DNA of 48,433 bases from a virus. The position numbers were made by a program, and so were the translations under genes. The DNA is taken from the IMG/VR virus record IMGVR_UViG_3300023210_000056, positions 1 through 48,433 of that record; one strand, 5' to 3'. Under the pieces are notes generated by a model. The model had not been told where the DNA came from. It did not search any database and saw only the letters and a program-made list of their open reading frames with translations. The stretch's first letter is position 1. Every line of letters starts with the position of its first letter. Below, piece after piece: positions 1 through 48,433 of the stretch.

Positions 1-74
1 TTAGCTTCACTAATTCTACAAATGGTAAAATATGTTTTCTGTGTGAAATCTTTTTTATGTTGTGTCCTACTCAT
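1..74 (-). CDS. Partial small protein, 5' end only
   Basis: An ATG at 74 opens a frame that stays open for 24 codons and runs off the left edge of the window. It begins MSRTQHKKDFTQKTYF and is basic. It is placed as a gene because the ATG is preceded by the same TAAACCAAAACAAAG leader found before four neighbouring genes, and the stop of the preceding gene lies only 43 bases upstream. The product is not recognised and most of the gene may lie outside the window. Confidence 0.6.
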   Translation of the reverse strand, partial: MSRTQHKKDFTQKTYFTICRISEA

Positions 75-89
75 CTTTGTTTTGGTTTA
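72..89 (-). promoter_or_regulatory. Conserved translational leader, copy 1
   Basis: On the minus strand this reads TAAACCAAAACAAAGATG, ending in the ATG of the partial gene at the left edge. It is identical to the copies at 349-366 and 626-643. There is no Shine-Dalgarno sequence, so this A-rich element probably serves as the ribosome-recruiting or regulatory site. Confidence 0.6.
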
Positions 90-117
90 GTGTGGTATAT
101 TTCTGTGTTAGCGGTAA

Positions 118-351
118 TTATACAGTTCTTGTCCGTATCTTTTCACTTTCCCATTTACAGTTGAGGCATTGCCAACATTTCTCACTATAAAATCTTTTGC
201 TAAATATGTTTGTTTCTTCAATTCTTGCAAGTGGTTTACTTATAATGTAAGGTTTAGAACAACTACCGCTAACACTATGTAAAAATAATGCTTGGTCTTT
301 GCTTATATTTGGCTTTGTTTCTCCTACTATACTGTGTTTACTTATCTTCAT
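118..351 (-). CDS. Small cysteine-containing protein, 77 aa, unknown
   Basis: This 77-residue basic protein is not recognised. Its C-terminal half holds CWQCLNC, with a further Cys near residue 31, so a small metal-binding site is possible but unproven. The start at 351 is supported by the conserved leader TAAACCAAAACAAAG directly before the ATG, and by a 4-base ATGA overlap with the stop of the upstream 55-aa gene, which suggests translational coupling. It belongs to the chain of tiny genes downstream of the metallophosphatase, a typical location for early host-takeover proteins, though no function can be assigned. Confidence 0.7.
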   Translation of the reverse strand: MKISKHSIVGETKPNISKDQALFLHSVSGSCSKPYIISKPLARIEETNIFSKRFYSEKCWQCLNCKWESEKIRTRTV

Positions 352-515
352 CTTTGTTTTGGTTTAATATCCCAACTTGATATCAATTCATAAAATTGTT
401 CTCTTGTAATTAGGGGTTCTTTTCCATTGATTAGAACATATTTCTTAAAAAAGTAGTACTTATCGTTCTTACATCTTTCAAGTTCTTCATTGTCTATGAT
501 TGTTTCTTTACTCAT
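348..515 (-). CDS. Small protein, 55 aa, unknown
   Basis: The frame starts at the ATG at 515 and ends in a TGA that overlaps the ATG of the next gene (ATGA). The product begins MSKETIIDNEELERCKND and includes an aromatic stretch KYYFFKKYVLINGKEPL. Its last residues, KPKQR, are encoded by the conserved leader of the downstream gene, so this leader is both coding and regulatory. The start is supported by a variant of the same leader upstream and by a 4-base overlap with the preceding 38-aa gene. No family is recognised. The KNDKYYFFKKY stretch faintly recalls the N-termini of phage terminase large subunits, but the protein is far too short to be one. Confidence 0.7.
   Translation of the reverse strand: MSKETIIDNEELERCKNDKYYFFKKYVLINGKEPLITREQFYELISSWDIKPKQR
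349..366 (-). promoter_or_regulatory. Conserved translational leader, copy 2
   Basis: The minus strand reads TAAACCAAAACAAAGATG, identical to copies 1 and 4. Here the leader lies inside the 3' end of the 55-aa gene, where it encodes the C-terminal KPKQR and the stop codon. Confidence 0.65.
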
Positions 516-628
516 CTTCTTTGTTTTTGTTTTAATTCTATTCTATTTAATTTAATATCTTCCAATGAGTAGTTCATATATTTCATTACCCATTTTTCTA
601 CTGATGTTAATTTTAATTCTTTACTCAT
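512..628 (-). CDS. Very small protein, 38 aa, unknown
   Basis: The frame runs from ATG at 628 to a TGA overlapping the next start codon. The product is basic and probably helical (MSKELKLTSVEKWVMKYM...), ending KQKQRR, a tail encoded by the leader of the next gene. Support comes from an exact copy of the TAAACCAAAACAAAG leader in front of the ATG, the ATGA overlap, and the shared MSKE start with its downstream neighbour. The similar starts may mean duplication or simply a shared initiation context. Function unknown. Confidence 0.65.
   Translation of the reverse strand: MSKELKLTSVEKWVMKYMNYSLEDIKLNRIELKQKQRR
513..534 (-). promoter_or_regulatory. Conserved translational leader, copy 3 (variant)
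   Basis: The minus strand reads TAAAACAAAAACAAAGAAGATG, a diverged version with three extra bases before the ATG. It overlaps the C-terminal codons of the 38-aa gene. Confidence 0.5.
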
Positions 629-643
629 CTTTGTTTTGGTTTA
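626..643 (-). promoter_or_regulatory. Conserved translational leader, copy 4
   Basis: The minus strand reads TAAACCAAAACAAAGATG. It lies between the stop of the metallophosphatase (649) and the 38-aa gene, so in this copy the element is not constrained by coding. That makes its exact identity to copies 1 and 2 more telling. Confidence 0.65.
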
Positions 644-648
644 TTATC

Positions 649-1458
649 TTATGTATATTTTACAATTGTTGCATATCCTATTTCAAATTCACCATCTGCA
701 TCAATAAGGTATTCACCACTAGGAAGAGTATCGATGTAGTAATACTTACCTCCAGTTGTTTTACCTTTAATGTCAATATGGTCTTGTTGTGTATGCCCAA
801 CAATTTGAATGTAATTTTTCTTTAAGTCTGTCTTCTTATTTACTCGTTGTAGTGATTTTGGTCTAATCCAAATTGGAGATTGCCAATCATCATCACCATA
901 ACCGTTTACTGGAATTCCTACATTTCTATCAGCACAATAATCAAAGGTGAATTCGTTTGGTTTGTAGTGAAACAAATCATTTAGATAGTCAGGTATCATT
1001 GACTCATCTGCATTATCCATTTTCCAAAATCCTACATCCTTTAAGAAGTCATTTCCAACCCCTGCATGTGTACATAATCTATTACCAATCAGCACAGACA
1101 TTTGAAAGCAGTTTTCATTCTCTCTAAAAAATTGTTCATATTGAAATGCCATAGTTGCTTGAAATCCCGCTGTACTACCTCTTCCTTTAATACCAGGCCA
1201 ATAATGAATATCGTGATTTCCTATTAAAAGATAAACCTTCTTTGATGGATCTTCACCCTTCTTTGATGTATCTAACTCTCGTTTCTTTTTAAACTCTACT
1301 ATCTTCTTAACATTATCTAACTGAACTACAGATGGAATGTCAAATGAATCAAAATAATCTCCAATGAAAACAATATTATCAGCATCATCGTGTTTTGCAA
1401 CGATTTCATTCCATACATCTCTACCATGAATGTCCCCTATATATATTGTCTTACTCAT
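649..1458 (-). CDS. Metallophosphatase (calcineurin-like, Ser/Thr phosphatase type)
   Basis: This 269-residue protein carries the full metallophosphoesterase motif set: GDIHGR (Asp9, His11), GDYFDS (Asp34), GNHD (residues 80-83), THAG (His131) and a late VGHT (near residue 222). These residues bind a two-metal centre that hydrolyses phosphoesters. The GDIHG and GNHD spacing resembles the lambda-phosphatase/PPP group, so the substrate may be phosphoprotein, but diadenosine polyphosphates or RNA ends are also possible. It is cytoplasmic, with no signal peptide. The start at 1458 is set by the conserved leader and by overlap with the 31-aa membrane gene. In phages such enzymes may reverse host signalling or repair RNA; which applies here cannot be read from sequence. 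Confidence 0.9.
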   Translation of the reverse strand: MSKTIYIGDIHGRDVWNEIVAKHDDADNIVFIGDYFDSFDIPSVVQLDNVKKIVEFKKKRELDTSKKGEDPSKKVYLLIGNHDIHYWPGIKGRGSTAGFQATMAFQYEQFFRENENCFQMSVLIGNRLCTHAGVGNDFLKDVGFWKMDNADESMIPDYLNDLFHYKPNEFTFDYCADRNVGIPVNGYGDDDWQSPIWIRPKSLQRVNKKTDLKKNYIQIVGHTQQDHIDIKGKTTGGKYYYIDTLPSGEYLIDADGEFEIGYATIVKYT

Positions 1459-1546
1459 CTTTATTTTGGTTTATGAAGTACATTATGACCCAATACAATA
1501 ACAATAATGTCATAACCCCCCAACCTATTAATAATAATTTAACCAT
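1451..1546 (-). CDS. Single-pass membrane micro-protein, 31 aa
   Basis: The frame from ATG 1546 encodes MVKLLLIGWGVMTLLLLYWV followed by IMYFINQNKDE. About 23 residues form one continuous hydrophobic helix, with a short charged C-terminal tail. The stop overlaps the first codons of the metallophosphatase (GATGAGTAA), consistent with coupled translation. The gene is too short for statistical support. The evidence is the clean membrane-helix composition, the overlap and the position in an otherwise gap-free gene chain. It could be a membrane-acting accessory protein, or a fortuitous frame in the trailer after the tRNA. Confidence 0.5.
   Translation of the reverse strand: MVKLLLIGWGVMTLLLLYWVIMYFINQNKDE
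1456..1473 (-). promoter_or_regulatory. Conserved translational leader, copy 5
   Basis: The minus strand reads TAAACCAAAATAAAGATG before the metallophosphatase start. It differs from copies 1, 2 and 4 at a single base. It also encodes the C-terminal residues of the 31-aa membrane protein. Confidence 0.6.
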
Positions 1547-1569
1547 TTTTTATTTTAATTTTTTGTTAG

Positions 1570-1643
1570 TACACCCACTAGGATTCGAACCTAGAATCTA
1601 CACATTAGAAGTGTGTTGCATTATCCAATTATGCTATGGGTGC
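1570..1643 (-). tRNA. tRNA-Arg (anticodon UCU)
   Basis: The 74-base minus-strand sequence folds as a complete cloverleaf. The acceptor GCACCCA pairs with TGGGTGT (the first pair is G-U), the D stem is GCAT/ATGC, the anticodon stem is ACACA/TGTGT with loop CTTCTAA, and the T stem is CTAGG/CCTAG with loop TTCGAAT. The anticodon TCT reads AGA, the favoured arginine codon in AT-rich coding sequence such as this. CCA is not encoded. The 3' end of the 48-aa gene overlaps the acceptor arm by 10 bases. It probably supplements host arginine decoding during infection. Confidence 0.93.
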
Positions 1644-1780
1644 ATATTGAAGTATTCAATGACGTACTTTGCATAAGAAGTAAGGACATCGGAACCTTCA
1701 AATATAAACATATCTTCACCACTTTTAAGTGCTTTATTGTAAGATTGTTTAAAATCGATTATATTATTTTTATTAATCAT
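1634..1780 (-). CDS. Small protein, 48 aa, unknown
   Basis: The frame begins at ATG 1780 (MINKNNIIDFKQSYNKALKS) and ends MHP-stop inside the acceptor arm of the tRNA. The composition is that of a soluble helical protein, with a terminal TSYAKYVIEYFNM segment. Its start overlaps the stop of the upstream 58-aa gene by several bases, so the two are probably co-translated from the promoter at 1954-1983. The product is not recognised. Overlap with the tRNA means one transcript cannot serve fully as both intact message and tRNA. Confidence 0.65.
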   Translation of the reverse strand: MINKNNIIDFKQSYNKALKSGEDMFIFEGSDVLTSYAKYVIEYFNMHP

Positions 1781-1949
1781 TTTCAATAGTATTAACACCC
1801 ATAGTTGGGTTACATTTACATTGACTCTGTAATGACTTATGATAACTTTTAGTTACCTCATCTAATCTCTCTAAAAGATCTTCTATTCTTTCTTCTTTCT
1901 CATCGATTATTTTATATAATCTATTGTTTTCTTCTTCTAATTCTTTCAT
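1773..1949 (-). CDS. Small coiled-coil protein, 58 aa
   Basis: Residues 1-40 are almost entirely charged heptad-like sequence (MKELEEENNRLYKIIDEKEE and onward), predicting a coiled coil. The C-terminus holds a CKC motif near residues 45-47. The start at 1949 lies five bases after a perfect TATATTTG -7 element, so the transcript is nearly leaderless. It is the first gene of the small-gene transcription unit leading into the tRNA and metallophosphatase. The function is unknown; short coiled-coil phage proteins often bind host machinery. Confidence 0.72.
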   Translation of the reverse strand: MKELEEENNRLYKIIDEKEERIEDLLERLDEVTKSYHKSLQSQCKCNPTMGVNTIEND

Positions 1950-1953
1950 AATT

Positions 1954-1983
1954 CAAATATACATAATTTATTTTAAATACCAA
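1954..1983 (-). promoter_or_regulatory. Bacteroidota-type promoter (TTG-N19-TATATTTG)
   Basis: The minus strand has TTG at 1983-1981 and TATATTTG at 1961-1954, separated by exactly 19 bases. This matches the known Bacteroidota primary sigma consensus TTG / TAnnTTTG. It sits just downstream of the stop of the 54-aa gene and drives the 58-aa gene, the tRNA region and probably the metallophosphatase chain. Confidence 0.82.
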
Positions 1984-1988
1984 AATTT

Positions 1989-2153
1989 TTAACTGTATTT
2001 TATAGAAATCTGATATATTTCTTCTTCTAATTCTTTAGCGGATATTATACCATCATTAAAATCTTCATTAAATCCTTCACACCGTATGGAATCCTCTACT
2101 GAAATCCCTCTTAATATTTTTTTCCACTTTATATGGATTTCTTCTTCATTCAT
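1989..2153 (-). CDS. Small acidic protein, 54 aa, unknown
   Basis: The frame starts at ATG 2153 (MNEEEIHIKWKKILRGISVE) and ends at a TAA at 1989. It is acidic with no hydrophobic segment. It follows the primase stop by 18 bases in the same direction and is the last gene of the primase unit, directly before the next promoter. No family is recognised. Support is its clean fit between two genes and a normal amino acid composition. Confidence 0.6.
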   Translation of the reverse strand: MNEEEIHIKWKKILRGISVEDSIRCEGFNEDFNDGIISAKELEEEIYQISIKYS

Positions 2154-2171
2154 AACTTAAAATATTTTAAA

Positions 2172-3125
2172 CTACAATATACTTTCTTTTATTTTTTTTG
2201 CACTATTTAAAACTTTTAACACACCTTTACTACCTAATTTATTATAAATGTCTGATATGTCGTAACCTTCAGGTACTTTAACAATTAAAACCCTACCCAT
2301 AAGTTTTGTGGAATTTAACCTCCTATATAATTTAATTGAGTCTTCATAAGCGTCAGAATCTAGTAATATAATAACTTTACACTCACAATTTTTAACAACT
2401 TTAGAAAAAAGATTATCACTAATGACTTTCCCTAATAATGGTAAACTATTAGGTACTACAATATGATCAAATACCCCCTCAACCAAATATACATTGGCGT
2501 CCCAATTAACTAACCACTCGTTAAATATTATTTCACTCTTAGAAACATCAGGGTTTTTATATTTTAATTTATTGTATTTATCATAACTTCTACCAGAATA
2601 ATAATTTACATCTCCGTATATATCGTAAGAAGGGAATATTATTCTACCACCATACTCACCATAAGAACAATACCCTATATTATATTTTTCTATGATATCT
2701 AAACCAATATTTCTCTTTTTTAAGTAAGACATCGCAGATTTATACCCCTTCTCTTCTCTTTCTATTGTTAATGGGGTAAATTCATTTGGTAAACCATCTA
2801 TAGTCTTTTTCTCAATATCGGGTTTATGGTACTGAATTAGATCTGGAGTAATTAATTTATACTTTTTAAGGAGATCCTTATTACCATATTCTTTAATTAA
2901 CTTATATATTGTCCCATGTGTCTCATGTGTTTCAGAACAAGACCAACATTTAAAGACGTTAAAATTGTAATTAACTTCTAAATTACCTTTACCGTCACCA
3001 TCACTTAAACCCTTAACATCGTAAGAACATACTGGACAATCAAAGGATATTTGAGAGGTATTAGTATTGTGTTTTTTAGAGTTACCTAAACAATTTTCTA
3101 ATATTTCTACTACTAATTCTGACAT
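2172..3125 (-). CDS. DNA primase (zinc ribbon plus TOPRIM)
   Basis: This 317-residue enzyme would lay RNA primers for lagging-strand synthesis with the phage helicase. The N-terminal zinc ribbon has Cys30, Cys33 (CPVC) and Cys60, Cys63 (CWSC). The central region (about 110-200) corresponds to the RNA polymerase part of DnaG-type primases. The TOPRIM fold shows VEG (Glu216) and LDSD (Asp256, Asp258), the metal-binding acidic residues. It is shorter than bacterial DnaG and close in size to T4 gp61-type phage primases. The start at 3125 lies just after a perfect Bacteroidota promoter. The replicative helicase is encoded elsewhere, at 34571-35956, so primase and helicase are separate proteins. 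Confidence 0.9.
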   Translation of the reverse strand: MSELVVEILENCLGNSKKHNTNTSQISFDCPVCSYDVKGLSDGDGKGNLEVNYNFNVFKCWSCSETHETHGTIYKLIKEYGNKDLLKKYKLITPDLIQYHKPDIEKKTIDGLPNEFTPLTIEREEKGYKSAMSYLKKRNIGLDIIEKYNIGYCSYGEYGGRIIFPSYDIYGDVNYYSGRSYDKYNKLKYKNPDVSKSEIIFNEWLVNWDANVYLVEGVFDHIVVPNSLPLLGKVISDNLFSKVVKNCECKVIILLDSDAYEDSIKLYRRLNSTKLMGRVLIVKVPEGYDISDIYNKLGSKGVLKVLNSAKKIKESIL

Positions 3126-3132
3126 TTAATTA

Positions 3133-3162
3133 CAAATATACTAATTAATATCTAAAATACAA
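3133..3162 (-). promoter_or_regulatory. Bacteroidota-type promoter (TTG-N19-TATATTTG)
   Basis: The minus strand has TTG at 3162-3160, exactly 19 bases, then TATATTTG at 3140-3133, seven bases before the primase start codon. It fills the 40-base gap between the RuvC-like nuclease gene and the primase. Confidence 0.85.
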
Positions 3163-3165
3163 AAT

Positions 3166-3798
3166 TTATTTCCACTTACCTTCTTTATGCATTTGACCTA
3201 AGACACATGCATATGCGTCTGTCATATCATAATTTTCTTTGGATAGTTTTTGGTGTTTATTATATAACCATACAATTTGTGGTTCTTTTTCATTCACTTT
3301 TTCCCATATAATTTGCTTCTTATCTATATCATATGAATGACCACCAAATAACACTGGGTTTTTCTTAGAAAGTTCTTTTTCAGTGTAAGGTTCGCCTTTT
3401 TTATTAATCTTTCTTATGTCCATTAGTTCGGGAAATGCATATTTTCTAGCATCATAAGAAGAAATAAAGTCTGGTACAATATTTAACACCTCATAAACTG
3501 CTTTACATATTAAACCATTAAACCTTAATAATGTCGCTACAGTATTTACGTTATTTGATCTAACTAAAGGTTCTTCAATAATTACCCTATCAATATCTAT
3601 GTCGCTATATTTTTCTAAAAAATCGTGCTGAAATATGTCTGATTTTTTTATTAGTAACTCAATGTTACTGGATGGTTTTGGTTTTACTATTGGTGTGATG
3701 TGTGTTAACAATTGTAACTTCCCATTATCACCAAAATCTTCAAATAATGATATACCAATAGTCTTGGTAGATACATCTAACCCTAAAATTCTACTCAT
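3166..3798 (-). CDS. RuvC-like Holliday junction resolvase / RNase H-fold nuclease
   Basis: This 210-residue protein has the acidic signature of the RuvC/RNase H fold: LGLDVSTKTIGISLF (Asp8) on strand 1, VIIEEPL (Glu75/Glu76) on strand 4, and DMTDAYACVLG (Asp191/Asp194) on the last helix. These would hold two magnesium ions for cleaving branched DNA. Cleaving junctions before packaging is the expected role, filled in T4 by the unrelated gp49. It follows the fibre-like gene at 3819 by 20 bases and precedes the primase promoter. A different junction-specific nuclease of the same fold remains possible, because the middle of the protein is not diagnostic. Confidence 0.82.
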   Translation of the reverse strand: MSRILGLDVSTKTIGISLFEDFGDNGKLQLLTHITPIVKPKPSSNIELLIKKSDIFQHDFLEKYSDIDIDRVIIEEPLVRSNNVNTVATLLRFNGLICKAVYEVLNIVPDFISSYDARKYAFPELMDIRKINKKGEPYTEKELSKKNPVLFGGHSYDIDKKQIIWEKVNEKEPQIVWLYNKHQKLSKENYDMTDAYACVLGQMHKEGKWK

Positions 3799-3818
3799 TT
3801 TAAAAACTTTATACTTCT

Positions 3819-5114
3819 TTATATTATAATTTGTACGTCAAATATTACATAATCATTTTTACATTTAACTATTTGTCTATCAGTTTTACCTATCGCCAAT
3901 ACATTGCCACTAACATCTGTTATAGCCACCTCACTAATCCTAACATCATCAGACAATCTAAATGTAGTGTTCTGAGTATTATAAAATTCACCTCTAGCTG
4001 CAATACAAACAATATTCTGTACTAAATCGTTTTGTATGCTATCAACAACTGAATTATAAGTGTTGGCAGAATAATAGTAAAGGCCTAATGGTGTAGTAAT
4101 TGTATTAGTATCGGTATCACCACTAAAATTAGTCGCAATATTGTTTACTATAGTTGGGTCAGTAATAGCAAAAATACCTTTATCTAAATATATGACACCA
4201 GCAATTTTATCCACATTAATACCAGTTGCTGGTATGTTTTGAACATTTATAGTCTCTTTGAACCCTTGACTAAATGGTTTAAATGAATCATAACCTGTTG
4301 ACCAACTTCTAGTTGCATCATTATTAGGTTTTTGTATGTCATCAGATACTAGATAGCTAACATTAATTTGATTCCCAAATAATGTTTGTGGGTAACTACT
4401 ATTGTCTTTATATTGAGCATCTAATGTACTATTAGATATTGTAGTTTTTGGGAATGTTGAATATAGTGTATAAGTAGTTATACCAGTAGCAGTTCCACCA
4501 GTAGTGTAACCAGTATAAACAGGTAAATCTATTTTAACTGACCTACCATCTATCATCTCACCATATTGTTCATTATTAATGACACCTAACAATAAATCAC
4601 TATTACCTAAACCACTAAATGGTGTATCACTCCAACCCCCATTTTGTGAGTTGGTGTTGGTAAAGATATTAACATTAGCTGAATTTATTGGTAAACTTAA
4701 ACTTTTGAATAAATTTGTAAAATCACTACTAGTACCACTTTTAACAATATTAACATATGTTAGGTTTGATCCACTTACCGTTGTTTCCCCAACCAACCTT
4801 AATGTTAATTCTAGTGCGGAAGATCCAGGTTCAACAGATTTTTTAGTTGTAGGTGCAGTTGTAACATATAATTTACTATTTACCCCTACCCCTTCGGCAA
4901 TATTATCATTAGTGCTACCATTATACCCTAAATCACCACTATTAACTGGAATTTTACCAGATGGTAATATTGCACTTGTAGTGTAGTTCGCGTCTGAATC
5001 ACCTAAAATGAAATGTGAAAAAATATTATTGTTATTCTGTATTAATCTTTCCCTACCTAATTTTGTTAATCTAGCAGTTATTGTAATTGTAGTTGCACTA
5101 TTTATAAATCCCAT
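3819..5114 (-). CDS. Fibre-like tail protein, 431 aa (paralogue of the next gene)
   Basis: The N-terminal ~45 residues (TTITITARLTKLGRERL ... ILGDSDANY) and C-terminal ~50 residues (DDVRISEVAITD ... VLAIGKTDRQI) match the ends of the 743-residue product upstream, while the middles differ. The layout recalls phage tail-fibre attachment domains with a GLALLA...VGDG pattern, so a baseplate-anchored fibre or decoration protein is likely. The middle is rich in Thr, Ser, Asn and Gly, as in beta-rich fibres. It lies last in the tail block, ten bases after its paralogue. The exact location on the virion is not shown by sequence. Confidence 0.7.
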   Translation of the reverse strand: MGFINSATTITITARLTKLGRERLIQNNNNIFSHFILGDSDANYTTSAILPSGKIPVNSGDLGYNGSTNDNIAEGVGVNSKLYVTTAPTTKKSVEPGSSALELTLRLVGETTVSGSNLTYVNIVKSGTSSDFTNLFKSLSLPINSANVNIFTNTNSQNGGWSDTPFSGLGNSDLLLGVINNEQYGEMIDGRSVKIDLPVYTGYTTGGTATGITTYTLYSTFPKTTISNSTLDAQYKDNSSYPQTLFGNQINVSYLVSDDIQKPNNDATRSWSTGYDSFKPFSQGFKETINVQNIPATGINVDKIAGVIYLDKGIFAITDPTIVNNIATNFSGDTDTNTITTPLGLYYYSANTYNSVVDSIQNDLVQNIVCIAARGEFYNTQNTTFRLSDDVRISEVAITDVSGNVLAIGKTDRQIVKCKNDYVIFDVQIII

Positions 5115-5124
5115 CTTTTTTTAT

Positions 5125-7356
5125 TTAAAAATCTATTGTTAATTCTAATGACGCAGTAGTAGAATTAGCAATTCTAATTGGTCTAGATAATTTACCTACT
5201 AAAACTAAATTCTGATTACTATCTAATATACCTACTTCACTAACATACCTATCATCCCCAAAATCATATGTAGGGTTACTACTACTAGATATTGAAGCTC
5301 CGTTTATGTTAATATTAAATAATGTTTTATATATAGTGGCTCCTATATATGTTTTTAAGTTACCATAAAACAATCTTTCATCACCAAACGTCATTTTACC
5401 ATAATTAGAAGCCGAAGACATATCTAATTCATTACCTAAATTAAACGTTGTCGCTGAAGCTCCACTATATAGCCCACCTGTTAATATAAACCCAGTTGTA
5501 TTAGGGTTTTGGTTCTCTAAAAGGAGTGGGTTAATTGTTTCACCAGTAACATCAGTAATATTAATAGATGTGAAATCCACTACTCTCCATTTGGATGGGT
5601 CTGGTCTATTAGTATTTGTTTTATTAATTACTTGTGTTAATAATTTAAAGTTGTCCGCATAAAAACCATATCCATCATACCCTACAGACTCTCGTTTTCT
5701 CATATATGGTAATTGACCCACATTGTTAATTCTAAACTGAACATCTTTATCAGAATTAGTTGTATTGTCTAACACAGTATATCTTTGATTAGGTAATGTG
5801 GGTGTTGTAACCGTTGTTGTACCCGTAGAACCCGTACCTGTGTTTGATAACCAATATGTCATATATAAACTTTCTCCTGCTTTTAACACACCAGTACAAT
5901 TACCATCTACTGAACTTACTAATTCACCTGTTAAATCAGGTAAAGTATAATTCCTATTTGATTTGTACGACATTGAAGCTAATAACTCTTCGTTATCAAT
6001 TACCACTATTTTTAATTGTGGGAATACTTTACCTACTACTAAAGGTTGGGTTGGCGTGACTGACATACCACTAAACTCTATTAAGTCATAATATTCGATA
6101 TCGTTATTAGTGGCAATTGTTTTTAAAACAGTATCAGAAACGAATTTCATACCTAATGTAGTCCCACTACCAGTACCTTCATTTCTTCTATGCCACATAA
6201 CAGGGATATCTAAACTTAATAACTTATTAGATTCTTCATCTATATAAAATTGTTCACCATAAAAGTTTGATATACAACTATTAGTGTAATGTAAAATACA
6301 TATACCCTTCTGAAATGGATCCATATAACTAATAGAATCTAATTTAGAACCAGTAGTTGATACAGTTAATGTATCGTTATACCCTAAGTATTGTTTAGTA
6401 CCCATAAATTGTTCAGAACCAAATAAAGTGTGTTCGTGATAATTTATAGGTGAATCTTTATATTGACCCACTAAGTTTTCCACCCACACATTATTCATAT
6501 TCCATACAGGAATATTTTCTACACATATGTCACAACTACTATCAAATGATAATGTACCTGTATTCCAATATGCAGTTAATGAACTTAACCCATAATAATT
6601 ATCTTCAGGATTATTACCCCCTGGAATAGTATAATAAGATATAATTGTACCCGAATATGCACTTAGTGTAGGTAATACCCTATCAACTTTAATTGTTGTA
6701 CCACTAATTTCAGTAATATTATAAAAAGTATTTATAGTTGCCGCAGTCATAGTATCACCACTATTATTACCCAATGTAGGATTAGAAAATTTAAATACTA
6801 TGTAATCGTTTACACTTGTCGCTGTAAGTGCGGTGTCTAACGTTAATTGACCTTGAGTATAAGGTGTTAAATCAACAGAACCGTCAAAATTACCTAAATC
6901 GATTGTACCACTTTCTTTAATAAATTCTGTAGTTGTAACCGCAGAAAGACCTAATTCTACAGATGACCCTGAGAAAAATCCTCTATCAGCGGCTTGATTA
7001 CTTACTAAACCTTTTATTAGTTGTATGTTACTTTGTTGGTTTAAGGGAAAAATAAATTGATTACTCTGATTTAATAAGAAGGTTGAAAAGAATGGGTTAT
7101 CGTCTTTAGGTCTTAATACCTGTGAAAAAATATTTTTAACAATGTTACCATCAGCCTCAGGAAACCAAAATTCCCCTGTAGAAGCACCTATACTTGGAAC
7201 AAATTGTGACCATCCCTTAACATACCCATAATCAACTTCTGAATCACCAATCATGTAATTATTAAACGATAATTGCCCTTTAGCTAACTGCTCTCTACCT
7301 ATGTCAGTTAATTTTACCCTTACTAATGTCGTACTTTGTTTATTTATGTAACTCAT
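5125..7356 (-). CDS. Fibre-like tail protein, 743 aa (paralogue of the neighbour)
   Basis: The N-terminus (STTLVRVKLTDIGREQLAKG ... YMIGDSEVDYG) and the C-terminus (DDRYVSEVGILDSNQNLVLVGKLSRPI) are shared with the 431-residue neighbour. This supports a conserved virion-attachment end and a conserved distal end around different central regions. The central part is Ser/Thr/Asn-rich and beta-like. Unusually for this genome the start has a clear Shine-Dalgarno sequence (AAGGAG, five bases before ATG) and a TATTTATA box upstream, suggesting high expression. It is probably a tail fibre or baseplate-associated receptor-binding protein. Confidence 0.7.
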   Translation of the reverse strand: MSYINKQSTTLVRVKLTDIGREQLAKGQLSFNNYMIGDSEVDYGYVKGWSQFVPSIGASTGEFWFPEADGNIVKNIFSQVLRPKDDNPFFSTFLLNQSNQFIFPLNQQSNIQLIKGLVSNQAADRGFFSGSSVELGLSAVTTTEFIKESGTIDLGNFDGSVDLTPYTQGQLTLDTALTATSVNDYIVFKFSNPTLGNNSGDTMTAATINTFYNITEISGTTIKVDRVLPTLSAYSGTIISYYTIPGGNNPEDNYYGLSSLTAYWNTGTLSFDSSCDICVENIPVWNMNNVWVENLVGQYKDSPINYHEHTLFGSEQFMGTKQYLGYNDTLTVSTTGSKLDSISYMDPFQKGICILHYTNSCISNFYGEQFYIDEESNKLLSLDIPVMWHRRNEGTGSGTTLGMKFVSDTVLKTIATNNDIEYYDLIEFSGMSVTPTQPLVVGKVFPQLKIVVIDNEELLASMSYKSNRNYTLPDLTGELVSSVDGNCTGVLKAGESLYMTYWLSNTGTGSTGTTTVTTPTLPNQRYTVLDNTTNSDKDVQFRINNVGQLPYMRKRESVGYDGYGFYADNFKLLTQVINKTNTNRPDPSKWRVVDFTSINITDVTGETINPLLLENQNPNTTGFILTGGLYSGASATTFNLGNELDMSSASNYGKMTFGDERLFYGNLKTYIGATIYKTLFNININGASISSSSNPTYDFGDDRYVSEVGILDSNQNLVLVGKLSRPIRIANSTTASLELTIDF

Positions 7357-7360
7357 TACT

Positions 7361-7367
7361 TCTCCTT
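7361..7367 (-). promoter_or_regulatory. Strong Shine-Dalgarno sequence
   Basis: The minus strand reads AAGGAGA five bases before the ATG at 7356. It is the only strong Shine-Dalgarno sequence I found among the gene starts; the others have A/T-rich leaders, as is usual in Bacteroidota. Confidence 0.75.
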
Positions 7368-7374
7368 ATTTATT

Positions 7375-7382
7375 TATAAATA
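7375..7382 (-). promoter_or_regulatory. TATTTATA box, possible late promoter
   Basis: The minus strand reads TATTTATA within GTATATTTATAAATAAATAAGG upstream of the 743-aa gene. The same octamer occurs just before several other structural genes. It overlaps TATAAATA, the T4 late-promoter octamer, on the same strand. Confidence 0.4.
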
Positions 7383-7400
7383 TACAGAATGTTATTATTA

Positions 7401-10400
7401 TTAATATGATGTACCATTATTCGTTAGAATTTCTATCGATATGGTATTACTGTAACTAACACTATATATCTTTTCACCTATTATTGGGGTATAAAATTTT
7501 TCATTTTTAATTCTATATATAAATTTATCCCCTGCAACCGCATTTGTCAATGTTATTATCTTACTATATGTTTTTTGATTAACTATATAATCTACATTTT
7601 CACTATATAACACATTTTTAAATTCTATATCTGATACAGATGTTACTTCTATTGTAAATTTACCACTATCATTAGTCGGTTTAGTTTCAATAGACCAACT
7701 TATTAATGGGCTATTTGTTGATATTCCACCGATTACTGAATTAGTGGGTGTGTAAAACGCTTCTAATATATCCCCTACTATTAATGGTTCTTCTAATATA
7801 ATCCTTCTTATGTCGCTAACTGATTGGGTGTATTCTACATTAGGTGCCAATACCGAACCATTAACACTTAAAATAATATCACTTGCAGGGTTATTTATTA
7901 GATAATATTCATTTTTATTCTGAGTTGTATTATAAAATACTCTATCTGTCTCTAATTGTGTATTTGTTGCACCACTATTTATTATTGAATTTATAATATA
8001 TAAATCAGCAAAAAAGTCATTAGGTGATCCATTGGCTACATATGCATATGTCAATGTTTGATTATCTAAGGGTGTAAATAATAACCTTATTAATGGGGTT
8101 GGTGATCCAGATAACCCACTAGTTATCGCACTATACTCTATATTTTTAGCTAATACCGAACCATTATAACTTACAATTGGGTCAGATAATCCTTGTATAC
8201 TATAATCTGTTATTCCTGATTTAGTAAACTGTGTCGCCACTACTAAATTATTAATTCCTCCTATATTTGGTGCCACAGAACTATTAAATTGTGGTTTGCT
8301 AGCTTCTAACATATTAATAAAATACCAATCTGTTTCGGGAACATATAAACCATATATTTCACCTCTTTTATACATACTTAAAGTACTCAATCTAACATTT
8401 TGTTGTTTAGCAATTAATGTGTTTACATCATAATCCCAGTAAGATTTTATTAAAAATTCCCCTTCTCCTATATTGATACTATTTAGGGTAATTGTATTAG
8501 CGGTATTTCCTGTTAAATTTTCATATGGAATTGTAAATGTTTGTAATGCTGACGTAGAAAAATCACCACTATTCTGATTATATTTATAAACTTCACCATA
8601 ATAAGATAATTTTTTAGGTATAACAACGTTATTAACATTATTAACTAATAAATTAAAATTAAAACTTAATCTACTTAAAGGTGTTATATAAACATATCTA
8701 TCACAAGATATTGCTTTATCTGTAATTACATTAGGTAAACCCCATTGGGATCTTGTCCCACCACTTAAATTAAATCCATTTTCTTGGAAATTACATTGTA
8801 CCCCTAATCCATTAGGTCGGTGAATAGTATGTAAAACTACTTTATTTAAATCTGCGACATATATTCTTTCATCTGAACCCATCTGCAACGCACCTAAACT
8901 ACTACCACTTATATTACCCACTTCTATTTCATTTTCTAAAATATCCGTTGCTGCAGTATATGATAAGTTATATTGGTATATCTTTTCTCCTGCACCTTCT
9001 GAAACATAAAATTTAGAAGAGTCTGAAGAAAATTCTAACCCATAAGGACCGATATCGAATGTCTTTCCTGTTATTGTTATAAAATTACTTAGTGTACCTG
9101 CAGAAGCTTCAAAATCAAATATATCAATAATGTCTTCATCATATAACACAGAAATTAATTTTGTGCAGTCAGGAGATGTTTTCATATAACCTCTAGCAGT
9201 ATTGTGTGTATGACCGATATTTGTGATTATTGGACCACTTAACCCCGCAGAGTTTACTTTATAAGAATAGTAAGATGTATCACCACTAGTGTGGGTTATC
9301 ACCCAATAAGCATCTTCTGTACTATGACTACACGCTGTAACTTTTTCAGTTAATGATGTGTTAATTAATTTTATGTTTTTAGTTTCTACTTCACCATCAC
9401 CACCTTGTAAATCCATATTAACTATAGAATACTCAAAACCATTAGGTGATCCATTATAATCTGTTGTAAAAATATAATATTTGTTTGAGTCTGGTTCGGG
9501 TATAATAATAGAAGATTGTGTAGATGTACCTGAGCTCGACAACCCTGTTCCGTTAACCATAACTGTATTACCACTTGTGTATACTGTTTCTCCATTTGTG
9601 TAAAATAATAGTTTACCATTTTGATTTGATATCGATGAGACACCTTCTTGAGATTCCATAGCACCACTCAAAGGTGTTGGCGTACCACCACTTTGTATTG
9701 GATCAAAAGTTATTCCTGCATTATCACCAAAAAACCAATTATAATTTAATCTATCATATGTGTACCCCGTATATGTAATCGGTCCACATAATGTATCTGC
9801 TGAAGATGTAGGTATTTTTCTAGTACCCCTAATCGTAACTTGTGGAAAATCAAAACTATCAAAATCTGACCTTTCCACATGTGGGTATAATTCTTCATTA
9901 CTTACTGGTTGCCACCCATAGTTATTACTTTCACTTCTACTAGATAATAACTGATATTTTTTACCATTATCAATATATAATATCTGATTATTTGCACTTA
10001 TAGAAGGATCTAAGATATTACATTTTGTACCAACAACCTCTATTGATGGTGCTAAACAACTAGCACAACCATTATTAACCGTAGAAGTTATAACTGGTAA
10101 TGAAGAAGAACATAAGGTTATTGACCCCGCTAAACCACCATCACTCTTTACACTATCACTAACAGTATCCCCAAACTCATCTTCATAAGTAAAAAAGGTT
10201 TCACAATAAAATGTAGGTAAACATTTAAAACCCGTAGTTTTAACTGTATATATTATTGTTTGTAACTGAGCATCTTCACTTTCATTACCTTTAAAAAATA
10301 ATGGTATTAATTGTTCAGTTTGTCTATTTCTAAATATAGATTGTCCGTTTTTAGTGGGTGTTGGGTAAACAAAAATATTATTTATTTTACTTAAGTCTGT

Positions 10401-10559
10401 TGGTAAAAACCAAGCCTTTTTACCACTTAAAAATGATGATAATGAGCTAGCTTGATACACCATACTGGTGGTAATATTAGTTTCAATGGGTGCATCAGTT
10501 GACTTTATTAACTTTGCGTTTACGGATGATGTTTTTATTTTAGCTCTTAAGTTTGTCAT
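7401..10559 (-). CDS. Tail protein with host-like beta-propeller domain, 1052 aa
   Basis: Three regions are visible. Residues 1-270 are unrecognised and include several Cys. Residues ~270-610 look like the propeller segment common in secreted, surface-attached Flavobacteriia proteins: NYNWFFGDNAGITF, then GKLLFYTNGETVY, a TQSSIIIPEPDSNKYYIFTTD stretch, and YGLEFSSDSSKFYVSEG. Residues ~780-1000 hold at least two beta repeats of a NGSVLAxNxEY...RxxxxxPLxxGDxLxAxYT type seen in tail fibres. It lies between the giant tail gene and the two fibre-like genes, so it is probably a receptor-binding or surface-attachment component. The propeller assignment is from pattern memory of the family and needs a profile search. 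Confidence 0.75.
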   Translation of the reverse strand: MTNLRAKIKTSSVNAKLIKSTDAPIETNITTSMVYQASSLSSFLSGKKAWFLPTDLSKINNIFVYPTPTKNGQSIFRNRQTEQLIPLFFKGNESEDAQLQTIIYTVKTTGFKCLPTFYCETFFTYEDEFGDTVSDSVKSDGGLAGSITLCSSSLPVITSTVNNGCASCLAPSIEVVGTKCNILDPSISANNQILYIDNGKKYQLLSSRSESNNYGWQPVSNEELYPHVERSDFDSFDFPQVTIRGTRKIPTSSADTLCGPITYTGYTYDRLNYNWFFGDNAGITFDPIQSGGTPTPLSGAMESQEGVSSISNQNGKLLFYTNGETVYTSGNTVMVNGTGLSSSGTSTQSSIIIPEPDSNKYYIFTTDYNGSPNGFEYSIVNMDLQGGDGEVETKNIKLINTSLTEKVTACSHSTEDAYWVITHTSGDTSYYSYKVNSAGLSGPIITNIGHTHNTARGYMKTSPDCTKLISVLYDEDIIDIFDFEASAGTLSNFITITGKTFDIGPYGLEFSSDSSKFYVSEGAGEKIYQYNLSYTAATDILENEIEVGNISGSSLGALQMGSDERIYVADLNKVVLHTIHRPNGLGVQCNFQENGFNLSGGTRSQWGLPNVITDKAISCDRYVYITPLSRLSFNFNLLVNNVNNVVIPKKLSYYGEVYKYNQNSGDFSTSALQTFTIPYENLTGNTANTITLNSINIGEGEFLIKSYWDYDVNTLIAKQQNVRLSTLSMYKRGEIYGLYVPETDWYFINMLEASKPQFNSSVAPNIGGINNLVVATQFTKSGITDYSIQGLSDPIVSYNGSVLAKNIEYSAITSGLSGSPTPLIRLLFTPLDNQTLTYAYVANGSPNDFFADLYIINSIINSGATNTQLETDRVFYNTTQNKNEYYLINNPASDIILSVNGSVLAPNVEYTQSVSDIRRIILEEPLIVGDILEAFYTPTNSVIGGISTNSPLISWSIETKPTNDSGKFTIEVTSVSDIEFKNVLYSENVDYIVNQKTYSKIITLTNAVAGDKFIYRIKNEKFYTPIIGEKIYSVSYSNTISIEILTNNGTSY

Positions 10560-10563
10560 TTAC

Positions 10564-10571
10564 TATAAATA
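10564..10571 (-). promoter_or_regulatory. TATTTATA box, possible late promoter
   Basis: The minus strand reads TATTTATA four bases before the start codon of the 1052-aa gene, in the 15-base gap after the giant tail gene. If it is a promoter element the transcript would be close to leaderless. Confidence 0.35.
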
Positions 10572-10574
10572 TAT

Positions 10575-13500
10575 TTAAATACAATTATGGATTAATTCTG
10601 TGTTATAGAATGGTCCGTCTGGATCCCAGTCCGAATCTCCTAAAATAACAACATTACCCTCATACTCATTAGTATCATAAATTTGTGTTATAAAAGCAGT
10701 TCCTTCTTCTTTGGTTTTCAACATATAAGACTTTCTTATACATTTATTTAAATTACTTCTAACATTCGCAATAAAATTTCTTTGTCTCTCGTAGTTAGTG
10801 GTTCCAGGAATAAAATTAGATAATTCTTTCTGTGCATTTACTAAAGACTCTGTTAACCCACTACAAGATAAAAACTTAGAATAGTAGTCTTGTTGTTGTA
10901 ACGTATATTGAGTTTGTTGTTCCACTAATTCTAATAATAAATTAGATAAGTCTGTTTGTTGACTACTTAATGTTTCATTTGTACCACTAATTTGGGTATT
11001 TAATTCACTTATATTTGATTGTAAGTCAGGTGTATCTTTATCTTGTAAATTCAATGAACATAATCTTTTGTTCAATTGTTTTATTTGGTTTTGTGTGTTA
11101 GAAATTAAAACTTTATTAGTTAAAATATTATTTTTAGTCTCTTTTATCTGAACATTAGTGGGGTATAGTGGTATATCTTCCAAAACTGCGTATACACTTT
11201 GTGACCCTATACTAAAATCAGTTTTTCCACTTACAGGGCAATGATCCCCACAAAGTATATTTAAATTATATTTTTTATAATCATATTTATTTTGATCAAA
11301 AATAGTGTTTCTAAAAATTTTACCAGAATTATCACACCCTTCCCAAATTGTTGTTGCTGGAACAACTTGCTCCAATAAGTCCAACCAATAATCACCTATT
11401 TTATCCATAAACTCGAATAGATTGTTGTAGGTAAGTTTACCACTTAATTCTTCACCACAGTTATTGGCGGTTAAATATAGTTGGTAGAATAATCTCAGTG
11501 TAGGGTAGTCACTTATTGTTTGTCTACTCTTAGCGTCTATAAGGTTACTTAACACCATAGAGTCAAAATTATCTTTTACATTGATTTGGGATGGTGTAAA
11601 ATCTAAATAATCTAACGGGTTAACACATACACCAACAGTTTCTCCAGTTGTAATCCCCGATAAACAATCTTCCCTACTAATTACTTTCTTAGTACCATAA
11701 TATTCACAATCTCCTTTACAACTATTAATATCTTTCCAATTACAACTATTTGTTGTGGTATCCCAAACGTAATTTTTATCAATACCTAACCCTAACGTAC
11801 CATTATCATTAATTAAACCATTTAACGATGTACAACATTCTAATGTCATACCAGTTGTTTGGTTAAATGTTTGAGCCGTTATACCACTTAAAACTTCTGT
11901 TAATGTTCCACCACTATATGGTGTACTACCACTATAAAGATAACTCTCATAAAAAGATAAAGTACCATCATTATTTTCAGTAATTAACCCAAATAAATTA
12001 TCTAAATTACTACTATTATTAATCACAATAGTATCACTCCCACAATTATTTTTTTCTATATAAAATTTAGAAAGACTTCCACCTTTCTTTATTAAGTCGT
12101 AATAACTAGCGTTCAATGATTCGTTATAGTCAGCAGTTAATGTGTAGTAATCATTCTTTAGTTCTAACACCTGATTAGATAGTATTGTTGTATATGTATC
12201 ACAACTAAATAATATACCACTGGTGGACGCTGAAACGTCTAATGTGTAGTTTCCTAATGTATCTGATGTATACACTTGACCACTAAATGTAATTGTCTCA
12301 CCAGAAGTACAACTAGTGGGGCAATTATCACAATCAATATTTTTCCAAAAATTATAAACATCACATTCTATCGACTTAGCTGGGTCAATACTAAATGAGG
12401 TATTTTTTACGTTTAAAATTAAATCTGAATGGTTTACATCATAATTAGTATATCTATATTCTAAATTAGTCCACAATCTTTCTTCTGGTGTTGTTAACTT
12501 AGTAATTGTAGTGTTATTTGTAGATTCAGTGTTACATTCACCATCAGAGTAAATAGTCTCAGTAACTACCCCCGTATCAGTGTATACCCAAGACTTTTTA
12601 TTGTCAATAACACAACTTAGTTGAGGTATTAAACAATCGTTCAATGATATCAACCTGTTTGTTTGACAATCAGTTACATTAACCCTTATATTGTCAACTA
12701 ATAAACAAACTGAACACTCATAATTTTCAATCTCTATTGAGAAGAAGTATTCTTTGTTGGGGTATAGTCTTCTTAAATCATCACACACACATTCTGGTAT
12801 CGTATAATTAAGTGTTTGCCAATTTGGTTCAAACATATCTGATGAGAAATCAATATTCTGAGTAGATAAACTATCAAAAATAGCGTCTTCTATCGTAGCA
12901 ATTTCTATTTCACTTCCAGATAATATCACACCACTATATTGTTGGGTTGGATCCCATTCCCAAATAGGGTTAATTGATTGCGTATAAGGTAAATATGTTA
13001 AGTCACTATCAATATTTGTGTTAATATCAACACCATTGTTAACAAACAATTTAAAGTTTATTTTTAAGTCATCTAAATATTTTAAATAATTTTTTTGTTC
13101 TAACACTAAATAGTTATCAAAGTTTTGGTTTAACGTATTTAACCAATTACTATAACAATTTTCTGTTTTTATTTCTATATTAATCAATTCAGATTCTAAC
13201 TCTATTAAAGTATTCTGTAGTTGTTTAAGAATTATATCTGAACAACATAAATTAGGTAACGTATCACCACTATTTGGTGGTACAAAACCTAATGGGAAAC
13301 AACCTAATGGTGATGATAAGTATTCAACATCAAAACCAGTTACAGATTTATTACAACAATCTGGACCTAAAGGTACACCATCAAATAATATTTGACCTAT
13401 TGGGTTAGCTGAGGACTGAAACAAAGATAAGTCATTAGGATTATCCGAAGATGGGCAATCCTTACCACCACCACCAACATTACCATTAAAATTAACATCA

Positions 13501-16500
13501 ACACATACCGATTTTGAATTACTTGAGGTTGTCCATACACCATATGGTGTACAACATTCTTCTGATAATGGTACACCATTTGCAAACACTTCACCAATTA
13601 GATTAGTAGAAAATAAATCACCAGCAACCAAAGAAGGGCAAGGATTTCCAATAGTAGAACCATCTCCTTTACCAGGTTCAACAGTTAACGAACCACCACC
13701 ACCTTTACCAATGCCCGCCGCACCAATTGCAGCAGTCACAACACCAGTAGTTGTTTCAGGATCTAAAAACCCTTTAAGGAATAGTCCCGCACCAATTAAC
13801 CCTACACCCCAACTTAACAACGTAGAACCTAAATTATTACCATTTCTACTATTATTTATTTCATTAGTTTTAGAGATATTGTTAGATTTTAAAGACTCTA
13901 TTTCACCTTTTTCTAATAATAGTGACGATATTTGAGATTCGTTTTTAACAAAGATAATATTTAATTCTATTTTTTGTGAAGTAGTTAAACTTAAACTACC
14001 ATTACCATCAGTAATACTTTCTGTTGTTGTATTTAATAGTTTAGCAGTTTCATTAATTGTATTTGTTATATCATTAATTTGTAATTGTGATTTTTGTAAA
14101 GAAGAATCAGGTTCAATAAATTCACTACCCCTTTGAGTTTCTAAATTAATCCTTATTTGGGTTTCGAATATCTCTTTTTCTAGTTCGTTTATTAAAACGG
14201 AATTATTATCAAATTTCGCTTGTACTAATCTACTTTGTAAATCATTATATGTCTGACAATTTATTAATAAGTTATTATAAACTAGTATTTCTTTTTCATT
14301 AATTAATTTTTGTTTATTAATGCAACTACTAAACTCTTCGTTTTTATTTAATGAGTTAGGTGTTAAAGTACCATAAACTTGTGTAGTACAAAAATCATTA
14401 TAGTTAAAATTGTTTAATTCTTTTATTTTATTTTCATAGATTGTACAATCTAAATCAGTATTTATTTCTGTAGTTGCTTGACTAATGACTATATTATCAC
14501 TTCTTTTTTGTTGTATCTGACTATCAATATCAACTATTTTTTTATCTAACGATACTCTTTCTAATAATAAATCAGATACTTCGTTTTTTAATTGATTCTG
14601 AGTAGTATTTTTAGACTTTGTTTCAGATTGGCTCTGAGTAGCTTGCTCATTCTCTATATTAACATCAGTATTCGATCCATTGTTTTCTACTGTCCCATCA
14701 TTATTTATTACTATTGGGTCACCGCAATTAATTTGATATTGTTCAATTACATTTTTAACAGAGTCTATAAGTTTTCTATGATCAGATAATGTTTTAGACC
14801 ATAACCCACATTCTAATGGTACATCTAATGAACAAATATTTGCTGTTTGGATATATTGGGAATAGTCAATATCACAAAATGATGTAGGTGGTAACAAAAT
14901 ATTGTAACACCCATTTAATGTGGTATTTAAATTATTTAGTGTGTCATCAAAACCATTTATATAGTCAGTTAACTCCACAGGAATTTCTTTTAATACCTCA
15001 CCATCTCTAATACTTTGGTACTGTGTAATAATGAAATTAACCCATACTTGATTATTTGATGCCCATTCATTAACCGAAACTACATTTCCACCAATTGCAT
15101 TACAACAATCCACATTAGGTTCTATAATACAATTATTGTTTTGCCACACAACATATTCTTCTGTAGGTGTTGTACCATCATTATTAAAATTATTTACTAA
15201 TGATAGTGAGTCATCTGGGTTCTCTTCGTTAGAGGTAAATGCTATGAAATTCCTACAATTTAAATTGTTTAAGGAGACATCGTTAAAAATAGATGGGTTA
15301 CAAGGGTCTTTTTTAGTACACTCCATTAAATTCTCAGCACTATATTTTAACATATAATCAAAAGAGAAATCGATTGTACAGGAACAATCTTCTAACTCAG
15401 GTAATCTAAACCCTTGCCACTTTTCACTTGCAAAGGTAACTAATACGTTATTAACATCGTCACAACCAATTCTACTACTATCAACCGCTGCAGTAATAAC
15501 ACTAGTAGGGGTGATTACAAATTCACCTGACCCTTCGTATGGTATTAAAATACCATCACAATTAAATGTAAACTCACCAAAAGTATAACCATAAAAATTA
15601 GACACTTGCTGGTATAATACAGATGTTTGATCAATAGAATTCCAATCTAATACAAAATCATAAAAAGGATCTTTAGGTGTGAAACTAATTCTCCCTAATG
15701 AATCAATAGTATTAACTTTCCACTCAGAAGGATTATTTAATGTTGATGAGGAAAATAATGCGTTGGGTGTAGTGAATAGACTATTACTATTAGGGTCTGG
15801 ACCTAATAATATTACTGATTCTTCAAAACAATCTTTAAACATATTAGTGGTATAGTATGAAACTATATCACCGACAGGGTTTTGATATTCATTATATGTT
15901 GTATTTGCACTTATATTTACAATAGGTAATATAGGTTGTGCATCATTAATTGTTAATTCTGGTGATTCTTGACCACCATTTTCAACACAGACAATATATT
16001 CATTCTTATCCACCCCTAAAACTATTTGGTAATCATATCCATGCCATGCACAACATTCAGGACTACTAATGATTGTAGTAGAATTACAATCTACTTCTTC
16101 AAAATATAACCCAAAATTAGAAAGGTTTTCGATATTCCCTAATAAATATAGTTCTAAATATTCTACTATACCATAACCTGTTTCATTAATAAAAATTTGT
16201 TCACTTAAAACTTCCCCACCAGGGACTTTAACGTATTTGTATTGAAAACATTTACCACCAATATTATATATGTTATCTGGTATTGTGTTATTTTCCATTT
16301 GGAACACTATTATTCCAGTCTCAATATCCTTACTTACAGGTTTACCTACACATGGTGCTTTTTCTGAACAATATTCAGATCTGACTCCAGATTCATTTAC
16401 ATATGATATGTGTTGGAAGTTATAATCTTCAAATTTATCGCTATAACTCCTACAACATTCGCTAAATTCATCAAAAGTAGTTTTAATACCAGATTCATCA

Positions 16501-17348
16501 ACATAATATAAAAATGGTGAACATGTTGTAACAGCACTTAACGTATCACAATTAAATGGTAATATATCTGGAACTAATTCGTTTACGCATATTTCTAAAG
16601 TGTTATTAGTGTCACAATTTTCTGTAGAAACTTCTAACAAACAATTATTTTGTGCCAATTCATAATTATTTTTAATTATTTGCCACTCAGGAGAATATTG
16701 TAAATAACTATCAACACTTATTTTCTGCTCAAAATCTTTATATTCTGTTTCTGCAATTGCAAATTGTTGTTGGAACGTAGTTTTACCATCATTTTGTAAT
16801 GGCGTTTCTATTACACTATAATTTACATCCACACAATTATTTATCGGTTGGTATTGGTTTGTTGTAGAGTTATAAGTTAATTGTGAGGTATAAAAATCTG
16901 TATCACCTGTTGGGGTACCATTGAAAATTCCATAATTATAATTTGTGAAATAATTTTTTGTTATAGTATTTGCAGTGACAGTAACTGTTGGTTCAGAATT
17001 AAAGTTAGGTATGTAACATCTACTAAAATATTGTAAATATTCATTACCACCATCGTATTCCCCAACATGTGGGTTATTACCATTTAATATTGTTGGTGAT
17101 CCTGAACCGTAAGTTTCTCTATACCACCCACCTCCTTTTTGAAAGTACATATCTGTTGTCCCATCTTGAACTAATAAACCAGTCTCTGGGTCGATGAAAT
17201 CTGTCACCACTAATTGACCATCTATTGGTGGTAGTGGGTAACCATTTTTATCGTATGGGATATTATTTAAATCATTTTCACTAACTTCTCCAGTGTAGAT
17301 ATATAATAATTTTTTTATTTCATCCATATCTAATGGTTTATCCACCAT
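10575..17348 (-). CDS. Giant cysteine-rich tail/baseplate protein, 3' part (2257 aa)
   Basis: This is the larger part of a gene whose 5' part is the frame at 17486-18883; about 46 coding codons continue in frame upstream of the ATG at 17348 with no start codon. The N-terminus has a motif-rich head (MYFQKGGGWYRETYGSG and PHVGEYDGGNEYLQYF). At least six modules of the form (E/D)CC...G...C/W occur near residues 298, 431, 748, 1266, 1331 and 1837. Long helical, probably coiled-coil stretches lie near 940-1150 and 2090-2170, and two glycine-rich hydrophobic segments near 1165-1210. It is a virion structural protein, probably baseplate or tail tip. Its many Cys are unusual for T4-like tails and suggest disulfides or metal sites. 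Confidence 0.8.
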   Translation of the reverse strand: MVDKPLDMDEIKKLLYIYTGEVSENDLNNIPYDKNGYPLPPIDGQLVVTDFIDPETGLLVQDGTTDMYFQKGGGWYRETYGSGSPTILNGNNPHVGEYDGGNEYLQYFSRCYIPNFNSEPTVTVTANTITKNYFTNYNYGIFNGTPTGDTDFYTSQLTYNSTTNQYQPINNCVDVNYSVIETPLQNDGKTTFQQQFAIAETEYKDFEQKISVDSYLQYSPEWQIIKNNYELAQNNCLLEVSTENCDTNNTLEICVNELVPDILPFNCDTLSAVTTCSPFLYYVDESGIKTTFDEFSECCRSYSDKFEDYNFQHISYVNESGVRSEYCSEKAPCVGKPVSKDIETGIIVFQMENNTIPDNIYNIGGKCFQYKYVKVPGGEVLSEQIFINETGYGIVEYLELYLLGNIENLSNFGLYFEEVDCNSTTIISSPECCAWHGYDYQIVLGVDKNEYIVCVENGGQESPELTINDAQPILPIVNISANTTYNEYQNPVGDIVSYYTTNMFKDCFEESVILLGPDPNSNSLFTTPNALFSSSTLNNPSEWKVNTIDSLGRISFTPKDPFYDFVLDWNSIDQTSVLYQQVSNFYGYTFGEFTFNCDGILIPYEGSGEFVITPTSVITAAVDSSRIGCDDVNNVLVTFASEKWQGFRLPELEDCSCTIDFSFDYMLKYSAENLMECTKKDPCNPSIFNDVSLNNLNCRNFIAFTSNEENPDDSLSLVNNFNNDGTTPTEEYVVWQNNNCIIEPNVDCCNAIGGNVVSVNEWASNNQVWVNFIITQYQSIRDGEVLKEIPVELTDYINGFDDTLNNLNTTLNGCYNILLPPTSFCDIDYSQYIQTANICSLDVPLECGLWSKTLSDHRKLIDSVKNVIEQYQINCGDPIVINNDGTVENNGSNTDVNIENEQATQSQSETKSKNTTQNQLKNEVSDLLLERVSLDKKIVDIDSQIQQKRSDNIVISQATTEINTDLDCTIYENKIKELNNFNYNDFCTTQVYGTLTPNSLNKNEEFSSCINKQKLINEKEILVYNNLLINCQTYNDLQSRLVQAKFDNNSVLINELEKEIFETQIRINLETQRGSEFIEPDSSLQKSQLQINDITNTINETAKLLNTTTESITDGNGSLSLTTSQKIELNIIFVKNESQISSLLLEKGEIESLKSNNISKTNEINNSRNGNNLGSTLLSWGVGLIGAGLFLKGFLDPETTTGVVTAAIGAAGIGKGGGGSLTVEPGKGDGSTIGNPCPSLVAGDLFSTNLIGEVFANGVPLSEECCTPYGVWTTSSNSKSVCVDVNFNGNVGGGGKDCPSSDNPNDLSLFQSSANPIGQILFDGVPLGPDCCNKSVTGFDVEYLSSPLGCFPLGFVPPNSGDTLPNLCCSDIILKQLQNTLIELESELINIEIKTENCYSNWLNTLNQNFDNYLVLEQKNYLKYLDDLKINFKLFVNNGVDINTNIDSDLTYLPYTQSINPIWEWDPTQQYSGVILSGSEIEIATIEDAIFDSLSTQNIDFSSDMFEPNWQTLNYTIPECVCDDLRRLYPNKEYFFSIEIENYECSVCLLVDNIRVNVTDCQTNRLISLNDCLIPQLSCVIDNKKSWVYTDTGVVTETIYSDGECNTESTNNTTITKLTTPEERLWTNLEYRYTNYDVNHSDLILNVKNTSFSIDPAKSIECDVYNFWKNIDCDNCPTSCTSGETITFSGQVYTSDTLGNYTLDVSASTSGILFSCDTYTTILSNQVLELKNDYYTLTADYNESLNASYYDLIKKGGSLSKFYIEKNNCGSDTIVINNSSNLDNLFGLITENNDGTLSFYESYLYSGSTPYSGGTLTEVLSGITAQTFNQTTGMTLECCTSLNGLINDNGTLGLGIDKNYVWDTTTNSCNWKDINSCKGDCEYYGTKKVISREDCLSGITTGETVGVCVNPLDYLDFTPSQINVKDNFDSMVLSNLIDAKSRQTISDYPTLRLFYQLYLTANNCGEELSGKLTYNNLFEFMDKIGDYWLDLLEQVVPATTIWEGCDNSGKIFRNTIFDQNKYDYKKYNLNILCGDHCPVSGKTDFSIGSQSVYAVLEDIPLYPTNVQIKETKNNILTNKVLISNTQNQIKQLNKRLCSLNLQDKDTPDLQSNISELNTQISGTNETLSSQQTDLSNLLLELVEQQTQYTLQQQDYYSKFLSCSGLTESLVNAQKELSNFIPGTTNYERQRNFIANVRSNLNKCIRKSYMLKTKEEGTAFITQIYDTNEYEGNVVILGDSDWDPDGPFYNTELIHNCI

Positions 17349-17519
17349 TACAATATATTCGTTGAAGTTTACTAAAGCTTCTGGTGCCCCTATAAATCTA
17401 AATAAAAACTCAATTGCTTTTCTCGTACCCTTACTCTTCCATAACCACCCTATATTAAGTATTAACCTTCTATATAATTCAATATCTATTTGTTCTTGAG
17501 TATAATTAACTGAAGTACA
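17349..17519 (-). other. Frame-disrupted coding segment joining two parts of one gene
   Basis: Between the stop of the 465-codon frame (17486) and the ATG at 17348, the downstream frame is open back to a TAG at 17522-17520. It encodes NYTQEQIDIELYRRL ... WLWKSKGTRKAIEFL, then FIGAPEALVNFNEYI, a protein-like stretch running straight into the 2257-residue product. No ATG, GTG or TTG lies in it. The frame change is -1 (or +2) and must fall between 17519 and 17489. I see no canonical slippery heptamer. A single missing base, from sequencing error or real mutation, is the simplest explanation. Confidence 0.85.
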
Positions 17520-18883
17520 CTAAATTGACCACTACCATTACTAGGTAGTAACAACTTATTAAATGTTGTTGAGGTAACAAAAGTAACTGGGTCTAACCCT
17601 AACATATGAGATAAGTCTTTTACTAATGAATCTGGAATATTATCTTTTTTATTGTATGTTACAACATGTGCAAATTTAATTCCGTTAATATATTTTTTAA
17701 CTTCATCAAACTCCACACCATATACCCTAAGTAATTTAGTCGCTTTTTCACCATTTAAAGTTAAATCATCTGCACCCCCTCTAGGTACTGTATCAAAACT
17801 ACTTATTGCTTCGGTGGTGTATTTTCTGATTATGATATCTGTTTTACTATCATCTAAATTAGTACCAACAGTGTTAATTTTATCTAAATACGATAAATAA
17901 AAACTATCGAAGAAATTTAAGTTATAACCATCTTCAAGTATTGGAAATAATAGTGTTTCTTTATATGTAGTTATTAAACCTTCATCTGTTGCCTTTGTTG
18001 CAATAATTATTGAGTTATATGGTGGATTAGTCTCTCTAGTTAATATATTACTTTGGAAGTCGTTAAGTGACGTAAAAAACCCCTCTCTTTCAGTTTCATT
18101 TGGTTTAATAAAATATGGGATAGAAGCGTCAACATTTGTAAATAGAAATGATAGTGTAGGTATATATATACCAGTTAATTCAGGAAATGGGTTTCCATCA
18201 ACAACAATTACAATGTCTGAATTAGTGGTTTGTGTTGATGGTGTAATATTTTTTATGTTTTTACTAATACCATTATGTTCGATTAGATAAGAACTATAAT
18301 TTACAGTAAAATTTCTAAGTTTGTTTGACGTATCATCTGTTGGTACATATTTAGAGTCTAATGTATATTTAATCCCATAAGGGTTAACAAAAAATCGACT
18401 ATTAACTGTGAATGTTGATTCATCTTTAGAGATATCATAAACGTAATTAGTTATATTATTACCTGTAACACTACCTACCTTATTATCTACATATATTGCT
18501 GCTGGCCAATTATTTTGTACCTCTAATAGAGAAGATTTTATAAGTTCTTCTGATGATCCATACCATATATAACTTAGTGGATTAGTAATGTCTAAATTTA
18601 GTTTAGCCTTTATATTCTTCTGAATGGTTTCTTCAGTAGGATCTATAACAATATCATCTAAACAATATAATTTAGATTTTGCACTTTGTTTAAATAATAC
18701 ATCTGGTTTAGGTTCTAAATTTATATCTATTGAAAAATTACCATTAGTAAAAAGCGTAGTACCACCTTCACTAGTGAGTTGTAACCCTACTAAATCAGGA
18801 CTAAAATTCCTATATTCAATATTATTATTGAAAAATATTCTTTTTGCGTACCCAGCAACTTTTATTCTATTATTTTCAGCCAT
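17486..18883 (-). CDS. Giant tail/baseplate protein, 5' part (465 aa)
   Basis: This is the N-terminal part of the giant tail gene, cut off by a frame change just before its stop. Residues ~385-440 (KATKLLRVYGVEFDEVKKYI, then FAHVVTYNKKDNIPDSLVKDL) resemble the region of large phage tail proteins that precedes a GTRKAIEFLFRFIGAP segment. That segment is encoded here in the other frame. The last codons (SVLQLIILKNK) are probably out of frame and not part of the native protein. It starts seven bases after the 300-aa structural gene. Joined, the protein would be about 2760 residues. Confidence 0.78.
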   Translation of the reverse strand: MAENNRIKVAGYAKRIFFNNNIEYRNFSPDLVGLQLTSEGGTTLFTNGNFSIDINLEPKPDVLFKQSAKSKLYCLDDIVIDPTEETIQKNIKAKLNLDITNPLSYIWYGSSEELIKSSLLEVQNNWPAAIYVDNKVGSVTGNNITNYVYDISKDESTFTVNSRFFVNPYGIKYTLDSKYVPTDDTSNKLRNFTVNYSSYLIEHNGISKNIKNITPSTQTTNSDIVIVVDGNPFPELTGIYIPTLSFLFTNVDASIPYFIKPNETEREGFFTSLNDFQSNILTRETNPPYNSIIIATKATDEGLITTYKETLLFPILEDGYNLNFFDSFYLSYLDKINTVGTNLDDSKTDIIIRKYTTEAISSFDTVPRGGADDLTLNGEKATKLLRVYGVEFDEVKKYINGIKFAHVVTYNKKDNIPDSLVKDLSHMLGLDPVTFVTSTTFNKLLLPSNGSGQFSVLQLIILKNK

Positions 18884-18889
18884 TTAATT

Positions 18890-19792
18890 TTAAAAATTTG
18901 TTATGTCATCAAAGTCTTTAGTAGGGTCAATAGTAAATTTCTGTTCTCTTACTTCATATAATGGTTTACCAGTAAACTGATCTTTAACTTCGAATAAATT
19001 ATATTGTTTATAAATTTGGTTACCAAAGTTATATATAGTATAAATACCATCATCTAAAGATTTTGTTTGATTAGAGTATAGTGCGTATGCCAATGATTCA
19101 TCATCATATTCAACCATCTCTATTTCTAACATAACTGGATTAAAAAATGTGTTTGTAATTATTACACTTTGCTGTGGATTCCCAATAAATGGGACTGCAT
19201 TAGGTTTTATAGATGGTGCAGATGAAGGTGTTAATGTACAAAAAACAGTGGTAGAATTATCATTAAATGTATATGCTTGTGAAGCATTATCGTTACCTTG
19301 ATTTTGGGTTATTGGTAAAGCCCTATTATTTGAAGTAATGATTCTAAATAAATTTTGTATCTTATCTTGAGCAACGCCCGTTACCTCCTTTAGATATTCT
19401 ATTCTATACCCAACTAAATTACCATTCTCAAACCTACTTTGTAGTTCTGTTGGTATTTGGTTAATGTCAAATGCTAACCCTTTTACGTCTTGATTATCAA
19501 TTAGTACCCCACAATCTTGTATTGTAGTTCTTATTTCTTTTGGTCTTATCATTATAGTATAAAACCCTTTACTACCAAAAACTGATGTAGGTAATTTTAA
19601 AGTATATAACCCCCCTAATATTTCATTTACATTATTAGGTGTCGTTGCAGGTATTAAAACTTCTGCTGGATCTAATGATAATAATTCCACAGAAGTAATT
19701 AATTCCCTATTAGGGGTATAACTATATAATATCTCTACATCATCAACAGATACATCTGCTGGTCTTATTGTTCCGTAATTTCCTGTCGCCAT
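18890..19792 (-). CDS. Structural protein of the tail/baseplate block, 300 aa
   Basis: The product begins MATGNYGTIRPADVSVDDVEI and is not recognised by family. It is soluble, beta-rich in composition, and without membrane segments. It lies in the gap-free baseplate gene run, six bases before the giant tail gene and eleven after the 301-aa gene, so it is almost certainly a virion component. The IMIRPKEIRTTIQDCG segment and the conserved-looking ENGNLVGYRIEYL stretch are the best handles for profile comparison. It could correspond to a T4 wedge protein of similar size (gp8 or gp9), but I see no direct similarity. Confidence 0.6.
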   Translation of the reverse strand: MATGNYGTIRPADVSVDDVEILYSYTPNRELITSVELLSLDPAEVLIPATTPNNVNEILGGLYTLKLPTSVFGSKGFYTIMIRPKEIRTTIQDCGVLIDNQDVKGLAFDINQIPTELQSRFENGNLVGYRIEYLKEVTGVAQDKIQNLFRIITSNNRALPITQNQGNDNASQAYTFNDNSTTVFCTLTPSSAPSIKPNAVPFIGNPQQSVIITNTFFNPVMLEIEMVEYDDESLAYALYSNQTKSLDDGIYTIYNFGNQIYKQYNLFEVKDQFTGKPLYEVREQKFTIDPTKDFDDITNF

Positions 19793-19803
19793 AATTTATT
19801 TTT

Positions 19804-20709
19804 TTATATTCTTACTTTTCCACCTCTATTTGTGTCTATATCATTTGTAGTTTTTAATTCAGATAATATCGCATGTCTTTCAAATATATCGGCTACACCT
19901 CTATTAATAAATACTACACTCTTAACTTCTGGCTTAAAAACTATACCTAAATATTCTTCTTTTTTTATTATTGCACTTAAACTCTCATTATTTAGGTTCC
20001 AACCACCACCATTAGATTTAAAATCTGTTTTAAAAAATGAGATATTTTTACCATATTCATCTATTGCGTTCACATATTCTTTTTTATATGTAGTAAATTC
20101 AATACCTGATTTTATTTCGTTTATTATACCTTGCTGATACTCCGAAACTTCGATAGGATTCGATCCTATCATATACGTTGTCTTATTTAAATTTTCACCT
20201 ATTACACCATTAAATAATGTATTAGAATTGTCAGAAGTGTTTAAATAAGGTACATAGATAGGGTTACCATTCGCATCTACCCTATATGATCGAACTTGAT
20301 TTAGGTACCCATCATCAGTGTTACCAGTTAGGGTGTTATTTGCTGTCAAATAAAAATTTAATGGTGCACCCGCCAATCTCCCATAAGTAAAGGAATTAAA
20401 ATCAGATGGTGGAAATGGTAATGTCGTATCTGATGGTTCAAAAGGATTATCCGTAAATAATCCCATATCATCAATGTCTTGAGTTATATATAAATCAATG
20501 TTTATTGTATTTAATATTTTTTGACCAAAACTATTTAAAATAAAATCTCCGTTATTATCTACCTTATAATCTGGAATCTTACCATAAAAATATTTAGGAT
20601 TATTTTCATCGATAATTGTTTTACCTTCCGCATTAGTGATTAAAACACTCTTAGGTATACTTCTAATCGTATAATTTTCTAAACTTATTTTTTTTCTAAT
20701 ATATTCCAT
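19804..20709 (-). CDS. Structural protein of the tail/baseplate block, 301 aa
   Basis: The protein starts MEYIRKKISLENYTIRSIPK and is not recognised. Its C-terminal part (AIIKKEEYLGIVFKPEVKSV, then FINRGVADIFERHAILSEL) looks well ordered, while the middle is Asn/Asp/Gly-rich with probable loops. It is co-directional and nearly contiguous with its neighbours in the baseplate run, which is the basis for calling it structural. A TATTTATA box lies six bases before its start. The codons for the MIGSNPIE segment also form a perfect 8-bp inverted repeat at 20152-20170. Confidence 0.58.
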   Translation of the reverse strand: MEYIRKKISLENYTIRSIPKSVLITNAEGKTIIDENNPKYFYGKIPDYKVDNNGDFILNSFGQKILNTINIDLYITQDIDDMGLFTDNPFEPSDTTLPFPPSDFNSFTYGRLAGAPLNFYLTANNTLTGNTDDGYLNQVRSYRVDANGNPIYVPYLNTSDNSNTLFNGVIGENLNKTTYMIGSNPIEVSEYQQGIINEIKSGIEFTTYKKEYVNAIDEYGKNISFFKTDFKSNGGGWNLNNESLSAIIKKEEYLGIVFKPEVKSVVFINRGVADIFERHAILSELKTTNDIDTNRGGKVRI

Positions 20710-20715
20710 ACTATA

Positions 20716-20723
20716 TATAAATA
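20716..20723 (-). promoter_or_regulatory. TATTTATA box, possible late promoter
   Basis: The minus strand reads TATTTATA in the 16-base gap before the 301-aa structural gene, six bases from its ATG. Confidence 0.35.
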
Positions 20724-20725
20724 CA

Positions 20726-21622
20726 CTAAGGTGTAATTTGCCAAAATGTTAATGTCGGTATAGTACCTAAAGGGAAGGGGTTTAAATTCACTGCAGGTGG
20801 TGTATACGTTGGGTTCGACTGTTTAGTGTTAGGGGTGAATTTATATTTATATACCCCATTATCGTTTTTTAATATTACTTTTAGGTAAAATATACCATCT
20901 TCACCTTCTAAATTACTAATAGTGATATTATTTGGATCAATATATCTAGAAGGTGCCAATTCATAAATTTTACCATTGGCAGAATTGTTAAATTGTAAAG
21001 TGGCGTACATTTCATATTCTTGATTAGGGGAATTATCTACTAAATCTTGAAACCAATATATATGAAACCCCTCATGAATTTCATCTGGTTGTAGCACTGG
21101 ATCACCTAAACGAAACGATATTGGTGATTCGTTAATAGATTTAGGAAACCCAAAATTGTTTTCTTGATCACTACCAACTTGAGTATAAATATCTGCGAAT
21201 GTTAATAATTGATTCCTACCACTATAAGGGTTATCAAAGAAAGATATTCTCATAAAGGAGTTTATAAATCTATTGGTTCTACAAAAAATATCATCGAAAA
21301 CAAACCCTAAGTCCGCATAAACACCAGGTTGTGCCCCAACGCCCCTATGTGATGGACTACCTAAATCAATACTTTCTGGAGTATAAAAATTAAGGTTAAT
21401 TTTAAACCTATCTATAACATCCCAATTATTATCAGCGGGTTTAAATATAATTTTTTTATAGTCAACTATTGGGTTTATAGACTTTTCTATTTCGTCTTTT
21501 ACAAACTTATCTTGTATTAATTCAGAATTATCCACAGGGAAAAAATTACTACCCAATGATATATCTATGGTAGTACCACTACCTATATTACCTATTAATA
21601 TTTTTCTTTTATCAACAAACAT
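20726..21622 (-). CDS. Structural protein of the tail/baseplate block, 298 aa
   Basis: The product (MFVDKRKILIGNIGSGTTID...) is unrecognised. It contains a YSGRNQLLTFADIYTQVG segment and an EGFHIYWFQDLVDN segment, and ends Pro-rich (NLNPFPLGTIPTLTFWQITP). Its start overlaps the stop of the 672-aa gene by 11 bases, so the two are probably translationally coupled and made in fixed ratio, as expected for partners in one assembly. No signal peptide or membrane helix is seen. The virion role is inferred only from position. Confidence 0.58.
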   Translation of the reverse strand: MFVDKRKILIGNIGSGTTIDISLGSNFFPVDNSELIQDKFVKDEIEKSINPIVDYKKIIFKPADNNWDVIDRFKINLNFYTPESIDLGSPSHRGVGAQPGVYADLGFVFDDIFCRTNRFINSFMRISFFDNPYSGRNQLLTFADIYTQVGSDQENNFGFPKSINESPISFRLGDPVLQPDEIHEGFHIYWFQDLVDNSPNQEYEMYATLQFNNSANGKIYELAPSRYIDPNNITISNLEGEDGIFYLKVILKNDNGVYKYKFTPNTKQSNPTYTPPAVNLNPFPLGTIPTLTFWQITP

Positions 21623-23630
21623 CGTCTACGTTTTTTTGTTTTAATAATGATAAATCAACACAACCACCCGCCACATCTCTTTTTCCTAATTCATATGAAC
21701 CAATAAAATCTGCTAAGTTAACATCTATTTTTAATAAGGTTAACCCATTATAATTAGTTAAATTTGTTACACCCCCACCTGCAAAAGCAATTAATGTAGG
21801 ATCTTCAAAACTATAATTTAAAAATGTTGGGTCAGTTAAGTATTGGGTAAATCTTTGTTCATCATTCGCTGGTGCAGTAGCACCTAAAGTAATTTCTTCA
21901 CCTATTATTATAAACTCGCAAGGTGGATCTTGTCTTTGTAAATAAAATCTTTTATCTAAGTTAATATAATGTGCACCACTTTCAAATGGGTAATCAACAC
22001 CACCCCCAGTAGTATCTACTTCACCTATCTCTAATAAATCCCTCCACTTAAATACATTTGGTGCTATCTCTGTAGCGTAACTAGGTATACCGAATGATTT
22101 TCTAAGATTGTCTAAATCTAATCTATCTGTTATTTTATATTTATCGATAACATATTGTAAATCTACTATAGGGTTTATGAAATTAGAGAATTCTCTTATT
22201 TGTATTCTATTAAAAGGTTTATATATGTACCCCTCTCTTTTATCTTCTTTATTACTATCAATTAAGTTTAAATGTTCTCTATATATAGTATTAATCCTGT
22301 GGTGTACTAATTCAAGTCTTCTTTCTAATAATTCACTTTCATTGTATTCTACAATATCTCCATCGAATATGTCATCTGATTCATCAATATTAGGGTACCA
22401 TTCGTTATTGATAAACGTTGGGTCACCATATGATCTAACATTATAATTAACGTTCTCATTATTTTCAATGTCATAACCACCAATAATAGGAGTCCAAAAC
22501 CTATTTTTTAGATTAACTGGTAAGTTTTCTTGTTGTTCCAACCAATATTGTGAATTAACTGAGGTTGTGTCAGTATCTGAGTCATTTTTAATAATAGTGA
22601 AATATAATTCACTTAAAGGTCTACCTAAATTGTCAACTAACCCATCAACGTCTACATCTTTTTTAAAGTTAAATGATGAAATTTTATCATCATAATAAGA
22701 AACACCAAAAGCTGCAGGATAAACATCATAATCTTTATAGTTAGAACTAGTTAAACTTTTAAACTCTCTAACGTAGTATTGTGATAGTTTATCTTGAACC
22801 ACTCTTTTTATAGTAGATACACCGATAGTAAAATCAATGTCTAACGGATTTAAATCTATTATAAAGGTTCTGAATTTTAAATCATTAGTTTGGTTACCTA
22901 ATTTAAAAACTCTATAGGTTTTTTGTGTTAACACTAAAGTTTGGTTAGGTGTGTTATCTATGAAATTAAATAAACTTATTTCATCTTGATCTGATAAACC
23001 ATGATTCATAGCGGTTTTAAACCCAACATAATCCCTACCATTTAAATTAACTATAAATTTTTCTATTATAGGTACCCCATTTTTTAATGTCACACCATCA
23101 TTATTTCTAACTAATGTTATGTCTTTACTTCTAAATGGGTATGTAACTTTAAACAAATAATTAGGTACCCCATCACTATCTAACATACTTAGTCTATTGT
23201 AACCAGGATCAAATGGTAAAAATTCACATAACGCACTTTTATTATCATTAAATTGTAACGCAGATTCATCCAACTCATCGTTATAATACCCTATCCACCC
23301 ATCTTTTTCGAAAATATCATTAGTTAATATTTTTTTGGCATCAAATGAGGGTTCAATACCACTTGTACCAAACTTAAAACTACGACTTATTTTTATATTA
23401 TCATTATAAAGTGGATTTGATATTATAGGAATTACATTACCATAGAATCTATAAATTGTACTTTCCTTTCTTTCTTTTATAAATTGATCAAACTGGTTTA
23501 TATTAGTACTTATATCATTTAATGGTATAGGTTTGTTAGTACTATCCATACCAAATTGTATCTGACTATTAACATTAATAGAGTTATAGGATTTTGTTTT
23601 ATTTAATAATATTTTATTTGTTTTATCCAT
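21612..23630 (-). CDS. Structural protein of the tail/baseplate block, 672 aa
   Basis: This 672-residue protein (MDKTNKILLNKTKSYNSINV...) is unrecognised. It is rich in Asp, Asn and aromatic residues, with an internal basic helix-like segment (SELLERRLELVHHRINTIYR, near residue 430-450). It ends with a short CVDLSLL...DVC segment. It lies between the 1651-aa and 298-aa structural genes, overlapping the latter by 11 bases. A baseplate wedge or tail role follows from context only. A TATTTATA box lies four bases before the ATG. Confidence 0.58.
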   Translation of the reverse strand: MDKTNKILLNKTKSYNSINVNSQIQFGMDSTNKPIPLNDISTNINQFDQFIKERKESTIYRFYGNVIPIISNPLYNDNIKISRSFKFGTSGIEPSFDAKKILTNDIFEKDGWIGYYNDELDESALQFNDNKSALCEFLPFDPGYNRLSMLDSDGVPNYLFKVTYPFRSKDITLVRNNDGVTLKNGVPIIEKFIVNLNGRDYVGFKTAMNHGLSDQDEISLFNFIDNTPNQTLVLTQKTYRVFKLGNQTNDLKFRTFIIDLNPLDIDFTIGVSTIKRVVQDKLSQYYVREFKSLTSSNYKDYDVYPAAFGVSYYDDKISSFNFKKDVDVDGLVDNLGRPLSELYFTIIKNDSDTDTTSVNSQYWLEQQENLPVNLKNRFWTPIIGGYDIENNENVNYNVRSYGDPTFINNEWYPNIDESDDIFDGDIVEYNESELLERRLELVHHRINTIYREHLNLIDSNKEDKREGYIYKPFNRIQIREFSNFINPIVDLQYVIDKYKITDRLDLDNLRKSFGIPSYATEIAPNVFKWRDLLEIGEVDTTGGGVDYPFESGAHYINLDKRFYLQRQDPPCEFIIIGEEITLGATAPANDEQRFTQYLTDPTFLNYSFEDPTLIAFAGGGVTNLTNYNGLTLLKIDVNLADFIGSYELGKRDVAGGCVDLSLLKQKNVDDVC

Positions 23631-23634
23631 TTAT

Positions 23635-23642
23635 TATAAATA
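23635..23642 (-). promoter_or_regulatory. TATTTATA box, possible late promoter
   Basis: The minus strand reads TATTTATA filling the whole 12-base gap between the 1651-aa gene's stop codon and the 672-aa gene's start, where coding cannot explain it. Confidence 0.38.
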
Positions 23643-26600
23643 TTAACCTGCTTGTGTATTTGAACCTATTGTGCTTCCAGCGGTTGGACCACCACCACCA
23701 ATAGTCCCTGGACCACTAGGTGTTGTATTACTAATTATTTCGTTTTGTATTAGTGTTTCACCTAAACAAGTTTTATACACAGTAAATGGGTTATTTTTTG
23801 GGTTATTTAAGTCAGGTGAGTTATTAATATTTTCCGACACATTATTATTAGATGAACCTACACCTTGTAGTGTCACTGCATTTATTTTATCAGCAAAGAA
23901 TTTCCCAACTGTTTTATGTAACGATGTTTTTCCAGGAACCAAACCAAAGTATAAGTGGTATGGTGTTTGACTTCTATTAAATCTAATACCATTTATGTTG
24001 GATGCCCCATTATTATCATCGTCTATATTATCTACACCACCTGGGTGTGAATTTAACCCAAAATTAATTGTTCCCGAATCGTTCCCACTATTATCATTAT
24101 TAGGGTAGTTTATAAAATTTGATGTTTGTCCTGGAGATAAACCATAAAAATAATCAGGGTCTTCGTTTGGTTTAATATACCCACATGCATCTCCTGGAAT
24201 AAATGAATCACCATCATTATATTCAGATTTTACTATTTCAGATGTTTCTTCTAGCTGGTAATAAAGATTTTCACCATCAGTTAATGTTATTTCTGGATAT
24301 GTTTGATAATCATTATCAAACTCTATCGATCCTGGTCTAGTATGGTGGAATGACGAATCTCCTTTGAATCCGTTAAATCTTCTACAAAAATACCCCCTTA
24401 AATCCTCGTCATGATCAAACCTAACAAAACAATTACCTATCTCTACACCAATATCATTTTTATCTATCATTTCTACACCAATCTGAGATTGATTAACTGT
24501 TGCTAAAGTGTTTGTACACACTACGGAAAAACAACCAAATTCTACATATGCTCTTAAGTTTAAAGATGAATCTTTCTTATCTTCAAATTTAGTAAATTCT
24601 CTTAATGTACCATCATCATCAGTATTATTGATACCATCTGGACCATCATAACTACCAAAACTACCTACAACTTTTGATCGATATTTTGTATCTTCAAAAC
24701 TCAAATTAAATGTTGTTGGTTCTAATTGATCCATTATAAATGGTACATCATCAATATCACAATACACAGTACTACCCAATTCCATAATTGTTGTGGGTAA
24801 TATTAAGTTACCCTTATATTCGTCTTCATTAAATTTTGAATCCCCTACCTCTGGCATTATTCTTGGTGTATAATAAATCTCTTCATCATTGTATGATATT
24901 AACCCATGTTCTATAACTGCACCATTATAATTCTGTATCTCGCTTTGGCTTGTACTTTTACAAGGTGCTACACCATTACTACCACAATCCGTATCGCAAT
25001 TATTACCCTCACAAAATTCACCCACACCACTATTAATAGTACAACCTACAAAATCTTCTTCATTTGTTTCATCATTATCTGACTCTACGGGTACATCAAT
25101 TACACCATTATCTGGGACATCTGCTGGGGAAACAATACCATTACAATCTAAAGAAGTTTTAAAATACTCTTTTCGTTCTATTAACCTAGTGTTATTACAC
25201 ACATTTCTATAGTGTCCATGTCCACCTATATTTTCCCAAGAAGTGTTTCCATTACCATCTTCAACTTCAATATATTCTGGTTTTCCATGTTCGGTATATA
25301 CTTTATTATCCTTTATATTGTAATTAATATTTAAACCATTAAATAAATTTTGGAAATCTACATATGAGTCGAATACTATATTACAACCATCTCCATTTTC
25401 AGTTGTCCCTTTATTCTTATTAGTACCTGGAAAACTAAAGTCTTTTATTGCTAAATTTAAATTATATTGCTCATTATCATTTTCTGCAGTACCATACCAT
25501 TGAGTAACTCTTTTTCCCTTTATTTTAGCGACACACCCACCAACAGATATCGTAGGATTTGAAAACGGGAAGGATGGGATTTTAATCCTCCATTGTAAGA
25601 AATATGGGTCACCTTGATACTCTTCAGAGTTTTTTATTCTACAATCAAAATCACAAAATTTATCTTTTTTAATTTGACCAAATTTTCTTTTACTTTTCTT
25701 TAATTTATAGTTTCTTTTAACTAATGGGAAATATAAAGATCCACCAACCCAATCATTATAAAAATCAAATTTTAACATTTTCAACCAAACAGCTAATGGT
25801 TCTAATATACAAGATATCCAATCTTTTATTCCTGGTGTTTGTAACCCACCACAATTAACACAGCTAAATGGTACAACATAATTTTTATTACATTTAGTTG
25901 GCGCAAATGGAGTGGGTATTAATGTAGTTATTAACCATTCTTTATTCTCATCTGCACATTTAAGTGGTATTAATGGAATTTTAATACAACAATCACAACA
26001 ACATTGACTATTATTTCCACATTGTGCTGGGTTATTAGTATCTCCATTGTCATCTTCACATCCAAATTCAAACCCATCTCCTGGACAACAACTATGTGGT
26101 TGACCTTCTGGACAAGAGGGTTGACATTTTTTACATAATAACCCACTGAGTAAACATTTAAATTTAAATGTCCAACACGACCCTAAAAATTTAAATTCAC
26201 CATCCGCACATTCTGTACCTATATCACATTTTTTACAATTATTTTGTATCCCATTTAAGGATGGTTCGACAAACCAATTTAAATCACCACCTGAACCAGC
26301 TGCTTGATAAAAAAAAGTTCGGAATAAAACGTTTTCATAAACAGTGTCAGACGATTGATTATATAATAAAACATATTGTTTTATCATATAATATCCAGAC
26401 TGACCATTAGGTGATGAATATTCCCCTATTTGTTGTGATGAAGATGTGTTACTACCATTAGGTAATAATGCACCCGCTGACCAACCTGGTGTACCTCCAG
26501 GGGGGCAGTAAGGGGCATATATATATAAATCATCTCCATCCCCTAAATATGTTTCAGTCGATGAGTTATAAAGTTTTAAAGGTTTCCAAGATGATAACCC

Positions 26601-28598
26601 CGCAGTTGCATTAGGGGGGGTATAGTAGTATGCAGGAATACCATCATCATCAATACCATTAACTTTTGCTTTAACCAACCAATCAATTCCCGATAGGGGG
26701 CTATTAGGACTTGAAAAGGATTCTAATCTAGATCCAGAATTTATGTTTATACAATCTTTTAAATCATCAGTACAGTTAATGACTTGTGTTACGTTTGGGT
26801 CATCATCACAAATGTTTTTAACATCATAACATCCAGGACATTCAACCCAAGGTCTACCAGCTTCTATTCCTGAATTGTTATTATCCCATTCTTTGTCTAT
26901 TAACCCATCACCTACATTGGTATCAAACTGAGCAGTATAAAAACCAGAACTTAGTTCCATTTGTACGTTATATTTAGTATTAACCTGAGTCCCTTTTAAT
27001 GAATATGCGCAAAAACCAATAGGTATTCGCACTTGACATATCTGAGTAATAAGTCCATTTAAAATCATTATAATGGCGTTTATAGTACCCACTACTATAC
27101 CAAATATATTTAATATCGTACATATAATACCATACAATATATTAGTATTCGTGTCTATCCTATTTGATGGGTATTTATTAACACCTTCAGAATTAATAAT
27201 ATCTTTAACACCAATAAACCCTCTGGATTCATCCAAACTATTTTTTTGAAATCTACCAATATATTGTTTAACTGTGTATACTTTCTTCCACCTAAAAGAA
27301 TAAAACTCATCCAAATAGTTATATTGGTTGGTTAAATCGTCTGAATATTGTGTATTATCTGTTATAGTAGATAGTTGTTCATTAAGTGTAAAGTCAGTTG
27401 AGTTTTTTAAATCTTCTTGAGAATACTCACCAAAAGAAAAGTTGTTATTAACATTAGGAACCAAAAATTTAGCTCTTTGTCTTAATCTTTTATCGTTACC
27501 CGTAGCATCCATGGATATTCTAAATCTATAATCCCCTTCTGTGGCGATACCTTTTATACCATCTGGTGAAGGAATTAAATTACCAAATTCGTCTGTTACA
27601 ACCTTTCTGATATTCATAGGTACTAATACCGACCAATTACCATTTTCATCAATGGAGTTATCATTAAAATTAAAAGTTTCAATACCTCCATCAACATTAC
27701 GTCTAATAGCTTCAATATTACCACTACTAGTAATTACCTCATTCATCCTACCCATCTCACGACTAGGTTTACAATTTTTATTTATAGAGTCTTTTTCATC
27801 ATCTGAAAAAATACTACCCATAAAAATCGCAGTAGGTGTGACTTGATAAGGTATAGATATATCATACCTATTAATACCCAAAGGGCTACCAACACTTAAA
27901 CTATCACACCAAAAAGGTTCTACAATAACTGGTATGTTTTGAGATATTATCTGAGATAAACTATCTAAGTTGTTTGAACTTTTAAATTTAAAATTATTTT
28001 CAAATAAATCTTCACTATACCCCTGACTAACCATTTCATACGGTCTTGACGATATAAACCCAATATCACTTAAATCACAATCGTAGTGTAAAAGATGTTC
28101 ACCAACTGGTACACCAAATAATATATAATCACCCGATTCATTTGTTGTTGTTGTATATTTATAATACTTTTCATAAATCTCTAATATAGTTTCATCATCT
28201 AATATTTCCCTCTTTTTAGGGAATGTACCAACAGGTGTATGATCTAAAGTTTGTTTATTTTTAGGTAATACATTATATCTTATACCATTAGAATTTTTTT
28301 CATCGGGAAAAGGTGATTGATAGGGGTATAATGAAGAAATAACTGGATTAGTTAAATCAACATCTTCTACAGGTACGAAAATAGATACTTTGACATTCGG
28401 AACACCAAATCCATTGTTAATTTCTACCCTTCCAGCAATTACCCCATATTCAGAACAATAATTCTGATACTCATCTATCTGAGATAATTTAAGGCTCAGT
28501 ATCTCTAAATGATCGTAGTTTTGGTTAATATCTACGTTAACTTTTAAATAACCATTACCCTCACCAGGTGTTGTCCTAATTCTATAAGATTTAGACAT
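23643..28598 (-). CDS. Large cysteine-rich tail/baseplate protein, 1651 aa
   Basis: Residues ~50-190 look like a carboxypeptidase-regulatory-like (transthyretin-type) beta-sandwich: GVIAGRVEINNGFGVPNVKV, then NESGDYILFGVPVGEHLLHY. That domain is common in Bacteroidota surface proteins. A strongly hydrophobic segment at ~485-520 (GIICTILNIFGIVVGTINAI and onward) could be a membrane helix. Residues ~785-920 hold a dense Cys cluster including CKKCQPSC, HSCCPGDG, QCCCDCC and CVNC. The C-terminus is Gly/Pro/Thr-rich. Its place in the baseplate run argues for a virion protein. The mix of a host-type sandwich, a hydrophobic helix and a Cys cluster could suit a tail component that contacts or enters the cell envelope, which is inference. 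Confidence 0.72.
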   Translation of the reverse strand: MSKSYRIRTTPGEGNGYLKVNVDINQNYDHLEILSLKLSQIDEYQNYCSEYGVIAGRVEINNGFGVPNVKVSIFVPVEDVDLTNPVISSLYPYQSPFPDEKNSNGIRYNVLPKNKQTLDHTPVGTFPKKREILDDETILEIYEKYYKYTTTTNESGDYILFGVPVGEHLLHYDCDLSDIGFISSRPYEMVSQGYSEDLFENNFKFKSSNNLDSLSQIISQNIPVIVEPFWCDSLSVGSPLGINRYDISIPYQVTPTAIFMGSIFSDDEKDSINKNCKPSREMGRMNEVITSSGNIEAIRRNVDGGIETFNFNDNSIDENGNWSVLVPMNIRKVVTDEFGNLIPSPDGIKGIATEGDYRFRISMDATGNDKRLRQRAKFLVPNVNNNFSFGEYSQEDLKNSTDFTLNEQLSTITDNTQYSDDLTNQYNYLDEFYSFRWKKVYTVKQYIGRFQKNSLDESRGFIGVKDIINSEGVNKYPSNRIDTNTNILYGIICTILNIFGIVVGTINAIIMILNGLITQICQVRIPIGFCAYSLKGTQVNTKYNVQMELSSGFYTAQFDTNVGDGLIDKEWDNNNSGIEAGRPWVECPGCYDVKNICDDDPNVTQVINCTDDLKDCININSGSRLESFSSPNSPLSGIDWLVKAKVNGIDDDGIPAYYYTPPNATAGLSSWKPLKLYNSSTETYLGDGDDLYIYAPYCPPGGTPGWSAGALLPNGSNTSSSQQIGEYSSPNGQSGYYMIKQYVLLYNQSSDTVYENVLFRTFFYQAAGSGGDLNWFVEPSLNGIQNNCKKCDIGTECADGEFKFLGSCWTFKFKCLLSGLLCKKCQPSCPEGQPHSCCPGDGFEFGCEDDNGDTNNPAQCGNNSQCCCDCCIKIPLIPLKCADENKEWLITTLIPTPFAPTKCNKNYVVPFSCVNCGGLQTPGIKDWISCILEPLAVWLKMLKFDFYNDWVGGSLYFPLVKRNYKLKKSKRKFGQIKKDKFCDFDCRIKNSEEYQGDPYFLQWRIKIPSFPFSNPTISVGGCVAKIKGKRVTQWYGTAENDNEQYNLNLAIKDFSFPGTNKNKGTTENGDGCNIVFDSYVDFQNLFNGLNINYNIKDNKVYTEHGKPEYIEVEDGNGNTSWENIGGHGHYRNVCNNTRLIERKEYFKTSLDCNGIVSPADVPDNGVIDVPVESDNDETNEEDFVGCTINSGVGEFCEGNNCDTDCGSNGVAPCKSTSQSEIQNYNGAVIEHGLISYNDEEIYYTPRIMPEVGDSKFNEDEYKGNLILPTTIMELGSTVYCDIDDVPFIMDQLEPTTFNLSFEDTKYRSKVVGSFGSYDGPDGINNTDDDGTLREFTKFEDKKDSSLNLRAYVEFGCFSVVCTNTLATVNQSQIGVEMIDKNDIGVEIGNCFVRFDHDEDLRGYFCRRFNGFKGDSSFHHTRPGSIEFDNDYQTYPEITLTDGENLYYQLEETSEIVKSEYNDGDSFIPGDACGYIKPNEDPDYFYGLSPGQTSNFINYPNNDNSGNDSGTINFGLNSHPGGVDNIDDDNNGASNINGIRFNRSQTPYHLYFGLVPGKTSLHKTVGKFFADKINAVTLQGVGSSNNNVSENINNSPDLNNPKNNPFTVYKTCLGETLIQNEIISNTTPSGPGTIGGGGPTAGSTIGSNTQAG

Positions 28599-28609
28599 TT
28601 ATATTACCT

Positions 28610-29026
28610 TTATTTCTTTTTATTATTCTCATGGACTTTTATACCATCCAAAATTTCAATATCAACTAGTTCACTATCTTTATGGTAACCTTTGTTTTCA
28701 CCAAATTGTTTTTGTCTTTTTCTCATTTCTCTATTATACTTAAATTTCGCGTATTTTGTGACGATTGATTTTAACATACCTTTTAATTTTTTAGTAATTT
28801 TAGATAATTTTTTAGGCGCAAAAAACGTAAAAAAGATTTGACCAATTAGAACTAAAATGATAAATGGTATAGCCAAAATCACAACTACAAAGGCTATTAT
28901 TTTAAATAAAACATTACCACTAAAATCTCCATCAGAAAAAGATTTTGGTATTAAATCTACATCTGGCATATTTATACCATTAATAGGGTTATTTTCTTTT
29001 TTTTGTTTACATGTACTACATCCCAT
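28610..29026 (-). CDS. Membrane protein with N-terminal CxxC, 138 aa
   Basis: The protein begins MGCSTCKQKK, has one or two hydrophobic stretches at residues ~40-72 (VLFKIIAFVVVILAIPFIIL onward), then a strongly basic region (PKKLSKITKKLKGMLKS...), and a charged tail ending NNKKK. It is therefore an inner-membrane protein with a basic cytoplasmic domain, or a virion protein that inserts on infection. It lies between the gp6-like and the 1651-aa genes, an odd place for a purely cellular membrane protein. No family is recognised; the MGC-type Cys/Lys start is the notable feature. Confidence 0.65.
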   Translation of the reverse strand: MGCSTCKQKKENNPINGINMPDVDLIPKSFSDGDFSGNVLFKIIAFVVVILAIPFIILVLIGQIFFTFFAPKKLSKITKKLKGMLKSIVTKYAKFKYNREMRKRQKQFGENKGYHKDSELVDIEILDGIKVHENNKKK

Positions 29027-29074
29027 AATTTTAATTTTTATATAAAAATAATCTCTTTTTTTTTAAAGTAATTA

Positions 29075-30907
29075 CTATGAGGTAGAAATAGTTACTTTTA
29101 TATCTTTTGATGGATATTTTATTTCAAACATTGCGTTTGGTGTTCCAAATAAAGTGTACTTACCTAATAAGTCTATTTGTCTAGTATCTTCATCTATATA
29201 TGGTTGAGCAATCTCATTTAGAGAATATTTACCATTTTCATTAACTTTATTATAAACCCTTAGATCTGTCACATTTAAAACCCCAGCAACATTATTAACA
29301 TTTTCTATTAGTTGAGATAGATAGATGTTATCCCCCATATCCCACTTATTAATATCTAAATATGTTTTTATCGTATTGATGGTGTTATTAATTACCTCAC
29401 CTTGTGGTATTGTGTTTTCTATAAATAAATCAACTTCAAAACCTAAATTAATTACTCTACCATTTTTAATAGTTACATAATCGTTTAACATTCTAAAGTC
29501 AGCCAAATATTCTGATATATTATTTTTTAAAGTACTAGTGGCTTCTGTAGTTAATTTACTTTCAGAATCTAAAGATAGTATAGAAATATTAATTTTGTTT
29601 CTTTCTTCCCAAACACCAGTTCTAAATGGTGTACCAAATTTACCCGACATTAAAGGTATCCTACTTTGGTAATCTTTTATTGTTACACATCTATTTTGAG
29701 CCGAAAAGTTATATCTAACTAAGTTTCGGATTTCATCCACTGAAGGTTCTTCTTTACCACCTAAAGCTGGTATAATATTATTAACACCAATACTACTTCT
29801 TATTATATTATTAGTATTTTGGTTATTACCTAATACGATTATATTACCAATACCTTTAGTTGTTAAAACATTTGGTCCAATGTTAGAGTCTTCTCCACCA
29901 CCAACTCTATATTTTATATACATTGTTTGACTTGGTTTAGGTATCTCACCCAACGATTGATTATTAATCGTATTACCAATATCATCTATTTGACCTCTAC
30001 AACCCACAAATTCATTGAGTTCTGTTATATCTGACTGACCACCACCAAAAATAACTTTACAAAATCCATTATCCGTATATTCTTTTATAAACCTTTTAGG
30101 ACTATTCTTCCATTTACCAACAACTACACCTTCACGATCAGAAACTTTATTACTATCTTCTACATATATCTCAGCTTGTGCCAATGCTGGTACCTCATAA
30201 AAATTTAAATCGAAGTTATTGAACTCCTCTTCTGTGGGTGGGTTAATTAAATTAGTACCCTCTTTAAATATAATATTTTCTATAGATAATACATTATCAT
30301 CAGGTAATACAATTTCTAAAAATGGTTTAAAATCTTCCTGAGACATAGTTCTTTTATATATTTTAGTAAAACCATTTAATACTATCTCACTTTTTATAAG
30401 TGTATAACTTTGTATAATTCCATCACCATCTATTTGTGGTATAATTTTTCTGTTAGGAATACCTCCAGTAGTGAATGGGGAAGCGAAATCACAATCTTCT
30501 AATAATTCAAATACCTTTCCACCACCAGTGGCTTGTGTACCCTTTACTAATCTAGGGGCGTATTCAATATCAAAAGTATCACCGTTAACGGGAATATTAT
30601 TAGCTGTCCATTCAACTACCGTTATACTAGGTCGTTTACCTGGTACGTTTAACCCAAAAGTCCTAGCTAATTCTAAAAGTGATGACTTTTCTTGTGCGTA
30701 GTTAATTTGGGTTTCATTAAACATTCTATCAGTATGAAATGATAACATATCACCCACCGCAGCGTTTAATTCTAATAACATCATACCCACAGAAGCATCG
30801 TTAAAATCTGAAAAAGTTTCAGGGTAATATTGTTTTATAAAACTTATTAGCTGTTGTCTTACTTCTGCAAAATTCCTAGCGTTATAATCGATCTTCTTTG
30901 TTGCCAT
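29075..30907 (-). CDS. Baseplate wedge protein, T4 gp6 / phage J-like
   Basis: This 610-residue protein matches the gp6/baseplate J family. The N-terminal FAEVRQQLISFIKQYYPETF ... DASVGMMLLELNAAVGDMLS, then FHTDRMFNETQI, is the conserved dimer region of wedge proteins. The C-terminal half has the family pattern of a CVTIKDYQSRIP segment followed by a beta-alpha domain (EVDLFIENTIPQGEVINNTI). In T4, gp6 forms the inner iris of the baseplate with gp25 and gp53. Here it directly follows the gp25-like gene by four bases, the usual order. Size agrees with T4 gp6. Confidence 0.9.
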   Translation of the reverse strand: MATKKIDYNARNFAEVRQQLISFIKQYYPETFSDFNDASVGMMLLELNAAVGDMLSFHTDRMFNETQINYAQEKSSLLELARTFGLNVPGKRPSITVVEWTANNIPVNGDTFDIEYAPRLVKGTQATGGGKVFELLEDCDFASPFTTGGIPNRKIIPQIDGDGIIQSYTLIKSEIVLNGFTKIYKRTMSQEDFKPFLEIVLPDDNVLSIENIIFKEGTNLINPPTEEEFNNFDLNFYEVPALAQAEIYVEDSNKVSDREGVVVGKWKNSPKRFIKEYTDNGFCKVIFGGGQSDITELNEFVGCRGQIDDIGNTINNQSLGEIPKPSQTMYIKYRVGGGEDSNIGPNVLTTKGIGNIIVLGNNQNTNNIIRSSIGVNNIIPALGGKEEPSVDEIRNLVRYNFSAQNRCVTIKDYQSRIPLMSGKFGTPFRTGVWEERNKINISILSLDSESKLTTEATSTLKNNISEYLADFRMLNDYVTIKNGRVINLGFEVDLFIENTIPQGEVINNTINTIKTYLDINKWDMGDNIYLSQLIENVNNVAGVLNVTDLRVYNKVNENGKYSLNEIAQPYIDEDTRQIDLLGKYTLFGTPNAMFEIKYPSKDIKVTISTS

Positions 30908-30910
30908 ATA

Positions 30911-31294
30911 TTAAAATGTTAATGTAACTGTATCTGTACTATTAAAAGTTCCATCTGTTACTGTGTAAGTTAACTCTACTATTATTAATTCTTCAATGTT
31001 GTTATTTTTAAATGTTATGTCATTTATTATAAGGTTGGGTATGTACCTCTTAATGTTTTCATTTAAATTATCTTTTATCTGTTCATGAGTAATACTATCA
31101 TTAGGTTCAAAAATATACTTTTTTAAATCACTACCAAAATCAGGTAGATATAACCTTTCACCTTTATTAGTTAATAATAAATGTAATAAGTAAGACCTAA
31201 TAGCGTCTGTATTAGTACTATTTAGTTTAAAATAAAACCCTTTGTCGCTATCTTTGAAGGGGAAATCAATATTTATATATCTTTGTTTTGCCAT
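30911..31294 (-). CDS. Baseplate wedge protein, T4 gp25-like (GPW/gp25 family)
   Basis: The 127-residue product has the family core: LLLTNKGERLYLPDFGSDLK followed by KYIFEPNDSIT, then a helix and IIVELTYTVTDG near the end. Proteins of this family start sheath assembly in contractile tails and sit in the baseplate core with gp6 and gp53. It is the first gene of the baseplate run, four bases before the gp6-like gene. It starts 130 bases from the divergent plus-strand gene, with a TATTTATA box seven bases upstream of its ATG. Confidence 0.92.
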   Translation of the reverse strand: MAKQRYINIDFPFKDSDKGFYFKLNSTNTDAIRSYLLHLLLTNKGERLYLPDFGSDLKKYIFEPNDSITHEQIKDNLNENIKRYIPNLIINDITFKNNNIEELIIVELTYTVTDGTFNSTDTVTLTF

Positions 31295-31301
31295 TTGTAT
31301 A

Positions 31302-31309
31302 TATAAATA
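31302..31309 (-). promoter_or_regulatory. TATTTATA box before the gp25-like gene
   Basis: The minus strand reads GAATATTTATATATAC directly upstream of the gp25-like start. This is in the divergent intergenic region, where a promoter for the baseplate genes is required. No TAnnTTTG element is seen on this strand here, which favours TATTTATA as a phage-specific late element. Confidence 0.45.
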
Positions 31310-31365
31310 TTCTACTATTTATTTTTTGTAAGGAAAGTGTAATAATAAAAAATCTATTGAAAAGT

Positions 31366-31396
31366 TTGGCAGTTCAATAAAAGATCCCTATATTCG
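31366..31396 (+). promoter_or_regulatory. Bacteroidota-type promoter for the plus-strand gene
   Basis: TTG at 31366-31368, a 20-base spacer and TATATTCG at 31389-31396 match the TTG / TAnnTTTG consensus with one mismatch. Transcription would start near 31403, at the edge of the TAAA repeat. This gives the lone plus-strand gene its own host-read promoter. Confidence 0.6.
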
Positions 31397-31404
31397 TAGT
31401 ATAA

Positions 31405-31424
31405 TAAATAAATAAATAAATAAT
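31405..31424 (+). repeat. TAAA tetranucleotide repeat in a 5' leader
   Basis: Four perfect TAAA units followed by TAAT end directly at the ATG of the secreted protein gene. With the predicted start of transcription near 31403, the repeat makes up nearly the whole untranslated leader. Confidence 0.8.
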
Positions 31425-31898
31425 ATGAAAAATATAATTTTAATAATCGTAATTTTAGTAGGAACTTTGATAAGTTCAAATGTAATGTGTCAAGTAATTA
31501 AAGTAAATGTAAGTGAAACTCAGAAATTTTATAGGTATGGGGAATTTAAAAACCCTATAGACGTAATAAATACACCTGATGTTGACTATGGGTTGGAGAT
31601 AATAGATTGTGACTACATATTTGACTTACAAGGAAAAACCAGTACATTTTTTAGTAGATCTAATAATGGTTGGACAACGGTTGTCCCAATTGTAAACGTT
31701 GAAAAGGTAAGTGGTGGTTATATTCTAACTACTTCAGATTATGGTACTCATGACCCAACGTTATCATATATGGTTAAAATTTATATTAATACAGAAGATA
31801 AAACTTTACTTTATACCTATTATGACTCTTATACGAATCGTACTGTATGTTCAAAAATCAACAATATTATTATCGATATTGTTGATTTAGAATTATAA
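31425..31898 (+). CDS. Secreted protein, 157 aa, only plus-strand gene
   Basis: Residues 1-23 form a signal peptide: a Lys near the start, a long hydrophobic core (IILIIVILVGTLIS) and a polar end NVMCQ, typical of Bacteroidota exports that leave a glutamine at the mature N-terminus. The Cys is not preceded by a standard lipobox. The mature ~134 residues are beta-like, with an ILTTSDYGTHDPTLSYMVKI segment and a KTLLYTYYDSYTNRTVC segment. No domain is recognised. It is transcribed against every neighbour, from its own promoter, and ends three bases from the convergent gene. This layout is that of a moron gene, perhaps acting on the host envelope or on superinfecting phage. A host-derived cargo gene is the main alternative. 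Confidence 0.8.
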   Translation: MKNIILIIVILVGTLISSNVMCQVIKVNVSETQKFYRYGEFKNPIDVINTPDVDYGLEIIDCDYIFDLQGKTSTFFSRSNNGWTTVVPIVNVEKVSGGYILTTSDYGTHDPTLSYMVKIYINTEDKTLLYTYYDSYTNRTVCSKINNIIIDIVDLEL

Positions 31899-31901
31899 AA
31901 T

Positions 31902-32318
31902 TTATTTAGGTTCTTGAGTGGGACTATCGTATGTAATCTTCGTTGATTGAGCGGCTTGTGGTAGTATGGTACTTCCCAAATTTCCGTTAACACTAGTCGC
32001 TTTTATATCATTACCATCTGGAGATAAAGTTACATCTGACGATTGAAGTATGTCACCAGCACCAACTAATTGAATATAATACCCTTTAAATGTACCTTCT
32101 AATACATCATTTTTGGTTTTTAAAGGTAAATTATTACCCAATGTTGCAACAATAGACTTTTCAGTAGCTAAATTATTCATATTTGTTATAACTATATTTC
32201 CTTTATATGTGTTGAGCCAACCTGTTTCTTTACTAGACTCAGTTAACACCTTTTTTACGATTCTTTTAACATCTGATTCAGTTAAATTAATCACTTTTCC
32301 GTTCTTCTTAATTCTCAT
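31902..32318 (-). CDS. Small protein with N-terminal LTE helix, 138 aa
   Basis: The N-terminus, VINLTESDVKRIVKKVLTES, is an amphipathic basic helix with an LTE start. Similar starts occur in the products of 39553-40626 and 40632-41372. The remainder (residues 35-138) is Asn/Thr/Gly-rich and beta-like, with a GTFKGYYIQLVGAGD segment. It stands alone between the DUF5522-like gene and the convergent plus-strand gene. I do not recognise a family. The LTE helix may be a targeting or assembly tag for virion proteins, which is inference. Confidence 0.6.
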   Translation of the reverse strand: MRIKKNGKVINLTESDVKRIVKKVLTESSKETGWLNTYKGNIVITNMNNLATEKSIVATLGNNLPLKTKNDVLEGTFKGYYIQLVGAGDILQSSDVTLSPDGNDIKATSVNGNLGSTILPQAAQSTKITYDSPTQEPK

Positions 32319-32392
32319 TTTAATATTTTTTTAAATAATCTTATTTATTAATAAATATATATATAAATAAAAAAAGTCAATTATTAATATTT

Positions 32393-32605
32393 TTATTTTA
32401 TTTCTGTACTACCAAATTGGTGTTTTGGTGTGTAGGGACAATGTAAACAACCATTACCACAACAACTACCTCTTCTATGGTGATAAGATTCTGTCATAAC
32501 CATATTACCATCATCACCATAGTAAAAATCTGTAGGAAGGAGTTTAGGTTTAATAAACTCCTTCACATACAAATCAAATATCCAATCTTTTGACGTGTTA
32601 TTCAT
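32393..32605 (-). CDS. DUF5522-like cysteine-rich small protein, 70 aa
   Basis: The C-terminal half holds SYHHRRGSCCGNGCLHCPY (Cys48, Cys49, Cys53, Cys56), the signature I associate with small DUF5522-type proteins found mainly in Bacteroidota. Four closely spaced Cys suggest a metal or iron-sulphur site, but its function is not known. I chose ATG 32605 because it follows the reductase stop by one base; a longer frame starting at 32635 would overlap the reductase. This tight coupling suggests it may act with the reductase, for instance in reduction or metal handling, which is speculative. Confidence 0.75.
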   Translation of the reverse strand: MNNTSKDWIFDLYVKEFIKPKLLPTDFYYGDDGNMVMTESYHHRRGSCCGNGCLHCPYTPKHQFGSTEIK

Positions 32606-32606
32606 T

Positions 32607-34469
32607 TTAGTTAATTTCACAAGCTCCACCTGCACAAGCTAACTCACCACTTAAATCAGTTTCGTCAGTTTCTTCTACAATTAGAGACAAATCAATGTTA
32701 TTTAAATGTTTTAACATTTCATTATAGGTATCTTCAGTGATGTCCTCAAAAGGGGCTTGTGTATATGTACCACCATTATAAGGTAATACAGACAAACCAT
32801 TATAATGTTCTTTGTTTGTCCACATCCATTCACCAGCTAACCCCCAATCTTCTTCTTTAAGTGATATAGTAGCAGAAACATTGTGAGTGTTAGAACCATT
32901 TCTGTGTCCACTTTTTACCCATTCTGTTGCCACTTTCTTAACCCTTTCTAAAAGGTCGAAAGGTGATTCAGTTCTTAATATAGAACCCTTTGGTGCTTTT
33001 TGTGGTATGGTAATAATTGCAGTATCATGTGATCGGAAGAAATCATCTTCTAACAATTCTGGATGATTAACAATTAAATATTTATATATTGATTCGTTTT
33101 TACCTACTCTAATTCTTCTAATATAATAATCATTGTGCCAAGCATGTATTCCTGATGATGTACCTAAAGTTAGAGATGTTGTCCCAGCAGGTTTCACTGT
33201 AGTACACCTAGCAGATTTATTAATACCAATAAGTTTAGCAACTTTACTATTTTCTCTTTTTACAATATCTGCAGATTTTTCTAAGTCATAACCTAACACA
33301 ACTCCACTACCTATTCCTGTCATAGAAACACCTATTAGAGCGTCTTTCTCTGTGGTTTCTTGCCATATCTCCCTAAGATAATGAAAGTCCGTATAACCCG
33401 CTTGTAACGTTCCTATGAATGCTGCAGCTTTAACTCTTTCGTTTAGGTCTTCTTGTGATTCTATATTTGAAACGTTAACTTCACATAGATTACAGAATTG
33501 GAATGGTCTTAAGGCAATCTCACAACAAGGATTAGTTCCCCATTCTTTATCATTAGATAAATAAATTCCTGGTTCACCAGCACCAGACAATTCAATTCTT
33601 TTCCACAACTCCATAAAAAATTGTTTAGTAATTTTATGCCTAATGAGAACTGCTGAATTATTTGATCTACCTCTTTGTGGATTAGTTTCCCACCAGTTAC
33701 CTGATTTACAAGAAATCATTTCATCATCATCTGCACTAAATAATGAAATTAAAGCTGCCCTACGAATACCACCAGCTAACACTGCATCTGCAATATGACA
33801 CACAATGTCATGTGTTTCAAGTGTAGTTAATTTTTCACCATCAGATTTATTTTCTAAAATACCTGTTATCTTAACAATACATTCTTTTAGTGGTTGAGGT
33901 CCTGGTGCTTTACCACCAGAAGTGACTAATCTAGCACCCTTTGCTCTAATATCGGAAAAATCAAATTCTATAGTAGAACTTCTTTTATCACCAATATATG
34001 ACTTCATTAATACTTTAATAGAATCTGCCCAACCTTCGATAGAGTCTCCAATTAAGAATCTTCTTTTTCTTTTAGTATATGGTTTATTAATTGGTTGTAA
34101 TTTTTCCACATGATGTTTTTGGACTGAGTACCCCACACCTGTACCACCTAAAAGTAAAAACATTGTTTCACTAAAGGATTCAACTGCGTCAATAGGTAAA
34201 AACGCACAATTATAAACTCTGTTTGGTGATATCTCAATAGACTTACCAGCAAATTGCATCGACCTCATCGATGGTAAAACTTTTTTATCGTGTACTAATT
34301 TATACTTCTCTTCTATTTCCCCTTTTAATTCTGGATACTTTTTAATATGCATATTTTTATTTCTTGTAACTAATTCATCCCAAGTTTCTCTTCTATTTAA
34401 TTCTGGAACATACTTAGCATATTTCATATACACTGTAATTTCTGATAGTATTTTATTTGATATATTCAT
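32607..34469 (-). CDS. Adenosylcobalamin-dependent ribonucleotide reductase (class II)
   Basis: This 620-residue enzyme would reduce ribonucleotides to deoxyribonucleotides for phage DNA synthesis. The motifs fit the monomeric triphosphate-reductase branch (Lactobacillus RTPR type). NPCCEI places the thiyl-radical Cys at 315 with Asn313 and Glu317. Cys326 in FCNL and Cys88 in YNCAF would be the redox pair. The C-terminal CAGGAC (Cys612, Cys617) is the CX4C shuttle pair. The Cys315-Cys326 spacing of 11 equals that of RTPR Cys408-Cys419. The usual Gly after the thiyl Cys is a Cys here (316). No small-subunit gene is present, as expected for class II. It needs host or environmental B12. Confidence 0.9.
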   Translation of the reverse strand: MNISNKILSEITVYMKYAKYVPELNRRETWDELVTRNKNMHIKKYPELKGEIEEKYKLVHDKKVLPSMRSMQFAGKSIEISPNRVYNCAFLPIDAVESFSETMFLLLGGTGVGYSVQKHHVEKLQPINKPYTKRKRRFLIGDSIEGWADSIKVLMKSYIGDKRSSTIEFDFSDIRAKGARLVTSGGKAPGPQPLKECIVKITGILENKSDGEKLTTLETHDIVCHIADAVLAGGIRRAALISLFSADDDEMISCKSGNWWETNPQRGRSNNSAVLIRHKITKQFFMELWKRIELSGAGEPGIYLSNDKEWGTNPCCEIALRPFQFCNLCEVNVSNIESQEDLNERVKAAAFIGTLQAGYTDFHYLREIWQETTEKDALIGVSMTGIGSGVVLGYDLEKSADIVKRENSKVAKLIGINKSARCTTVKPAGTTSLTLGTSSGIHAWHNDYYIRRIRVGKNESIYKYLIVNHPELLEDDFFRSHDTAIITIPQKAPKGSILRTESPFDLLERVKKVATEWVKSGHRNGSNTHNVSATISLKEEDWGLAGEWMWTNKEHYNGLSVLPYNGGTYTQAPFEDITEDTYNEMLKHLNNIDLSLIVEETDETDLSGELACAGGACEIN

Positions 34470-34507
34470 CTTCTTATTCTTATTATTTAATTTTAATTAT
34501 TTTAAAT

Positions 34508-34529
34508 TTAAGGGTTAGCATTCCCTTAA
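34508..34529 (-). terminator. Stem-loop between helicase and reductase genes
   Basis: TTAAGGG and CCCTTAA form a perfect 7-bp stem with an 8-base loop, in the 101-base gap upstream of the reductase. No strong T-tract follows on the minus strand, so it may be a processing site, weak terminator or attenuator in the reductase leader. I see no clear promoter in the gap. Confidence 0.4.
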
Positions 34530-34570
34530 CAATATAGTCACACATTGTTTAAATTAGATAACTTTATTAG

Positions 34571-35956
34571 TTACCCCCCTAAACTTTCTCTTTTTTTATT
34601 TATAACGTCCGTTATAAAGTTTGCATCTTTTTTCTTACTACCTTTTTCAAAGTCTAAGAAAGATACGTCACTAGAATCATTGGTGTCAATTACAAGTGTT
34701 CCATTATCAAATAAAATATCTTCAAATATAACCCCATCTTTACCGAATCTAGATTTAAGAATCGCCATAGTTGCTCTACCTTCTTCTTTTTGTTCTAAAG
34801 TTTTGGCTATTGAAACAATAAAATGTCCGATTTGTCCCTTTTTAATTGACCCACCAATCATATCCGCTTGTACTACATTAGCACCAATAGAACTTCTATT
34901 CCCCTGTATCGCAGTCCAACCAACAATATCCAATTCAGATATCATAGTTTCGAATTGTCTCATAACATTACCTTCACCTGTCCACTCATCTTTAAATTGT
35001 TTGGTAGGGGCGATACAATCAATATAATCCACAAATACGACATCTGGTTTCATACCATTAGATGTTAATTTCCTTAGATATTGTTTAATCTGAGGTATTG
35101 TGGTACCATCACTAGCCATTTTCTTTAGAATAAGATTACCATTTTTACTCTTAAGAGTCGGTAATATCTTTTTAACTTCTTCTTTGTTTTCTGTTAAATT
35201 ACTTAAAGGTATTTCAGTCCAACATGTTAAATGTTTTCTCTGTATAACTTTTGGGTTATCTTCAAAGAATATTTGAACTACGTTGTATCCTAAATTATAA
35301 GCAGTATTAGCCATTCTAGTGACTAATGTTGTTTTACCCACACCAAAGGGTGCTAATATAACACCTAACTCACCTTTAGCTAACCCACCATCCATAAGGT
35401 TGTCTAATCCTACTATACCAGTTTGAATTGGGGATCTGAAATCATCACTTAACACATCTTCTATAGCATGAAACACATCTATACCATTGTCAGTGACATC
35501 ACCAATAGTTAAAGCTTGTTTTAATATTTCCTCACACTCTTCATATCTATCAAAATCTCCAGTATCTAATATCTTTTGAATCTTTTGATTAGCCTTCTTA
35601 AGTTCTTGTTGTTTGCAGAACTTAATGGCAACTTCTTGTGTATGTAAACAATCTTTACTATCAGAATTTTGAATTTCTTTAACCATTTCTAAAGCTGACT
35701 CTCTAGCAATATCTCTTCGAACTTCAGCCTTAATAATTTGATTTATGGTATCGTATGTAGGGATAGTTTCATAATTATCCTTATAATCTTTAACACTAGC
35801 AATAATTAATCTTATATACTCGTTGTCAAAATAATTAGGGGAAACTAAATCTATTATACTCTCTGAAAACTTAGTGTCCTCAACCATTTGTTTAACTAAC
35901 TTAGTCTGAAAACTATACCCTAAATAACCTAAATTCTTAACTTCTTTTTTATCCAT
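34571..35956 (-). CDS. Replicative DNA helicase (DnaB / T4 gp41-like)
   Basis: This 461-residue protein has an N-terminal helical domain (1-150) and a RecA-type motor. Walker A is APFGVGKTT (Lys208), Walker B is VVFVDYID (Asp310), followed by GWTAIQGNRSS (sensor/H3 region) and a C-terminal KSRFGKDG, probably containing the arginine finger. Such proteins form hexameric rings that unwind DNA 5' to 3' at the fork and recruit primase. Length and motif layout match T4 gp41 and phage DnaB-family helicases. It follows the 163-aa unknown gene by 13 bases in the replication block. Confidence 0.92.
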   Translation of the reverse strand: MDKKEVKNLGYLGYSFQTKLVKQMVEDTKFSESIIDLVSPNYFDNEYIRLIIASVKDYKDNYETIPTYDTINQIIKAEVRRDIARESALEMVKEIQNSDSKDCLHTQEVAIKFCKQQELKKANQKIQKILDTGDFDRYEECEEILKQALTIGDVTDNGIDVFHAIEDVLSDDFRSPIQTGIVGLDNLMDGGLAKGELGVILAPFGVGKTTLVTRMANTAYNLGYNVVQIFFEDNPKVIQRKHLTCWTEIPLSNLTENKEEVKKILPTLKSKNGNLILKKMASDGTTIPQIKQYLRKLTSNGMKPDVVFVDYIDCIAPTKQFKDEWTGEGNVMRQFETMISELDIVGWTAIQGNRSSIGANVVQADMIGGSIKKGQIGHFIVSIAKTLEQKEEGRATMAILKSRFGKDGVIFEDILFDNGTLVIDTNDSSDVSFLDFEKGSKKKDANFITDVINKKRESLGG

Positions 35957-35969
35957 AACTCTTTTTAGT

Positions 35970-36461
35970 TTACTTCTTAATAAATATACGGTCTAACTTA
36001 TAATTCCCATATTCTTTTGTATAATTTTTCTGATTCAACCCCTGTTGAACTTGATCAATGATTTTAGGAAGAATTTTTCTTATGTCCACATCGTATCTTA
36101 CTTGTGGTGGATAGTCATTACCAGTAAAAATCTTTTCTACTACAATTTTTTTATTATGTAAAATCTGAAAAGTGAAAAAATCTTCTTCTTCGTAAATGTC
36201 TTTTACCTCAACATCAGTAGACACATTCTCCTCAGCAGTACTGTAAAAATATGGGTTATAATATTTGTACATATAATCATATGTTTTATTTTTAAAATGT
36301 AACTTAAGGATATCAACACAATCATCTACTAATTCTTTCAACTCTATTGAATTAAAGGAGTCTTTATTAAAATTGTATATAGGGAAATTCCTACCTACAA
36401 TTGGGTTTCCGTTTATTAGGAATAAAAATTCATACGGAAATGTTTTATACACTTTTTTCAT
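35970..36461 (-). CDS. Unknown protein in the replication block, 163 aa
   Basis: The product (MKKVYKTFPYEFLFLINGNP...) is rich in aromatic residues and acidic in the middle (KDIYEEEDFFTFQI), and ends with a helical DIRKILPKIIDQVQQGLNQK segment. No family is recognised. It overlaps the 3' end of the 5' nuclease gene by 17 bases and is followed closely by the helicase, so it is probably made with them. A helicase loader or other replisome adaptor would suit the position, but there is no sequence support for that. Confidence 0.6.
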   Translation of the reverse strand: MKKVYKTFPYEFLFLINGNPIVGRNFPIYNFNKDSFNSIELKELVDDCVDILKLHFKNKTYDYMYKYYNPYFYSTAEENVSTDVEVKDIYEEEDFFTFQILHNKKIVVEKIFTGNDYPPQVRYDVDIRKILPKIIDQVQQGLNQKNYTKEYGNYKLDRIFIKK

Positions 36462-37509
36462 CTTTCTCTGTTTTTGTTTTTAAATAATAATTTTTTTCTT
36501 TTTTAATAATTCTTAGGAATGGTTGTAAAAAGTTTATATACCCATCTCTCCCTCCTGGTAACGCCATCATCACACCATCTTCTATCATCATATTGATTAC
36601 ATTCTTAGTCTCTCTATCTTCTGGATCAATAGTAGTTCCAAATAAGTAATCTAACTCTCCTTTTGAAGACTCTGTTAACAATGGTTTTTTAAGATTGATT
36701 ATCTTTTCATTAATGTCATAAATATCTTTACCTTGTACACCAACGGTAACTTTATTTATTATATTATCCAATGTCTTCAATCTATTTTTTCTTTCTGTTT
36801 GTATTGTTTCAATTTTACTAATTATATTCTCCAATGTCAAAGTTTTTTCAACTATTTCAGGAAAATACTTTTTCAATGTCTTTTCACTTACACCTTGTAT
36901 CCCCTTTATATTATCACTAACATCTCCAGAAATCATTTTAATTAGTTTAAGGTTTGTTGGGTGATGATTAAAATGTCTTAAGTAATTGTCTTTCGTAACA
37001 ATAGTTCTTAGGTTTATAACGTACACACCTACTCTATCATCTATTAATTGACACAAGTCCCTATCATTAGATATAATAACAACTTTTTCATCTTCTTTTA
37101 GTTTGGTTACGTAATAAGCTATTGAATCGTCAGCTTCAACTATTTCATCTTTATATTGTCTGATGAATAATTCTTCACAGTAAGACATTACCCTTTCTTT
37201 TTGAATATATAAGTCAGGATCAGAGGGAGGTGTTTCATTATAAAAATCTTTATCCCTGTTAGACTTATATTCGTTGTATATGTCATACCTTAGTCTTCCA
37301 CTAAATCTACCATCCCAGAAGACATATACCCTATCAAACCTATACTCTTTAATTACTTTTCTTAACATAGTAAGGAATTGAAAAATACCACCTATATGGG
37401 TATCTTTATAATAAAGATCTTTAGCCCCAAAATAAGCGGTTTTTAACAATGAATCCCCATCAACTAATAAAGTGTGTGTGTAGGTTTTTTTTCTATTTGG
37501 TACTTTCAA
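36445..37509 (-). CDS. 5'-3' exonuclease / flap nuclease (T4 RNase H type)
   Basis: This 354-residue FEN-family nuclease would remove RNA primers from Okazaki fragments. Conserved acidic clusters are visible: LLVDGDSL (Asp17, Asp19), VFWDG (Asp66), VEADDS (Glu125, Asp127, Asp128), SNDRDL (Asp149, Asp151) and the helix-hairpin-helix region ISGDVSDNIKGIQGVSEKTL (Asp196, Asp199). The frame has no ATG before the first catalytic motif. The most likely start is TTG at 37509, giving KVPNRKKTYTHTLLVDGD; an ATG slightly upstream is in another frame and hits a stop. TTG initiation may reduce its output. It lies downstream of RecA/UvsX. Confidence 0.88.
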   Translation of the reverse strand: MKVPNRKKTYTHTLLVDGDSLLKTAYFGAKDLYYKDTHIGGIFQFLTMLRKVIKEYRFDRVYVFWDGRFSGRLRYDIYNEYKSNRDKDFYNETPPSDPDLYIQKERVMSYCEELFIRQYKDEIVEADDSIAYYVTKLKEDEKVVIISNDRDLCQLIDDRVGVYVINLRTIVTKDNYLRHFNHHPTNLKLIKMISGDVSDNIKGIQGVSEKTLKKYFPEIVEKTLTLENIISKIETIQTERKNRLKTLDNIINKVTVGVQGKDIYDINEKIINLKKPLLTESSKGELDYLFGTTIDPEDRETKNVINMMIEDGVMMALPGGRDGYINFLQPFLRIIKKEKNYYLKTKTEKDEKSV

Positions 37510-37535
37510 CTGACATCTGATATAGGGTTAAACAA

Positions 37536-38591
37536 TCAATCATCAGAATAATCTACTGGAGCCTCAATATATTCACTATCAGCTACAATTTCAAAATCTA
37601 ATACATCATCTCCTACATTTTCGAATATCTCAGACCAATAAGCCTTTTGACTGTCTTTGTAATTGTCAATGTATTTTTTATCATCTTCAATAAAACCATG
37701 TGTAGTAGCCAATATTTTACAATCAGCGTACCCTAACCCGTTCATATGGTTTTTATGGATACCTACTTTAGTTCTAATAGCAAAATTAACTTTTCTACCT
37801 TTATTGGTAGCAGATAATTTAGATATTCCAGCACTTTTCTGATTACCAAATAAGAACACTAACGCACAAGATAAGTATATTGATTGTCCACCTTTTGGTT
37901 GTATCCTTGGTTGTCCAAATGGATTATCTGGTAAATCTACCCAAGGTTGGTTTACGAAAATCATCGTATTAGTATATGGGGATGATTCTTTTCTTGAGGA
38001 TGTAATTCTTTGAGCCATACCCATTCCCCATTTTTCTGAAATAGTTCGAGCAGTATGTTGATTACCACCTTTTCCATCAAAACTCATTTTACAAGGTATA
38101 GTACCTATAGAGTCCCAACAAAATAATATATCGTGAGGTAACTCTCCGTTCTTTTGTCCATCTAAAACTTCCGTTACATATTCAAAAGCTTGTTCAATGT
38201 AGTCAAACCCTAACTTATATAATAGAAATCCATCCCAATAACCAGTGACTTCACCAGTTGTTTCATCTATTTCCTCAACGTATTCAGTTTTTAACCCCAT
38301 TTGTTTGGCGTGTTCAAAACTAAATTTTTGTTCAGTGATAATGAATATAGGTAAAATACCCTTTTTCTGAGCATCTACCGCAGCTTGTATAAGTGCGGTA
38401 GTTTTCCCAGTGTCTGAATGACCTAACATCATATTGATTTGACCCATAGCGGGTCCAGGTATACCTGTAGCCTTCTGAAATGCTTCCCCTAAATCAAAGT
38501 ACTTTTGTTCTTTGTACCTCTCAGCGGAGGAAAACTTTTTTCTTATAGAAGAAAAATCAGAAGTTTTCTTTTTTAAAGGTGTCTTAGCCAT
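37536..38591 (-). CDS. RecA/UvsX-family recombinase
   Basis: The 351-residue protein has Walker A GHSDTGKTT (Lys63), a following ITEQKF segment, Walker B LFCWDSIG (Asp160) and a later NTMIFVNQPW segment, like the L2-flanking part of RecA proteins. It would coat single-stranded DNA and drive strand exchange for recombination-dependent replication. The acidic C-terminus (EYIEAPVDYSDD) is like the regulatory tails of RecA and UvsX. Position directly after the SSB gene fits functional pairing. It could be called UvsX by analogy with T4, but I cannot separate UvsX from other phage RecA types by eye. Confidence 0.9.
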   Translation of the reverse strand: MAKTPLKKKTSDFSSIRKKFSSAERYKEQKYFDLGEAFQKATGIPGPAMGQINMMLGHSDTGKTTALIQAAVDAQKKGILPIFIITEQKFSFEHAKQMGLKTEYVEEIDETTGEVTGYWDGFLLYKLGFDYIEQAFEYVTEVLDGQKNGELPHDILFCWDSIGTIPCKMSFDGKGGNQHTARTISEKWGMGMAQRITSSRKESSPYTNTMIFVNQPWVDLPDNPFGQPRIQPKGGQSIYLSCALVFLFGNQKSAGISKLSATNKGRKVNFAIRTKVGIHKNHMNGLGYADCKILATTHGFIEDDKKYIDNYKDSQKAYWSEIFENVGDDVLDFEIVADSEYIEAPVDYSDD

Positions 38592-38603
38592 ATATTTAAT
38601 ATA

Positions 38604-39482
38604 TTAAAATGGTAGTTCTTCATCATCAGAATCATTAGAAGTTAAATCTGTAACTAATACATCTTCTTTTCCAGAATTTTCTGAGGTGTTTGACATAAAT
38701 GAAATCTCTTTTTCTAATGAAGCGGATTCAGCCTCTTCTTTGTCTTCTTCAGCAACATAAATCTTTTGTTCCGAATCCCAAATAGGTGTTTTATTCGTAG
38801 CAATGATTTCTAGATACTCAATTGACTTTTTAGCGTAAACATCTTTATATGTTTCATCATTACCCATCCAATCATTAGCCTTTTCAGTTTCACTAGTTAA
38901 GATTGTAACGTCATCACACATAATCGAATTAACAACAGAATGATTTTTATCGTTTCTTCCAGCAACAATTACGATATCTCTACCTTCTCTTGGATCTGTT
39001 ATATCACCTTTTAATTTAAAAAGTGGTATCAATTTATCCATCACACCATCACCAGTCCACTTATGTTTAAATCTCCAAAACTTAACACCATCATCTTCTT
39101 TGTCTCTATCAATACCTTTTACAACATACCATTTACGTGGATTTAATCCTTTAGCCAATTCTTTAGCTTTTTCTGAACCATCTTCCAGTAGTGCACTTCT
39201 AGCTTCACATAGTGGACAATGTTCACCATCATTAAGTTTAGGACAATAAGTTTTAGGGTATGTACCGTTTAACTCTTTTTCGTGGAAATATGCTTCTGTA
39301 AATGGTGATTCCTCACCTTTTCCAGGTAATATCCTAAAAGTTTTATTTTCGGATTTTACACCTTTCTGTAATTTTTCTGTAAAGTACTTTTTAAGTCTAT
39401 CTTCTGAAGAAATTTTGGTTTTTGTTTTACTCTCACTATTTTTTTCATATTGTGAAAGAATTGCGTCTAATTTTTTACTCAT
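38604..39482 (-). CDS. gp32-like single-stranded DNA-binding protein with SSB-type tip
   Basis: I place the start at ATG 39482 (MSKKLDAILSQYEKNSE), giving 292 residues, because the longer frame from 39524 would translate through promoter-like sequence. The zinc site His67-X12-Cys80-X8-Cys89-X2-Cys92 matches T4 gp32 (His64, Cys77, Cys87, Cys90) almost exactly, with basic and aromatic DNA-binding sequence around it. The acidic C-terminal region ends DSDDEELPF, like the protein-binding tip of bacterial SSB (DDDIPF). It would protect single strands and recruit recombinase, helicase loader and polymerase, and perhaps host SSB partners. Confidence 0.88.
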   Translation of the reverse strand: MSKKLDAILSQYEKNSESKTKTKISSEDRLKKYFTEKLQKGVKSENKTFRILPGKGEESPFTEAYFHEKELNGTYPKTYCPKLNDGEHCPLCEARSALLEDGSEKAKELAKGLNPRKWYVVKGIDRDKEDDGVKFWRFKHKWTGDGVMDKLIPLFKLKGDITDPREGRDIVIVAGRNDKNHSVVNSIMCDDVTILTSETEKANDWMGNDETYKDVYAKKSIEYLEIIATNKTPIWDSEQKIYVAEEDKEEAESASLEKEISFMSNTSENSGKEDVLVTDLTSNDSDDEELPF

Positions 39483-39509
39483 TTTTAAAATTTTTAAATG
39501 TTTATTAGA

Positions 39510-39540
39510 CAATAATACTAACAAAACATTAAAAAGTCAA
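39510..39540 (-). promoter_or_regulatory. Probable promoter for SSB and downstream replication genes
   Basis: The minus strand has TTG at 39540-39538, a 20-base spacer and TATTATTG at 39517-39510, one mismatch from TAnnTTTG. It lies in the 70-base gap before the SSB start at 39482 and gives a leader of about 20 bases. Confidence 0.5.
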
Positions 39541-39552
39541 TAAGCAATATGA

Positions 39553-40626
39553 TTATTTTTTATTTAATTTATTTTGAATTGGGTTGGTTGTGGACCTTCG
39601 AATAGGTTTGAATTTTGAACCTGTTTGTTTTTTCTTTGGAACTGTTGGTCTAAATATAATTTGATTTTTATTTGTCCCTATATCTATAGTAGGAATTTTA
39701 ATATATTTAATTAATATTTCTTGTAATGGTGTATTATAATAATATGGTCCAAATTCTGTATGACCTTCACCAATACCAAAAACTCCTATATCGGGCATTA
39801 AATTTATTGCATATAACAATCTAATTTGATTTCTTTTTAATTGGTATCCTATATCTACCACACTATCAATGAATTTATAAGGTGTTTGTAAAGATATAGA
39901 TTTTAATGTAATACCCATATACCTATTATCAGTAATTTCCATACCTAACACTACCGAACCAGTTAAATCTAATTTTAAGATACCACCTATATTAGCTTTA
40001 CCGATAACAAACCCTTTAAGTGTTTGTTCTTTATCATTATAGTTTGTAATATTTATTTGATTTATAGTGTACGACATATCTATATCCCTTATTTTGAACC
40101 AATTTTTAGATACAATCCCATTACCTATATCTTTTGGTGGTGTTGTTTCTATTACTTTTCCTAATTTAAATTTTTCAGTAAATGGTAAAAGTTTACTTAG
40201 TGATTGATTAATCATACCACCAATAATTTTTCTAGATGCACTATTTTTTAGTAATTTATTTACGTCCATAGAATTTGTCTCTACTTGACGTATGATATCT
40301 GAAACAGCAAAGGCATAATCTTCTCCGAATTCTTCACCCCCTGTGTCATATCCCATAGATGTTAATAATTCACTAATACCTTTTTTATCAGTTACATTAT
40401 TTTTATCACCAAATAAATAAAAACCTAATGCTTTGGATGTTTCGTCACCAAAACCTGGTTCACCTGTATCCATATCCGTTTTTTTCTCTAAAAACGATTG
40501 TATTTCATAATAATTTGGTCCTGGTAAATTTGTTTTAGGTACCTGCTCTACTAATAGAGTATCACCTTTCTGAAAGGTATAAAGTCTTTTAATTTTATCA
40601 ATTTCCTCTGTTAAAGATATTTTCAT
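39553..40626 (-). CDS. Unknown protein with N-terminal LTE helix, 357 aa
   Basis: The first residues, MKISLTEEIDKIKRLYTF, resemble the LTE-type starts of the products at 31902-32318 and 40632-41372. The body is unrecognised: residues ~20-120 contain GYDTGGEEFGEDYAFAVSDI, residues ~170-310 are beta-rich, and the C-terminus is strongly basic (KKKQTGSKFKPIRRSTTNPI). A basic tail and an LTE start would fit a virion-associated or DNA-associated protein, but this is inference. It follows the acidic 246-aa gene by five bases. Confidence 0.6.
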   Translation of the reverse strand: MKISLTEEIDKIKRLYTFQKGDTLLVEQVPKTNLPGPNYYEIQSFLEKKTDMDTGEPGFGDETSKALGFYLFGDKNNVTDKKGISELLTSMGYDTGGEEFGEDYAFAVSDIIRQVETNSMDVNKLLKNSASRKIIGGMINQSLSKLLPFTEKFKLGKVIETTPPKDIGNGIVSKNWFKIRDIDMSYTINQINITNYNDKEQTLKGFVIGKANIGGILKLDLTGSVVLGMEITDNRYMGITLKSISLQTPYKFIDSVVDIGYQLKRNQIRLLYAINLMPDIGVFGIGEGHTEFGPYYYNTPLQEILIKYIKIPTIDIGTNKNQIIFRPTVPKKKQTGSKFKPIRRSTTNPIQNKLNKK

Positions 40627-40631
40627 AATTA

Positions 40632-41372
40632 CTATTCCTCGCCTTCTTCGTCTTTTGGGTTGAATGATGATCTGATTTCTTTTTGATCAAAATTATCAAC
40701 ATCACTTTGTGTTAAAGTATATTCAGTTTCTTCTTCTGTAGCGTCATAACCTTCTTGTTCATCCCAAAAATCTGTTAGTTTAACACTATATGGAAATGAA
40801 TTCATCGATCTCATTTCTAACCTTTCTACAGGTGTAGGGTTTCTTTTTTCTATTTCTTTTTCTAAACCATCTATCTTACTAATAACTTGATCCATACCAC
40901 CTATTTGTGATTCTAAGTCTGATAGTTTTGATAAGAGGTCATCCATTTTAGTGTTTATACCATCTACAGATGTTTTAGTCTCCTCTGTTTTATCAACTAT
41001 ATCAGTAACATCCACTTCAACAGTTTCTTCATCACCCATATCTTCTGAAGCTAATTCATCTTCTACTTCGACACCTTCACCTTCATCTGCGAATGGGTCT
41101 TCTTCAGTGGTTTCTTCAGCACCAAACGGATCTGCGTCAGTTTCTACTTCACCTTCTGGTGTTTGACCGACAGCATCAGGATCAAAAAATGGATCTTCTG
41201 TGTCTCCACCCTCAGTTTCTTCACCTTCTGGTGGATCTTGTTCATTTAATATACCATCAAACAATAAATCTGCGTCATCTTCTTCTTTAGCTTCTTCAGG
41301 TACATAAAAAGTATACTCCAATAATTGTAAGTGTCTTTTTAATTCTTCAGATATTAATTTTTTCTTATTCAT
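40632..41372 (-). CDS. Highly acidic coiled-coil protein, 246 aa
   Basis: Residues ~20-120 are overwhelmingly Glu/Asp (EEETEGGDTEDPFFDPDAVG and repeated DPF/ADPFGAEE units), predicting an extended acidic region. Residues ~125-180 form a heptad-like helix (INTKMDDLLSKLSDLESQIG). The ordered C-terminus includes RLEMRSMNSFPYSVKLTDFW. The start MNKKKLISEELKRHLQLLEYT resembles the LTE-type starts of other proteins here. The acidic-plus-coil design recalls scaffold, internal head or DNA-mimic proteins, none of which is proven. It is contiguous with the 60-aa and 357-aa genes. Confidence 0.65.
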   Translation of the reverse strand: MNKKKLISEELKRHLQLLEYTFYVPEEAKEEDDADLLFDGILNEQDPPEGEETEGGDTEDPFFDPDAVGQTPEGEVETDADPFGAEETTEEDPFADEGEGVEVEDELASEDMGDEETVEVDVTDIVDKTEETKTSVDGINTKMDDLLSKLSDLESQIGGMDQVISKIDGLEKEIEKRNPTPVERLEMRSMNSFPYSVKLTDFWDEQEGYDATEEETEYTLTQSDVDNFDQKEIRSSFNPKDEEGEE

Positions 41373-41377
41373 TTCTT

Positions 41378-41560
41378 TTACATTAATAATTGTCTACCGT
41401 CATTTGTTTTGTAAACTTTATCTACTCTTTCAACAATTTCTTTACCGTCATTAATTAGACATTCTTCACCAACACATTCTTTTTCGGCTGTTTCACCCAA
41501 AAAAGTATCCAAACCATTCTTTAGGTTTTCTTTTTCTTTTGTATTTTCAGTTTTATCCAT
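41378..41560 (-). CDS. Small charged protein, 60 aa
   Basis: The product (MDKTENTKEKENLKNGLDTF...) is highly charged and has KECVGEEC, two Cys spaced by four residues, near its middle. No family is recognised. It precedes the acidic coiled-coil gene by five bases and is itself preceded by a TATTTATA box 14 bases upstream, so the pair may be expressed late. Function unknown. Confidence 0.6.
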   Translation of the reverse strand: MDKTENTKEKENLKNGLDTFLGETAEKECVGEECLINDGKEIVERVDKVYKTNDGRQLLM

Positions 41561-41574
41561 AACAATTCTTTAGT

Positions 41575-41582
41575 TATAAATA
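41575..41582 (-). promoter_or_regulatory. TATTTATA box, possible late promoter
   Basis: The minus strand reads TTATATTTATAAC in the 30-base gap before the 60-aa gene. It lies outside coding sequence and is the only copy in the replication block, suggesting that the acidic/LTE protein group may be switched on late with the virion genes. Confidence 0.4.
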
Positions 41583-41590
41583 TAAAAATT

Positions 41591-42001
41591 TTAAGAAAAC
41601 TCTCGTTTTATAGACATTATTTTTAATTCTTTATGTTTTACAAGAATTATTCGGTTCTGATAATCGTCCCAATCTATTTTAAAATCTTTATAATTTAAAT
41701 TACCAATATCTGATCCACTAATTTTTTCTATAAGTAAATTTAATGCGTTTATAGTATAAAAACATTCACCTTTTTTGTGAACTATTATCGTAGGGGGATA
41801 GAATGATCTGATATCTACTTTTTCATCTTGATTAAGATGAACAATGAAAGTCATTATTATTTTATCCTTTTCATCGTAACTATACTGGAATATCTTATCT
41901 TCCGTTATACCAAACTTATTAAGTAAGTACTTTTTAAAACTATCAACTTTATCGACATAAACAAATGATGATAGTGTTACACTCTTAGTTGTATTCTCCA
42001 T
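41591..42001 (-). CDS. Unknown protein, 136 aa
   Basis: The product (MENTTKSVTLSSFVYVDKVD...) is unrecognised. It contains a FYPPTIIVHKKGECFYTINALNLLIEKI segment that looks ordered and may be conserved, followed by a KIDWDDYQNRIILVKH segment. It overlaps the upstream 199-aa gene by 17 bases, indicating coupled translation from the strong promoter at 42590-42619. Its early position in the replication unit suggests a role in gene expression or replication, without sequence proof. Confidence 0.62.
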   Translation of the reverse strand: MENTTKSVTLSSFVYVDKVDSFKKYLLNKFGITEDKIFQYSYDEKDKIIMTFIVHLNQDEKVDIRSFYPPTIIVHKKGECFYTINALNLLIEKISGSDIGNLNYKDFKIDWDDYQNRIILVKHKELKIMSIKREFS

Positions 42002-42584
42002 TTTTATAAATGTAAGGGATTAATTTATTCTTAAATTTTATTTTGTATAATAAATCCTTACATTTATTAAATATCTCATCGGATACTAAAACATTATCTC
42101 CAATGTTTTTTATTTTATTTATAATCTTTTCTTTATTAAGGTTAGTATATTCAATAATACTTAAATCGACACCAAAAATGATGTTTTCATCATATATATA
42201 AACCATACCTTTACCACTAAAATATATTACAGGTTTTTTTAATGATAGAATTTTTTTTACTATTTTTATGTTAATCTTTTGTTTCCCATGAATTAAATCC
42301 AAATAAACATACGGTATATTATCACCGAATTGGTTAAAACATAATTCTTTGAATTTCTCTAAATCAACTTCATAGTCAACTTTACGTTCTTTAGTTGTAA
42401 ATGTCCAATATAATCTATGGTTAATTTTTTTATGTATTATTGATATCCCATCTACTTGATTTTTAACTCTCTCCCAACCTATAATTAGTGTGGGTAAATC
42501 ATTATCTATTTCATCAAAGTTATTTACAATGTTAAAATTTTCTTCAACTAATTTAGATTTTGTCACTATATTTCCAACGTACAT
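41985..42584 (-). CDS. Unknown protein, first gene of the replication unit, 199 aa
   Basis: The protein (MYVGNIVTKSKLVEENFNIV...) is unrecognised, Lys/Ile-rich and without membrane segments. Notable parts are TLIIGWERVKN near residue 30, a tract around KPVIYFSGKGMVYIYDENII, and a basic C-terminus. The start at 42584 lies five bases after a perfect TATATTTG element. Being first from a strong host-type promoter suggests early expression. It overlaps the 136-aa gene. Confidence 0.65.
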   Translation of the reverse strand: MYVGNIVTKSKLVEENFNIVNNFDEIDNDLPTLIIGWERVKNQVDGISIIHKKINHRLYWTFTTKERKVDYEVDLEKFKELCFNQFGDNIPYVYLDLIHGKQKINIKIVKKILSLKKPVIYFSGKGMVYIYDENIIFGVDLSIIEYTNLNKEKIINKIKNIGDNVLVSDEIFNKCKDLLYKIKFKNKLIPYIYKNGEYN

Positions 42585-42589
42585 AATTA

Positions 42590-42619
42590 CAAATATAGTG
42601 AATTTTTTTTAAAAAACAA
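42590..42619 (-). promoter_or_regulatory. Bacteroidota-type promoter of the replication unit
   Basis: The minus strand has TTG at 42619-42617, exactly 19 bases, then TATATTTG at 42597-42590. The spacer contains an A/T run (T6A8) that would curve the DNA. It lies in the 35-base gap after the hub gene and has the same spacing as the promoters at 1954 and 3133. Confidence 0.85.
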
Positions 42620-45600
42620 TTAATCTAACTGAAAATCTTTTTTAAGATTAAAAGCTAATAACACATTTTCAAAATTTTGGAAGTATAAGTCGATATTTTT
42701 ATCGTTTCCTACAATGGTGAATGTTCTAGTGTAGATATTCGCACCACCTTGACCCTCTTGACAGATTTCAAAAGCAGTTTTGGTTTTTGATGAACCTACT
42801 TCACCTTTTTGTCTTTTATTTTTCCAAACGTCTACTGCAATACCAAATGCGGTTTTAGGGTTTTTAGATAATAACCATGGTGTAGTGAATTGAGGTTTTG
42901 TACTTTTGTAGTCAAAATATTCTTGTCTACCCTTAACATATAGATACCCTCTAGGTCTAAATAACCATTTATCCCCAATGAATGAATTACCTACACCGAC
43001 TTCACTATCTTGATTAATATCAATAACAACTGTGTCTTCGTTGATAGTAGTAGATGTAAACGTTGGTGTGATAGCAGATATAGAGTCTATAGTAGTGTCT
43101 TTATATGTGTCGTAAAATGGGCTAGATGGTGGTGGTGGGTTAGTACCATAATGTCTTGTTTCTCCTGAATATATAGTACCATCTTCAAATACCCCTACTT
43201 GATATTTATCATCAGTTACGTCTATTGTATTAGGTTTAATAAGGTTTATCATGTTATTAGAAACAGTTAATATATTAGATAAAAACATACAAACTTGTTT
43301 ATTTGATTTTATACCATTAGTTTCACATAAATTTTGAAACAATTTTAAATTAGTCGCTGTCGCTGCAGATACAGGTACTTTAAATTTGTTAACAAAATTA
43401 GTAACACTAAACTTATTGAAATCAAAATCCCCATCTGGTGTTTCCACACCAATAACATATTTATTGGCATCTTTATTTAAATTATTAAAATTAAATATGT
43501 TTGACACATCAGTAGATTCTTTTAAATTTAATTTTAAGTCTGCAGTTATTTCTGTTGGTGGTGGAGCAATAAATTTTGACTGCCTTACCCCCTGAAAATT
43601 AGTTGTCATATGGTTAGGGGTAATACTATGGTTTACACTAGTAATTAAATATGCCCCCTTAAAAAAGGGTACATTTTGTAAATCAAAATACATTAATGGT
43701 TGTATATTCATACAACCTAAAGCATCTACTTTACATGTGTATGACCTCGTATTAAATAATTTATATAAATCAGTACCTTGATATGACTTTTGGGTTCCAC
43801 CTCTTTTGTCCACTAAATCTGATAACGCTTTAAAATACTCACCCGTCTCTTTGTGTTCTTGTTGATTTAAGGAAACATTTTTAAAAATTGATTGGTTCTC
43901 TGCACCAAAGGCTACTCTAAACGCCACTTGAGAGTTATTCTTTTTTGGTACTTGTTCCCCATTTGTAATTACTTTTTCATTACCCAAAAAATCTGATGGG
44001 GTGTCACTTACACCATCAGTATTTGGGTCTGGAAATGAAAAGGAATCATTTTTAAATCCGTAATCTCTTTCTTGTATATCTAACACCCTAGAAGCACCAC
44101 CAACATATATACATGCATATATTGGACCACTAGATGTATTATTTTCTAATGTTGTTACAGGTTTAAATATTTTAGCCACTTCTTCTGCCGATTGGAAATC
44201 TACATATGTGGGTAGTATCTGAAATAAAAAATTACTATCCCTTAATAATTTTGACATAAATAAATAAACACTAGTTTTAAATTCATTACCCAAATTAAGA
44301 AAACTATTTAAGTTAAAAACTGCTTCATTACCTATATCTCTCCAACCCCTATCAATAAATTTAAAATAATCAATTAAATTTTTACCGCTGGTATCTGTAG
44401 AATTATCACCACAAACACTAAATGATTTTTTAGTGTCTGATACCCATTTATCATTGATGTTTTTAAAATAATTATAAATCGATAGTTTAATTTTAAAATT
44501 TTCATCTTCATCGTCTTCTGAATTATTTTCACCTGTTTGGTTTTCTTCATTTGTATTAGTAAAACTACTCTTAAAAGTAGTTATGTACGACATAACATCA
44601 GATTTAGAAACTACTAATTTATCAGGTAACGGTTTTGTATCATCAAATATAGAAGGTGCGAAAATTATCATATTAGTAGATTTTGATAATGCTGCCTTTA
44701 AATACTTTTCATAATTGAGTGATGTGTTTGGATCTTCATCGTAATATAAATCCATTGCAACTTCAAACTGTCCACTTCCATTTTCTCTTACACCTGAACC
44801 ATTAACCCAATCTTTAAATTTTTTAATTAGGGTTTCCTTAGTAGATGAAGGTAAATTTAGTAATTCAGTCTCTATTTGAATTGGCTCTTTAGTAGTAGTA
44901 GCTAAATAACCTAACTTTGTTAAATATTGTTCTTTTGGGGTGTTAAAAATATCATTAATGCCATCAAAAAGTAAATCATCGTCTTTCTGTCTCCAAAGAT
45001 ACCCCCCTATAAGATATATATAATATATCGGTAAGGTTAATATTCTAGCACCTTTATAGTTACCACCAAAAACATCATCTAAAACAGCTTCTTTAAACGG
45101 TTTGAAAGGTATTGTAGATAATAGTAATAAACCTTTAGCGTATATAGATGTTTGACTATTATATAAGACACTATCTGTCATACGTCCTGAGAATTGTATC
45201 TCGTTATCCGATGGTGTAATAAAATTAGTTTTATTTAAATATATTCCTTTATCGACTGATGTATTTGCAGAAATATTCACATCTGTTATCTCAGTAATAC
45301 TAAGAGTCGATTGATTTTTATTATGGGTGTCGTATAGTTTTTTTGATACCGTTTCATCCCAAACATTATATAAAATACTAGTATTTAAATTATTCCATTT
45401 ATACTCTTGAAGTAAAAAAGTTTTATCCTTTAAATCTTTAACCAAAGGATTATTTTCGGTTTTAGTAATATTTATATAGGCAGGATCGTTTTTTATATTT
45501 TTCCATAGTGATTTACTATTTTGGATTATATTATCATTATCAAATTGAATATACTCTACATTACCATCTTTTAAACCACCGATAGGAACTTTACTCATTG

Positions 45601-47896
45601 TTTGTGCTGATATTATTGTTAAAGTACCCGAGTCTTCAGTGATGTTATCTTTAAAAAATTTTGTATTTTTTAACTCATCATAAAGTACATTTGGGTTTTT
45701 TAATTTTTCTACTATAACATTTCTAACATCTGGATTAAATATCGTAAGATTTGCATTAATACCATCAAGTTTTACATATTTATCGAAAGTAGGTAACCCT
45801 GTCGTCTTATCAAAAAGTGAATAATTTTTTAAAACTGCAGACCTTAAAATGAATCTATTAGCTAATATTTCTAAAATATCTCTTTCTGGTTCTGTAGCAT
45901 TTAATCTTGAAAATGGATTTATTTTGTAGTCTAAAGGGTTGATTGGAAACCAATTATCAGTATCTAAACCTCTATCAGTATTACTAGCTTTAGTGATATT
46001 TTTAAAACTTCTTTGTTTTGCAACAAAAGCATTATATATCTCATCAACATAATCCCTTTCGGGAAACACACCTTTAGTACCATTTATTTCACCAATGTAT
46101 ATTTCAGTTTCCTGATTATCCCCATCTATATTATATACAGAAGGCCAAGCCACACTAGTTTTTATGGAACTCGGTATGTCTGTACTATAGTTAGACAAAA
46201 TATCATTTCTAGAATTAGCAGTTTGTTTTTGAGCTGCCTTAGTTATCTCATATATTGTTGATGTTAGGGCTTGTGTATTGTTTGATAATATTCTAAAACA
46301 ATTTTCTATGGTAGGTTTGAACCCATTATCCGTTTTGAATTTTGTAGTTAACGCATCATTTATCTCTTTTGTTACAGACTCTGTTTTTGTTTTAACATCA
46401 TCTATAACAGTTGTTATAAGGTTTTGTAGTAAAGCCCTTTGTTTACGGAAATCGACTACGAAAACATTTGTATCTCCCGATAATGTAGTTTTATAAAAAG
46501 CATTAGTATTTTTTTCCTTATTATAAGTAATAACATCAAAATTAGTGTTATTATCACTACCTTCATAATCATTTGTTAAACTAATTGGTAGTGAAATATT
46601 TCCCATACTATCTAATATAGTAGAAAGTTTCTGTGGTAAGATTGACTTTCCATTTTTTGTTGTTAAAGAAACATAAAACAAAGGATCGTCTGTGGTACTA
46701 AATGATTCTTCAAATTGTTTAGTAAAATCTTTATTATTATTAGTTAACCCTTCGTTTGAAACATAATCTTTATAATCATTTATTACTCCAGTTAGTGTTG
46801 TTACATAATTTTTATATGCTGATACATTGATAGAATTTATAATTAAATAATCCCTTATAACTAAATAGTTACTATTATTAATTAATATAGTATCTTGAAT
46901 CGATGAACCCCCTAGAATTGTTGGGCTATTTTTTTGTTTTAAATATCCTTTGTCTGTACTATCCGTTGAATCTTTTGCTATTGGTCCACCAATAAAACTT
47001 TGGATTTGTTTTAAGAGTTTTAATTGACCATTTAAATCTTTTAATTCATCGAACCCCTTATTATCTGATTTCAAAACTTCAGCATCTATTTGTAATTTAC
47101 TTATTTTAAGAAAGAAATCATCTATCTTTCGTATATTTTCAGATATGGTGAAATCATTACCTTTGTCGTCTTTATATGTCCAATTTAAATTATCATCATC
47201 TAATTCTCTTCTACCTTCTACTGTATTAACATTAGCAATGATATTACCTATATTCATATCATTTAAAAAAGCTTGTTGGAAACCTAAAAAATTAGCTGTA
47301 ATATCAAAATTACCTGTACTACCATCGAAGTTAGAGTTCCAATTAACCATATGTAAACAATACTCAACTGATTGTCCGAAATACCCTTTTACTGATAACT
47401 TAAATATAGGGTATGGCATCTTAAAAAAGATACTATAGGGTGATTGTCTATCATTATCTTTAATAGTATCAAATAAACCTGCACCCCTAACATCTGTAAA
47501 CGTAATATCTACTACAGGTACTAAACTAGCGTTATATTTAATATCTATAGATTTTATACCGAAACCTTCTAATACACCACCACTACTAGATTCACCACCA
47601 ATACCTGTCCAATTTGTAGTTGCGAATGTTTCTTGTTGTTGTGGGTCTAATTTTCCATCAGGACTATATCTAATTTCTGAGGAGATAAAATTTATTTCGT
47701 CTTGTACACCACCATTAAAAGCTTCTGTTTGCCCATTAGAGTTAATACCATCAAATGTCAGTCTACTTCTAGGTGTTGCAGTGAATTTTACATAGATAAA
47801 TAAATCTTCTGGTGGTATTTGTTCTAACCCCTTTGCACCTGGTGGGTTTGGGTCAACTATAAATAATTTACCAACTTCTTTTACTTTTGGTTCCAT
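42620..47896 (-). CDS. Large baseplate hub-type protein, 1758 aa
   Basis: The N-terminal ~230 residues include a beta-rich segment (VDITFTDVRGAGLFDTI, then YPIFKLSVKGYFGQSVEYCL). Residues ~1430-1470 read YFDLQNVPFFKGAYLITSVN followed by HSITPNHMTTNFQGVRQSKF. This resembles the end of hub or gpD-like domains, where a ...GxYxIxxVxHxIxxxxxxTxFxGxR pattern is common. The C-terminal ~200 residues include a KTAFGIAVDVWKNKRQKGEV segment that I do not recognise. No clear lysozyme motif is seen. It lies six bases after the gp53-like gene, in keeping with a baseplate role. It is much larger than T4 gp27 or gp5 and may fuse hub and accessory domains. Confidence 0.68.
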   Translation of the reverse strand: MEPKVKEVGKLFIVDPNPPGAKGLEQIPPEDLFIYVKFTATPRSRLTFDGINSNGQTEAFNGGVQDEINFISSEIRYSPDGKLDPQQQETFATTNWTGIGGESSSGGVLEGFGIKSIDIKYNASLVPVVDITFTDVRGAGLFDTIKDNDRQSPYSIFFKMPYPIFKLSVKGYFGQSVEYCLHMVNWNSNFDGSTGNFDITANFLGFQQAFLNDMNIGNIIANVNTVEGRRELDDDNLNWTYKDDKGNDFTISENIRKIDDFFLKISKLQIDAEVLKSDNKGFDELKDLNGQLKLLKQIQSFIGGPIAKDSTDSTDKGYLKQKNSPTILGGSSIQDTILINNSNYLVIRDYLIINSINVSAYKNYVTTLTGVINDYKDYVSNEGLTNNNKDFTKQFEESFSTTDDPLFYVSLTTKNGKSILPQKLSTILDSMGNISLPISLTNDYEGSDNNTNFDVITYNKEKNTNAFYKTTLSGDTNVFVVDFRKQRALLQNLITTVIDDVKTKTESVTKEINDALTTKFKTDNGFKPTIENCFRILSNNTQALTSTIYEITKAAQKQTANSRNDILSNYSTDIPSSIKTSVAWPSVYNIDGDNQETEIYIGEINGTKGVFPERDYVDEIYNAFVAKQRSFKNITKASNTDRGLDTDNWFPINPLDYKINPFSRLNATEPERDILEILANRFILRSAVLKNYSLFDKTTGLPTFDKYVKLDGINANLTIFNPDVRNVIVEKLKNPNVLYDELKNTKFFKDNITEDSGTLTIISAQTMSKVPIGGLKDGNVEYIQFDNDNIIQNSKSLWKNIKNDPAYINITKTENNPLVKDLKDKTFLLQEYKWNNLNTSILYNVWDETVSKKLYDTHNKNQSTLSITEITDVNISANTSVDKGIYLNKTNFITPSDNEIQFSGRMTDSVLYNSQTSIYAKGLLLLSTIPFKPFKEAVLDDVFGGNYKGARILTLPIYYIYLIGGYLWRQKDDDLLFDGINDIFNTPKEQYLTKLGYLATTTKEPIQIETELLNLPSSTKETLIKKFKDWVNGSGVRENGSGQFEVAMDLYYDEDPNTSLNYEKYLKAALSKSTNMIIFAPSIFDDTKPLPDKLVVSKSDVMSYITTFKSSFTNTNEENQTGENNSEDDEDENFKIKLSIYNYFKNINDKWVSDTKKSFSVCGDNSTDTSGKNLIDYFKFIDRGWRDIGNEAVFNLNSFLNLGNEFKTSVYLFMSKLLRDSNFLFQILPTYVDFQSAEEVAKIFKPVTTLENNTSSGPIYACIYVGGASRVLDIQERDYGFKNDSFSFPDPNTDGVSDTPSDFLGNEKVITNGEQVPKKNNSQVAFRVAFGAENQSIFKNVSLNQQEHKETGEYFKALSDLVDKRGGTQKSYQGTDLYKLFNTRSYTCKVDALGCMNIQPLMYFDLQNVPFFKGAYLITSVNHSITPNHMTTNFQGVRQSKFIAPPPTEITADLKLNLKESTDVSNIFNFNNLNKDANKYVIGVETPDGDFDFNKFSVTNFVNKFKVPVSAATATNLKLFQNLCETNGIKSNKQVCMFLSNILTVSNNMINLIKPNTIDVTDDKYQVGVFEDGTIYSGETRHYGTNPPPPSSPFYDTYKDTTIDSISAITPTFTSTTINEDTVVIDINQDSEVGVGNSFIGDKWLFRPRGYLYVKGRQEYFDYKSTKPQFTTPWLLSKNPKTAFGIAVDVWKNKRQKGEVGSSKTKTAFEICQEGQGGANIYTRTFTIVGNDKNIDLYFQNFENVLLAFNLKKDFQLD

Positions 47897-47902
47897 AAAA
47901 TA

Positions 47903-48229
47903 TTAATTATTACCATATAAAATTTTATAGTTATTAACTTCTGCAATGTATTGTTGTATACTATCTTTTAGTGGGAAAGGTATTCTTATAATCTCGTTAT
48001 CTGGAATATTCTCTTCTACACCCCCGTACTTTGGGTTAGCTAATAAAATTAACCACCCATAATAAGGGTTGTCATAATAACTTTGACTTAATTTATCTAA
48101 CCTTGTTCTTTGTGCAAAATATACCACCGACTTATCAGAAGGTTTAAAATTTATTTTTATAAAAGGTAGTGGTAGATATTTACCATCTACCTTAAAATCT
48201 TGATATCTATCGTAATACTGTTTTCCCAT
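47903..48229 (-). CDS. Baseplate wedge protein, T4 gp53-like
   Basis: The 108-residue protein has the pattern of gp53/LysM-like wedge proteins: RTRLDKLSQSYYDNPYYGWL, then ILLANPKYGG and a PDNEIIRIPFP segment, which resembles the x-x-D-x-IA-xx-YYGDP-xxWW-x-I-xx-ANxI-x-xP signature. In T4, gp53 joins wedges into the baseplate ring together with gp6 and gp25. It precedes the hub-type gene by six bases and follows the partial gene at the right edge by 12. Confidence 0.78.
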   Translation of the reverse strand: MGKQYYDRYQDFKVDGKYLPLPFIKINFKPSDKSVVYFAQRTRLDKLSQSYYDNPYYGWLILLANPKYGGVEENIPDNEIIRIPFPLKDSIQQYIAEVNNYKILYGNN

Positions 48230-48241
48230 AATATTATTTAA

Positions 48242-48433
48242 TTAAGTTAATCCATTTTCTCCGTAAGTAAACTCTTTTGTCTTTTTACTTCCTGATTCAT
48301 TGTCTAATAAATAAGCAACTACTTTTACTTTATTACTTTCACCTTCTAATTCTTTTATTTCTTCTGTTCGATTTTGGATATTTGTTTCTAATTCTTTTAT
48401 TTGTGTTATTGCGGTACTTACATTTGTTACTGT
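48242..48433 (-). CDS. C-terminal end of an unrecognised protein (partial)
   Basis: An open frame enters from the right edge and ends at TAA 48242, covering the last 63 residues. It shows a helical, coiled-coil-like stretch (TAITQIKELETNIQNRTEEI ...), then a beta-like tail (KVKVVAYLLDNESGSKKTKE ... YGENGLT). It is in the same direction and close to the gp53-like gene, so it is probably a tail gene, but the family cannot be judged from this fragment. Confidence 0.7.
   Translation of the reverse strand, partial: TVTNVSTAITQIKELETNIQNRTEEIKELEGESNKVKVVAYLLDNESGSKKTKEFTYGENGLT

Follow-up and report, generated by a model that had tools for sequence, protein, structure and literature searches.

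A predicted β-propeller related to Bacteroidota surface proteins occupies an exchangeable site in a tail-region protein of T4-like phages

Protein X, encoded on the minus strand at 7401..10559 of an IMG/VR viral contig (the window, i.e. the whole stretch of 48,433 nucleotides that was analysed), is a 1052-aa ORF product of the tail/baseplate region and harbours a domain that is, by prediction, a β-propeller. Whole-domain homology assigns this domain to a propeller family of T9SS-secreted surface proteins of Bacteroidota. Our preferred reading, to which we give a probability of about 0.55, is that a tail protein of a T4-like phage, whose host is probably a member of Bacteroidota, carries the propeller as a binding module that is host-derived and exchangeable. 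X would be a peripheral baseplate or tail fibre component, built of a conserved C-terminal module (residues 618-1052) with one insertion site directly ahead of it, and in the ancestor of the clade a propeller from a Bacteroidota secreted surface protein would have been spliced into that site. The propeller would be displayed on the virion as a swappable binding module, and may help the phage to grip a conserved component of the host surface, either a glycan or a protein. This account draws on the presence of PA14-like replacements at the same site in relatives, on the surface-protein origin of the domain and on the propellers known in phage receptor-binding proteins, such as that of phi11, in which a pocket of the propeller may be able to hold GlcNAc (PMC4901313).

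The propeller covers residues about 271-612 of X (8724..9749, minus strand). Homology to Bacteroidota secreted proteins, profile matches and the fold obtained with AlphaFold and Foldseek all agree with the first-pass annotation, which had placed it at residues ~270-610. The peptides LNYNWFFG, GKLLFYTNG, SIIIPEPDS, LEFSSDSS and GLPNV lie at positions 271, 315, 350, 508 and 607 of X, respectively. The N-terminal part of the protein (residues 1-95; 10275..10559, minus strand) is common to the clade and is the least conserved, with a mean pairwise identity of 43%. It is followed by an insert of the window copy with several Cys (residues about 96-186; 10002..10274, minus strand), which is absent in 14 of 14 other alignment rows and matched no Pfam family, and by a clade-wide strip ahead of the propeller (residues 187-250; 9810..10001, minus strand), ending in RSDFDSFDFPQVTIRGTRKIP. 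The N-terminal sequence had been described as unrelated; it is made up of residues 1-95 and 187-250, which are common to the phage clade, and of the insert, which is found in the window copy only. Behind the propeller, the conserved C-terminal module (residues 618-1052; 7404..8708, minus strand) contains both copies of NGSVLA, at 799 and 900, and these are the fibre-type repeats that had been noticed beside the domain.

When the domain alone was modelled with AlphaFold, using 12 sequences, an all-beta structure was obtained (pLDDT 82, pTM 0.86). The best Foldseek matches in the PDB were propellers, namely archaeal surface-layer YVTN, Bacteroides lactonase-like, WD40 and YWTD proteins, with moderate TM-scores of about 0.3-0.6; six and seven blades are both compatible. 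Structure prediction, which had been proposed as a check on the fold, thus returned an all-beta propeller and no fibre fold. The model of full-length X was poor (pLDDT 58, pTM 0.35) and is not used as evidence. Sequence searches of the PDB with the domain, both single and profile, gave no significant match, and comparison of the window protein with Pfam, PHROGs and NCBIfam gave propeller hints below threshold only.

A phage-only alignment, scanned against 84,980 bacterial and archaeal genomes, found a Chitinophagales protein with 41% identity to the phage query (residues 25-362, E 1e-66), a similarity far above what chance would produce, a second Bacteroidetes protein with 31% (E 4e-40) and a 5.7-kb contig inside a Flavobacteriales MAG with 79%. 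Outside Bacteroidota, the search for the domain consisted of this strict scan. Judged by its gene content, this contig is a relative of the phage. With a profile made of ten phage and two bacterial copies, matches at E<=1e-20 were obtained in 66 of the 395 Bacteroidota genomes sampled, many of them with several copies, and E-values among sequences outside the profile went down to 1e-101. The patterns NNWYFG...AG and GNLLFYTDG...V, which had been taken as hallmarks of the bacterial proteins, can be read in most bacterial copies (NNWYFG/NIWYFG). Identity between phage and bacterial copies is mostly 30-40%, and that between bacterial copies has a mean of 39%, so that the phage copies are about as close to the bacterial ones as these are among themselves. 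Neither Pfam nor NCBIfam has a model matching the propeller domain.

Most bacterial copies come straight after a signal-peptide-like start. In L030 (4208-6394) the propeller is followed by PKD domains and a CHU_C/Bac_Flav_CTERM sorting signal, and the L029 proteins have SprB repeats, with the sorting signal also present in the one that has a complete end. These T9SS type B secreted proteins and X share a homologous propeller (30-43% identity) with the same hallmark motifs. However, the bacterial propeller stands behind a signal peptide and is accompanied by PKD or SprB repeats and a sorting domain, whereas the phage propeller sits within a tail protein with none of those features. In X, Pfam and NCBIfam detected no T9SS domain, the start is without a hydrophobic stretch and the propeller is internal. 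Since X has neither signal peptide nor sorting domain, it is not itself a T9SS protein, although its domain is a member of the family. Two Cys are retained in nearly all phage propellers and are variable among the bacterial ones; given this variability, a conserved disulfide is kept as a hint only. L211, which has a T9SS-like C-terminus, was put aside as probably bacterial.

In an unrooted tree of 55 propellers, all 20 phage rows form one clade (100/100) among more diverse bacterial rows, and the bacterial rows sampled do not single out a donor lineage. Phylogeny, the other check that had been suggested, thus places bacterial relatives beside the phage copies, and the domain is not confined to phage tail proteins. 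Transfer from a bacterium to a phage ancestor appears much the likelier direction, in view of the wide bacterial distribution of the family and of the existence of phage relatives without the propeller. Transfer from phage to bacteria would be compatible with a tree that is unrooted and in which one long branch (0.83) joins the phage copies, but we consider it very improbable: the bacterial family, with its 66 genomes, is more diverse and often multi-copy, and the propeller form of X is restricted to one clade, the rest of the group having none. The first-pass interpretation is supported in part: the bacterial family, the single phage clade and the orthologues without propeller support the presence of a Bacteroidota surface-protein propeller in a phage tail-region protein, whereas the direction of the transfer is one that we infer.

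Orthologues of X are present in 26 other viral contigs (31-254 kb), nearly all of 950-980 aa and in the same gene order: a large variable protein, X, a 743-aa protein, a 431-aa protein, a RuvC-like and a primase-like protein. In the window, the variable neighbour upstream of X has 2257 aa (10575..17348, minus strand). The 743-aa (5125..7356, minus strand) and 431-aa (3819..5114, minus strand) neighbours are conserved group-wide and have a fibre-like start motif, judged by eye. A T4-like baseplate wedge protein is encoded at 29075..30907 on the minus strand (PHROG baseplate wedge, E 1.2e-17; 28% to the wedge protein of Flavobacterium phage immuto), and its presence marks the cluster as one of baseplate and tail genes. 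Next to it, at 30911..31294 on the minus strand, lies a gp25-like baseplate protein (immuto 'baseplate assembly protein', E 4e-10; Microcystis phage Mel-JY01 'tail lysozyme', E 3e-9). X is encoded within this tail/baseplate cluster, which is syntenic in all relatives, and the most likely assignment of X is to the peripheral baseplate or the fibres, given the baseplate genes upstream and the fibre-like 743-aa and 431-aa neighbours. In L010, the place immediately upstream of X, which the 2257-aa protein takes in the window, belongs to a gene (3679-5496) whose product combines YadA head repeats with an autoproteolytic chaperone domain (Peptidase_G2), as is typical of fibres and spikes. Elsewhere, the window contains a ribonucleotide reductase gene (32607-34469; PHROG E 1e-131), with replication genes on one side and baseplate genes on the other, a 1758-aa protein (42620-47896) with no PHROG match at E 0.01, and one tRNA-Arg (TCT) gene (1569-1643).

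The nearest isolates, immuto and Mel-JY01, share both the gp25-like and gp6-like baseplate genes and their order, but identity is about 28% and their fibre region has neither a propeller nor a clear orthologue of X. A tblastn search of INPHARED with the domain, the whole of X and the 743-aa neighbour gave no match with any of these three queries, and thus no isolate carries X at the sensitivity of this search. The host is probably a member of Bacteroidota, because a Flavobacterium phage is among the nearest baseplate relatives and a phage contig lies in the Flavobacteriales MAG. When the 743-aa neighbour was searched against the 395 Bacteroidota genomes, only that known contig matched.

Scans with the 743-aa and 431-aa neighbours revealed some 50 phage contigs that are more distant and share this gene order, and the propeller profile had no match in any of them. 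The C-terminal module of X is found in all propeller-less relatives with a complete X (profile, mostly E 1e-50 to 1e-86). Most of these proteins have about 475-500 aa, and consist of the C-terminal module and, ahead of it, a strip of about 50 residues that has ..MSSDxCxFxxPxFxxSGASKIDC at its end. The end of the strip at residues 187-250 of X is the counterpart of this N-terminal strip: residues 218-250 of the window protein (..RSDFDSFDFPQVTIRGTRKIP) align with a relative up to its residue 47, with modest hhalign values (E 9.4e-5, probability 59%). The C-terminal module starts at residue 620 in the window and at residue 53 in the relative (hhalign E 4.5e-28). From these end and start points, the relatives have about six residues where X has the stretch of about 370 that contains the propeller.

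In other relatives the same junction is filled by a Cys-rich module that bears a weak PA14 signature, or by unrelated modules about 150 residues long. Seven of nine PA14-like modules matched Pfam PF07691 at E<=0.1, the best of them (E 1.3e-4) with a score of 22.3, below the curated cut-off of 24. Modules are thus exchanged at a defined site among the relatives of X. In L015 (5527-9183), which belongs to the propeller clade, the last propeller blade encloses a PA14-like domain, which is homologous to the PA14-like modules that stand in for the propeller in relatives. When a tree was built from 68 rows of the 743-aa neighbour, the contigs with a propeller formed one group (support 100), which implies one change, a single gain; the PA14-like modules require three changes, and all states together six. 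No repeats, a possible trace of recombination, were found at the domain boundaries of the propeller. In most relatives the site is empty, so that no such module is needed for infection across the group; this counts against the preferred reading.

Within the X clade, mean pairwise identity is 69% for the propeller, 43% for residues 1-95, 61% for residues 187-250 and 53-55% behind the propeller, and 20 of 20 distinct clade members have kept the propeller. The supposed binding part is not diversifying faster than the rest of X; as its most conserved and not its most variable region, the propeller is unlike a fast-changing receptor tip. Such conservation may point to a ligand that is itself conserved, or else to a structural role. 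A propeller that stabilises or builds up the tail tip or baseplate, and binds no ligand, would explain both the high identity and the retention in all 20 members, and the seven-bladed propeller that forms the core of the T7/SU10 tail nozzle is a precedent (PMC9509320). We nevertheless regard a structural role as unlikely, as the orthologues of about 50 related contigs have no propeller or have a PA14-like module instead, and the relatives of the propeller are bacterial surface proteins.

These same relatives, T9SS type B and SprB-repeat proteins of the host, raise another explanation, in which the phage domain would bind to the same partner as the secreted proteins of the host, e.g. a surface anchor or a gliding component, through a shared receptor or by mimicry. 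The phage copies are, however, 60-70% diverged from the bacterial domain, and such sharing seems improbable. Propellers are known in phage depolymerases and in lactonases, and the PDB fold matches include lactonase-like proteins of Bacteroides, so an enzyme that clears the host surface, glycan-degrading or esterase-like, was also considered; but the fold similarity is only general (TM 0.3-0.6), no enzyme family was matched in Pfam, NCBIfam or PDB sequence searches, and we judge an enzymatic role to be even less probable than a shared partner. An exchangeable binding module is the reading that we favour, and the PA14-like modules that fill the same junction in relatives support it indirectly.

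The propeller was also found in other phages, by a further viral scan with a bacteria-rich profile. In L184-L195, L205, L206 and L213-L215 it occurs in stand-alone proteins (about 370-475 aa), behind a signal-peptide-like start; most of these proteins have a PKD-like end, and no T9SS signal was seen in them. A terminase is encoded in at least three of these contigs (L184, L185 and L189). As far as can be read from these sequences, there is at least one further phage lineage with a secreted version of the propeller, and this version may act as a decoy, in superinfection exclusion or as a virion part. Giant proteins (2250-3400 aa or more) in L216-L218, L220 and L221 match the propeller weakly at two places, near the N-terminus and around residue 1420-1740, and those of L217 adjoin a tail-fibre-like gene. 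The window clade and the secreted type are apart in every bootstrap tree; two independent captures are not claimed, since the AU test leaves a single clade unrejected (p 0.31). We find it doubtful, somewhat more so than a structural role, that Bacteroidota phages repeatedly recruit the T9SS propeller of the host, both displayed on the virion, where it would share the partner of the host protein, and as a secreted stand-alone form. If this were true, phage and host would share a recognition system in adhesion or gliding.

Several known systems resemble X in part. Gp45 of the Staphylococcus phage phi11 also has a propeller in an adhesion-region protein, but it is five-bladed and trimeric, its receptor is known and, according to PDB searches, its sequence is unrelated to X (PMC4901313). 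BACON domains in the tail proteins of crAss-like phages, for which a role in host binding has been suggested (PMC6949934), are likewise Bacteroidetes host-type domains in phage tail proteins; they differ in fold, are present as tandem repeats and belong to gut crAss-like phages, whereas X has one propeller and belongs to a T4-like group. Extracellular contractile injection systems have a conserved anchor and binding modules that are exchangeable and were acquired horizontally; propellers are among these modules (PMC12923769). This arrangement of conserved anchor and swappable modules is that of X, although these systems deliver toxins and are not phages, and their modules are C-terminal, whereas those of X precede the conserved C-terminal module. 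The nozzle protein of SU10/T7 is also a phage tail protein in which a propeller has nested insertions (PMC9509320), but it is a core structural protein of short-tailed phages, whereas the propeller of X is dispensable across its group.

It is thus already known that tails of Bacteroidetes phages can carry host-type domains, that phage adhesins can have propellers and that contractile injection systems have swappable modules. What is new, as far as our searches reach, is the presence of this domain, its connection with T9SS surface proteins and the clear examples of relatives in which the site is empty or holds another module. Taken together, X offers a clear case of a phage tail protein with a defined exchange site at which a domain of host surface proteins has been taken up. 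It also brings to light an unannotated domain family, present in 66 of 395 sampled Bacteroidota genomes, whose phage copies suggest a binding domain and may provide a route to its ligand. The module site could be used to study the determinants of adsorption in a large group of uncultured T4-like phages.
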